DNA from: Rhodococcus sp. (in: high G+C Gram-positive bacteria)
GTDB taxonomy: Bacteria; Actinomycetota; Actinomycetes; Mycobacteriales; Mycobacteriaceae
Reading direction: 5' to 3'
Length of the DNA: 45,843 nucleotides
Assembly: GCA_012514505.1 (NCBI GenBank)
Contig: JAAZAD010000016.1
Span: forward strand, 1 to 45,843
The notes under the pieces were generated by a model, which searched no databases, had not been told where the DNA came from, and was given only the letters and a program-made list of their open reading frames with translations. The position numbers and the translations under genes were made by a program. Every line of letters starts with the position of its first letter. Position 1 is the first letter of the stretch. Positions 1 through 45,843 of this stretch are shown in pieces.

Positions 1-718
1 ATGCTCGTCCCGGACGCAGATGCCACCGCATCGATACCCCGATGCAGCTCGGCGTCGATGTCAACGGAGACGATCTCGGTGCGCCGCTCCGCGACATCTG
101 ACGACGGCAGCTCGAGCCTGGCCGGAAGATCGGTCAATCTGCCACGCCAATAGTCGAGCTGACGCGCGTGCTCGCTGCCCGGATCGTTCGGATCACCGAG
201 CGACTCGTTCGACCACAAGACGTAGTCGGGGTACGTGACGGGAAGCGCGTCCCACGCCGGCTCGCCGCCCTCCACACGAGAGGCGTACGCGCCCAGCAGA
301 TCACCCAGCAGCGGTACGACAGACCACTCGTCCACCGCGATGTACTGCATCACCGCGAGCAGCACCTGCGTGCCATCGGAGCCGGAGACCAAGCACAGGC
401 GCAGCGGCGGCTGTTCACTCGGATTCGTCGTCCGCTGGGCGAGTTCGAAGACCCGACGGTGCAGGTCGCCGTCGCCCACGTCCTCGAGTTCGAGGACTGG
501 GCGTACCGCCTCCTGCGCCACCACGTGTCCATCGACCTCGACGTACACGGTCCGTAGTGGCTCGTGCCGGGACGAGACGTCGTCGAGCGCCTGCGCGAGC
601 GCCTCGGGATTCACCCGATCCGTCAGGGTGAGCGCGAGTGCGTGATCCGCCTGCACGTCGCCGCCTGAAGCCCGGTACCGATTCCAGTGCGTGCGTTGCG
701 GTCCGGACAACGGCAAGG
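1..718 (-). other. Partial fifth C domain of the NRPS, degenerate active site
   Basis: The segment after T4 starts with LPLSGPQRTHW and continues as a C domain to the edge (about residues 5160-5397, roughly half a domain). The HHxxxDG position reads QYIAVDEW with Gln5283 and Tyr5284, so both histidines are absent and Glu replaces Gly. It is either a terminal C domain (cyclising release) or the start of a fifth module; the missing sequence decides. A canonical condensation mechanism is unlikely. Confidence 0.72.
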
Positions 719-3700
719 TTTCCGGACGTGTGGCCGGAACCAGGGCAGGACGACCGCCGTCACCACCTGCGTCGACCAGATCGGCCAGACCGGCGACCGT
801 CGGCGAATCGAAGACGTCGCGAATTCCGATACTCACACCGAACTGCTCGCGAATACGGGCAACCAATCTCATGGATGCCATCGAGTGACCGCCGAGATCG
901 AAGAAGTCGTCGTGGATTCCGACGCCGGGAAGGTACAAAATCTCGGCGACAACCGCCGCAATCTCGACCTGAGTCTCGGTCTGAGGAGTGCCCTCGCCCA
1001 CCAGATCCGCCCAATTGGGCGCAGGCAGTGCCTTGCGATCGAGCTTGCCGTTGGGCGTGAGCGGCAACGCACCGTCGAGCACGATGACCATCGACGGAAC
1101 CATGTAGTCGGGCAACGAACCCGCAACGTGTTCGCGAATCTCGACCGGATCGAGGTCACCTGATGCGGCAGCATCTATGTCCCCTGATGCGGCAGCATCT
1201 ATGTCGACTGCTTCGGTTGCGGTCACGTAGCCGACGAGTCGGACCAGATCACCTTCGCGGTCGACCACTGCTGCCGACTGCTTCACCTTCGGGTGCGCTC
1301 CGAGTGCAGCGATGACCTCGCCGAGTTCGATGCGGAAACCGCGAACCTTGACCTGTTCGTCCACACGACCGAGGAAGTCGATGTTGCCATCGCGCCGCCA
1401 CCGTGCCCGGTCGCCGGTTCGATACATACGTGCGGTTCCGAACGGGTTCGCTACGAACCGGCTCACCGTCAGATCGGGTCGACCAAGGTAGCCGCGCGCC
1501 AGCCCGCGACCCGCGATGTACAACTCGCCGGCAATCCCGGGTGGGACCGGCGCGAGCCGGGCATCGAGAATGTAGACCTGCTCGTTGGGGTCGGGAATGC
1601 CGATGGGCACCACCGAGTTCCATACCGGCTCTGCCTGCCACAACGTGTTGTTGACGGTGACCTCGGTGAGGCCGTAGGCCGCCAGCAGGTTCAGCCTGCT
1701 GGCCCACTTGCCGATCAATTCCGGTGGCACCGTTTCGGTTCCGACCAGGACGGTGCACCCTTCCGGAACCAGGCAGCCGTGAGGAAGCGCCGCCATCAGC
1801 GACGGCGGAAGGATCGCGTGGCTGACCTGATGGTGCGCCATGAAGTCGGTGAGCTCCGGCCCGGCCACACGCGCCTCGTCCGGCACGATCACCAACCGCG
1901 AACCGGTGCACAGCGCCATCGCGAGCTCGAACACCGCGACGTCGAAACCAACGGACGCGAACTGCATCACCACCGAGCCGGCCGCGAGCCGCATACGTTC
2001 CTGCGCCGTGGCAACCAAGCTGGGAATACCGTCGTGGGTGAGTACGGCTCCCTTCGGCTTGCCCGTCGAACCGGACGTGTAGATCACGTACGCGGCATGG
2101 TCGAGGCCGTCTGGCTCCGGCGGAAAACTCTGCGCGGATTCACTGTTGCGTTCCGCCACCGTCGACGGGTCGTCGAGCAGTATTCGGACGAGCTCTGGAA
2201 CGTCGTCGATCCGTTGCGTTTCGGTCGTCGTGCTCAGCAGCACCTTGGCGGCCGAGTCCTCGAGCATGAACGAGATTCGCTCACGGGGGTGGCTCAGATC
2301 CAACGGCAGGTAGGCAGCGCCGAGCCGGAGAACGGCGAGTACGGCGGCCACGAACTCGGTCGAACGCGGAATCGCCAGCCCCACCACGTCTTCGGCGCGT
2401 ACACCCCGCCGGTACAGCAGACCCGCGATCCGCTCTGCCTGCTCCGACAGCTCGGCATAGGTCGACTCACCATTCGAGTCGACGACGGCGATCGCGTCCG
2501 GGGTAGCCAGGACGTTTCGGTGGAACGCCTGATGGAACGTCTCCTCCGGCACCTCGCAGTCGGTGTCGTTGAAGGTGTGCAGCACGAGATCGCGCTCACC
2601 GGCGAGGAACACGTCGACGTCGCCTACCCGGACCCGAGTGTCTGCAGCAACCGCATCGAGCAGATTCGCCTGCCTGGACGCGATGGTTTCGGCCGTGGTC
2701 CGGTCGAACAGGTCGGCGCTGTACTCGAGGCGCAGTTCCACTCTGCCCGGACCGTTCTCGTCGGCCAGGTACTCGGTGTAGTTGAACACCAGATCGAACT
2801 TGGCGGTGTGCTCGTCCACCGAGAGCGGGGTGAACCCACGGCCGCCGGCGCTCTCGTCCTGGCGGCTGTGATAGCCGACCATCACCTGGAACAGCGGATT
2901 CCGCGCCGCGGTACGCGACGGATTCAGTTTCTCGACCACGGACTCGAACGGGATGTCCGCATTCGAGAACGCGGCAAGGTCGACGTCACGCACCCGATCC
3001 AGCAACTGCGCGAACGTCGGGTCGCCCGACACGTCGGTTCTCAGCACGACCGTGTTGACGAAGAAGCCGACCAACTCGTCCAGACCGGGTTCGCTTCGTC
3101 CCGCCACGGGTGCCCCCAACGGCAGGTCGTCGCCTGCACCGAGGCGATGCAGCAGGGCTGCCGACGCCGCGTGCAGGACCATGAACATGCTGGTGCCCGA
3201 GCTGCGGGCGATCTCGCGCAACGACTCGGTGGTGTCGTCGCCGAGCACAACGTGCACGGCGCCGCCCGAATAGGTGGGCCGCGGCGGCCTGGTGCGGTCC
3301 GTGGGCAGCGGCAACTCGTCCGGAATCCCGCGCAGAGCCGAAGCCCAGTAGTCGAGCTGCTTGCCGGCAACGCTGGCCGCAGTATTCGGGTCGCCCAGAA
3401 GTTCCTGCTGCCACAGCGTGTAGTCGGCGTACTGCACCGCCAACGGACTCCAGTTCGGCGCCGTCCCCGCAGCGCGCGCGGCGTAAGCCGTCATGAGGTC
3501 GTGCGTGAACGGCCGGTCCGACCACTCGTCTGTCGCGATGTGATGCAGCACGATCGCGAGCACCTGCTCACCGCCGTGCAGCTGCACGATCGTGGCACGG
3601 ACCGGAATCTCGTTCTCGAGATCGAACGGGCGGCCCACTGCCCCGCGCAACACTTCCGCGAGTCCGGTGTCGTCGGTCGTGACGACATTGATGGGCGGTG

Positions 3701-6700
3701 CGGCGTTGTCGAGAATGGTCTGAACAGGTGTGCCGCCTCGCACGGTGAACACCGTGCGCAGCGACTCGTGGCGATCCACGACATCCCCCAGAGCCTGAGC
3801 GAACAACGACGGATCGAGCGCGTAGTCCAACCGGAAGACGATCGGGAAGTTGTAGGCAGCCGAGCGGCCCTCCATCTCCTGGATCAACCACAGTCGTTGC
3901 TGCGCAGGCGACAACGGCAGGTAGTCCGGTCGCGAACCGGCGGTGAGGGCCGGTCTCGTGGATGCCGTGCGGCTGTCGATGCGCGCTGCCAGTTCACGGA
4001 CCGTCGGGGCCTCGAACAGATCCCGCATCACGAGTTCGGCAGACAGCGCAGCCCGGGCCCGGCTGATGAGACGGGTCGCGAGCAACGAGTGCCCACCCAG
4101 ATCGAAGAAGTTCTCGGTGACACCCGGGACGGGGATATCGAGGGTGGTCGAGAACAATTCGGCCAGGGCTTTTTCGGTCGCGTTCTCGGCGCGGGCCTGC
4201 TCACCCGAACCATTCCCGAGGACCGACGACGCCGGAGGCAACGCCTTGACGTCGAGCTTGCCGTTCACGGTCATGGGCAGTGAATCGATCTCGATGATCG
4301 CCGCGGGGACCATGTAGTCCGGCAACAGCCCCCGCAACGCCTGTGAGTGGTTGGCGAGTCCAGAGACTCGCGAACCGCGCACAGGCACGGTGTATGCCAC
4401 AAGTCTGTCGAAACCACCCGGCCCCTTGTCCGCGACCACAGCGGCCTGCCGAACGTCGTCCAACGATTCCAGCACGGACGCCACCTCGCCCAGTTCGATG
4501 CGGTGACCGCGAATCTTGACCTGGTCGTCGGTACGGCCGAGGAAGTCGAGATTGCCGTCCACTCCCCGGCGCACGAGGTCGCCCGTCCGGTACATACGTG
4601 TGGACGGTGCGAACGGGTCGGCGACGAACCGCTCGGAAGTGAGCGCGAACCGGTTCAGGTAGCCACGGGCAAGGCCGATACCGGAGATGTACAACTCACC
4701 CGGAACGCCGTCGGGAACGGGCCGCAACCACGAATCCAACACGTACGCCTGGGTGTTCCAGATCGGTTTACCGACGGTGGGAGTTGCACTGTCGTCCGTG
4801 CCGGCACCAAGGGTGTTGATCGTGTATTCAGTGGGACCGTAGAGGTTGTAGCCACACGTTCCGTCCGTGTCGCGCAGGCTGTTCCACACGCGGTCGGACA
4901 CCGCCTCACCACCGAGCAATACGAGTGGCGGACGATGACGTCCGTTCCCCTCGTCGAGCAGTCCCTCTTCGATGAGGTGCTGCGCGTAGGTGGGCGTCAC
5001 GTTCACCACGTCCACGGCGTGCTCGTCGCAGTACGCCACCAAGGCCTCTGCATCGCGACGCAGATTCTCGTCGCAGATGTGCACCTCGTGGCCCTCCACG
5101 AGCCACAACAGCTCTTCCCACGACATGTCGAAGGCGAACGACACCGTGTGCGCGATCCGAAGTCGGCGACCGCCCGTCGAACGGATCACCGGCTCGAAAA
5201 TCGCCTCACGGTGATTGAACTGCATGTTCGTGAGCCCGTGGTACGCCGTCACAACGCCCTTGGGCTTGCCAGTGGAACCGGACGTGTAGATGACGTAGGC
5301 CGGGTGTTCCAATCGCCGCGGCGTACCCGGGGCGAACGCCCCCAGTTCGTCCGGCGACAACGTAGCGGCGGGCAGTGACCGCCAGTCCTCCGTGTCGAGC
5401 AGAACAGCATCAACCGGCGCCGCCGCGAGCGTGCTCGCCACCTCCGAAGTCGTGAGGAGAACGACGGGGCGAGCATCCTCGATCATCCCGACGAGGCGTT
5501 CCTCCGGATGGTCGAGTTCGAGTGGCAGGTAGGCCGATCCGGTACGCAGCACCGCGAACAGCGCCACCACCATCTCGATGGTGCGCGGCAGCCCGAGTGC
5601 GACGATCTTCTCGGGTCCCGCGCCGCGCTCCAGCAGAAGCCGCGCCAGCCGGTTGATGTCACCGTCCAGTTCCGCGTAGGTCATCGACCGTTCCCCGAAG
5701 ACCAGTGCGGTCTCGTCGGGCTGCAGCAGGGCGGCATCGCCGAACAGGTCCGCGATCGTGCTCTCCGGCAGAGCGTTGTCGGTGTCCTCGACCTCCGGCA
5801 GAGCCGGTACATACGCGCGCGAGACCAATCCCTCGACGGACTGCGACCATTCCTCGAGCAATCCGAGGAAGTGTTCGAGCATGGCCTCTACTCGGTCGGC
5901 GTCGATCGACTCGGGATGGAACTCGAACTTCACCTTCACAGACGCACCGGGCGTGACGACGACCGTCAGTGGGTAATGCGTGTGGTCGATGCTGTCGCCG
6001 CCGCTGATGTCGTGTGCAGCGTTGAGCGCCGACACCTGGTTCTCGTCCACGAAGTTCTGGAGAACGTACAGGACGTCGAACAACTGGCGGTGCGGCGAGC
6101 TGCGCTGGATGGACGCCAAACCGAGATAGTCGTACTGGCCCAACGAGAGTCGGTCCGTCTGGGTGCGGCGCATCAGGTCGGCGACGGTTTCGTCGGCACG
6201 CAGCGTCATGCGCACCGGCACGGTGTTGAGGAACATGCCGGCCACCGCGTCGATGCCCGGAACCTCCGGCGGACGTCCCGCCACGGTCGTGCCGAACACC
6301 AGATCCTTGCGTCCGGTGGCGGTCGCGATCGTCACCGCGAGTGCAGAGTTGAGCACTGCGTTGAACGTGACGCCGGCGCCTCGTGCAACGGTCCGCAGCT
6401 TCTCGCTGAGGTCCTCGGACAGCACCCGGTCACGGCGCTGCGGCAGCTGCGGCTCGCCCCTCACGGGATTGGCCAGCAACGTCGGCTCGTCGAGACCGCT
6501 CAACGCTTCGGACCATGCCGCCTCGGCGGCGTCCTGATCACGGGAGGCCAGCCAGTGCAGGTAGTCCTCGAACGTGCCTTCGGGTTCGGCGTAACCGGTG
6601 TCGTCGCCACCCGACTCGTACAAGCCGAGCAACGCACTGACGACGAGGCCGTTAGACCAGCCGTCCCACAGCAAGAACTGACGGTTGACCACGAGACGGT

Positions 6701-9700
6701 CGTGGTGGTCGGTCAGGCGCAGCAGCATCGCCCGCCACAACGGCGGCGCAGTGAGGTCGAACGGGGTGGCGCGGTCCAGTGCGCCCAACTCGGCGGCTCG
6801 GGCCTCTCGCTCATCCTCGTCGAGGTGCCGGAGGTCGTGCTCGACGACCGGCACGTCGAGACCGGCACCGATGAACTGCACAGGCTCCGGCAGCCCGGAG
6901 GACACGAACCCGGCGCGCAGCATGGGGTTTCGGCGCTGCAGCGTCCGCAGTGCGGCGTGCAACCGGTCGACGTCGAGACGGTGACCGAAGTCCAGCGAGA
7001 ATTGTGCCGTGTAGATGTCCGCACCGTCGTCCAGGGTGGCCTGGAAGTACAGGCCTTCCTGCAGCGGTGACAGCGGCAGCACCGTGTCGACGCCTGCGGG
7101 GCTGTCGTTGACGATCCGGTCGATGTCTGTCTGGCTGAGGGCGGTCAGCGGAACGTCGGACGGCGTCAGCATCGACGGCCCAACATGGCTGCCTGCGGCG
7201 GCCGCCAGTTCGCGCAGAGCCGTGATCCAGCCCTCGCCGAGGGCGTCGACATCCGCGGCGGTGAGGTCGGCATCGGACCATGCGAACACCGCTCGCATCT
7301 CGGGCCCGTCCCCGCCGTCTTCACACACCGCGTTGATCACCAGTCGGTACGGCCCGCCGAGATCCACATCGGGGTCCGTCGACAATGCATCCGACTCGGG
7401 GGCTGGCGTCCACGGGCCGTCGCCCACGGCCGGCATTCTGCCCAGGTAGTTGAACAGCACCTGAGACTCCGAGCCGTTGCTCAGAGCCCCTGTGGTGCGC
7501 GCATTGAGGTACCGGAGCATGCCGTAGCCGATGCCGCCGTCAGGTGCGCCGCGCAGGCGTTCCTTGACGTTCTTCAGGACATCCACGGCCTCGTCACCGT
7601 CCGTGAGGCGAACGGGCGCAACGCTCGTGAACCAGCCGACGGTGCGCGACAGGTCGACACCCGCGGCGAGTTCCTCGCGGCCGTGGCGCTCGAGATCGAC
7701 GAGCAGATCGCCCCGACGCCTCTTCGACGTGAACCACTCGGTGACCGAGAGTCGCAGTGCTGCGAGCAGAACGTCGGTGACGTCCGCGTTCACCATCGCC
7801 GGCACTGCCGTGAGGACAGCAGCCGTGGTCGCCGCGTCCACCGTGAAGGTGCGGCGGGCACCACTGCCCACGACCGCGTGCCCGGACGCTGCCGGAACCA
7901 GTTCGGCGCCAGGCGCGGTGACCGCTGTCCACCGTTCGAGCTCCGCGATACGGGCGGATTCCTGGGCTTGGAGCGTGACGATGCGTGAGTAGGCCCGCAA
8001 GGGTGTCACCACCGGGTCCAAGGCCGGTGTCTCACCGTTCGCAGTCGCGACAGCCGCCATGGCCAGGTCCTCGAGCAGCACTTGCCACGAGACACCATCG
8101 ACCACCAGATGATGCGCGACCAGCAGAAGCCGCCCCTGCTCCCCTGCTCCGGCGTCGAACCACACTGCGGACAGCATGATTCCGGCGTCCGGGTCGAGGC
8201 GCTCGGTTGCCGCTTCCGATTCGGTGGCAACCAGGTCGCGCAGCGCCTGCTCGTCCAGGCCGCCGGTCTCGACCCGTCGCACCGGCACGGAGGCCTGCTC
8301 GGCGATCTCGAGAGACCACACGCCGTGTGCATGACGAGTCAGACGCTGACGCAATCCATCGTGGTGCGCGACCACGGCATCGACGGTCGCCGAGATTGTC
8401 TCGTGCGTCATCGCGGGGGTGCGCACCAGAACGGACTGATTGAAGCGATCCTTGCCGCCACTCCACTCGGACAGACGATGAACCACCGGAAGCGGTAGCA
8501 ACTCTCCCACCCCGGACTCGACCGGAACGGCGATCGTCTCGGCCGGAACGTCGCCCACCAGCCGGGCGAGCGCTTCGGGCGTGCGCTGTTCGAAGATCTG
8601 CCTCGGGGTGATCGTGATGCCGTCGCGCCGTGCGAGATTGACCAACCGAATGGCGAGAATGCTGTCGCCGCCCAATGCGAAGAAGTCGTCTGCGGTGCTC
8701 ACGGAGTCCAGGCCGAGAATCTCCGCGTAGTGGCGGGCGAGAGCCGCGCCCGCACCGTCGACCGTGGTGGCGACCGTCTGCCTGTCGGCGCTTCTGGGCA
8801 GTTCCGGCGCCGGAAGTGCCTTGCGATCCAGTTTGCCGCTGGGACTCAGCGGCAGCTCCTCCATCGTCACGAATGCAGTAGGCACCATGAATTCAGGCAA
8901 CGCTGCGCCGAGGCGTGCCCGGACATCGTCGAAGTTCGGAGTGCCGACCACGTAGCCGACGAGCTGCTGATGGCCCGGACGGTCGGACCGTACGAGCGCG
9001 GCCGCCTGCAACACTCCGGGGCACTGTGCGAGCTGTGCCTCGATCTCACCGAGCTCGATGCGGAAGCCCCGCAACTTGACCTGGAAGTCGGAGCGCCCCA
9101 GGTATTCGAGAACATCGTCGTCGTTCCAGCGGGCCAGGTCGCCGGTTCGGTACATGCGGGCACCGGCGGGCCCGAACGGGTCGGCGACGAAGCGGTCGCT
9201 CGTCACCGCTGGGCGACCGAGGTAGCCGCGTGCCAGCTGCGGTCCAGCCAGATACAGCTCACCCGGCGAACCCTGTGGAACCGGCTGCAGGTACCTGTCC
9301 AGTACGTACAGACCCGTCCGGTACGCGGCCGAACCGATCGGGACGGACGGTGCGGTGGCGTCAATATGCTGCACCGAAGCGTGCCGGGTGACCTCCACGG
9401 AGGCCTCGGTGGGGCCGTACATGTTGTCGACTCGGACGTCCGGAAGCAGCTCGGCCACACGGCGTGCCACGTGCACCGGCAGTGCCTCACCACTGCAGTT
9501 GATCACCCGCAGACTGGTGCACTGCTCGGCCGTGGGCTCGGTCAGGAAGGCTTCGAGCATCGACGGCACGAAGTGTGTGCGCGTCACCGATTCCGAACGG
9601 ATGAGCCCGGACAGGTACTCGGGGTCCTTGTGGCCATCGGGCTTCGCGACGACCAGCGCCGCTCCCGCCGTGAACGGCCCGAAGAACTCCGGTACGGACA

Positions 9701-12700
9701 CGTCGAAGCTGGACGGCGTCTTCTGCAACACCCGATCGGACGTGCCCAGCGGGCTCACCGACTGGCCCCAGACGAGCCGATTCACGACACCCTGGTGCGG
9801 GACCACGACGCCCTTGGGCCGACCGGTCGATCCCGACGTGTAGATGACGTACACCGGGTGGTCCGGACGAAGGTCGACGTCCACGGGGTCTGCCGAATAG
9901 TCCTGCAGTGCCGTCCGATCGACGTGGATTGTCGGGGTGTCGGTTGCCGGCAACCGCACCGAGGCATCGGTCAGCACACAGACCGGTGCCGCGTCGCCGA
10001 GCATGTACGCAAGGCGGTCGGCGGGATATCCGGTGTCCAACGGCAGGTATGCGCCACCGGCTTTGACCACAGCGAGAATAGCCACGATCAGCGAGGTAGA
10101 ACGAGGCAACGCGATAGCGACGATCGACTCGGGCGTCACACCGCGCTCGATCAGCAGGTGCGCCAGCCTGTTCGAGTCACGATGCAGCTGTGCGTAGTCG
10201 AGTCGTTCACCCTCGAACAGAACGGCGAGCTCGTTCGGTGTCCGGAGCGCCTGCTCCTCGAGCAGCGCCTTCACTGTTGTGGCAGGTACCTCGTCTGCTC
10301 CGGCCGCACCGTGCGTGAGCCGTGCCAACCGGACCTCCGCCACGGTCCGGTCCATATCCTCCGCCACTGCGGTGAGATACGCGATCAGTCCGTTGGCAAC
10401 ACGGTGTGCCGTTTCCGAATCGACCCGCGTCACGTCGTACTTGAGATCGAACGTGAGCGAATCACCCGGCACCACGATCAGCGTCAGCGGGTACGCCGGG
10501 TTCTCGTCGAAGTCGATACCGGTGACGTGCACGGTGCCGGTCGGGTCGGCGATGCCACCGTCTCCGATCGGGTAGTTCTCGAAGACCACCAGGGTTTCGA
10601 ACAGGTCCTTCAACCCGGCCACGCGGCGCAACTCGGGCAGACCCAGGTACTGATGCTCGAGCAGCAGCGACTGTTCGTCCTGCCACCGGGCCAGCACATC
10701 GGAAACCTTTTCCGTTGCCGCGAATCGGATTCGGGCCGGCACGGTGTTGATGAAAAGACCGACCATGCCCTCGATGCCGGGAAGATCGCCACCGCGACCC
10801 GACACCGTCGACCCGAAGACCACGTCGTCGGCACCCGTCATGCGGCCCAGCAGCAGACCCCAGACGCCGTGCACGAGGGTGCTCAGCGTCAGTCCGCGAG
10901 TGCGTGCTGCGGCAGTGAGCGCAGCCGTGTCCTCACGAAGCAGCTCCACTCGCACTTCACCGTCCGCTTCCGGATCGGGCGAACCACTCGGCAGTTCGAT
11001 CGGGTCACCGGCGTCGGCCACCGCGGTCCGCCAGGCTTCGTGGGACGCCTCACGATCGCGAGAAGCAAGCCACGACAGGTACGAGCCGTACGGGGTGGCA
11101 GGTGGCAGCGGTGATTGCCCCTCCGCCACGCCGTAGTGCGCCATCAACTCACGCAGCATCACGGGAACCGACCAGCCGTCGGCAACGATGTGATGGATGG
11201 ACTGCAGTAGAACGTATTTCGACTCGTCCACTCGCGCCAACGTGTAGCGAAGCAAGGGCGGCCGACCGAAATCGAATCCGCGCTCACGCTCGGCGTGTAG
11301 TACCTGCCGAATGTCGGCATCGATGTCCGCGACCCCACGGAAGTCGACGGTGTCGAGTGGGACGCTCACCTCGTCGTGCACAACCTGCACCACGGTTCCG
11401 TCGGCAAGTTCCTGCATGCCGGTCCGAAGCGCTGCATGCCTGTCCACGACGGCCTGCAGCCCGCGGTGCAATGCGGTCGCATCCACTGGTCCCGTCAGTT
11501 CGACGACCTGCTGCACCACGTAAGGATCGGTCCCGGCCTTGTCGAAGACCGACTGGAAGTAGATCCCCTCCTGCAGCGGGGTCAGCGGAAGCACATCGAC
11601 GACGTTGGAATCGATCGATGCCGAATCGAAGGATTCGAGGTCCGACTGAGTGACGGGTACCAGCGGGAAATCCGACGGCGTCGCGCCGCCGAACTCGACA
11701 GTCTTCGCCAATGTGGTGAGGGCAGCGGTCCATTCGCGCGCGAATGCCTCGATCTCGGCTCGTTCGAGAACACCGGGAGCCCAAGTGAGAGTGGTTCGCA
11801 GCGTCGCGCCGCCGGAGCCCTCGAGAGCGATCACATCGAGTGTCATGGCGTGCCCGAGCGGCATGCTCGGATCGCCTGCGCCACTCATGTCCACCGGAAG
11901 CCAGTCCGTCTCATCGCTGCGGGCAACGCGACCGAGATAGTTGAACAGCACCTGTGGCGCCACCGCGAGGTCGTCGCGACCAGCCAGGTAGCGCAGTGCG
12001 CCGTAACCGAATCCGGCGTTGGGAATGCGACGCAGTTGCTCCTTCACCCGCTTGACCGCACCACCGAAATCGCTCGGCGACGTGAGCTCGCCGGACCCGG
12101 CATCCAGCGCCACCGGGAACACCGTGGTGAACCAACCCACCGTTCGCGACAAGTCGATACCCGGGGCACCGGGTGCTCGGCCCAGCTCTTCTTCTCGGCC
12201 GTGCCCTTCCAGGTCGACGAGCAGCGGTCCGTCGGCGCCACGCCACCGCCGCATCGCGCCTGCGAGTGCGGTCAGCAAGATGTCGTTGACGCGCCCGTGA
12301 AAAGCTGCCGGTACCGATGAGAGAAGTGGCGCGCTGACGTCGGCGGGAAGCGTCAGTTCGAGGGATTCTGCTGTGGATACCGTGTCCACCGTCGGCTGCA
12401 GTTCGCGCGAGCCGAGTTGCACGGGCGGCGCGGCGGACACCTCCTGCCAGTACGGCAGTTCGTCGTCGAACGCTCCGGCGGCGACCTGCTCGTTCACGAG
12501 TTCGGTCCACCGGCGCAAAGACGTTCCGACGGGCGCAAGTTCCGGTTCGGCACCTGCCATCGCGGCGAGACCCGCGCGTGCCACGTCCTCGACGATCACT
12601 CGCCACGACACACCATCCACCACCAGGTGGTGACCGACGACGAGCAACCGCCCGGGCTGCCCGTCCACGCGAATCAGGACGGCCTGCACCATCGCCCCGT

Positions 12701-15700
12701 GGTCAGGGTCCAGCCCACCGACGGCTTCCGTGCTCGCGCGGCGCACCACGTCGTCATCGATGTGCTCGGTCGCGATCTCGTGAACAACGTCCGGGAGCGG
12801 AGAAACCGACGGGACGGTCAGCGTCCACCGGTCGTCGCGTGCCAGACGAGCTCGAAGTGCGTCGTGGCGTTCGACGACTGCCGACAGCGCGACGCGTGCC
12901 TGCTCGAGTGTGAAGTCGGCAGGAACGCGCAGCAGCACCGACTGATGGAACCCGGCGATCGCGCTGCCCAAGTTCGCCTGCGTCCTGGCGATGATCGGAC
13001 TCGGGTCGACGTCGCCGATCGCGACATCGTGCTCGTCGACCAGGACGGCAGCCCGGCCCTGTTGCGCCTTCGCGATCGCCTCCGCGGTGCGAAGCGAGAA
13101 CACCTCTCGCGGGGTGATCGACACCCCACGCTCGCGAGCATGGTTCACCAACTGGATGGCGACGATGCTGTCGCCGCCGAGGGCGAAGAAGTCGTCCGTG
13201 ACACCTATCGAGTCCACGCCGAGGACGTCGGCCATGAGCTGACACACCAACGCCTCGTCGTCGGTGCGCGGCGCCACACCATCGCCGGCGGTCGCGAGGT
13301 CGGGTTCGGGAAGAGCCCGCCGGTCCACCTTGCCGTTGGGAGTGAGCGGAAACTCGCCCATGATCACGAAAGCCGTCGGCACCATGTACTCGGGCAGTTT
13401 CGTGGATGCCCAGGCTCGTAGCGCTTCGGCGGTGAGACCGCTCTCGGTCTCGACTGCTGCAGTTTCGGCGACCACGTAGCCGGCCAGGTACTTTCCACCG
13501 TTCGGCGTCTGGCGGACGGTGACGGCGCTGTGCCGCACATCCGGGTGCGAGCTGAGCCCTGCCTCGACGTCCTCGAGTTCGAGACGCATTCCTCGGATCT
13601 TCACCTGATTGTCGACACGGCCCAGGAAGTCGAGGGTGCCGTCGGCGGTCCACCGCGCAACATCGCCGGTGCGGTAGAGGCGGGATCCGTCCGACGCGAA
13701 GGGGTTCGCCACGAATCGGGAAGCGGTGAGCCCGGGGGCGCCGGTATAGCCGCGGCCGAGAAGGAACCCACCGGCATACAGCTCTCCACCGTGACCGATC
13801 GGCACGGGTTGGAGATTCGTATCGAGGACGTAGAGCTGCGTATTGGGATTCGGGACGCCGATGGAGGTGGCGATCCGCTTCGCATCCTCACGGTAGATCA
13901 CGTGGGACACACCGATGGTGGCTTCCGCGGGACCGTAACCGTGATACAGCGTCGTGGAGAGCTGGTTGCGGAATCGCTCGAAGAGACCGGGCGTCAGCAC
14001 TTCACCGCCACACCACACGTGCTTCAAGCGATCGAGCGCCTCGGTGCCCCGCGCCAGGTCGAGGAGCACGTCGAGCATCGACGACACCAGGTACACGAAG
14101 GTGACCCGCTCGCCTGCGATCAGGTCGAGCAGGTACTGCGCATCGCGCTCGCCGTCGGGCTCCGCGATGATCAGCCGACCACCCGAGATCAGTGGCAGAA
14201 GAATCTCGTTCACCGAAATGTCGAAGGCCAGCGGAGCTTTGAACAGCGAGGCGTCCTCGGGACCGAAGTGCAGGATTTCGTCGCGCTGCCACAGCAACCG
14301 GGCGCATACGGCTTCGTGCCGAATCATCGCCCCCTTGGGGCGTCCGGTCGAACCCGACGTGAAGATCGTGTACGCCAGCGAGCCGCCATGCACGGAAACC
14401 GGGGGAAACTCGGTGGGGCGGTGCGAGTATGCCCAGTTCGCCAGGTCGGCGACGACAGCTCGTTCGTCGTCCTCCAAACCTGCGGGACCGGTGAGGATCA
14501 ACGCAGCACCGGACTCGACGAGGACGGATTCTCGACGATCGGTCGGCCAGGACGGATCGAGCGGGACGAAGGCGCCACCGGCGGCCACCGCGGCGAGGAT
14601 TCCCACCACCATCTCGGGCGACCGCGGAAGCCCGATCGCCACAACACCTTCCGGCCCGAGTCCTCGCGCCTGGAACTCGTGGGCCAGTTGCGCCACTCGG
14701 TCACCCAGCTCGCGGTACGTCAGGCGGGTATTCCCCGCAACCAACGCCTCTGCATCGGGGGTCGCCGCGACCGATGCCGCGAACAGTTCGTCGACCGTCC
14801 TGCGCACCTGATCGGTCTCGGTGTCGTTGAACTCCACCATCAACCGGTGACGTTCCTGCACCGTCAGCGGGTCGAGGGAAGCAATGGCCGACGACGGCGC
14901 GGAAATGAACTGGGCGAAGAAGTGCTCGAGGCGCTGCTTGTGCCCGAGGAGTTCGTCGCGCATCCCGTACGGGGCGCGCAGGTCGATTCGGATCGGTACC
15001 CCGTCCTGTCCGCCGCGCACCGTGAAGTCCAGATCGTCGACGGGTCCGGTCGCAGAGTTGTGCACACTCGTGGTGGCTTCGCCGAGCGTAAGCGGGGTCT
15101 CGAACATCATCGAGTTGACGCCCGGTCCGAACACTTGCCGGTCCGGGTCGATGCCCCGGACGTCGCGAGCAAGATCCTCGCCTCGGTACCGCCCGTGACG
15201 GAGCGCCGAGACGAGGGTGGCATCCACCCGCTTCGCCAGCTCCACCACGGTCGTGGACGGATCCACCTGCACCCGGAGCGGGAGGATCGTGGACGCCATC
15301 CCGGGGATGCTGCGCATCTCGCGGCCCACGCGCGCCGTCATCGGCAAGGACACCGTCAGGTCGCGCTGTCCGGTGATCCGGTGCAGGTACGCGACGAGCA
15401 CGGCCATGGGCAGGCGGGTTCTGCGAATCCCGGATTCGGCAGCGAACGTGTACAGGCGATCGGCGTCGTCGCCACCGATTTCGACGGTGGCAAGTTCGGG
15501 AGCGCCGCCCTCTCCTGTCGTCGCCGGCAGCAACCGCGGCGGCTCCGCACCGTCCATCACCTGCGACAGCCAGAATTCTCGGTCGGATACGAACCTGGCG
15601 GACTCACGGTAGTCACGGTCGAGTTCGACGAGCCGCGCCACCGACCACGAACCGGCCGAGCTGGTGCCATCCCCCTCGTACCTCTTGACGACGTCGTCGA

Positions 15701-16193
15701 CGAGGAGGCTCATGCCGTACCCGTCCATCACGCTGTGGTGATAGCGCTGGAACCAGAAGAGGGTCTCGTCCGCTGTACGCAGGAGTGCCTGCCGGAAGAG
15801 TGGTTCGTCCGCATCGAGGCTCACGCTCGTCCGCATGTCCTGATCCATCCACCGGTTGGCGGCCGCGAGCGGATCGACGTCCCTGCGGAGATCGATGACC
15901 GTCAAATCCCAGGCGTCCGGTGCAGTTGGGGTCTGGACGAGGGTCCGGTCGTCGGCGAACGAGAACCGAACGTGCAGTGCTTCTGCGTGCTCGATGGTGG
16001 CGCGGATGGCGGCGTGCAGGCGATCGAGATCGACCGGTCCGGAAATCTCGGCTACCACCGACAGGTTGTATGCCGAACCTTCGCCACGCACCTGCTGACC
16101 CGTCCAGATCTCGGACTGCGCTGCGGTGACCGGCAAGGACACCGGCGTCCCCGAGAGTGCGGGTACAGCTGAGGACGAGTGGTCCGGCGACAT
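1..16193 (-). CDS. Hydroxamate-siderophore nonribosomal peptide synthetase, 3' end outside window
   Basis: The frame opens at ATG 16193 and stays open to the left edge wherever I translated it (5397 codons, no stop reached), so the protein is C-terminally cut. Domain order is C1-A1-T1-E1, C2-A2-T2-E2, C3-A3-T3, C4-A4-T4, C5 (partial). Phosphopantetheine serines are Ser1009, Ser2511, Ser4036 and Ser5104. The pocket codes read fhOrn, Ser-like, hOrn and unassigned. From memory, this architecture and these substrates match the tetrapeptide hydroxamate synthetases of rhequichelin (RhbC) and erythrochelin (EtcD); orthology is inferred, not tested. EtcD ends in a terminal C domain proposed to release a diketopiperazine, so C5 may be the last domain. 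It is cytosolic and would need phosphopantetheinylation, an ornithine N-hydroxylase and probably an MbtH protein, none of which is in the window. An IdeR-like box lies 61 bases upstream. Confidence 0.93.
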   Translation of the reverse strand, partial: MSPDHSSSAVPALSGTPVSLPVTAAQSEIWTGQQVRGEGSAYNLSVVAEISGPVDLDRLHAAIRATIEHAEALHVRFSFADDRTLVQTPTAPDAWDLTVIDLRRDVDPLAAANRWMDQDMRTSVSLDADEPLFRQALLRTADETLFWFQRYHHSVMDGYGMSLLVDDVVKRYEGDGTSSAGSWSVARLVELDRDYRESARFVSDREFWLSQVMDGAEPPRLLPATTGEGGAPELATVEIGGDDADRLYTFAAESGIRRTRLPMAVLVAYLHRITGQRDLTVSLPMTARVGREMRSIPGMASTILPLRVQVDPSTTVVELAKRVDATLVSALRHGRYRGEDLARDVRGIDPDRQVFGPGVNSMMFETPLTLGEATTSVHNSATGPVDDLDFTVRGGQDGVPIRIDLRAPYGMRDELLGHKQRLEHFFAQFISAPSSAIASLDPLTVQERHRLMVEFNDTETDQVRRTVDELFAASVAATPDAEALVAGNTRLTYRELGDRVAQLAHEFQARGLGPEGVVAIGLPRSPEMVVGILAAVAAGGAFVPLDPSWPTDRRESVLVESGAALILTGPAGLEDDERAVVADLANWAYSHRPTEFPPVSVHGGSLAYTIFTSGSTGRPKGAMIRHEAVCARLLWQRDEILHFGPEDASLFKAPLAFDISVNEILLPLISGGRLIIAEPDGERDAQYLLDLIAGERVTFVYLVSSMLDVLLDLARGTEALDRLKHVWCGGEVLTPGLFERFRNQLSTTLYHGYGPAEATIGVSHVIYREDAKRIATSIGVPNPNTQLYVLDTNLQPVPIGHGGELYAGGFLLGRGYTGAPGLTASRFVANPFASDGSRLYRTGDVARWTADGTLDFLGRVDNQVKIRGMRLELEDVEAGLSSHPDVRHSAVTVRQTPNGGKYLAGYVVAETAAVETESGLTAEALRAWASTKLPEYMVPTAFVIMGEFPLTPNGKVDRRALPEPDLATAGDGVAPRTDDEALVCQLMADVLGVDSIGVTDDFFALGGDSIVAIQLVNHARERGVSITPREVFSLRTAEAIAKAQQGRAAVLVDEHDVAIGDVDPSPIIARTQANLGSAIAGFHQSVLLRVPADFTLEQARVALSAVVERHDALRARLARDDRWTLTVPSVSPLPDVVHEIATEHIDDDVVRRASTEAVGGLDPDHGAMVQAVLIRVDGQPGRLLVVGHHLVVDGVSWRVIVEDVARAGLAAMAGAEPELAPVGTSLRRWTELVNEQVAAGAFDDELPYWQEVSAAPPVQLGSRELQPTVDTVSTAESLELTLPADVSAPLLSSVPAAFHGRVNDILLTALAGAMRRWRGADGPLLVDLEGHGREEELGRAPGAPGIDLSRTVGWFTTVFPVALDAGSGELTSPSDFGGAVKRVKEQLRRIPNAGFGYGALRYLAGRDDLAVAPQVLFNYLGRVARSDETDWLPVDMSGAGDPSMPLGHAMTLDVIALEGSGGATLRTTLTWAPGVLERAEIEAFAREWTAALTTLAKTVEFGGATPSDFPLVPVTQSDLESFDSASIDSNVVDVLPLTPLQEGIYFQSVFDKAGTDPYVVQQVVELTGPVDATALHRGLQAVVDRHAALRTGMQELADGTVVQVVHDEVSVPLDTVDFRGVADIDADIRQVLHAERERGFDFGRPPLLRYTLARVDESKYVLLQSIHHIVADGWSVPVMLRELMAHYGVAEGQSPLPPATPYGSYLSWLASRDREASHEAWRTAVADAGDPIELPSGSPDPEADGEVRVELLREDTAALTAAARTRGLTLSTLVHGVWGLLLGRMTGADDVVFGSTVSGRGGDLPGIEGMVGLFINTVPARIRFAATEKVSDVLARWQDEQSLLLEHQYLGLPELRRVAGLKDLFETLVVFENYPIGDGGIADPTGTVHVTGIDFDENPAYPLTLIVVPGDSLTFDLKYDVTRVDSETAHRVANGLIAYLTAVAEDMDRTVAEVRLARLTHGAAGADEVPATTVKALLEEQALRTPNELAVLFEGERLDYAQLHRDSNRLAHLLIERGVTPESIVAIALPRSTSLIVAILAVVKAGGAYLPLDTGYPADRLAYMLGDAAPVCVLTDASVRLPATDTPTIHVDRTALQDYSADPVDVDLRPDHPVYVIYTSGSTGRPKGVVVPHQGVVNRLVWGQSVSPLGTSDRVLQKTPSSFDVSVPEFFGPFTAGAALVVAKPDGHKDPEYLSGLIRSESVTRTHFVPSMLEAFLTEPTAEQCTSLRVINCSGEALPVHVARRVAELLPDVRVDNMYGPTEASVEVTRHASVQHIDATAPSVPIGSAAYRTGLYVLDRYLQPVPQGSPGELYLAGPQLARGYLGRPAVTSDRFVADPFGPAGARMYRTGDLARWNDDDVLEYLGRSDFQVKLRGFRIELGEIEAQLAQCPGVLQAAALVRSDRPGHQQLVGYVVGTPNFDDVRARLGAALPEFMVPTAFVTMEELPLSPSGKLDRKALPAPELPRSADRQTVATTVDGAGAALARHYAEILGLDSVSTADDFFALGGDSILAIRLVNLARRDGITITPRQIFEQRTPEALARLVGDVPAETIAVPVESGVGELLPLPVVHRLSEWSGGKDRFNQSVLVRTPAMTHETISATVDAVVAHHDGLRQRLTRHAHGVWSLEIAEQASVPVRRVETGGLDEQALRDLVATESEAATERLDPDAGIMLSAVWFDAGAGEQGRLLLVAHHLVVDGVSWQVLLEDLAMAAVATANGETPALDPVVTPLRAYSRIVTLQAQESARIAELERWTAVTAPGAELVPAASGHAVVGSGARRTFTVDAATTAAVLTAVPAMVNADVTDVLLAALRLSVTEWFTSKRRRGDLLVDLERHGREELAAGVDLSRTVGWFTSVAPVRLTDGDEAVDVLKNVKERLRGAPDGGIGYGMLRYLNARTTGALSNGSESQVLFNYLGRMPAVGDGPWTPAPESDALSTDPDVDLGGPYRLVINAVCEDGGDGPEMRAVFAWSDADLTAADVDALGEGWITALRELAAAAGSHVGPSMLTPSDVPLTALSQTDIDRIVNDSPAGVDTVLPLSPLQEGLYFQATLDDGADIYTAQFSLDFGHRLDVDRLHAALRTLQRRNPMLRAGFVSSGLPEPVQFIGAGLDVPVVEHDLRHLDEDEREARAAELGALDRATPFDLTAPPLWRAMLLRLTDHHDRLVVNRQFLLWDGWSNGLVVSALLGLYESGGDDTGYAEPEGTFEDYLHWLASRDQDAAEAAWSEALSGLDEPTLLANPVRGEPQLPQRRDRVLSEDLSEKLRTVARGAGVTFNAVLNSALAVTIATATGRKDLVFGTTVAGRPPEVPGIDAVAGMFLNTVPVRMTLRADETVADLMRRTQTDRLSLGQYDYLGLASIQRSSPHRQLFDVLYVLQNFVDENQVSALNAAHDISGGDSIDHTHYPLTVVVTPGASVKVKFEFHPESIDADRVEAMLEHFLGLLEEWSQSVEGLVSRAYVPALPEVEDTDNALPESTIADLFGDAALLQPDETALVFGERSMTYAELDGDINRLARLLLERGAGPEKIVALGLPRTIEMVVALFAVLRTGSAYLPLELDHPEERLVGMIEDARPVVLLTTSEVASTLAAAPVDAVLLDTEDWRSLPAATLSPDELGAFAPGTPRRLEHPAYVIYTSGSTGKPKGVVTAYHGLTNMQFNHREAIFEPVIRSTGGRRLRIAHTVSFAFDMSWEELLWLVEGHEVHICDENLRRDAEALVAYCDEHAVDVVNVTPTYAQHLIEEGLLDEGNGRHRPPLVLLGGEAVSDRVWNSLRDTDGTCGYNLYGPTEYTINTLGAGTDDSATPTVGKPIWNTQAYVLDSWLRPVPDGVPGELYISGIGLARGYLNRFALTSERFVADPFAPSTRMYRTGDLVRRGVDGNLDFLGRTDDQVKIRGHRIELGEVASVLESLDDVRQAAVVADKGPGGFDRLVAYTVPVRGSRVSGLANHSQALRGLLPDYMVPAAIIEIDSLPMTVNGKLDVKALPPASSVLGNGSGEQARAENATEKALAELFSTTLDIPVPGVTENFFDLGGHSLLATRLISRARAALSAELVMRDLFEAPTVRELAARIDSRTASTRPALTAGSRPDYLPLSPAQQRLWLIQEMEGRSAAYNFPIVFRLDYALDPSLFAQALGDVVDRHESLRTVFTVRGGTPVQTILDNAAPPINVVTTDDTGLAEVLRGAVGRPFDLENEIPVRATIVQLHGGEQVLAIVLHHIATDEWSDRPFTHDLMTAYAARAAGTAPNWSPLAVQYADYTLWQQELLGDPNTAASVAGKQLDYWASALRGIPDELPLPTDRTRPPRPTYSGGAVHVVLGDDTTESLREIARSSGTSMFMVLHAASAALLHRLGAGDDLPLGAPVAGRSEPGLDELVGFFVNTVVLRTDVSGDPTFAQLLDRVRDVDLAAFSNADIPFESVVEKLNPSRTAARNPLFQVMVGYHSRQDESAGGRGFTPLSVDEHTAKFDLVFNYTEYLADENGPGRVELRLEYSADLFDRTTAETIASRQANLLDAVAADTRVRVGDVDVFLAGERDLVLHTFNDTDCEVPEETFHQAFHRNVLATPDAIAVVDSNGESTYAELSEQAERIAGLLYRRGVRAEDVVGLAIPRSTEFVAAVLAVLRLGAAYLPLDLSHPRERISFMLEDSAAKVLLSTTTETQRIDDVPELVRILLDDPSTVAERNSESAQSFPPEPDGLDHAAYVIYTSGSTGKPKGAVLTHDGIPSLVATAQERMRLAAGSVVMQFASVGFDVAVFELAMALCTGSRLVIVPDEARVAGPELTDFMAHHQVSHAILPPSLMAALPHGCLVPEGCTVLVGTETVPPELIGKWASRLNLLAAYGLTEVTVNNTLWQAEPVWNSVVPIGIPDPNEQVYILDARLAPVPPGIAGELYIAGRGLARGYLGRPDLTVSRFVANPFGTARMYRTGDRARWRRDGNIDFLGRVDEQVKVRGFRIELGEVIAALGAHPKVKQSAAVVDREGDLVRLVGYVTATEAVDIDAAASGDIDAAASGDLDPVEIREHVAGSLPDYMVPSMVIVLDGALPLTPNGKLDRKALPAPNWADLVGEGTPQTETQVEIAAVVAEILYLPGVGIHDDFFDLGGHSMASMRLVARIREQFGVSIGIRDVFDSPTVAGLADLVDAGGDGGRPALVPATRPETLPLSGPQRTHWNRYRASGGDVQADHALALTLTDRVNPEALAQALDDVSSRHEPLRTVYVEVDGHVVAQEAVRPVLELEDVGDGDLHRRVFELAQRTTNPSEQPPLRLCLVSGSDGTQVLLAVMQYIAVDEWSVVPLLGDLLGAYASRVEGGEPAWDALPVTYPDYVLWSNESLGDPNDPGSEHARQLDYWRGRLTDLPARLELPSSDVAERRTEIVSVDIDAELHRGIDAVASASGTS
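770..3925 (-). other. NRPS module 4 (C-A-T), substrate unassigned (code DVFILGAVN)
   Basis: Boundaries are approximate. C4 begins YLPLSPAQQRLW and has HHIATDEWS (His4217), an active variant with Glu for the usual Gly that is common in actinobacterial C domains. A4 has TSGSTGKPKG, FDVAVFE, AILPPS, TVLVGTE and AAYGLTEVTVN, giving the pocket D-V-F-I-L-G-A-V-N. I do not recognise this code securely. By analogy with rhequichelin and erythrochelin the slot would hold an N5-acylated N5-hydroxyornithine. T4 has LGGHSM with Ser5104. A duplicated eight-residue segment lies in the C-terminal part of A4. Confidence 0.7.
1159..1206 (-). repeat. 24-bp in-frame tandem duplication inside A4
   Basis: Two adjacent copies with period 24 share cctgatgcggcagcatctatgtc on the plus strand without mismatch. 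They encode DIDAAASG twice in the C-terminal subdomain of A4. Exact copies suggest a recent slippage event. The insertion keeps the frame and lies in a region that is probably a surface loop. Confidence 0.9.
3960..7090 (-). other. NRPS module 3 (C-A-T), predicted L-N5-hydroxyornithine; C domain lacks catalytic His
   Basis: Boundaries are approximate. C3 begins at VLPLSPLQEGLYFQ. Where HHxxxDG is expected it reads QFLLWDGW (Gln3172, Phe3173), so both histidines are missing while DG is kept. The A3 pocket (A4 motif FDMSWEE, then VVNVTPTY, LVLLGGEA, YNLYGPTEYTIN) reads D-M-E-N-L-G-L-I-N, identical to the hydroxyornithine code I know from coelichelin module 3. T3 has LGGHSL with Ser4036. There is no epimerase, so an L residue is expected. 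In erythrochelin and coelichelin the preceding residue is joined to the side-chain N-hydroxylamine of hOrn, which may explain the unusual C domain. Confidence 0.8.
7150..11650 (-). other. NRPS module 2 (C-A-T-E), predicted D-serine or similar
   Basis: Boundaries are approximate. C2 starts at VLPLTPLQEG and has an intact HHIVADGWS motif at His1667/His1668. The A2 pocket reads D-V-P-H-N-S-M-V-E. The nearest code I know is serine (DVWHLSLID type), differing at 239 (Pro for Trp), 299, 322 and 331, so Ser is likely but a related hydroxy residue such as Thr cannot be excluded. T2 has ALGGDS with Ser2511. E2 has HHLVVDGVSW at His2694, so a D residue is expected. The order D-fhOrn then D-hydroxy amino acid parallels coelichelin (D-allo-Thr) and erythrochelin (D-Ser). 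Confidence 0.7.
11660..16193 (-). other. NRPS module 1 (C-A-T-E), predicted D-N5-formyl-N5-hydroxyornithine
   Basis: Boundaries are approximate. C1 (about residues 10-440) has an intact HHSVMDGYG motif at His152/His153. A1 (about 465-962) has TSGSTGRPKG and an A4 motif FDISVNE. Aligned by eye to GrsA PheA positions 235/236/239/278/299/301/322/330/331, its pocket reads D-I-N-Y-W-G-G-I-G. This is the code I know for formyl-hydroxyornithine in coelichelin module 1. T1 carries LGGDS with Ser1009. E1 (about 1045-1512) has HHLVVDG at His1188/His1189, so the residue should be epimerised to D. A C domain before a first module is odd for an unacylated start: it may cap or acylate the first residue, or accept a donor from another protein. 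Confidence 0.82.
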
Positions 16194-16253
16194 GTGAATC
16201 CGATCGTGAGTGGCGACGCTGGTTGGGCAGGCAAACCTTCTCCGCGCAGGAGT

Positions 16254-16272
16254 TTAGGTTAGGCTACCCACC
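16254..16272. promoter_or_regulatory. Candidate IdeR/DtxR iron box upstream of the NRPS
   Basis: The plus strand reads TTAGGTTAGGCTACCCACC. It matches 15 of 19 positions of the IdeR consensus TTAGGTTAGSCTAACCTAA; the left half-site and centre are perfect. It sits 61 bases upstream of the NRPS start and after the hydrolase stop, where iron-bound IdeR would repress NRPS transcription. Binding is inferred. Confidence 0.78.
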
Positions 16273-16326
16273 GGCACCAAGTTCGGGGACGCACCCCGAC
16301 GTGGATCACACTCGGTTCACACGAAC

Positions 16327-17130
16327 TCAGTCGGCCAAGAACTCCACGACCACCTTGTTGACGGCCTCTGGCTGCTCGAGATACCCGTAATGCCCCACGT
16401 CGGGGATCTCGTAGTACGACGCGGTCGGAATGGCGTCGGCCACTTCGCGGGACAGGTACGAAGGAATCATGCGGTCGTCCGCGTATCCCACCGACAGGCT
16501 CGGCGTGGTGATGGCCCGGTAGGCAGCGCGACGATCGAAAGCCCGGTCCATACCCATCTGCGCACGCACACCCTGGGAGGTCTTGCCTCCGCTGAACTCG
16601 AACAGATCGAGCCAGTCGCGGGCCGTGTTCGTGTCGACCAGCGACGCCGGCGACAGGTTCATGACCGCTGTGACGGCCGCCCGGTACTTCGGCGGCAACT
16701 CGACGCCCTTGTCGACGAGGTCGCGCTCACCCTCGGTGAGCGTCTGCTGGAAATGATCCATGCGAGCGTGCCCCGCCAGGAAGACCGCCTTGCGGACGAG
16801 ATCGGGGCGCGCCAACGCCAACTCCTGAGCAACACGCGCTCCCAGCGACGTCCCCACGACGTGGGCGGGACCGAGTCCGAGGTGCTCGATGAGGCCGGCA
16901 GTGTCGGCAACCATCTGATCGATCGTGATTCCGTCGACACTTTCGCCGGACGGGGCGATGCCACGGTTGTCGAATGTGCAGACCGTGTAGCCCGCTGCGA
17001 CCAATGCGGGGGTCTGATGCAGATCCCAGACCCGCCCCGGGCTACCGGTGCCCATGATGAGCACCACGAGGTCACCAGACCCTTTGACCTGATAGTTCAG
17101 AGGAATCCCGTTGATCGTGGCGATCGTCAT
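16327..17130 (-). CDS. Alpha/beta-hydrolase, siderophore-cluster associated
   Basis: This is a 267-residue alpha/beta-hydrolase fold protein. It shows an oxyanion-type region after the first strand (LIMGTGSPG), the nucleophile elbow VGTSLGA with Ser95, a probable acid in YADDRM near residue 217, and DVGHYG with His247, so the triad looks complete. No signal peptide is visible, so it should act in the cytosol. The start is supported by GGAAGG just upstream of ATG 17130. It is 133 bases upstream of the NRPS on the same strand and divergent from the formyltransferase. Plausible jobs are type II thioesterase or product release for the NRPS, or hydrolysis of the siderophore. The sequence alone would also fit a general esterase or peroxidase-type hydrolase. 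Confidence 0.85.
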   Translation of the reverse strand: MTIATINGIPLNYQVKGSGDLVVLIMGTGSPGRVWDLHQTPALVAAGYTVCTFDNRGIAPSGESVDGITIDQMVADTAGLIEHLGLGPAHVVGTSLGARVAQELALARPDLVRKAVFLAGHARMDHFQQTLTEGERDLVDKGVELPPKYRAAVTAVMNLSPASLVDTNTARDWLDLFEFSGGKTSQGVRAQMGMDRAFDRRAAYRAITTPSLSVGYADDRMIPSYLSREVADAIPTASYYEIPDVGHYGYLEQPEAVNKVVVEFLAD

Positions 17131-17169
17131 ATCTGCCTTCCTTTCGGCGGTCCGCCGACCCTTTAAAAG

Positions 17170-17188
17170 ATTGGGTAGCCTATGCTCA
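17170..17188. promoter_or_regulatory. Candidate IdeR box in the divergent hydrolase/formyltransferase promoter
   Basis: The plus strand reads ATTGGGTAGCCTATGCTCA, matching 13 of 19 positions of the IdeR consensus, with TAGCCTA intact in the centre. It lies between the divergent starts at 17130 and 17242, so one site could control both directions. It is weaker than the 16254 box but well placed. Confidence 0.55.
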
Positions 17189-17241
17189 GCTTGTCGTCGT
17201 GTTCCTGCGGCGCCAATCTACAAATCTCTAGGAGAAGTGCG

Positions 17242-18177
17242 TTGAGAGTCGCCACGCTCGGATACCAGACCTGGGGTCACCGTACTCTTCAGGCGTTGCT
17301 GGGTTCGGAACACGAGGTCGTCCTGGCCATCACGCACCCCAAGAGCGACCACGTCTACGAACAGATGTGGGCAGACTCCGTTGCAGATCTGGCAGCCGAA
17401 AACGGCGTACCGGTTCATATTGCCACCAAACCGGACGAGGCATTCAAGTCCGCGCTGAAAGAGGCCGACCCGGACATCATCGTCGCCAACAACTGGCGCA
17501 CCTGGTTGCCCCGGGACGTGTTCGACTCCCCCAAGTACGGCACGCTCAACATTCACGATTCACTGCTGCCCAAGTACACGGGTTTCTCGCCCCTGATCTG
17601 GGCACTCATCAACGGTGAAGAAGAGGTCGGTCTCACTGCCCACCTCATGGACGAGGAACTCGACGCCGGTGACATCGTGTTGCAGCGCTCCACCCCCGTC
17701 GGTCCGACCGACACCGTCACCGACCTGTTCCATCGCACGGTCGACATGATCGGGCCTATCGCCATCGACGCACTCGAACTCATCGAGTCCGGGCGCACCG
17801 ACTGGACGCCGCAGGATCGCTCGCAGGCCACCTTCTTCCACAAGCGTGCCGAGATCGACAGTCTGATCGACTGGACGTGGCCTGCCGACGCAATCGAACG
17901 CCTCGTTCGCGCCCAGTCCGACCCGTACCCCAACGCATTCACCCACTTCAAGGGTCAGCGCATCCGCGTTCTGAAAGCCTCCGTGTCCGAAGGCAACTTC
18001 GGCGGCACCCCCGGTCGCGTGTTCATCCACGAAGGTGACGGCATGGTCATCGTCGCCGGACCCGACGCCCGCACCGGCCGCAACAAGGGCCTACGTATCG
18101 AGCGGGTCCTCCTCGACGACGGAACCGAACTGCCCGGCAAGGAATTCTTCCCGCACGGCGGCGGGTACCTCAGCTAG
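17242..18177 (+). CDS. N5-hydroxyornithine formyltransferase (FxbA / methionyl-tRNA formyltransferase family)
   Basis: The protein has 311 residues if started at TTG 17242, which is preceded by AGGAGA at a six-base spacing. A longer in-frame ATG at 17182 would place the start inside the iron box and add an unrelated leader. The formyltransferase catalytic set is present: Asn103 and His105 in LNIHDSLLP, and Asp144 in LDAGD. A C-terminal domain (IRVLKASV onwards) follows, as in Fmt. By family (FxbA of exochelin, Rft of rhodochelin) it moves formyl from 10-formyl-tetrahydrofolate to the hydroxylated side-chain nitrogen of ornithine. That supplies the fhOrn predicted for NRPS module 1. It is cytosolic and probably iron-repressed through the 17170 site. 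True Fmt is less likely given the context and the NIHDSLLPKYTG motif form. Confidence 0.9.
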   Translation: MRVATLGYQTWGHRTLQALLGSEHEVVLAITHPKSDHVYEQMWADSVADLAAENGVPVHIATKPDEAFKSALKEADPDIIVANNWRTWLPRDVFDSPKYGTLNIHDSLLPKYTGFSPLIWALINGEEEVGLTAHLMDEELDAGDIVLQRSTPVGPTDTVTDLFHRTVDMIGPIAIDALELIESGRTDWTPQDRSQATFFHKRAEIDSLIDWTWPADAIERLVRAQSDPYPNAFTHFKGQRIRVLKASVSEGNFGGTPGRVFIHEGDGMVIVAGPDARTGRNKGLRIERVLLDDGTELPGKEFFPHGGGYLS

Positions 18178-18296
18178 TCGCGACTGCACGCGTACTGGTT
18201 GTGCGCGTCAGAGGTGTCGTCACAGACCAGCCCCGCGTTCGAATACATGTCCGGTTATGCTGGCGGGCAGATTTCGTACGGGGTGATGGGGGCGGT

Positions 18297-18590
18297 ATGA
18301 AAGTCGATCCAGAAGAGTTACGGGCTCTGGCCGGAGTTCTCGAGGGTGTCAGTTCTGCGGTGGACGCCATCGAGGTTCGGACGCAGTGCGACGCCGTCGC
18401 GGCCGCGATCCCGGGTACCGATCTCGGGGCGGCAGCTGCAAAGGCCGGCGAGTTCGTCGAAGGGGCTTACCTACGCGTCGCAGATCGGATAAGTCAGATC
18501 TCACAGATCGCGCAGGGCAACGCGCGCAACTATGACGTACAGGAGGGCGAATTCCTGGAACGTCTCACTGCAATGGAGCATGGGACGTGA
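18297..18590 (+). CDS. EspC-like type VII secretion protein
   Basis: This is a 97-residue, Ala-rich, mostly helical protein starting MKVDPEELRALAGVLEG, the pattern of the EspC/DUF2580 group of ESX-associated small proteins. Near the C-terminus it has Tyr-Asp-Val-Gln-Glu, which fits the general type VII export signal YxxxD/E, followed by a short helix. The start at ATG 18297 follows a GGGGG run. Its stop overlaps the GTG of the next gene (GTGA), so the two are likely coupled and probably co-secreted partners. No ESX machinery genes are in the window. Confidence 0.75.
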   Translation: MKVDPEELRALAGVLEGVSSAVDAIEVRTQCDAVAAAIPGTDLGAAAAKAGEFVEGAYLRVADRISQISQIAQGNARNYDVQEGEFLERLTAMEHGT

Positions 18591-19699
18591 CGCTCACCAA
18601 GAGCATGCTCTATGCGTCGAACCCTCACGCGCTTGTCGATGCGGGGAACAAGTTGCGTGATGGCGACGAGTCGTTCGGATCCGAACTCGACGTAATGGTC
18701 AACCAGGTTCGTTCATCCGGAAGTTCGTGGAGCGGCGCTGCATACGATGCTGCGTACGACTGTGTTTCGGCAGAGCGTGATGCCGGCTCGAAACTCACTG
18801 ACGAAGTCGTCGACCTCGCAGACACGATGCTCGACGCCGGAAACGAGTTGGTTGCGTGGCGTGACGCGTTGATCGGCAAGGTGGGTGGAGCAGAATCCGT
18901 GGGTTGTGCGGTGCGCGACGATTGGGTCGTCGAACACGAAGACTCGACAGTCGCGGAGGCGCACCAGAGCGTGATCAACGAGGGGTACCGCAGCTATTGC
19001 GCCGCCGCAGCGACCGCGGCAGCCCGAATCTCCGCAGCTGCGGACGAAGTACGCGCTTGCGGGAACAGAATCGGTGACCGGGGTACGGATTCGGGGGCTG
19101 CCGAACAACCTGTCGGCGGCTCGTCCGACGCCGGACCAACGGATCTATTACCCGGTACACCCGTGCCTCTCGATGGTGCCCCCGCAGCCCTGAACCCCTT
19201 CGGGACGACACGAATTGTCCCAGGTCAGACCTTCCCCGCTGGATTTTCAGATCCGAACATGACTTCTCCGCTCGCGGACCAATTCGGCAAAAAGATCATC
19301 ATCGACCCGGAGAAGACTCCGGGAGCGATAGGCGGATACTCGGGCAACATCGTGACACCAAACCCATTGACCAACACCCCGAGTATCGGTGTTCCAGGGG
19401 CCGGCGCCGGCCTCGTAACGCCCAACGGATATTCGACCCGGGTACCGAAGTCATTGAATATCGATGCCGAGATGGGGGCCACGTTGCGGATTGTGGCAGC
19501 CGAACCGTACGCAATGTCGACGGTCGAGTACGGCGGCCTGCCAGAACTTGCGGTCCACTACCGCTACGAATATCAGGTTCTGTACAACTACTCGTTCGTT
19601 GGCAATGCAATCATCGCTGATGGCGAGTGGGAGGATGCGTCACTCGAAGACGTTCAGAAGCTTGCTCAGATGGGGGTTCCCGTGCCCCGGCTCGACTAG
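18587..19699 (+). CDS. WXG-like type VII secretion substrate with unknown C-terminal domain
   Basis: This 370-residue protein starts at GTG 18587, overlapping the previous stop. Residues 1-165 are helical and Ala/Asp-rich with a Trp-Ser-Gly turn (SSWSGAAYD) near residue 48, as in WXG100/ESX substrates. A low-complexity Pro/Gly/Thr linker (about 170-290) follows, then a compact C-terminal part of about 80 residues (from about 290) rich in Tyr and acidic residues. I recognise no catalytic motif there. The layout (secretion head, linker, short variable tail) resembles polymorphic effectors, but toxicity is a guess. The two lipoproteins downstream may be partners or immunity factors. Third codon positions look more A/T-rich than in the NRPS, consistent with an accessory origin. 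Confidence 0.7.
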   Translation: MTLTKSMLYASNPHALVDAGNKLRDGDESFGSELDVMVNQVRSSGSSWSGAAYDAAYDCVSAERDAGSKLTDEVVDLADTMLDAGNELVAWRDALIGKVGGAESVGCAVRDDWVVEHEDSTVAEAHQSVINEGYRSYCAAAATAAARISAAADEVRACGNRIGDRGTDSGAAEQPVGGSSDAGPTDLLPGTPVPLDGAPAALNPFGTTRIVPGQTFPAGFSDPNMTSPLADQFGKKIIIDPEKTPGAIGGYSGNIVTPNPLTNTPSIGVPGAGAGLVTPNGYSTRVPKSLNIDAEMGATLRIVAAEPYAMSTVEYGGLPELAVHYRYEYQVLYNYSFVGNAIIADGEWEDASLEDVQKLAQMGVPVPRLD

Positions 19700-19756
19700 C
19701 ACATCGGGGTCCCGAGACATCGCGCCCATTCTTCACATCAAGGAGACAGTTAACCC

Positions 19757-20440
19757 GTGGAATGCCGTCGAATACTGACGACCGTCGCGTTGGTCGCTTC
19801 AATCGCGATTGCTGGTGGGTGCTCGAATGAGCAGTCGCAGGAGCGTCCGGGGACCGATGGACTAGCAGAAAGGGTTCTGTCCGAGGACGGATTTCCAGAC
19901 GGAACTCAGTTTGGCGAGTCGACGGACCCGGAGGAGTACTATTCCGGTCTTGCCGCAAACCTGGAAAGCTCGACGATAGAACCCGCGGAATGCAAGGCGC
20001 CCCGAGTCGAGCTCGCCCAATTATCCGCCGAGCGCTCGTCGTCAGTGCGGAGTGCCGTCACTCCTAGTGGCAACAGATACGCCGTCTCGGTGATTGACGG
20101 AACGATTCCTCGAGAACTGCTAGCCGACACTGTGACTGGCAGCTGCGCAGAGGTAGCAGCAACCTATTACAACAATGGAGTTGCGGTCGGCACCAGCCGA
20201 CTGGCTACAACAGTTCTGGACAGTCCGACCGACACATTGATGTACGAGCAGACGAACGAGACGCACACCGAACTCCCCGGGGACACGTCGCCTCCGACTA
20301 CTGTCGGACAGCGGGACGCCTTCGTCTGGCTGGATGAAGCAATGGTCCGAGTCTCGCAGTCCAGCGCGAGTATTAATGATGCCGGGCGGGCCGAATTTCG
20401 ATCGATTCTCGAGAACGCGGTAGAACAGGCACAAAGGTGA
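19757..20440 (+). CDS. Predicted lipoprotein of the type VII cassette
   Basis: This 227-residue protein has a basic N-terminus, a hydrophobic stretch (residues 6-20) and a lipobox ending AGGC with Cys22, so it should be lipidated and face outward. AAGGAG at 19740 lies 11 bases before the GTG start. The mature part is acidic with two further Cys (CKAP and GSCAE) that could form a disulfide. I do not recognise a named domain. It follows the WXG-like gene by 57 bases and overlaps the next lipoprotein gene by GTGA. A surface partner or protector of the secreted protein is possible. Confidence 0.75.
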   Translation: MECRRILTTVALVASIAIAGGCSNEQSQERPGTDGLAERVLSEDGFPDGTQFGESTDPEEYYSGLAANLESSTIEPAECKAPRVELAQLSAERSSSVRSAVTPSGNRYAVSVIDGTIPRELLADTVTGSCAEVAATYYNNGVAVGTSRLATTVLDSPTDTLMYEQTNETHTELPGDTSPPTTVGQRDAFVWLDEAMVRVSQSSASINDAGRAEFRSILENAVEQAQR

Positions 20441-20895
20441 GGACACGGAGCCTGACCGCGATCGGCGTCGCACTTCTCCTGGGATTCGTGGCTGGTTGCG
20501 CAGACCACAAGACGGTGGACGTCTCCACCACGATCGGGCATTCCTTGAAGGATGCCTACGCAATCTTGGGGTATCCGGGCGAACTCCCCGTCGATCGGTA
20601 CCGTCTCTTGCTTACTCCACTCGAGGACGTACCGGGGAAGACAGGACCGACGAACACCCGAGACGACCCTGCAACGCTTGTGGTGCTCGCAACCTGCATC
20701 ATCGACTCGTCTGAGCCGTACATCACCTCACCCCCAGACCCCGACGGCCCATCGGCGATTGCTCTCGGCGTCGCGCCTATCGAATTGGCGACTCCTACCG
20801 TGCGTGAACGGGCGAAGCGCGGCGCGTTCCAGGACGACCTGACCGGAAGCAAAAACTGCCGTGAGGACGGCAGCCTGACGGCTACCTACAGCTGA
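20437..20895 (+). CDS. Small predicted lipoprotein
   Basis: This 152-residue protein has a signal peptide (MRTRSLTAIGVALLLGFVAGC) and a clear VAGC lipobox at Cys21. The mature protein has two Cys (ATCIID and KNC) that could pair. No family is recognised. The GTG start overlaps the preceding stop, so it is translated with the first lipoprotein. It is the last gene of the cassette and faces hsdM, with 15 bases between stops. Confidence 0.72.
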   Translation: MRTRSLTAIGVALLLGFVAGCADHKTVDVSTTIGHSLKDAYAILGYPGELPVDRYRLLLTPLEDVPGKTGPTNTRDDPATLVVLATCIIDSSEPYITSPPDPDGPSAIALGVAPIELATPTVRERAKRGAFQDDLTGSKNCREDGSLTATYS

Positions 20896-20910
20896 GACTG
20901 TCGGCGTTGA

Positions 20911-22425
20911 TCAAGTCCGGTCGGCGACCTCGGCCGCGCGGGCAGTCAAGGCGTCAGCGACGGCGCTGAATTCGGCGAGCGCTGCGGTGAGATCCTCGAC
21001 GATCTCCTGGGCGATAATCTCCGGCGGTACCCCGTCGTCGGCATCGGTCAGCGACGGGTCCTTGAGCCACGTGATGTCGAGGTTAGCCTTGTCCCGCGCG
21101 ATCAGTTCGTCGTACGAATAGGGCTTGAATCGTTCGGACTCGACGCGGGCCGAAAGGTCGTCGGCGTTGAAAGCCTCGATGAACGGGGCAAGATGCTCGT
21201 CGCGCAGGGGACGTTGCTTCAGGGTGAAATGCTCGCCGGTGCGGAAGTCGTAGACCCAGAGTTTGTCGGTCCATGGCTGGCTGGGGCGCGCCTGCTTGCG
21301 GTCGAAAAACAGCACATTGGCTTTGACGCCGCCCGCGTAGAAGATGCCAGTCGGCAGTCGTAGCAAGGTGTGGACGTCGTATTCCTTGAGAAGGCGACGG
21401 CGGATGGTCTCGCCGGCTCCGCCTTCGAACAACACATTATCTGGGACGACGACTGCTGCGCGGCCGTCGATCGCGAGGAGCGATGCGATGTGCTGGACGA
21501 AATTGAGCTGCTTGTTAGTGGTGGTGACCCAGAAGTCCTGCCGGTTGTAAGCCACGTCTTCACGCTCGGCCCGGCCGTCGTCTCCGACCACAGTGATCGA
21601 TGACTTCTTTCCGAACGGTGGGTTCGCCAGCACCATCGACGCCGGGCGTGAGGATTTGGTGGCCAGTGCATCGTGAACGTCAATGACCGGGTCACCGGTG
21701 GCCTGTCCGATGCCATGCAAGAACATGTTCATCGTCGCCAGACGAGCGGTGCCGTCGACCAGTTCGACGCCACGAACGGTGTGCCCCTCACTCAGTGCCG
21801 TTCGCTGTTCCGGGGTGGTGGAGTCGCCATGGTGCGTGTTGAGGTATTCGATTGCGGCGAGCAAGAAGCCGCCGGTCCCGCAAGCCGGATCGACGATGGT
21901 GTCAGCCGGGGTCGGACGCATCACGTTCACCATGGCGTGTATCAAGGTGCGCGGGGTGAAGTATTGCCCAGCGCCGGACTTCACGTCCGAGGCTGACTTT
22001 TGCAGCAAGCCCTCGTAGGCGTCGCCATTGAGGTCGCCACCGATGCTCGACCAGTTCTCGGAGCCGATCAAATCGACGACCAGCTTGCGCAGCAGTGCCG
22101 GTTCCTGGATTCGATTCTGTGCCTTCCGGAAGACCACACCGAGGTTGGTGGGCTCTTTACCTAGCTCACTGAGGACCCGCCGGTACTCCTCCTCGAGTTC
22201 GGCACCTTTGAGCTGGGTCAACCTGTCCCAGGAGATGTCCAGGCTCTCCGGCAGTACCTGCACCGGGTTGAAGAGGTTCTGCTGCCGTTCGTCCGCCATC
22301 TTCAAGAACAGCAGCAGACTGAGCTGCTCGACGTAGTCGATAGCAGAGACCCCGGCGTCACGGAGGACGTCGCAGTAGCTCCAGAGTTTATCGACCAGGC
22401 GACGAAGTTCGGCGGAATTACTCAC
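20911..22425 (-). CDS. hsdM: Type I restriction-modification DNA methyltransferase subunit HsdM
   Basis: This 504-residue protein starts at GTG 22425. An N-terminal helical HsdM_N domain (about 1-135) precedes the N6-adenine methylase core: GQYFTPR, S-adenosylmethionine motif I DPACGTGGF (about residues 178-186), and catalytic motif IV NPPFG near 266. The C-terminal helices (about 420-504) would contact HsdS. With HsdS it forms the M2S1 modification enzyme. It is separated from hsdS by about 2.5 kb holding the kinase, the HIRAN gene and an opposite-strand gene, so it probably has its own promoter. No strong ribosome site precedes the start. Confidence 0.93.
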   Translation of the reverse strand: MSNSAELRRLVDKLWSYCDVLRDAGVSAIDYVEQLSLLLFLKMADERQQNLFNPVQVLPESLDISWDRLTQLKGAELEEEYRRVLSELGKEPTNLGVVFRKAQNRIQEPALLRKLVVDLIGSENWSSIGGDLNGDAYEGLLQKSASDVKSGAGQYFTPRTLIHAMVNVMRPTPADTIVDPACGTGGFLLAAIEYLNTHHGDSTTPEQRTALSEGHTVRGVELVDGTARLATMNMFLHGIGQATGDPVIDVHDALATKSSRPASMVLANPPFGKKSSITVVGDDGRAEREDVAYNRQDFWVTTTNKQLNFVQHIASLLAIDGRAAVVVPDNVLFEGGAGETIRRRLLKEYDVHTLLRLPTGIFYAGGVKANVLFFDRKQARPSQPWTDKLWVYDFRTGEHFTLKQRPLRDEHLAPFIEAFNADDLSARVESERFKPYSYDELIARDKANLDITWLKDPSLTDADDGVPPEIIAQEIVEDLTAALAEFSAVADALTARAAEVADRT

Positions 22426-22463
22426 GGATGCAGCGTAGTCGGCAGCTCCGACGCGATGGCTGC

Positions 22464-22490
22464 CAGGACCGGCGCGGTGCAGCGGTCCTG
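22464..22490. promoter_or_regulatory. Inverted repeat in the hsdM / 22566 divergent promoter region
   Basis: Perfect 8-base arms CAGGACCG (22464-22471) and CGGTCCTG (22483-22490) are separated by 11 bases. They lie 39 bases upstream of the hsdM start, between two divergent genes. This could be an operator or an RNA hairpin in a leader. No regulator gene is adjacent. Confidence 0.4.
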
Positions 22491-22565
22491 TCGGTGCGCC
22501 AATCTATGGTGGGCGGGACTTGAAGGTTGGCTGGCAACGAGGCTACGACACGGATCGGACAGGAC

Positions 22566-23255
22566 ATGACGATGGATGAAGTGCCGCGTGGAATCGAACC
22601 AGGTGCGACGATGACCACGGCCATGATCAGCCCTCTGGTCGGAGGATTGATTCGGACGTGGACGCACGATGGGACGGCGTTGTGGAGCGTCAACGACCCT
22701 GAGGGGCTGAGTGAGGTCATAGGGCGCGGTCTGATCGCCCGCACTCCGGTTCCCGATAGCCGCTTTCGCGAGGCCGCGTTCCTGAATGTGGACGCTGGAA
22801 CGCTGATAGTCCAGAACCGATACCCGACGGGAACGGCTGAGGGTTCGGCGCAGGTGGAGGCCAGCATCTTCCAGCTGCGGCCGGCAAACAGGCCTGAGCG
22901 CGCTCCATGGATGGAACTGAAAGACTTCCTCAATGACGCAGCGAAGTCTGCTGTTGATCGCGGTGATTTCTGGGTTGCCGAGCTGGGCGGATGGGATGCA
23001 CCGAAGGAGCCTTACTGCCTCTTTGCAGTCCTCGACCAGGGTGGCGGACCTGTGTCGGTAATCGAGGCCGCACCCGCGCCACGAGGAACCGGGTTCTGGC
23101 CGGAGGTGCCGGAGAATCAGCCCGGCAGCACCGTCACCGCACCCGCCGATGAGGGCTCGTTGCCCGCGGTAGGCGTCTTCGGTGGCGTTGCTATCCAATC
23201 GTGGGGTGTGGACCCGTGGGATATCGCGCTGACCTTCGGGAAGCTTGGAGAATAG
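22566..23255 (+). CDS. Hypothetical protein inside the restriction locus
   Basis: Started at ATG 22566 (MTMDEVPRG, preceded by GGACAGG), the protein has 229 residues; the frame is open further upstream. It is acidic, rich in Trp, Gly and Pro, with no signal peptide or membrane segment. I recognise no domain. It runs opposite to the surrounding hsd genes: divergent from hsdM and convergent with the HIRAN gene (24-base gap). Codon third positions are mostly G/C, which supports this frame over the overlapping minus-strand frames. Its place between hsdM and the rest of the operon suggests an inserted cargo gene or a locus-specific accessory. Confidence 0.6.
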   Translation: MTMDEVPRGIEPGATMTTAMISPLVGGLIRTWTHDGTALWSVNDPEGLSEVIGRGLIARTPVPDSRFREAAFLNVDAGTLIVQNRYPTGTAEGSAQVEASIFQLRPANRPERAPWMELKDFLNDAAKSAVDRGDFWVAELGGWDAPKEPYCLFAVLDQGGGPVSVIEAAPAPRGTGFWPEVPENQPGSTVTAPADEGSLPAVGVFGGVAIQSWGVDPWDIALTFGKLGE

Positions 23256-23279
23256 AGACGGGTGTTTTGCCCGCCGATC

Positions 23280-24014
23280 TCACCGTCGCGAAGTGTCGGC
23301 CTCGATCCGGCACAGCAAACGCAGGTGCGGATGGGCGTCGGGGCTAACTCGTTCCGCAATGACCACGAAGGTGTTCGAACGCGACTGAAGGTCTTCGAGG
23401 TCGGTGAGTAGCCAGTCGGGTACGTATCCCACGGGCTCCCCGCTGGCCACGCAGATCAGCTGCGCTCGTGCGTTCACGGGGTTGTCCGGTTCGGCCCGAA
23501 GCTGGAGGTGTTGACCCGGTTGGATGGTGGACAGTCGCGCCGCGGAGCCCTCGACGTAGCGGACCCCGGAGGCGAGGAAGCGGCTGGTCACGGTGCCGTC
23601 CGGGTCGGCAGTCAAGTCGTCCACCAAATGGAAGGTGTCGGTTGCTCGGGGGCCGCCGGTCCGGGCGAGTAGCTCCATCGGGGTATCTACGTCAGCAGTG
23701 TCGATGCCGAGCGATTGCAAATACTCGGGAAAAGATTCGCGCTTGCGCGACATCAGTCGGTTGACGAAGAAGGCCGGCAGGCCAGCCGAAACATAGCTCC
23801 GATCGAGATCGGGGAACTGGGTGAGTGGGTGGAAATCGGTGGCAGATCGTGCGTCATCGGTGTACTCGAACCCGTACCGACCATCGACAAGTTCGGACAG
23901 AGCCCCGACTCGGACAAACTGCCGGGACTTGGGGTTTTGCCAGATGAGGAACAGCTTTCGGGCCACCCCGATATCGGAGGTGGACGACACCCTCGACGGC
24001 GCGTTAGTCACCAT
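23280..24014 (-). CDS. HipA N-terminal-like plus HIRAN-like domain protein, partner of the kinase
   Basis: The protein has 244 residues. Residues of about 18-130 (YGFEYTDDA, HPLTQFPDLDRSYVSAGLP, FFVNRLMSRKRESFPEYLQ) resemble the N-terminal subdomain of HipA kinases. Residues of about 160-235 (QHLQLRAEPDNPVNARAQLI, GEPVGYVPDWL) fit a HIRAN domain, a fold found in DNA-processing enzymes that can bind DNA 3' ends. Its ATG 24014 overlaps the kinase stop by 11 bases, so the two are translationally coupled. I infer a split HipA-type pair in which this protein supplies the missing N-domain and DNA sensing. Domain calls are by eye. Confidence 0.68.
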   Translation of the reverse strand: MVTNAPSRVSSTSDIGVARKLFLIWQNPKSRQFVRVGALSELVDGRYGFEYTDDARSATDFHPLTQFPDLDRSYVSAGLPAFFVNRLMSRKRESFPEYLQSLGIDTADVDTPMELLARTGGPRATDTFHLVDDLTADPDGTVTSRFLASGVRYVEGSAARLSTIQPGQHLQLRAEPDNPVNARAQLICVASGEPVGYVPDWLLTDLEDLQSRSNTFVVIAERVSPDAHPHLRLLCRIEADTSRR

Positions 24015-24912
24015 GGATGATCCTTTCCCGATTGAGGCACAGTAGCTGTTTCCTGAAGGTACGCCCAGCGTCCGACAGATATTCCGGCGAAACTGCGTCG
24101 ATCACCGATTCTATGTCGTCGGTCGAGATGCTTGCCAGTTTCTCGAGCCAGTAGGCGCGCACCTCGTTGCCTGCGAGGTGCAATGCAGCGTCGGCAAGGC
24201 TGACGAGGCTTGGTTTGTCGCAGAAGTGGTGGCTCCGACCCCGCTTGGCCCATCGTGCCAAGCGCACTTCGTCGGCAGCGAGTGTCCGAACCTCATCCTC
24301 CGGCACTTGGAAGCCGAGCGCATTGCCGTGGTCGAAGGACGGTGCGAGGCGAAGCTCGCTACCGTGCTCGATTGCCGCCCAGTTCTCATGATGCCGATCT
24401 CGGCCGGCAACCCAAGCGTCGAGCATCAGGTACCCGGCCCACGCATCGAAGGCGGTGCGAATGGGTTGGCTAGACGACGCGGGCGCCGCCACCCCATCGA
24501 GTGCAGTTCGAACTGCCTCGACCGTATAGCGCGGGTTTTTTCGAGCAATCTGGGAGTCGTAATCCGGGTCGACGCCAGCCAGCAGTTCGTTTCCGTGAAT
24601 CAGGCGATCACCTGAGGGCGAGACCGACCGTGACAGAACGCCGCGCCGACCGTTGTGCACCGCGGGAATGGCAATGGCCGTTGGTATCGACAGCAGTGTG
24701 GCCAGTTCGTGTACGGCCCACTCGACCCAGTCCTCACCCATCACGCGGTCATCGTGAACCCTCGCGTATTTGAACAAGTACCGATAACCGTCAGGCGCCT
24801 CGACCCAAAATTTCTCCTTGGTGCCCAGTGGCTCGTCAGCGATCTGGAAGTCCGCGTCCGAAGATGACAGTACCCACTTGTCGACTGTCTCAACTCGCCA
24901 TCGGACACTCAT
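24004..24912 (-). CDS. HipA-like protein kinase lacking the N-terminal domain
   Basis: The protein has 302 residues. Kinase features of the HipA/CtkA type are visible: a candidate ATP-binding lysine in YLFKYAR (Lys48), the catalytic DxHxxN motif in GRDRHHENW (Asp172, Asn177), and a metal-binding Asp in APSFDHG (Asp194). It begins directly with the kinase lobe, so the usual HipA N-subdomain is absent and appears on the next gene. It lies 43 bases after the hsdS stop and overlaps the HIRAN gene. HipA kinases phosphorylate protein targets such as aminoacyl-tRNA synthetases; the target here is unknown. No HipB-like helix-turn-helix antitoxin is adjacent. No clear ribosome site precedes the ATG. 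Confidence 0.78.
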   Translation of the reverse strand: MSVRWRVETVDKWVLSSSDADFQIADEPLGTKEKFWVEAPDGYRYLFKYARVHDDRVMGEDWVEWAVHELATLLSIPTAIAIPAVHNGRRGVLSRSVSPSGDRLIHGNELLAGVDPDYDSQIARKNPRYTVEAVRTALDGVAAPASSSQPIRTAFDAWAGYLMLDAWVAGRDRHHENWAAIEHGSELRLAPSFDHGNALGFQVPEDEVRTLAADEVRLARWAKRGRSHHFCDKPSLVSLADAALHLAGNEVRAYWLEKLASISTDDIESVIDAVSPEYLSDAGRTFRKQLLCLNRERIIHGD

Positions 24913-24955
24913 CGCTACTGGTTTTGTCTGTCGATCGGTACTTTCCAGAAGTCAA

Positions 24956-26260
24956 TCACGGTGCCGCGACGGCCTTCCTGCGACGGCCTGTGGGCGCCTT
25001 CGCCGCTGTCCGGAGCTTCGCCAGCGCGGCTTCTGCGGGTTCGTCGGTAGGGTCCTGGTCGACGAGTTCCCCGTTGAAGGCCGCACGCAGAAGTGAGCGG
25101 CGAAGAGCGGCGGACCGTATCGACGCCTTATCGATCGCGATCATGACGTGGGTGTGGGCATCTTCGAATTCTTCGATCTCGGCAACAACGTCACGCTGGT
25201 CGCCGATGGTAAGGACGGGCAGCTCGATCCGCTGGACCTTCTGCTTATTCAGGGCGGGCTGAACACCGCCAGCACCCGAGTTGCGGTTGTGTTCGTAGCG
25301 GCTGCGGAGGGAGTGGTAAACAAACTCAGGAAGGAACTTCGACGAGTCTATTCGAATTGCCGCACAGTTCTGATTGTGGGCGGCTTCGATGTCCAGAATC
25401 GCGACCTGGCCGCGCGTCTTACCTTCGCCGATCATCGCGATCATTACAGTTCCGGGAGGGTGGATGCGCGTCCTCGCGTTCCCGGCAGCCTCGCGTGAAA
25501 TACGTTCCCGCGTCGTCGCAATGCGATTGAACGCGACCTCGCCGCTAGAGACCCACGGAAGGTCTCCGTTCCACAGTTTGGGGTTCGCTCGAGATGGCGT
25601 TGTCCCAACGAAGACTTCACATTCGTCGCCGATTGTGCTGGAGGCGATAAGTTCTCTGCTGCGGAGGGCAGCAGTTAGGTGCTGGGCACGCATACGGCGC
25701 ATCTTCACGCGCGCTTCCTCTAGGACCCGTTCCACTGCGTCCAGGCGGGAGAGATGGTCCTCGAGGACCTCGACTATTCGGTGCTGTTCGGGGAGTGGGG
25801 GGAGCGGAATGGGCACCTCGAGGATCTCGGCAGGGCGTACGGCCGGGTAGCTGACGCCGCGCTGCTTTGCGATCACCTCGTCGAGGAACGCTTGGCGGGT
25901 CACCGTGAAGTATAGAAATCGGCTGTCGATAGCCTTAGATGGGCGCAAAACACAGAATCCTGTGGATGCGATTTCGCCGTCGAACAACTCGGGTAGCCAC
26001 GCGATCTTGCGAAGGTATGGGCGCACGGTGGAGAACACTGTGTCGCCTGCTCGCACAACCTGACGCGCCCGCGAGGGCGCTGAAGTGATCTCGACCGTCG
26101 GCACCTCCCCGAGACGTTGAGTGTCTCCATCGACTGCTGAGATATCGATGTACTTGAAAGTCTGCCTGCTGAACCCGGCGGGATCGGCCTTGTCCACGGG
26201 ACGGACGACTTCCCGCAGCGTCGTCCAGGCCCAACCGTCAGGAAGTGTTCGATCGGTCAC
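24956..26260 (-). CDS. hsdS: Type I restriction-modification specificity subunit HsdS
   Basis: This 434-residue protein has two target-recognition domains (about 1-150 and 205-365), each followed by a conserved helical spacer (LPPLPEQHRIVEVLEDHLSR; TIGDQRDVVAEIEEFEDA). This is the normal full-length two-TRD plan for a bipartite DNA site. Its GTG at 26260 overlaps the hsdR stop (GTGA). It sets the DNA sequence recognised by the HsdM and HsdR complexes. The C-terminal tail is Ala/Lys/Arg-rich. The target sequence cannot be read from the protein. Confidence 0.93.
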   Translation of the reverse strand: MTDRTLPDGWAWTTLREVVRPVDKADPAGFSRQTFKYIDISAVDGDTQRLGEVPTVEITSAPSRARQVVRAGDTVFSTVRPYLRKIAWLPELFDGEIASTGFCVLRPSKAIDSRFLYFTVTRQAFLDEVIAKQRGVSYPAVRPAEILEVPIPLPPLPEQHRIVEVLEDHLSRLDAVERVLEEARVKMRRMRAQHLTAALRSRELIASSTIGDECEVFVGTTPSRANPKLWNGDLPWVSSGEVAFNRIATTRERISREAAGNARTRIHPPGTVMIAMIGEGKTRGQVAILDIEAAHNQNCAAIRIDSSKFLPEFVYHSLRSRYEHNRNSGAGGVQPALNKQKVQRIELPVLTIGDQRDVVAEIEEFEDAHTHVMIAIDKASIRSAALRRSLLRAAFNGELVDQDPTDEPAEAALAKLRTAAKAPTGRRRKAVAAP

Positions 26261-29200
26261 GCGATCAGCTCCGTGTTCAACTCATTCAACAACTGCAATG
26301 CAGCGTCTCTGGTCGTGATCTTGAAGTCCGCTGCAAAGCGAGCGCTGCCGCCGAGATCGCTGAACGGAATCCGGTCGAGGTCAGTGATCTCAACAGAGAC
26401 ATTGGTTTTCACCACGTCCACGATGGTGCCGAGCCATCGCTGCTGCTGATCGGTGTAGTCCACGCCTCGCCGCTCTTGCTCGGTAAGCCAGCTTGCAAGT
26501 CGATTTTCCACCTCCGAGGCGAAAGGCCTGATCTTCAAATCGGTTGCGGCACCATTATCCTTCGCGAGCTCGAAGCGCAGAATGGTCACCAGGTCCGGCA
26601 CTTCCACTTTGTGCTCCGGATCGGCCAGCTCGCCAAGCTCGGCGTAGGCACGCCACAGTGTTTCGATGCTTCCGATCGCCGGAACGCGGGCGACCTGCTC
26701 GGCGAGGGCCTTGAGTTCCTTGTACGTCGGCCTGCCCGGTGCGCTGCCGTGAAGTATCTGCAGCACGGTGATTTCGTCGCGATGCTCGGCCAGATACTCG
26801 CGGAACGAACGCACGGGTTCGTGGGTTCCGTTGCCGTAGGCGACACGCTCGGTGCCGAGAAGAGTGTCCGCGTTCACCTGATCGAAGATCAGGTCCTTCT
26901 TCCTCCGGGTGTCGAGAATCGCCTTGCGTAGCTCGGGGTTGCCGGAGAGTGGGGCGATGCCTTCGTGAATCTGCTTAGCCACCTCGGCTTTGCCGCCGCG
27001 CTCCTCGGCCTCGAGTATTGCGTCGGTGTCGCTGGCCTCCGCGATCTGCTTGGCGATCTCACGCAACCCGACGCCGTCAGCAACCTCGGCCAACTCAGCA
27101 GACTCCGAGGGCTCGAGCTGCGAGGCGAGCTTTGCCAGGCGCACCGCCAGGCTCGACGCTTCGTCGGGCGTGATGGTGAGGGTGCCGGCCTTCTGTAGCA
27201 GCTTCTCGAGAGATACCGACGGATCACGTTCCATCGGTGTCGCGTCAACCAACGGGGAGTCGGTCACACCCACTGCGTCGACAATGACAAACCGATCCTT
27301 CTTGAAACCCTTCGGCGTGTCCGGAGTGAGCGCTGCGTAGTCGTCTGCGCCGATGATGCGCGAGCCCCTGCCCTTCATCTGCTCGAAGTACACGGCAGAG
27401 CGCACCGAGCGCATAAAGAAGACACATTCGATCGCGCGCACATCCGTTCCGGTGGCGATCATGTCCACCGTCACCGCGACGCGCAGCGACGGGCTGTTGC
27501 GGAAATCCTGTAATAGCCGCTTGGGGTCCCTACCCTCACTCTTCGACTTGTACGTGATCTTGGCGGCAAAGTCGGCGCCCTCGTTGAACACCTCGCGCAC
27601 CTGCTCGACGATCACATCAGCGTGCGCGTCGGTCTTGGCGAAGATCAATGTCTTCGGCACCGCGGAGCGATTCGGGAAGATCTCTGTGTACAGGCGATCC
27701 CGGAACGTGGTGAGCACCTTCCGAATCTGGTCCTCACTGATCACGTCACGGCCGATGGCACTACCCGAGTAGGCGTAGTCCTCGTCCAGTTCGAGGTAAC
27801 GCTGCGCTCGGGTTCGTCTGTCTCGAACCGGAACAACGGTCTTCGCGTCGATGGTCGCACCCTGTGCGGTGATCTCGGTGCGGATCTTGTACACGTCGAA
27901 AGGGACGTTCACCCCGTCGATCACCGACTCCTCGTAGGTGTATTCACTGACCAGATTCTGGTCGAAGAAGCCGAGAGTCTGCTTGGTCGGTGTGGCCGTG
28001 AGCCCGATGATCGGCGCATCGAAGTAATCGAGCACGGCTCGCCAGCGTCCGTAGATGGAACGGTGGCACTCGTCGATGATGATCAGGTCGAACGATTCCG
28101 GCGGCACGTTCGGGTTGTAGACCGCATCGACCGGCGACTCCGGCTCGATCAGGTCTCCGTCCACGTCGTCATCGACGTCTGCGTCAGGCAGATCCTTACC
28201 CTGGAGCATCAGAAACAGGCGCTGGATGGTGGAGATCGCGACGTTCGTCGAACCGAGTACTGCGTGTCCGGCGAGACGCTGCACGTTGTAGATGTCGCCG
28301 AATCGTCGACCGTCGTCGGTCGGCACGAAATTGTCGAACTCCGACTGGGCCTGCTCGCCGAGGTTGTTGCGGTCGACGAGAAACAACACTCGAGAGGCGC
28401 GCGCGTGCTTGATCAGGCGATAGCTCGATGTGACGGCGGTGAACGTTTTGCCGGCGCCGGTGGCCATCTGAACCAATCCGCGTGGGCGATTCTCGGTCAA
28501 CGACTTCTCGATGCCTTCGATCGCCTGGATCTGGTTGGGTCGCAAACCTGCCGGATCGAGCGCCGGAAGGTGCTGAAGGCGGGCGCGGAATGTCGGAGCA
28601 TCGGGTCGCTCGTCGGCCTGCTGCATCCATGTTCGGACCGTCTCCGGCCGCGCGAATGTGAAAACCTCCCGAGAACGCGGCTTCGGGTCGAGTCTGTTGG
28701 TGAATCGAGTCTCCGCGCCTGTGGACTCGTACAGGAAGGGAAGCGGCTCGTCGCGACGCCAGGCCGCGAGTTGATGTTCCTTGCGCAGCCCCGCCGAGTA
28801 CTTCGCGGTCTGCTGCTCGACCCCGATCAGTGCGGTGCCCTCACGCTTGGCCTCGATGACGCCGACGATCTTGCCGTCGACGTACAGGATGTAGTCGGCA
28901 AAGCCTGTCGCAAGGTGAAATTCGCGGACCGCGACTCCCACGCCGGCAAGGGTATTGACGTCGGTGTAGTCCTGAACTTTCCAACCGGCCGCGGCCAGTT
29001 GGGCATCGATTTCGCGGCGTGCCTGCACCTCATTGAGGGGAGGTCGACGACGGAATGCTTTGGAGAACGCGCTGCCCGTCGCGGCCGACACTTTGACGGG
29101 TTCAGTAGAAGCGAGTGCGCCGTTGCCTTGAAGCTCGGCGAGCTGCTTCTCGAGGGCGGCCAACCGACTAGCGACCGACTGTTCGCGATCCCGAGTCGCT

Positions 29201-29817
29201 GCCAGTTCCGCCTCAGCTGCCCGGCGTGCCTCGTTCTCCGCGATCTGCGCAGTCTTAGCGGCGCCGAGCACCGTCAACGCCTCGGTCAGCTCGGTCTGCG
29301 ATTCGGCGAGCTTACGGTTGATCGACTCGAGCTGCGCCTGATCCTCGGCCTCGACGGCCCGTGGCGGCGACGGCGGCTGTGGCGCGATGAAGGTACGCGG
29401 CTGTTGATCGTCGGACAGCGCGAGTCGGAGCAGATTGCCCAGCTGCCAGCACTGCTCGACCGACTTCAGAGCAGAATTGACGTTGAACAGGTGACTGTGG
29501 GTTGCCTTGTTACCGACCGTGCGGATGTTGTGCAGCGCAGCAGCCGCCGTCGAGGTGAGCACGCCGGCACCTTCGAGCGCCTGGATACGCTCGATCTGCT
29601 TCGACCCGTCGAATCGGGTGGCGCTGCGCCGAATCAGCTGTTCGGCGAGGACCTCACCGAACTGCCGGCACTTGATGAGCGCGCCGTTGGGATCCGTGTA
29701 GACACCGGATTCGGCTCCTGCCCCATAGATGGTGAGCAGCGGCTCGATCGACGCGAGGGAGCCGAAATTCACCGATTCGCGGGCAGCGGCGAGCAGTCTC
29801 GGATCTACGGTCGGCAT
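26257..29817 (-). CDS. hsdR: Type I restriction endonuclease/translocase subunit HsdR
   Basis: The protein has 1186 residues from ATG 29817, which is preceded by GGGGGA; a longer frame to 29892 has no such support. Order: an N-terminal DUF4145-like domain (about 1-110), a coiled coil (about 145-235), a PD-(D/E)xK nuclease (GFADYIL near 310, VIEAKREG near 320), and an SF2 motor with Walker A ATGAGKT near 455, DECHR near 580 and motif III TATPTKQ. A C-terminal helical EcoEI-type domain should bind the methylase. All key motifs look intact, so an active ATP-driven restriction enzyme is expected. It is the first gene of hsdR-hsdS-kinase-HIRAN, the reverse of the common hsdM-hsdS-hsdR order. Confidence 0.93.
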   Translation of the reverse strand: MPTVDPRLLAAARESVNFGSLASIEPLLTIYGAGAESGVYTDPNGALIKCRQFGEVLAEQLIRRSATRFDGSKQIERIQALEGAGVLTSTAAAALHNIRTVGNKATHSHLFNVNSALKSVEQCWQLGNLLRLALSDDQQPRTFIAPQPPSPPRAVEAEDQAQLESINRKLAESQTELTEALTVLGAAKTAQIAENEARRAAEAELAATRDREQSVASRLAALEKQLAELQGNGALASTEPVKVSAATGSAFSKAFRRRPPLNEVQARREIDAQLAAAGWKVQDYTDVNTLAGVGVAVREFHLATGFADYILYVDGKIVGVIEAKREGTALIGVEQQTAKYSAGLRKEHQLAAWRRDEPLPFLYESTGAETRFTNRLDPKPRSREVFTFARPETVRTWMQQADERPDAPTFRARLQHLPALDPAGLRPNQIQAIEGIEKSLTENRPRGLVQMATGAGKTFTAVTSSYRLIKHARASRVLFLVDRNNLGEQAQSEFDNFVPTDDGRRFGDIYNVQRLAGHAVLGSTNVAISTIQRLFLMLQGKDLPDADVDDDVDGDLIEPESPVDAVYNPNVPPESFDLIIIDECHRSIYGRWRAVLDYFDAPIIGLTATPTKQTLGFFDQNLVSEYTYEESVIDGVNVPFDVYKIRTEITAQGATIDAKTVVPVRDRRTRAQRYLELDEDYAYSGSAIGRDVISEDQIRKVLTTFRDRLYTEIFPNRSAVPKTLIFAKTDAHADVIVEQVREVFNEGADFAAKITYKSKSEGRDPKRLLQDFRNSPSLRVAVTVDMIATGTDVRAIECVFFMRSVRSAVYFEQMKGRGSRIIGADDYAALTPDTPKGFKKDRFVIVDAVGVTDSPLVDATPMERDPSVSLEKLLQKAGTLTITPDEASSLAVRLAKLASQLEPSESAELAEVADGVGLREIAKQIAEASDTDAILEAEERGGKAEVAKQIHEGIAPLSGNPELRKAILDTRRKKDLIFDQVNADTLLGTERVAYGNGTHEPVRSFREYLAEHRDEITVLQILHGSAPGRPTYKELKALAEQVARVPAIGSIETLWRAYAELGELADPEHKVEVPDLVTILRFELAKDNGAATDLKIRPFASEVENRLASWLTEQERRGVDYTDQQQRWLGTIVDVVKTNVSVEITDLDRIPFSDLGGSARFAADFKITTRDAALQLLNELNTELIA

Positions 29818-29978
29818 ACGGATCCCCCATGTTGACGGTTCGTCCGTCGATCCTAGTGGTATGACGGCGTGGCGCCGCCCGACTCGCTGCACAACTAGAC
29901 GTCACCAACGGGATTCGGAAGCCGTGCCTGCTGTTAGCCTGCATCGTCCGAAACCGAAGCACCCCGTTAGGATCGCCT

Positions 29979-30227
29979 GTGAAGAACCGCTCGTTCGAGA
30001 CGAATCTGTTCGGATACGGAGCGGCAATATCCGTCTTCGGGCTTGTGTTCTGGCTGACGGACTGGATCATCCCGAAAGACGGCGACCCCTTCGCGATCAA
30101 CCTCGGCGGCCAGGCTGTATTGCTGATAGGGCTCCTCCTGCTGTCCGTCGCCACAGCCCTGCACATGCGAAAGTCACGCCGCGCTGACGACGAGAACTTG
30201 CGCATCGCGCACAGCTCAGAAAATTAA
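29979..30227 (+). CDS. Small two-helix membrane protein
   Basis: This 82-residue protein starts at GTG 29979 after TTAGGA. Two hydrophobic segments (about 10-31 and 43-64) flank a short acidic loop. The C-terminus is charged (RKSRRADDE) and probably cytosolic. No family is recognised. Its TAA overlaps the stop codon of the convergent ABC exporter gene, and it diverges from hsdR. Confidence 0.65.
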   Translation: MKNRSFETNLFGYGAAISVFGLVFWLTDWIIPKDGDPFAINLGGQAVLLIGLLLLSVATALHMRKSRRADDENLRIAHSSEN

Positions 30228-32005
30228 CGGCTGCCCAGCACATTCCCACCGACCGACGTCCCCGACCAGGCGGCCCACAACTGGGCGTATCGGCCACCGG
30301 TCGTGACCAATTCGTCGTGTGGGCCCTGTTCCAGGATTCGTCCGTGTTCGAGCACTACAACCCGGTCGGCCGACGCTGCCTGGGTCAGCCGGTGCGCGAC
30401 AACGAGTGTGGTTCGTCCTCGGGTGGCCGCTTCTGCCGACCACTCCAGATCGCGGGCTCCGGCACTACCTGCCTCGGCGGTTGCCTCGTCCAGCACGGCC
30501 ACTGCGGGATCCGCCAGAACCAATCGCGCCAGGGCCAACTGCTGGGCCTGGGCCGCGGTCAGGTCGTGCCCACCTTCGCCGACGACGGTGTGCATGCCGT
30601 CATCGAGAGCTTCGACCCAATCCAACGCACCGACGCAGGTCAGTGCTGCCGTGATGTCTTTGTCCGTGCAGTTCGGGGCGGCCAGGCGGAGGTCGTCCGA
30701 GAGCGGCCCGGCGAACACGTGGACTTCCTGACTCACGATCGCAACGTGACGCCGCAGGTCGCCCAGTTCTGCGAGCGGAACCCCTCCGATGCGAACGACA
30801 CCCGAGGTGGGTTCGATCGATCCGGCCGCAATCGCGGCGACCGTGGTCTTTCCGGCACCCGTCGAACCCACCAACGCCACACGCTCACCGGCGGCGATGT
30901 GCAGGTTCACGGCATGGACCACTTCGTGCTCGCCGTCGTAGGTATGCCGAAGGTCGATCAATTCCACATCCCTACCGGGCGCGCGAGGGTTCGAACTCTG
31001 CGTGTTCGACACCGGCCGGGACTCGTCGGGGATGTCGATGACTCCGACCAATCGTGCGAGGCTCGCGCCCGCCGACTGCACTTCGTCGAACGTGTACATG
31101 AGCATGCCGATGGGGTTGAACAATCGGTGGAACAGCAGTGCCGCGGCGGTCGTCGCCCCCACGGTCACGATGTCGTTCTTCACGAGGAAGAATCCGACCA
31201 CCAGAATCGCCGTCAACCCGACGAATTCTGCCCGGTTTCCCCGGCCTGCCAGTCTCGTGAACAGGCTGAACACCCCGACTGCCAGGTCTCGCGCCTTGCC
31301 GGACGCCTGGTCGATCCTGGCCAGATGCTCGGTCTCGAGTCCGTAGGCCCGCACGGTGCGCACACCCTGCATACTGCTGATGAGGGCCTGCGAACGCTCA
31401 CCCATCGCCACGCGTTCGGCCGCATAGATCGGCGCGGAACGTGGCAGGTACCAGCGCAATGCCAACACGTACATCGGCAAGGCAACCATTCCGGCCAGGC
31501 CGAGGCGCCAGTCGATTCCGAGCATGGCGGACATGCTCAGCACCACGAGCAGCACCGCAGCCACCAGGTTGGGCACGACGTCGGCGACGGCCTTCCCGAT
31601 CACCGCGACGTCGTCCCCGACACGGGCCAGGAGATCGCCCTTACCTACCCGTTCGACCGTGCCGATGGGAAGCCGTAACGCGCGGTCGACTGTGCGCTCG
31701 CGGATCTGCGCGAGCATCGTTTCTCCGAGACGCCGGATCAGATAGGACGCAAATCCGGTACACAGGCCGCCTGCCACTGCCGCCGCTGCGATGACGATCA
31801 GCATCCACACGACGCTGGACGGTTCGACACCCTCCCGAACCCTGTCGACGAAGATCCCGAAGACGTAGACCGGTACCAACGCGAGCGCCGCCGCAACAGC
31901 AGCGACGACCAACGTCGTACCGGTGGCGAGCCGCCGCTTCCACAACTCGCCCCTCAGCCAGGCCCAGGTGTCGGCAGCCCCCGCAACGGGCAGAATTTCA
32001 CTCAT
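30224..32005 (-). CDS. ABC exporter half-transporter with intact nucleotide-binding motifs
   Basis: This 593-residue protein has a six-helix type I exporter domain (about 1-320) then an ATPase domain. Walker A (GSTGAGKTT), Walker B with catalytic Glu (VAVLDEAT) and the H-loop (VVAHRL) are intact, but the signature is LTAAQ instead of LSGGQ. It overlaps the upstream half-transporter by ATGA and must pair with it: its Walker motifs with the partner's LSGGQ make the one active ATP site. A drug or siderophore export role is likely. Siderophore export is favoured by the nearby NRPS and the precedent of ExiT beside exochelin genes, but no iron box supports it directly. Confidence 0.86.
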   Translation of the reverse strand: MSEILPVAGAADTWAWLRGELWKRRLATGTTLVVAAVAAALALVPVYVFGIFVDRVREGVEPSSVVWMLIVIAAAAVAGGLCTGFASYLIRRLGETMLAQIRERTVDRALRLPIGTVERVGKGDLLARVGDDVAVIGKAVADVVPNLVAAVLLVVLSMSAMLGIDWRLGLAGMVALPMYVLALRWYLPRSAPIYAAERVAMGERSQALISSMQGVRTVRAYGLETEHLARIDQASGKARDLAVGVFSLFTRLAGRGNRAEFVGLTAILVVGFFLVKNDIVTVGATTAAALLFHRLFNPIGMLMYTFDEVQSAGASLARLVGVIDIPDESRPVSNTQSSNPRAPGRDVELIDLRHTYDGEHEVVHAVNLHIAAGERVALVGSTGAGKTTVAAIAAGSIEPTSGVVRIGGVPLAELGDLRRHVAIVSQEVHVFAGPLSDDLRLAAPNCTDKDITAALTCVGALDWVEALDDGMHTVVGEGGHDLTAAQAQQLALARLVLADPAVAVLDEATAEAGSAGARDLEWSAEAATRGRTTLVVAHRLTQAASADRVVVLEHGRILEQGPHDELVTTGGRYAQLWAAWSGTSVGGNVLGSR

Positions 32006-33744
32006 CGCAGGACGGCCTTCCGATAGTTCTCGTCCGACTCGACGAGGCCGGCGTGCGTGCCCTCCGCGACGACGATTCCGTCGTCGATCACCACGACCCG
32101 GTCGGTGACCGACAGCAACGCCGGACTGCTCGTGACCAGAACCGTGGTCTGCGTCCCGGCCGTGGCGCCCCGATGTCTTACGTCGGCTATACCGTCGGCG
32201 ATGGTCTGCTCGGTCACCGCGTCGACGGCCGTAGTCGGATCGTGCAACACCAGGACCGGAGAACCCGCCACCAGCGACCTGGCCAGGGCGACACGCTGCC
32301 GCTGGCCGCCGGACAGCGACGCTCCCCGATCGGTCACCTCGTGATCGAGGCCGGCGGGATGGGCGGCCACGACATCGCCCACGGCCGATGCTTCGAGGAC
32401 CGTCTCGACATGCTCATCGGGGGCCTGGCGGTTTGCCGCAGTCACGTTCTCCCGGATCGAACCCGCGAAGAGGTCGGCGTTGTGCGGTTCGACCAGCACG
32501 GTTCGGCGGGCATGCACGAGGCCGACATCCTCTAGACGGGTGCCGCCCACCAGGACGTCACCGGAGTACGTATCCGACGGGATCTGGCTCGACAGAACAG
32601 CTACCAGGGCCTCGGCGTCCTGCGGTCGGTATGCGAGCACACCGAGCAACTCCCCAGGAGCGGCAGAAAGATCGAGACCCTGCAGCGAACGGTGGTGCAC
32701 GTCGCGCAGCGTCACTTCATTGCTTGCAGGCTGGGCTCCGGTTCCTGCCGGGAGCAACGGATCCGCATCCAGGACGAGTGCGAGCCGGTCGGCCGATCCG
32801 CGGCACACCGCGATGACCCCAGGCATGCTCGCCAACATGCCGAGTGGCTCGATGAAGAACTGCGACAACCCGACCACCGTGATCAACTCACCGATGGTTA
32901 TCCGACCCTCGAGAGCGAACCAACCGCCGAGTGCGGCCACGGCAACCGACAGCAGAGCGCTGACCGTCATCGCAACGCCTGTGTAGACGCCGGTACTTTT
33001 CGCGGTACGCAGGGTGGCACCCAAGGCCTGCCCACTGGCGTCGCGATACCGGGCCGAGGCGGCCGATTCGGCCCCGATACCCCGCAACGGCCGGAGCCCA
33101 CTCACGAGATCGGTGGCCATCGCCGATACCCGTGCGATAGCCGACTGCTGATCTGCTGCCCGCCTGGTGATCAGCGGCGCCGACAACTGCAACAGGCCCA
33201 GAATCACGGGCGTGCCGATCAGGACCGCAAGCCCGAGCTGGACATCGATGACGAGCAGCGCCACCGCCGAAGCTGCCGCGGCCGTCAATGCTGCCGCGCC
33301 ACGCGCGACCACGTCGCACAGCCACGACGCTTGGTCCGCATCCGATGTCGAAACGGTGAGCAGTTCCCCCGACCGAAGATCCGTCCGCACGCCCCGCGGA
33401 TCGAGAATGCGGCGGGCGACCTCGACCCGCAGCGCGTGCGCCTCGGACTGCATCGCCCGAACCGTGAAGCGTGCCCCCATACGCCAGGCCGAGGTGAGAA
33501 CCACGAACAACAGCGCCAGAGCGGCGACGGACACGAGTAGTGCCGAGGTGTCTCCCGTCACCACTGCTCGATCGATGATCACACCGATCGAGATCGGCAC
33601 CATCGTCTCGGCAAGTTGATGCACGCTCACCAGCGCAGTACCCATTGTGAGACTGCGGCGGTTACGCACCACCACACGGCGCAGAATCGCCGCTCCACCA
33701 CGCTGCACGAGCACTCCAAGCCGTTCGACGAGCCAACCAAGCAC
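32002..33744 (-). CDS. ABC exporter half-transporter with degenerate Walker A, Walker B and H-loop
   Basis: This 580-residue protein starts at GTG 33744. A six-helix exporter domain (about 1-320) precedes an ATPase domain. The Walker A position reads GVLAYRPQDAEA, with no Gly-Lys-Ser/Thr; Walker B is LVLHDPTT, with Pro for the catalytic Glu; the H-loop His is Ser (VTSSPAL). The signature LSGGQRQRVALAR is intact. It can therefore lend its signature to the partner but cannot form its own ATP site. First gene of the pair; the overlap ATGA ensures equal synthesis. Possible siderophore exporter by location. Confidence 0.86.
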   Translation of the reverse strand: MLGWLVERLGVLVQRGGAAILRRVVVRNRRSLTMGTALVSVHQLAETMVPISIGVIIDRAVVTGDTSALLVSVAALALLFVVLTSAWRMGARFTVRAMQSEAHALRVEVARRILDPRGVRTDLRSGELLTVSTSDADQASWLCDVVARGAAALTAAAASAVALLVIDVQLGLAVLIGTPVILGLLQLSAPLITRRAADQQSAIARVSAMATDLVSGLRPLRGIGAESAASARYRDASGQALGATLRTAKSTGVYTGVAMTVSALLSVAVAALGGWFALEGRITIGELITVVGLSQFFIEPLGMLASMPGVIAVCRGSADRLALVLDADPLLPAGTGAQPASNEVTLRDVHHRSLQGLDLSAAPGELLGVLAYRPQDAEALVAVLSSQIPSDTYSGDVLVGGTRLEDVGLVHARRTVLVEPHNADLFAGSIRENVTAANRQAPDEHVETVLEASAVGDVVAAHPAGLDHEVTDRGASLSGGQRQRVALARSLVAGSPVLVLHDPTTAVDAVTEQTIADGIADVRHRGATAGTQTTVLVTSSPALLSVTDRVVVIDDGIVVAEGTHAGLVESDENYRKAVLR

Positions 33745-33857
33745 ACCCTAACCCAGTGAGGACTGGCATCGGACCGCTCGCTTCTCATAGAGTCGCCCGT
33801 ACGAATCATTTGCCCCGATTCACCGACCACGGGGCAGCAGCACCCCGAGAGGAACGC

Positions 33858-34031
33858 ATGGCCACCAAGACGACCGCAGAGAACGACATCGCGGAAGACG
33901 AACTCGAACCCGTCGCCGACGAAACCGCACACCAGGCGCAGCGCGTCGTTGCTGCTTATGCTTCAGATGCCGACGAGTGCCGGATGTTGCTCTCCATGCT
34001 CGGAATCGGCCCCGCGAATAAGATCGACTGA
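33858..34031 (+). CDS. Small acidic conserved-type protein upstream of otsA
   Basis: This 57-residue protein starts at ATG 33858 with GAGAGGAA just upstream. It is acidic at first ([15 protein letters not shown]), then has a short helix and the tail [15 protein letters not shown]. No domain is recognised. It lies 32 bases before otsA on the same strand and probably shares its transcript. Confidence 0.62.
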
Positions 34032-34063
34032 TAGTTCCCGTTCACTCGACTCTAAGGAAGCAT

Positions 34064-35596
34064 GTGGCCGTCAGTCCGGAAACGTCAGCTGGCTCCGAGC
34101 CGGCGCAATCAGCGTCGAAAGATGCAGTATCCGGGCAGGCGACTTTCGTTGTCGTCGCCAACCGGCTTCCCGTCGACCTCGAACGACTCCCCGACGGCAC
34201 CACCCGCTGGAAGCGCAGCCCCGGCGGCCTGGTCACCGCCCTCGAGCCGATCCTGCGCAGCAACCAGGGCGGCGCGTGGGTCGGCTGGGCCGGTGTTGCC
34301 GACGCAGAACTCGACCCGATAGTCGAGGACGGTCTCGAGCTCTACCCGGTAACCCTCAGCGCCGACGACATCGCCCAGTACTACGAGGGCTTCTCCAACG
34401 CCACACTGTGGCCGCTCTATCACGACGTCATCGTCAAACCCGAGTACCACCGCGAATGGTGGAACTCGTACGTCGACGTCAACAGGCGATTCGCCGAAGC
34501 GACGGCGAAAGCTGCCGCACACGGCGCCACGGTGTGGATCCAGGACTACCAGCTGCAGTTGGTTCCGAAGATGCTGCGGATGCTGCGGCCCGACCTGACC
34601 ATCGGCTTCTTCCTCCACATTCCGTTCCCACCGGTCGAACTGTTCATGCAGTTGCCGTGGCGTACCGAGATCGTGGAAGGCCTGCTCGGTGCGGACCTCA
34701 TCGGTTTCCACCTCCAGGGCGGCGCGCAGAACTTCCTGTACCTGTCACGTCGGCTCGCGGGCCAACCGACGTCCCGGGCAACCGTGGGAGTTCGCTCCAA
34801 GCTCGGCGTCGTCCAGGTCGGCTTCCGGAACGTCCGCGTGGGCGCATTCCCGATCTCCATCGACTCCGGGAAACTGGACGAACAGTCCAGGACCAAGGCG
34901 ATCCGAGACCGCGCGAAGCAGATCCGCAAAGAACTCGGCAACCCCGAACGGATCATGCTGGGCGTCGACCGCCTGGACTACACCAAAGGCATCGACGTCC
35001 GCCTCGCAGCCCTTCACGAATTGCTCGACGAGAACCGGGTCGATCCGAAGAACACGGTGATGGTGCAGTTGGCCACCCCGAGCCGCGAGCGGGTCGAAAG
35101 CTACGTTCAGATGCGCGGCGACATCGAGCGCAAGGTCTCACGTATCAACGGCGAGTACGGCGAAGTCGGCCGTCCTGTCGTCCATTACATTCACCGACCC
35201 ATCCCCCGCGACGAACTGATTGCGTTCTTCGTCGCCGCCGACGTCATGCTGGTCACACCGTTCCGCGACGGCATGAATCTGGTAGCCAAGGAGTATGTGG
35301 CCTGCCGCAGCGATCTCGGCGGGGCGTTGCTCCTGAGCGAGTTCACCGGAGCCGCATCCGAGCTTCGTCAAGCGTTCCTGTGCAACCCGCACGACCTCGA
35401 CGGCGTGAAAGACGCCATGGAACAGGCACTCGACCAGCCTCGCGAAGACGGTCGGCGCCACATGCGTGCACTCCGCAGGCAGGTACTCGCACACGACGTC
35501 GACCGATGGGCGCGCTCGTTCCTCGGCGCCCTCGCCCAGGACGGTGTTGCAGGGCGTGCCCTGATCACCCCGGGCGAGGCGAACGAGAAGAGCTGA
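34064..35596 (+). CDS. otsA: Trehalose-6-phosphate synthase
   Basis: This 510-residue GT20 family enzyme makes trehalose-6-phosphate from glucose-6-phosphate and a nucleotide-glucose donor in the cytosol. Family blocks visible are [69 protein letters not shown] and [13 protein letters not shown]. Start GTG 34064 follows AAGGAAG. Length fits mycobacterial OtsA. In M. tuberculosis otsA (Rv3490) also flanks the mce4 operon, so the synteny supports both calls. A strong hairpin follows the stop. Trehalose serves osmoprotection and mycolate carrier lipids. Confidence 0.97.
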
Positions 35597-35599
35597 CCT

Positions 35600-35633
35600 G
35601 TCCTCCGGTCAGCTTCCGAGCTGGCCGGAGGAC
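35600..35633. terminator. Bidirectional hairpin between convergent otsA and oxidoreductase
   Basis: Arms GTCCTCCGG (35600-35608) and CCGGAGGAC (35625-35633) are perfect, and inside them CAGCT pairs with AGCTG around a TCCG loop, with a G-U-capable position between. The total stem is about 15 bp. No T-run follows, as is common for actinobacterial terminators. It overlaps the last codons of the oxidoreductase gene. Confidence 0.75.
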
Positions 35634-36586
35634 ACCAGGAAGGCGATCAGGTCACGAATCGTTTCCTCTGCCGGGCGCGGTGCGTAGCCCAGTTCGGCGC
35701 GTGCCTTCGAGCCGTCGATTTCCGGTGCCGCAAGGATTGCCGACATCGCGGATTTCGACAGGACATCCGATCCGAGTTTTGTACCGATCGGCTCGAGGAT
35801 CGGAATGACCGTCTCCAACAGCCACAACGGGATGCCGAACAGAGGGCCGCGACGACCCGCTGCACCGGCGGCGATCCGCATGGCCTTCGTGAGCTCGAGC
35901 ATGTGCCCGGACAGAAGATAGTTCTCGCCCGTTTGCCCCTTCTCGGCCGCGGCCATCAGCCCCGCCGCGACGTCACGGTCATCCACGAAATCGAATCCGC
36001 CGCCCACGAACACCGGCATCCGGCCTCGTGCTGCGGTGCGCAGTAGTCCATTGACACGGGACAGACCGTAGTCGGCGGGACCGTAAACACCTGTGGGATT
36101 GCAGATCACGGCATCGAGCCCGGAGTCGATCACCTCGCGGAGTTCGATTTCACCCTGCCACTTGGAGCGGTCGTACACCGGCCGAGCAGGATCGACGGAG
36201 CGAGCCGATGTCTCGGACAGGATTCCGTTGCAGTTCTCCTGATCGAACGAGTGGACGGAACTGCAGTGCACCATCTTCCGGACACCCACGGCGAGCGCCG
36301 CTTCGGCGACCGTGCGAACACCCTTGGTGTTGACGGTCCACGCCAGTTCGTCCTTTTGCGCGAGGGTGATCATCGCGACCAGGTGGTAGACGACCTCAGC
36401 GCCGGCAAGCGCCTTCTCCATCGACGCTCTGTCGAGAACGTCGCCGTCGACCCATGTGACGCCGTCCTGCCGTACGTTGACGGATCGCGTGCGGTCGATC
36501 GCAATCACTTCGTTGCCCTGATCGACCAACTGGTTCACGAGATTGGTTCCGACGAAGCCGGCGGCACCGGTGACTGCAACCTTCAT
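35609..36586 (-). CDS. NAD(P)-dependent epimerase/dehydratase-like oxidoreductase (extended SDR), candidate steroid-related enzyme
   Basis: This 325-residue protein has a Rossmann fold with TGAAGFVGTNL at the N-terminus and the catalytic YxxxK in PVYDRSK (Tyr138, Lys142), preceded by HCSSVHSF. ATG 36586 has GGGAG just upstream. The family includes 3-beta-hydroxysteroid dehydrogenases, dihydroflavonol reductases and sugar epimerases. A KstR-type operator 80 bases upstream and the neighbouring mce4 operon favour a sterol or steroid substrate, but the sequence does not prove it. Convergent with otsA. Confidence 0.87.
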   Translation of the reverse strand: MKVAVTGAAGFVGTNLVNQLVDQGNEVIAIDRTRSVNVRQDGVTWVDGDVLDRASMEKALAGAEVVYHLVAMITLAQKDELAWTVNTKGVRTVAEAALAVGVRKMVHCSSVHSFDQENCNGILSETSARSVDPARPVYDRSKWQGEIELREVIDSGLDAVICNPTGVYGPADYGLSRVNGLLRTAARGRMPVFVGGGFDFVDDRDVAAGLMAAAEKGQTGENYLLSGHMLELTKAMRIAAGAAGRRGPLFGIPLWLLETVIPILEPIGTKLGSDVLSKSAMSAILAAPEIDGSKARAELGYAPRPAEETIRDLIAFLVSSGQLGS

Positions 36587-36666
36587 TGACGACTCCCTGC
36601 ACTAGGTATTGGCCTGGACGGTCCGCACTGTGCACCTCACGTCGGCCTGACACTGAGCGAGAGTAC

Positions 36667-36680
36667 TAGAACATGTTTCA
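36667..36680. promoter_or_regulatory. KstR-type operator upstream of the oxidoreductase
   Basis: The sequence TAGAACATGTTTCA fits the KstR motif TNNAACNNGTTNNA exactly at the fixed positions. KstR is the TetR-family repressor of cholesterol catabolism and mce4 genes. The site lies just past the 3' end of the mce4 operon and 80 bases before the oxidoreductase start, so that gene is the likely target. Confidence 0.68.
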
Positions 36681-36692
36681 ACTGGGAAGGCT

Positions 36693-37487
36693 TTAGTTAC
36701 AACTCACCAACATCTGTACAGCGCGGATCTCACGCCCTCTGGGACCGAAGTCGAACGCGGCAACACCGGCTCCATCATGAGTTTCGACGGTCGTCGTAAC
36801 CGCCCTACCAGCGCAAATCATCTTCTCCCAGCGGATTCCTGCGGCACGAGCGACGAACTCGTCCACCCCTACCGAGGTGTCACCCCACTCGAGAACAGCC
36901 CCATCGGCAAGCAACTTCTCGAGATTCGCAGCTTCCCCACCAGCCACAGCAGAAAGGAAACGTGTTGCAGATTTCTTGCCGCGGCGGGAGACACGCACGA
37001 AGCCGCGGGAAAACCCGAGAACACCGCTCACACCAAGATTCGACACAAGTTGGGGCGTCAGCTTCGCAGACGCCAAGAGGCCCTTGCCGCCGGCGGCCAT
37101 CAACTGGAAGACCATCGACGGCAGTTCCCAGTGCGCGTACAACCGCGAAATCTTCAAGGTTCCATCGGCGTCGCTTGCGACGTACCGCAGATGCATCGGA
37201 ATACGCAGGGTCGCGCCGGTGGACATCACCGTCGTCACGCGAAGATCCCGCACCACCGTCATGCCACACACGACATCGCGGGCCACGTCGAACGTGATGG
37301 TGTTGGGGCCGATGAACGTGTCGTAGAACCGCCCGATCGCCGGAATACCCACGTGCGGATCAGATCCCACCGGGTCATTCACTTCGGCATCGGAACTGAA
37401 CAGTCTCAACCAGGCAGCCCGATCGTGCACAGCGACCGTCCTGGGCGATCCCTCCACGAGGTCGATCAGGGCTGATTCGGCAACCAT
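36693..37487 (-). CDS. NTF2/SnoaL-like protein at the end of the mce4 operon
   Basis: The protein has 264 residues from ATG 37487 (MVAESALIDLVEG), which begins two bases after the mam4B stop. An alternative GTG at 37520, 31 bases inside mam4B, has a better AGAAGG and cannot be excluded. The N-terminal half (about 15-130: VHDRAAWLRLFSSDAEVNDPVG, IGRFYDTFIGP, HLRYVASDADG) has the cone-shaped NTF2/SnoaL pattern shared with ketosteroid isomerases. The C-terminal half (about 175-264) may be a second, shorter copy of the fold (FLSAVAGGEAANLEKLLADGAVLEWG). It may bind or isomerise a steroid imported by Mce4; the function is inferred. Confidence 0.75.
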   Translation of the reverse strand: MVAESALIDLVEGSPRTVAVHDRAAWLRLFSSDAEVNDPVGSDPHVGIPAIGRFYDTFIGPNTITFDVARDVVCGMTVVRDLRVTTVMSTGATLRIPMHLRYVASDADGTLKISRLYAHWELPSMVFQLMAAGGKGLLASAKLTPQLVSNLGVSGVLGFSRGFVRVSRRGKKSATRFLSAVAGGEAANLEKLLADGAVLEWGDTSVGVDEFVARAAGIRWEKMICAGRAVTTTVETHDGAGVAAFDFGPRGREIRAVQMLVSCN

Positions 37488-37489
37488 GG

Positions 37490-38026
37490 CTACACCGGCT
37501 TCAGGCTGCTGACCAGCCACTGGTCATCAACCTTCTGCAGATCGACGATGACGCGACTGCCCGCAGTCTGCGCCTCGGGCACCTCTGCACTGGTGGTGAT
37601 CTGGTTCAGATACAGGAGCACGGACGCACTGTCGGGTTCCGCCGAGATCACTCCCCCGGCCTGCACCGTCACCTGCACGGTGAGCTGCTTTTCCTCCGCT
37701 CCCGGCACGATCACGTCCTGGATCAACTTTGTGTAATCGTCACGGAAATCCCCGGTCAGCCCGTCAGCGGCCTTGGACAGTTCGTCGCCGGCTGTGTCGA
37801 ACTTGTACGCGAGCATCTCGATTGCCTGCTCGCTCGCGGCGGCCACCGCTTCTTCGCGCGCCTGCTCGATCTGCCGGTCTTTGCGGTATTCGAGGCCCTG
37901 CCACACGACAAGCCCTATCAGCACGAGCACCAGGACTCCGGCAATCGAAGCCAGAATCTTCCGCCCCCGGCTCATGCCGCCGGTCGAAGGGTTCGGCTCT
38001 TGGCTTTGGTTCTCAACTTCGGTCAC
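37490..38026 (-). CDS. mam4B: Mce-associated membrane protein
   Basis: This 178-residue protein has a short charged N-terminus, one membrane helix (about 25-46, ILASIAGVLVLVLIGLVVW) and an extracytoplasmic domain with the Mce-associated pattern (DDYTKLIQDVIVPGA, VQVTVQAGGVISAEPDSASVLLYLNQ, VIVDLQKVDDQWLVSSLKPV). It matches the Rv3492c position of the M. tuberculosis mce4 operon. Such proteins are thought to stabilise the Mce complex in the envelope. GTG 38026 overlaps the mam4A stop. Confidence 0.87.
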   Translation of the reverse strand: MTEVENQSQEPNPSTGGMSRGRKILASIAGVLVLVLIGLVVWQGLEYRKDRQIEQAREEAVAAASEQAIEMLAYKFDTAGDELSKAADGLTGDFRDDYTKLIQDVIVPGAEEKQLTVQVTVQAGGVISAEPDSASVLLYLNQITTSAEVPEAQTAGSRVIVDLQKVDDQWLVSSLKPV

Positions 38027-38892
38027 GGGACGAACTCCACATTCGATGCCTTCAAGCTTCCGTCCTGGTCCACGATCGTCACCCGCATCCGGAAGGCACG
38101 ATCCGAGGGCTCAGGCTGCTCGGCGCTACTCACGGTGGTTTTTGCTGCTACGAGGATCTGCGCCAACTCATCGGATTGCTTCTCGACCGCGGCAGAAACG
38201 ATCTCGCCGTCGGTGCGCACTTGACCATCCTGAATCACGCTGATGAACGGATCCTTGCGCGCTTCGAAGTCCGCTTGGAAGGGACCGGTCGAGCCCTCGA
38301 TGATCCGGTTGACGTCGTTCTGCGCCGACTCCGGATGAATCGTGGTCAGGTTCAGTACGGCCTGTTTCGCAGCGTCGACGTACGCCTGCCGCTCGTCGTT
38401 GTAGGCATCCGTCTGATACCGCATGACGGCCAGGAACACCGCCGCGGCAATCAAACCGACAACGAGCAGGCCCGCAATGCCGACCGCCGCAAGCGACTTC
38501 TTGGAGCGGCCGCGCAGCAGTGAATCTTTGCGCCCCTTCTCCGCTTTGTCGGCCTTCTTACCTTTTTTGGGCTTCTCAGCCTTCTCAGCCTTCTCAGCCT
38601 TGATGGCCTTTTCGGACGCGCCGACGTCGCCCACCTTTGCGGTAGCTGCCTTCGGGGCAGTGGCCTCGGGGGCGGCGTCCGCCGACTTCGGGACCGTAAT
38701 GTCCGATGGGCGCTCCGAAGAAGCACCTACTGGCGAACCGGCCCTACGGACGGCTCTTCTGCGCTGCCGCGGTGCCGCTGCATCGGACGATGCCGATCCC
38801 TTCTCGACACCGTCATTCTGTCCGTCGGTCGAGTTCTGCGCGTCGGTAGGTGTGGAAGTCAGCCCTGTTGAGCTGTCATCATCGTCTGCCAC
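38023..38892 (-). CDS. mam4A: Mce-associated membrane protein with Lys/Glu-rich N-terminal extension
   Basis: This 289-residue protein corresponds to Rv3493c by order. Start GTG 38892 follows AAAGGA and overlaps mce4F by 34 bases. Residues 1-130 are a long cytosolic, low-complexity region with KAE repeats and KPKKGKKADK, then a membrane helix (about 138-160, AAVGIAGLLVVGLIAAAVFLAVM) and an outer domain like that of its neighbour (FQADFEARKDPFISVIQ, VRMT-type strand, VDQDGSLKASNVEFVP). The charged tail may contact the ATPase side of the transporter. Confidence 0.86.
   Translation of the reverse strand: MADDDDSSTGLTSTPTDAQNSTDGQNDGVEKGSASSDAAAPRQRRRAVRRAGSPVGASSERPSDITVPKSADAAPEATAPKAATAKVGDVGASEKAIKAEKAEKAEKPKKGKKADKAEKGRKDSLLRGRSKKSLAAVGIAGLLVVGLIAAAVFLAVMRYQTDAYNDERQAYVDAAKQAVLNLTTIHPESAQNDVNRIIEGSTGPFQADFEARKDPFISVIQDGQVRTDGEIVSAAVEKQSDELAQILVAAKTTVSSAEQPEPSDRAFRMRVTIVDQDGSLKASNVEFVP
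38572..38598 (-). repeat. 9-bp tandem repeat encoding KAE triplets in mam4A
   Basis: Three exact copies of cttctcagc lie end to end on the plus strand and encode Ala-Glu-Lys repeats in the cytosolic tail. Slippage could change the tail length between strains in steps of three residues. Confidence 0.85.
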
Positions 38893-40307
38893 GTCGGGTC
38901 CTTTCTGGGCGCGCCGGACTTCAGGTCGGCTTGGTTATATGCCTTCCCATCCGGCGCTATGAAGCTACCTGTGCTCGGGTCGTACGGCACCGCCGTCGCC
39001 GGCACATCTGAGGAGCCTTCGTAGGAACTGGGAACTGTCGTGTCCGAGGGTACAGACGCCGGAACGAGTGGGACCGGCGTGTACGACGGGACGTCGGGAG
39101 GATTGATCGGCCCGTAGGGAGGATTGTTTCCCTCGGGTGCGTACCGATCACGGCATGCCTGTGGCGAGGGACCCCGCCTGCCGGGGAACTCCATGCACGG
39201 CAGGTTACGTGCACCGCGTACGACGCTGGGATCATCGGGCGCAGCCTTGCAGAACAGGTCGTTGGGAGTCGCAATCGGCGCGACATCGGCACCCGAGCGA
39301 CGTTCCTCTGGAGGGAGGAATCCGGTCAAACACGGCGGCGGATCATGAAGCGCCAGCGCGAAGTCGACGATGGCGCCCTCCTCGAGCGGGCCGCCCGTCG
39401 CCGCGGTGGTCAGCGCTGCCGTCAACGGCGGATACAGAACCAGAATCTGCTCGATGCCCTTGTGGTAGATCGAGCTGACCTGACCCACACTGACAAGATT
39501 CGCCAGCAGGAGCGGCAAGGTGGGCTGAAGATCCTGGAATAGGGCATTTGCCTCCTGCGCCGCACCCGGGCCCTTCTGAAGGATGGACCGGAGCTGCGGA
39601 TCGCTCTCCCTGAGCTGATCGGTGAACGTGACCAAGTCCTTGGTCCACGAGCGAATCGCATCGCTGCTGACGGTTTGCGTATCGAGCAGCGGACCGACCT
39701 GGTCGATGAGAGTCTTTGTGGCATCGACGTTCTGGTCGGCCTCCTGAACGAACAGGCGGGCTGAATCGATGAGCCTCTGCAGATCCGGTCCTGCACCGTT
39801 GAACGCGAGGAACGCCTCGTCGATCACCGTCCGTAGCCTGGTGTCCTCGATACTCGCCAATAGTTCGTCGGCCTGGTCGAGCATCTCACCGACGTCTTGT
39901 GGAATGGACGTGCGGTCCTCGGGAATCACGTCACCGTCGCCGAGCACGTCGCCGCCGGACGAGCGCGGAATGAGGTCCACGTACTGCTCACCCACCGCGG
40001 ATACGCTCTTGACTACGGCATCGAGGTCGGACGAGATCGCGTAATCGCTGTCGATGGACATTTTCGCTTCGACCCCATCGGGGGTGAGCGTGACTGCCTT
40101 CACCTTGCCGATATTGGTCCCGCGGTAGGCGACATTCGCATTCTCGTAGAGACCGCCGGTGGACGACAGTTGCGCCGTGACGTCGTACCGTCCGACCCCG
40201 AACATCGCCGGAACCTTGATGTACTGCAGCGACATCACAACGAGCCCGATCACCGTCAGTATCGAGAAGATGATCAATTGGGCGCGGACAAATTTCGTAA
40301 GTCTCAT
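38859..40307 (-). CDS. mce4F: Mce4F, steroid-import substrate-binding family protein
   Basis: This 482-residue protein has an N-terminal membrane helix (about 10-30, LIIFSILTVIGLVVMSLQYI), then the Mce/MlaD domain (about 36-115: YDVTAQLSSTGGLYENANVAYRG, GKVKAVTLTPDGVEAKMSID) and a long helical CUP-type region (about 120-330). The C-terminal 110 residues are Pro/Ser/Thr-rich. Mce proteins form a tunnel through the envelope that carries lipids; mce4 carries cholesterol and other sterols in mycobacteria and Rhodococcus. ATG 40307 overlaps the mce4E stop. Confidence 0.93.
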   Translation of the reverse strand: MRLTKFVRAQLIIFSILTVIGLVVMSLQYIKVPAMFGVGRYDVTAQLSSTGGLYENANVAYRGTNIGKVKAVTLTPDGVEAKMSIDSDYAISSDLDAVVKSVSAVGEQYVDLIPRSSGGDVLGDGDVIPEDRTSIPQDVGEMLDQADELLASIEDTRLRTVIDEAFLAFNGAGPDLQRLIDSARLFVQEADQNVDATKTLIDQVGPLLDTQTVSSDAIRSWTKDLVTFTDQLRESDPQLRSILQKGPGAAQEANALFQDLQPTLPLLLANLVSVGQVSSIYHKGIEQILVLYPPLTAALTTAATGGPLEEGAIVDFALALHDPPPCLTGFLPPEERRSGADVAPIATPNDLFCKAAPDDPSVVRGARNLPCMEFPGRRGPSPQACRDRYAPEGNNPPYGPINPPDVPSYTPVPLVPASVPSDTTVPSSYEGSSDVPATAVPYDPSTGSFIAPDGKAYNQADLKSGAPRKDPTWQTMMTAQQG

Positions 40308-41536
40308 GGTGTCGGTGCCCCTCCCAGTCCCGGAATGCCGGGTATCGACGGCAGACCCGGAATCGACGGCAGACCCGGAATCGGCGGTGCCGGTGCCGGA
40401 CTCGGTGGTGGAGGCGGCGGTGGGCTCTGCAGCGGGTTTCCGGCATCGCCGGCCGTGCCTGCGAACGATCCGACCGCACCCTGGACACCGCCCAGAGTGC
40501 CGCCCAACGCAGTCCCGATCAGGAAGTTGTTGTCGATACGGTCCGGGGTCATGTCGATGTTCATCATCAAGTTGGCGTAGTCACCCTTGATGGCGTTGTC
40601 CATCGTCGCCATCGGGAAGGGATAGGTGAGGGCGATCGACAAGACCTCGGTCAACGCGTTACCCGAATCAGCAAGCTCACGGAGTGTCGGTGTCAGATTC
40701 CGAAGGTTCGCCTTCAGATCCTCACCGCTCTCATTGATTACGCGTGTTGCCGTGTCACTGAGGGTTCCCAACGAGACGAGGGCATTCGTCAGATTCTGTC
40801 GTTGCCCGACCAGCACTTCCAAAGCCGGCGGAATACTGTCGAGAGCCTCGGTGAGCACGTCCCGTTCGGCATTCACCGTGACGGCAAGCCGGTCGATTCC
40901 CTCCATCGCGCTCACGATGTCGTGACGCTGCGCGTCGAGACTGGTTACCAGTTCGTCGAGCCTGGGAAGCAGGTTCCGAATCGATCCTTCCCGGCCGTCG
41001 AGAGCATCGTTCAATTCCCTCGTGATGTCCTGAATCTGCGCAATACCACCGCCGTTCAACACCACCGACAAGGACGACAGCGTCTGCTCGGTCGTCGGGT
41101 AGGCGCCGGCACGCTCGAGCGGAATCGTGTCGCCATCGGCAAGTACGCCTTCGGGATTCGAGTCCGCGGGCGGTGCGAGTTCGAGATGCTGAGAGCCGAG
41201 GAGGCTGGTCTGCCCGATCTTGGCAGTGGCATTGGCCGGCAGTTCGACGCCGGGGTTGATCGATACCGTGACGAGCGCATGCCAGTTCTCGACGTCGATA
41301 TCGGTCACCGTGCCCACTGTGACGTCGTTGACACGGACCGGCGAATTCTCCGACAGTGTCGTCACATTGGGCATCTCGACCTTCACGGTGTAGGCGCCTT
41401 CGCCCTTCCCCTGGGTGCCGGGCAAGGGCAGAGAGTTCAGACCCTCCCACTCGCATCCGCTCAGAGTCACGGTCAGTGCGGTCGCCACCGCAACGGCGGC
41501 AGCTCCCCGACGAACGCGATCATGCCTTGTCATCAT
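40304..41536 (-). CDS. mce4E: Mce4E lipoprotein (LprN type)
   Basis: This 410-residue protein has a signal peptide and lipobox LSGC at Cys28, the hallmark of the E member of an Mce set. The Mce domain (about 45-125: YTVKVEMPNVTTLSENSPVRVNDVTVG) and helical region (about 150-320) follow. The tail is Gly/Pro-rich with GLPSIP repeats. It should be lipid-anchored and complete the six-protein Mce assembly. The first of two adjacent ATGs overlaps the mce4D stop (ATGA). Confidence 0.93.
   Translation of the reverse strand: MMTRHDRVRRGAAAVAVATALTVTLSGCEWEGLNSLPLPGTQGKGEGAYTVKVEMPNVTTLSENSPVRVNDVTVGTVTDIDVENWHALVTVSINPGVELPANATAKIGQTSLLGSQHLELAPPADSNPEGVLADGDTIPLERAGAYPTTEQTLSSLSVVLNGGGIAQIQDITRELNDALDGREGSIRNLLPRLDELVTSLDAQRHDIVSAMEGIDRLAVTVNAERDVLTEALDSIPPALEVLVGQRQNLTNALVSLGTLSDTATRVINESGEDLKANLRNLTPTLRELADSGNALTEVLSIALTYPFPMATMDNAIKGDYANLMMNIDMTPDRIDNNFLIGTALGGTLGGVQGAVGSFAGTAGDAGNPLQSPPPPPPPSPAPAPPIPGLPSIPGLPSIPGIPGLGGAPTP
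40344..40379 (-). repeat. 18-bp tandem repeat in the mce4E tail
   Basis: Two exact copies of atcgacggcagacccgga encode the repeated Pro-Gly-Leu-Pro-Ser-Ile motif at the Pro-rich C-terminus of Mce4E. A third, shorter copy follows. Likely slippage-prone and tolerant of length change. Confidence 0.85.
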
Positions 41537-42822
41537 CGTCCACCTCCGGGCTGCAGCAATCCGGCCAACCCCTCGGGAATGCCGACGAACGGAGCCAGCT
41601 CGAGCGGCGCCACCTCAGGCATGTTGGAGGTGCGTGCGGGCACCTGCCCCTCCAGGCTCGGCGGGCTGTACTGGATCTGATCGGGGAACGCATTGAGCCC
41701 CGTTGCCGGATTCGTCAGAAGCGGAAGGTAGTTGTGGGTCAGCGAGTTGAGGACCGGCCCCAGGTACTGAGCACACAGGTCCGCGCTGCGCTGAGATTCG
41801 TTGGCTTCGAGACTCTCGATGGCACCACACATGAACTGCACCGGGTTTCCGAAGTTGGGGAACGCCACGGACCCGACCAACGATCCCTGCGCGGGCTTGT
41901 AGATGTTGTTGAAGTTCGACAGCGCCGTGGGCGCGACGTGCATGACACGCTCGATTTCGGGGCGCTTCTCGGCAAGAACCTGGGTGGCGTCGGCCAGGCG
42001 ACCGACCTGCTCCGTCAGTGCTGCACGGTTTTCGGTCACGAATCGATGAACGTCTCCGAGTGCCACATCCAAGTCCGACAGTGCCCGCCCCAATTCATCG
42101 GAACTGTCGGCCAACACCGACGACACCGAGGCGAGACGCCCCTCGAACTGGACGATCTGCTGATTGCTCGACGACAGCGCCGATACAAATGTCTGCAGAT
42201 TACGGATCGTTCCGAACAAGTCCGTCCGCCCATCCGACAGGGTGCGCATGGTGTCCGAGAGCTCACGCAACGTATCGCGAATGCTCTGACCGTTGCCATC
42301 GAGGTTGTCCGCAGCGACATCGATGAAGTTGCCCAGCGAACCCTGCGGATCGGCACCCTGCGGGCCCAACGCCTCGGACAGCTTGTTCAGCTCGCTCTTG
42401 ATCTCGTCCCACTCGACGGGGATCGCGGTTCGTTCGATGGGAATTTCCCCACCGTCTCCCAGTTTGTCGCCGCCCACGTACACGGGCGTGAGCTGGATGA
42501 ACCGGCCGGACACCAGACTCGGTGCGACGATCACGGCCTTCGCGTCGGCAGGAATCGCCATCGACGAATCCACGTACATGGTGACCTTCGTGAACTCGTC
42601 ACGTGGATCGATCGTCGAGATCTCTCCGACCGGCACGCCCAGCACCCGCACCTCGTCACCTTCGTACAAACCGGTCGTGGCCGGAAAATAGGCGACAATC
42701 TTGTCCTTGCCCAGTCCGGGAAGGAAATACACAGCTGCCGCAACCACGATCACCACGATCAACGCTGCGATCCCGAGCGGGACGAGCCACTTCTTACGCG
42801 TCTTCACGCTGGTCGCTGTCAT
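41533..42822 (-). CDS. mce4D: Mce4D, steroid-import substrate-binding family protein
   Basis: This 429-residue protein has a membrane helix (about 13-36, LVPLGIAALIVVIVVAAAVYFL), an Mce domain (about 40-120: KIVAYFPATTGLYEGDEVRVLGVPVGEI) and a helical region to about 300, then a segment with two Cys (FMCGAIE and ADLCAQY) that may form a disulfide outside the membrane. The tail is Pro-rich. ATGA overlaps at both ends show tight coupling with mce4C and mce4E. Confidence 0.93.
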   Translation of the reverse strand: MTATSVKTRKKWLVPLGIAALIVVIVVAAAVYFLPGLGKDKIVAYFPATTGLYEGDEVRVLGVPVGEISTIDPRDEFTKVTMYVDSSMAIPADAKAVIVAPSLVSGRFIQLTPVYVGGDKLGDGGEIPIERTAIPVEWDEIKSELNKLSEALGPQGADPQGSLGNFIDVAADNLDGNGQSIRDTLRELSDTMRTLSDGRTDLFGTIRNLQTFVSALSSSNQQIVQFEGRLASVSSVLADSSDELGRALSDLDVALGDVHRFVTENRAALTEQVGRLADATQVLAEKRPEIERVMHVAPTALSNFNNIYKPAQGSLVGSVAFPNFGNPVQFMCGAIESLEANESQRSADLCAQYLGPVLNSLTHNYLPLLTNPATGLNAFPDQIQYSPPSLEGQVPARTSNMPEVAPLELAPFVGIPEGLAGLLQPGGGR

Positions 42823-43874
42823 CGGTTCGGATCCTTAAACTCCACGGACGGTGGCGGGTTGAGAAACTCCTGCAAATCCTCGGGCACATGTTCCGGCCAC
42901 GTCACGGCGTCGGACATCGTTTGGAGGTACTTGCTGACTCCGATGTTCTGCAGATACGCCATGAAGAAGGGGCCGCTGCCGACCGCTTCGCCCAGCGACG
43001 TCGCGTAGGGAGCCAGTCCGTCCAACGCCTGCCCGATGTTGTCCTTGTTCTTCTGAAGGATGCCCACCACATGATTCAGCTGGTCGAGCGTCGGCTTCAT
43101 CTGCTCCTGGTTGTCCTGAACCAAGCCACTCAACTCACGTGATACCGCAGAGACGTTCACGATCAGCTGGCTGATGGCCCGGCGGCGCCGCTCGAGTTCG
43201 CCGAACAGCTTGTTGCCGTCCACTATCAGTGAATTGATCTGACCGCTGCGCTCCGCCAGAATCCCGGTCACGCCTTCGGCACGCTCCAACAATTGCCGCA
43301 GGCTCTCGTCGCGAGAGTTGATGCTCTGCGACAAACGCGTCATCCCCTCGAGCGCCGTTCGCAGCTCCGGGGGCGTGTTTTCCAATGCGCCGGCCATCGC
43401 ATTGAACGCCTCGTTCAACTGGTCGGTGTCCAACTCGGAGACCGTTGTTGTCAGGTCCCCCAACGCCTCGTTGAGCGAGTACGGAGAGTTGGTGCGATCC
43501 AACGGAATGGTGCTACCCACGTCCATGGCCTCGTACCCGAGGGGATCGACCTGCAGTGCCTTCTTACCCAGCACGGTCTCGGTCTTGATGTTCGTCTCGG
43601 TTGCGTCGCCGATCACGATTCCGTCCTCGATCGAGAACGTGACGAGTACATGACTTCCCTCGAGTTCGATCTCGGACACCTTGCCGACCTCGACACCGGC
43701 CATCATGACGTTGTCCCCCACAGCCAGCCCACCGGCGTCGGCGAACTCTGCGTGGTAGGTGGTTCCACCCGAAATGAACTGGAGTTGGTCGTATTGCAGC
43801 GTGGCGACGACGATCATGGCGGAGATCGCGACACCGATGATGCCGACCTGTACGGGATTGCGTTCTGCTTTCAT
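42819..43874 (-). CDS. mce4C: Mce4C, steroid-import substrate-binding family protein
   Basis: The protein has 351 residues from ATG 43874, which overlaps the mce4B stop (ATGA); a GTG at 43886 would add only four residues. It has a membrane helix (about 8-27, VGIIGVAISAMIVVATLQYD), an Mce domain (about 34-110: YHAEFADAGGLAVGDNVMMAGVEVGKV), a long amphipathic helical region (about 125-290) and a short tail without the Pro-rich extension seen in D-F. Role as for the other subunits of the sterol tunnel. Confidence 0.92.
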   Translation of the reverse strand: MKAERNPVQVGIIGVAISAMIVVATLQYDQLQFISGGTTYHAEFADAGGLAVGDNVMMAGVEVGKVSEIELEGSHVLVTFSIEDGIVIGDATETNIKTETVLGKKALQVDPLGYEAMDVGSTIPLDRTNSPYSLNEALGDLTTTVSELDTDQLNEAFNAMAGALENTPPELRTALEGMTRLSQSINSRDESLRQLLERAEGVTGILAERSGQINSLIVDGNKLFGELERRRRAISQLIVNVSAVSRELSGLVQDNQEQMKPTLDQLNHVVGILQKNKDNIGQALDGLAPYATSLGEAVGSGPFFMAYLQNIGVSKYLQTMSDAVTWPEHVPEDLQEFLNPPPSVEFKDPNR

Positions 43875-44890
43875 TCCGGCGCACACCTTCCCGTTTCTTG
43901 ATTACCCGGCAGGTTGATCACCATTTCCTGCCCGTCCGGCGCGGCGAACTTGAAGGCAGTGCTGCAGACGTACATCTGGAAGAAGCTTCCGTAACCACCG
44001 AGACGGATGAGCTTCCGGTACGACTCAGGCAACCGCTCCAATACCCAGTTGATGTCGTCCTCGCCCATGTTCAGCTGTGTCGCAAGACGGTTGGCCTCTG
44101 CGATGGTGCTCTGGAGCGGCGGCCGAGCACCTTCCAACAACTGAGCGAGATCACCGGTTGCCGTGGCCATCTTGGGGATCGCCGCGCCGATGGGATCGGA
44201 ATCCTGCGCGAGCCCGCTGATCAACTGCTGAAGCTGATCCAGGGTCGACCGAAACTGATCGCCCCTGTCGTTGATCGTGCCCAGAACCTCGTTGAGGTTG
44301 GTGATCACGTCACCGATCAGCTGGTCTCGGTCCGCCAGAGTATTCGTGAAAGAACTCGTGCTGCCGAGCAATGAGACCAGCGTGCCGCCCTGACCTTGGA
44401 AGACCTGTACGAGCGACTCCGACAACTGGTTCACCTGCGCCGGGTTCAGCGACTTGAGCAGCGGCTTGAACGAGCCCAGGAGAAGGTCGAGATCGAGTGC
44501 GGGCGAGGTGTTCTCGACGGGAAGCGATCCACCGTCGAGCAATGGCGTGATGGAACCGGCTCCGTCGAACAGCTCCAGGTATCGGTCGCCGACCAGGTTC
44601 TGGTAGCGCACCGTGGCTTTCGTTCCCTCGAAAAGGGTGTGCTTCGTGTCGACGGTGAACTCGACGGCAGCAAGGTTGTCGTCGTTGATCTCGACACTCT
44701 CGACCGCACCCACCGGGACGCCGGCAATCCGCACTTTGTCGCCAGGCGCCAAACCGGACACGCTGGTGAAGGTCGCGTGATAGTCGTTGGACGACGCGAA
44801 CCGGTACTGGCTGAAGACCAAAGCGAGACCCGCGAAAATCATCGCCATCACCGTGGCGAAGATCAGCAGTTTGATCGACACGCTTCTCAT
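43871..44890 (-). CDS. mce4B: Mce4B, steroid-import substrate-binding family protein
   Basis: This 339-residue protein has a membrane helix (about 7-27, LLIFATVMAMIFAGLALVFSQ), an Mce domain (about 38-115: YHATFTSVSGLAPGDKVRIAGVPVGAV) and a helical region (about 130-295). Two Cys near the end (YVCSTAF and GRCAPE) may pair. ATG 44890 is preceded by AGGGGGA and begins three bases after the mce4A stop. Confidence 0.93.
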   Translation of the reverse strand: MRSVSIKLLIFATVMAMIFAGLALVFSQYRFASSNDYHATFTSVSGLAPGDKVRIAGVPVGAVESVEINDDNLAAVEFTVDTKHTLFEGTKATVRYQNLVGDRYLELFDGAGSITPLLDGGSLPVENTSPALDLDLLLGSFKPLLKSLNPAQVNQLSESLVQVFQGQGGTLVSLLGSTSSFTNTLADRDQLIGDVITNLNEVLGTINDRGDQFRSTLDQLQQLISGLAQDSDPIGAAIPKMATATGDLAQLLEGARPPLQSTIAEANRLATQLNMGEDDINWVLERLPESYRKLIRLGGYGSFFQMYVCSTAFKFAAPDGQEMVINLPGNQETGRCAPE

Positions 44891-44893
44891 CGA

Positions 44894-45843
44894 CTATTCC
44901 CCCTGCTCCGGGTAGATGCCGGCAAAGAGGAGCTGGAAGAGCTTGGGCACATGCAGTTCCGTCTTGGTCGAAGGCACGAATGGAACATTGGCCTGGTCGG
45001 TGACCACGAAGTCGGCGTGAACGTTGGGATCTGGATTCGGTAGGCCGTAGCAGCCTGGGCCACCACTGGCATTCACCTTCGGCAGATCCTTCGGGTACGT
45101 GTACGGCTCCATGCCGTACATGAAGCTTGCGTTCAACGCGATGCCTTCTTGCATACCACCGAAGATCGCCTCGCCCAGGGGCCGAGCGTTGTTCAGTCCC
45201 TGAATGAAACAGGTGAAACTAGGTGAGTATTCGGCGAGGAGGCCCGTTGTGGGCTCCAAGAGATCGAGTGCCGACACCAGGTTCGCCTCGTTCTCGGTCA
45301 CCACGCTGTTGGCGTTGTCTGCCAGCCCGATCACGTTGAGCAGCACATTGTTCAGATTCTCCTGCTCGTCGACGACCGTTCCACCGATCGCTGTGGCGTT
45401 GTCGACGGTGCGCAACAGATCCGGAGCCGTGTCCGCATAAAGGTTGGTGACATCTGCGGCCTTGGCAAGGTCGGCTTGCATCTGTTCGAGGCTGGGATTC
45501 ATCTTCCCCAGGTACTGCTCGCCCTGTTCGAGGAGCTGCCCCAGTTCCTCGCCACGTCCGCGCAACGCAGAAGAAACGGCACCGAGGGTGGCGTTGAGCT
45601 TCTCCGGCTGGATCTGTGCGAGAACGTTGGACAGGTGCTCGAACAACGTATTGAACTCCACCGTCACGCTGTTGGACCCGATGGTCGCTCCGGCTGTGAG
45701 GTGCTGTGCCGACGGATCATCCGGCATCAGAAAACTGACGTACTTCGCACCGAACACCGTCTTCGACTTGATCTCGACCGGCGAGTTCGCAGGAATCAGC
45801 GACATCATGTCGGGTTTCATCTCGAGATTCAGCACGGCACCCG
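44894..45843 (-). CDS. mce4A: Mce4A, cut by the right edge (N-terminus missing)
   Basis: The frame continues through the window edge; about 315 C-terminal codons are present. The visible part begins in the Mce domain (GAVLNLEMKPD, then IPANSPVEIKSKTVFGAKYVSFLMP, the central strands), followed by the long helical region (LFEHLSNVLAQIQPEKLN to about YSPSFTCFIQGL) and the tail. The signal or membrane helix and the first strands lie outside. First Mce gene of the operon by order; yrbE4A/B should lie just to the right. A GTG at 45835 is internal, not the start. Confidence 0.92.
   Translation of the reverse strand, partial: GAVLNLEMKPDMMSLIPANSPVEIKSKTVFGAKYVSFLMPDDPSAQHLTAGATIGSNSVTVEFNTLFEHLSNVLAQIQPEKLNATLGAVSSALRGRGEELGQLLEQGEQYLGKMNPSLEQMQADLAKAADVTNLYADTAPDLLRTVDNATAIGGTVVDEQENLNNVLLNVIGLADNANSVVTENEANLVSALDLLEPTTGLLAEYSPSFTCFIQGLNNARPLGEAIFGGMQEGIALNASFMYGMEPYTYPKDLPKVNASGGPGCYGLPNPDPNVHADFVVTDQANVPFVPSTKTELHVPKLFQLLFAGIYPEQGE

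Follow-up and report, generated by a model that had tools for sequence, protein, structure and literature searches.

In a contig of 45,843 nucleotides from Rhodococcus sp. (hereafter, the window), the genes for a short HipA-type kinase (hipI) and a HIRAN-containing partner (hipN) lie within a type I restriction operon (Table 1). The window spans an entire contig, and the draft assembly from which it comes has 609 contigs, with 96.93% completeness and 6.93% contamination. The gene order, read along the minus strand, is hsdR, hsdS, kinase, partner, an ORF on the opposite strand, and hsdM. Just 43 bases separate hsdS from the kinase gene, which overlaps the partner gene by 11 bases in a different frame. 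A kinase search found one copy in this genome. Two ABC exporter genes (30224-33744, minus strand) are located upstream of hsdR.

Table 1. The type I restriction operon of the window and the gene pair within it
Gene	Position	Strand	Product	Supporting matches
hsdM	20911..22425	-	Type I methylase subunit, 504 aa	N6_Mtase 3.2e-65; HsdM_N 7e-11
ORF in the hipN-hsdM gap	22527..23255	+	242 aa	No match in Pfam
hipN	23280..24014	-	HipS-like (residues 18-133) and HIRAN (residues 139-241), 244 aa; predicted antitoxin/sensor	PADLOC PDC-M03B 4e-76; HIRAN 6.4e-8; AF2 and structural match
hipI	24004..24912	-	Predicted toxin, 302 aa; Ser/Thr kinase of the HipA type, lacking N-subdomain-1	PADLOC PDC-M03A 3.6e-102
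hsdS	24956..26260	-	Type I specificity subunit, 434 aa	Methylase_S 2.1e-22
hsdR	26257..29892	-	Type I restriction subunit with a DUF4145 N-terminus, 1211 aa	ResIII 6.1e-35; EcoEI_R_C 6.4e-23

The catalytic residues of HipI (D172, N177, and D194) are intact. They lie in the catalytic motif (D172RHHEN177) and at the Mg-binding position (D194), and a Gly-rich loop (LGTKEK) is at residues 29-34. In the structural model, residues 1-302 of HipI align to residues 116-437 of HipA, and N-subdomain-1 is absent. The length of HipI also fits the published range for kinases with a short core (279-321 amino acids for HipG, HipI, HipJ, and HipM). HipN, which is encoded downstream of the kinase, has an N-terminal HipS-like domain and a C-terminal HIRAN domain, as indicated by Pfam, the AF2 fold, and a structural match. 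Specifically, a HipS structure matches residues 18-133 of HipN, and the C-terminal half has the HIRAN fold. Single-sequence searches of PDB with HipI and HipN gave nothing useful; profile searches gave usable matches. Pfam found no HTH or HipB-type protein among the nine window proteins that were scanned.

An earlier note, made from the sequence of this DNA, had described a HipA-like kinase that lacks the N-domain but retains Asp172, Asn177, and Asp194, and that overlaps its partner gene by 11 bases. The ORFs and the alignment to HipA bear this out. The note had also described the partner as a HipA N-domain-like part fused to HIRAN, and it placed the pair directly after hsdS with no HipB. These points agree with the domain profiles (which recovered HIRAN), the AF2 fold, the HipS match, the short gap after hsdS, and the scan for HTH domains.

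HipBST systems have an HTH protein (HipB) in the operon, HipBA systems have the N-domain within the kinase chain and HipB upstream, and HipL is a single chain made up of kinase, HipS, and HIRAN. None of these descriptions fits the window, where the domains are divided between two ORFs in different frames. What the window does have is adjacent matches to both components of the PADLOC candidate PDC-M03 (Table 1). The same pair is the hipIN module of Gerdes, Baerentsen and Brodersen (2021), who named it, viewed HipN as a putative antitoxin, and called the fused form HipL (PMC8262856, available portions). So the arrangement is already described, and the earlier note's view of it as a candidate for an undescribed defence module is not supported.

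The window belongs to a clade (SH-aLRT 100) with a Rhodococcus plasmid (L102), Gordonia (L022), Mycolicibacter (L023), and Mycobacterium (L024). The order R-S-I-N-M (that is, hsdR-hsdS-hipI-hipN-hsdM) is common to all five. Between the window and the Rhodococcus plasmid, HsdR, HipI, HipN, and HsdM are 88, 71, 75, and 94% identical; between L023 and L024, they are 81, 76, 75, and 89% identical. The identities of these four proteins mostly rank alike, with the exception of HipN, whose best pair is L102 and L022 (77%). The identity of HsdS varies within the clade. On the plasmid, the cassette is followed on the other strand by genes for a McrBC component and an AAA ATPase (L102:13091-16415).

The gap between hipN and hsdM seems to collect insertions. 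It is only 21-64 bases in L023, L024, and L102, and the window and L022 have different inserted genes there. In Gordonia, the gap is occupied by a gene for a YhgA-like Transposase_31 protein (L022:11626-12684). In the window, the 242-amino-acid ORF has no counterpart among 80 hipIN loci. It has one plasmid homologue (40.8% identity), from Tsukamurella, amid genes for F420-dependent oxidoreductases. Because hsdM directly trails hipN in the three relatives, this ORF is probably a later insertion and not part of the hipIN module.

Linkage of HipI to HipN and a proposed role

We scanned one genome per species with the kinase, which gave 384 relatives, and kept 80 loci. The conserved kinase motifs were required, which biases this set towards intact kinases. 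In all 80 loci, a HipN-like gene lies directly 3' of the kinase on the same strand (in L033, this was seen on a second look). L033, from Rathayibacter, has two HipN-like genes (10875-11594 and 15474-16244) and one kinase match. Among viral contigs, HipN is directly 3' of the kinase in 72 of the 75 loci that were fetched. In two of the other viral loci, the kinase is shortened and HipN is 320 or 409 bases further along; one lacks HipN. Many of the viral loci are near-identical: 82 HipN proteins from viruses, phages, and plasmids represent 52 distinct sequences. Linkage of the two genes is thus nearly obligate.

A second scan started from HipN and covered 396 genomes of the phylum, 20 of which matched. 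They include 10 full-length HipN (counting the window's), and most of the others have HIRAN alone. A full kinase accompanies seven of the full-length HipN, an incomplete or split kinase accompanies two, and one has no kinase (L011, where 1.5 kb upstream was examined). Overall, full-length HipN occurs with an incomplete or split kinase in L029, L031, L006, L007, and the plasmid L107 (which has IS110 in between), and the kinase occurs without HipN once, in L130. This asymmetry fits with the kinase alone being harmful, although errors in assembly or sequencing may account for some of the broken kinases. Another variant is a HipN with about 170 extra amino acids at its C terminus (L088:10895-12139). 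The extension has a weak match, under the cut-off, to pPIWI_RE_REase (3.2e-5), and we view the protein as a possible HipN-nuclease fusion.

We propose that hipIN is probably a toxin-antitoxin module inside the type I operon that acts as a back-up defence. By analogy with HipS and HipT, and with HipA kinases that are paired with DUF3037 proteins, HipN would hold HipI, and infection would free the kinase. From the domains and the genomic associations, we infer the inhibition, the toxicity, the target, and the trigger as follows. HipI would be the toxin, and its Ser/Thr kinase activity would probably halt growth through phosphorylation of an essential factor. As with HipA and HipT, an aminoacyl-tRNA synthetase is a plausible target. 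HipN would be the antitoxin, with its HipS-like half docked at the position of the HipA N-subdomain, where it would block the ATP-binding loop. This would parallel the inhibition of HipT by HipS, which either inserts as a wedge in the Gly-rich loop or prevents ATP from binding, according to the available parts of PMC10627512 and PMC9325769. The HIRAN half would be the sensor. If infection or failed restriction alters the state of its ligand, HipI would be released and would stop the infected cell before phage progeny form.

The HIRAN pocket of HipN

In a HMMER alignment, the HIRAN domain of HipN is matched to that of HLTF across the NPYD and VGHLKK segments. Along with the HLTF-type fold, the window HipN has the conserved asparagine (N178, aligned with N91 of HLTF) and R152/Y153, which presumably correspond to R71/Y72 of HLTF. 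But V180 takes the place of Y93, N181 that of D94, and D200 that of K113. D94 and K113 of HLTF contact the DNA end. Of 47 HipN from non-actinobacterial bacteria, 43 combine D94 with a basic residue (R or K) at K113, as do 41 of the 52 distinct sequences from viruses, phages, and plasmids. In contrast, none of 27 actinobacterial HipN, including the window's, has both, and just two of these have D94. The pocket does not track with the type I setting: among 10 type I rows of the alignment, seven have D at D94 and seven have R at K113.

These differences bear on the trigger. Gerdes and colleagues proposed that HIRAN recognizes phage DNA ends, which activates the kinase and leads to abortive infection (PMC8262856, available portions). 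The earlier note similarly suggested that HIRAN could sense DNA ends that arise from HsdR or phage replication, and control the kinase; in this reading, binding of such ends to HipN of the window would free HipI. The HIRAN fold, the retention of N178 and R152/Y153, and the pocket pair in most HipN from other bacteria and from mobile elements fit with this idea, and DNA-end sensing is plausible for the hipIN family. For the actinobacterial lineage, it is doubtful, as the pocket residues of the window protein are changed and the pair is missing from all 27 sequences. In the available text of PMC8262856, Gerdes and colleagues made a similar remark: most HipN retain the DNA-binding motifs, with actinobacterial HipN as the exception. 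Overall, we consider it fairly unlikely that DNA ends are the signal in the window. HIRAN of this lineage probably does not simply reproduce the 3'-end binding of HLTF as its trigger.

Another idea is that HIRAN of HipN detects the products of DNA degradation, for example deoxydinucleotides. Y72 and Y93 of HLTF border a HIRAN cavity for one single-stranded dinucleotide (PMC4666394, as available in part). And about one-third of 93 deoxydinucleotide-specific nucleases (diDNases) are encoded beside genes for HipA and HIRAN proteins, with some near type I systems (PMC11706625, as available in part). Because the cavity fits one dinucleotide and diDNases are found beside HipA and HIRAN genes, the ligand might be deoxydinucleotides, or very short 3' ends, from restriction or phage nucleases. 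These would cause HipI to be freed (or held), and the diDNase would erase the signal, much as ring nucleases do with cyclic nucleotides. In proteins like the window's, this ligand may then have been replaced, for example by a phage protein or a modified end. The cavity and the diDNase neighborhood are not brought together in the accessible discussion of PMC11706625, nor, apparently, in the matches listed by our literature search.

We found one example that fits. On a Nocardiopsis plasmid, a diDNase gene (L189:6702-7322, minus strand; identified by its similarity to PDB 9f7d, 2.9e-25) is convergent with hipIN. Unlike the 27 aligned actinobacterial HipN, the HipN of L189 has D and R at the positions equivalent to D94 and K113. 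Apart from L189, the diDNase was found neither in the window nor in any of the loci that were examined. It was present in 1 of 396 genomes of the phylum, 4 of 392 genomes of one genus, and 2 of 327 genomes of one order (the match from the phylum is one of the four from the genus), and none of these six distinct loci is beside hipIN. There was no match in phages or viral contigs. The evidence for this reading is one locus and the published count of diDNases, and we think that it is unlikely to be correct.

Genomic neighborhoods of hipIN

In at least 19 of the 80 loci, the pair lies among or next to the genes of a type I, type ISP, DISARM, or BREX system. Twelve of these are type I (L022-L024, L049, L055, L056, L066, L070, L077, L091, L092, and L098), and in four others, a type ISP gene adjoins the pair or is one gene away (L035, L039, L053, and L065). 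In two loci from the same genome, hipIN lies between drmMI and drmA of DISARM (L037:3569-13020 and L050:5264-15220), and in one locus from Thermoanaerobacterales, it lies between brxD and brxHI of BREX (L097:332-5991). Some of these loci are kin (L056 and L066; L053 and L065; L022-L024). The other 61 loci, which have no assignment to a defence system here, are partly annotated, many on short contigs, and several of their scanned neighbors have no defence match.

When we compared neighbors to Pfam, Methylase_S was recovered upstream of the pair (8 of 60 genes) and HSDR_N downstream of it (7 of 52 genes). (We scanned 60 of 74 first upstream neighbors, and 51 of 69 first downstream neighbors as well as one second neighbor; most of those that we chose to omit were short, on the opposite strand, or near-repeats.) Furthermore, among 45 loci on long contigs, from 44 genomes, 8 have HsdS within 10 kb. 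These were read by hand from coordinates; all eight fit an open frame of the locus exactly, and the doubtful places in seven other loci do not. With random placement in the same genomes, 0.58 such loci would be expected, and none of 200,000 simulations reached 8, although random placement is a weak null and the kinship of L022-L024 implies fewer independent events. The link of the pair to defence loci, which the earlier note proposed to survey, is strong. In the kinase tree, the type I label requires 5 changes, of which at least 3 are forced by well-supported branches (L105 and L108 are long-branch rows whose placement is unsure). The position within the operon also varies: the order is R-S-IN-M in the window's clade and R-IN-S-M in L077, and planctomycetes and Bipolaricaulota have M-S-IN-R or S-IN-R.

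The pair is also carried by prophages and phages. It adjoins an integrase gene in two Vibrio tailless phage records that we opened (two further records match) and in the Clostridioides difficile phage phiCDKH02. Two P2-like viral contigs (L124 and L140) carry it between the genes for the replication endonuclease and the portal protein. This site is a hotspot of diversity and anti-phage genes, which holds old and tin in P2 (Rousset 2022; PMC9122126, available portions). A fused HipL of 519 amino acids (L106:4104-5663) is at the same hotspot in E. coli phage 899 and in one E. coli prophage that we opened, and copies with at least 99% identity are present in 61 of 5426 E. coli genomes.

We considered whether hipIN is linked in general to a DEDD exonuclease, and rejected this. 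The 3'-5' exonuclease gene beside E. coli HipL is Rv2179c-like; it was found in the five HipL loci (L106 and L108-L111) and in L115, but not around hipIN in general. In 29 actinobacterial genomes, PF01612 gave six places within the ranges of the loci, and none of these fits an open frame there. The sigma-70 pattern was not found, versus 4.3 occurrences expected by chance.

A defence role for hipIN is well supported by context, although the neighborhood alone is not proof of function, as defence genes cluster anyway. The earlier note had viewed the pair as an abortive back-up to restriction. The links to defence loci and prophages make the back-up likely, while the DNA-end step is doubtful here.

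We also considered that hipIN might be in restriction operons by chance, as a passenger of gene-dense islands with no functional link to restriction. The pair does occur without hsd genes in many loci and phages, and unrelated genes have been inserted beside it, namely the 242-amino-acid ORF in the window and the Transposase_31 gene in L022. But chance would hardly explain why the R-S-I-N-M order is kept in the window and the four named genera with mostly congruent divergence, or why the pair has become associated with type I systems at least three times independently, at different positions in the operon. So we view this as improbable.

Alternatively, hipIN might mainly stabilize the restriction cassette or a plasmid by killing cells that lose it, with defence as a secondary role. 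The toxin-antitoxin make-up, the carriage on plasmids, and the presence of the cassette in several genera are consistent with addiction. However, it leaves the HIRAN half of HipN unexplained, and it does not readily account for the temperate phages that carry hipIN next to integrases or at the P2 hotspot, or for its presence in DISARM and BREX loci. We consider it distinctly unlikely. Finally, co-inheritance with hsdR and hsdM could suggest that the kinase regulates the restriction enzyme by phosphorylating Hsd subunits, but this is very improbable, as the pair lacks adjacent hsd genes in prophages, DISARM loci, and BREX loci.

The window is a well-preserved example of a candidate defence module in a conserved operon that is also found on a Rhodococcus plasmid. 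There, restriction and a suicide kinase could be compared within one operon. A result for E. coli HipL, which is a convenient test case at the P2 hotspot, or for any one hipIN, would speak for a widespread family (with type I, type ISP, DISARM, or BREX systems, or at the P2 hotspot). And since the pocket is changed in 27 of 27 actinobacterial HipN and kept in the diDNase-linked L189, the question of the HIRAN ligand becomes a direct comparison.

Relation to known systems

Both of the window proteins match PADLOC's PDC-M03A and PDC-M03B. PDC-M03 is a bare name for a phage-defence candidate, and we found no test of it in the open literature. The candidate was reportedly derived from an embedding analysis. 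The hipIN module of Gerdes 2021 likewise has a short kinase gene, then a gene with HipS-like and HIRAN domains, and no HipB. But the word "restriction" is absent from the main text of that paper, as available (PMC8262856), whereas the window copy sits within a type I operon. In the open literature, where subscription papers and preprints are mostly outside our coverage, we did not find experiments on any hipIN. The HipL protein of E. coli P2-like phages has the identical three domains in the identical order, but as one polypeptide of 519 amino acids instead of two genes.

Two other kinds of systems are also related. HipBST is also a split HipA, with a HipS-like inhibitor and a short kinase, but it has an HTH gene (hipB), HipS precedes HipT, and there is no HIRAN domain (PMC10627512 and PMC9325769, available portions). 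HipAD, also known as DS-6 or PDC-M66, has a HipA-type kinase and a partner other than HipB. For this combination of a HipA kinase with DUF3037, phage defence depends on the kinase, and losing the partner is toxic (PMC13092281 and PMC12548924, available portions). As described there, the partner carries DUF3037, while in hipIN it carries HipS-HIRAN.
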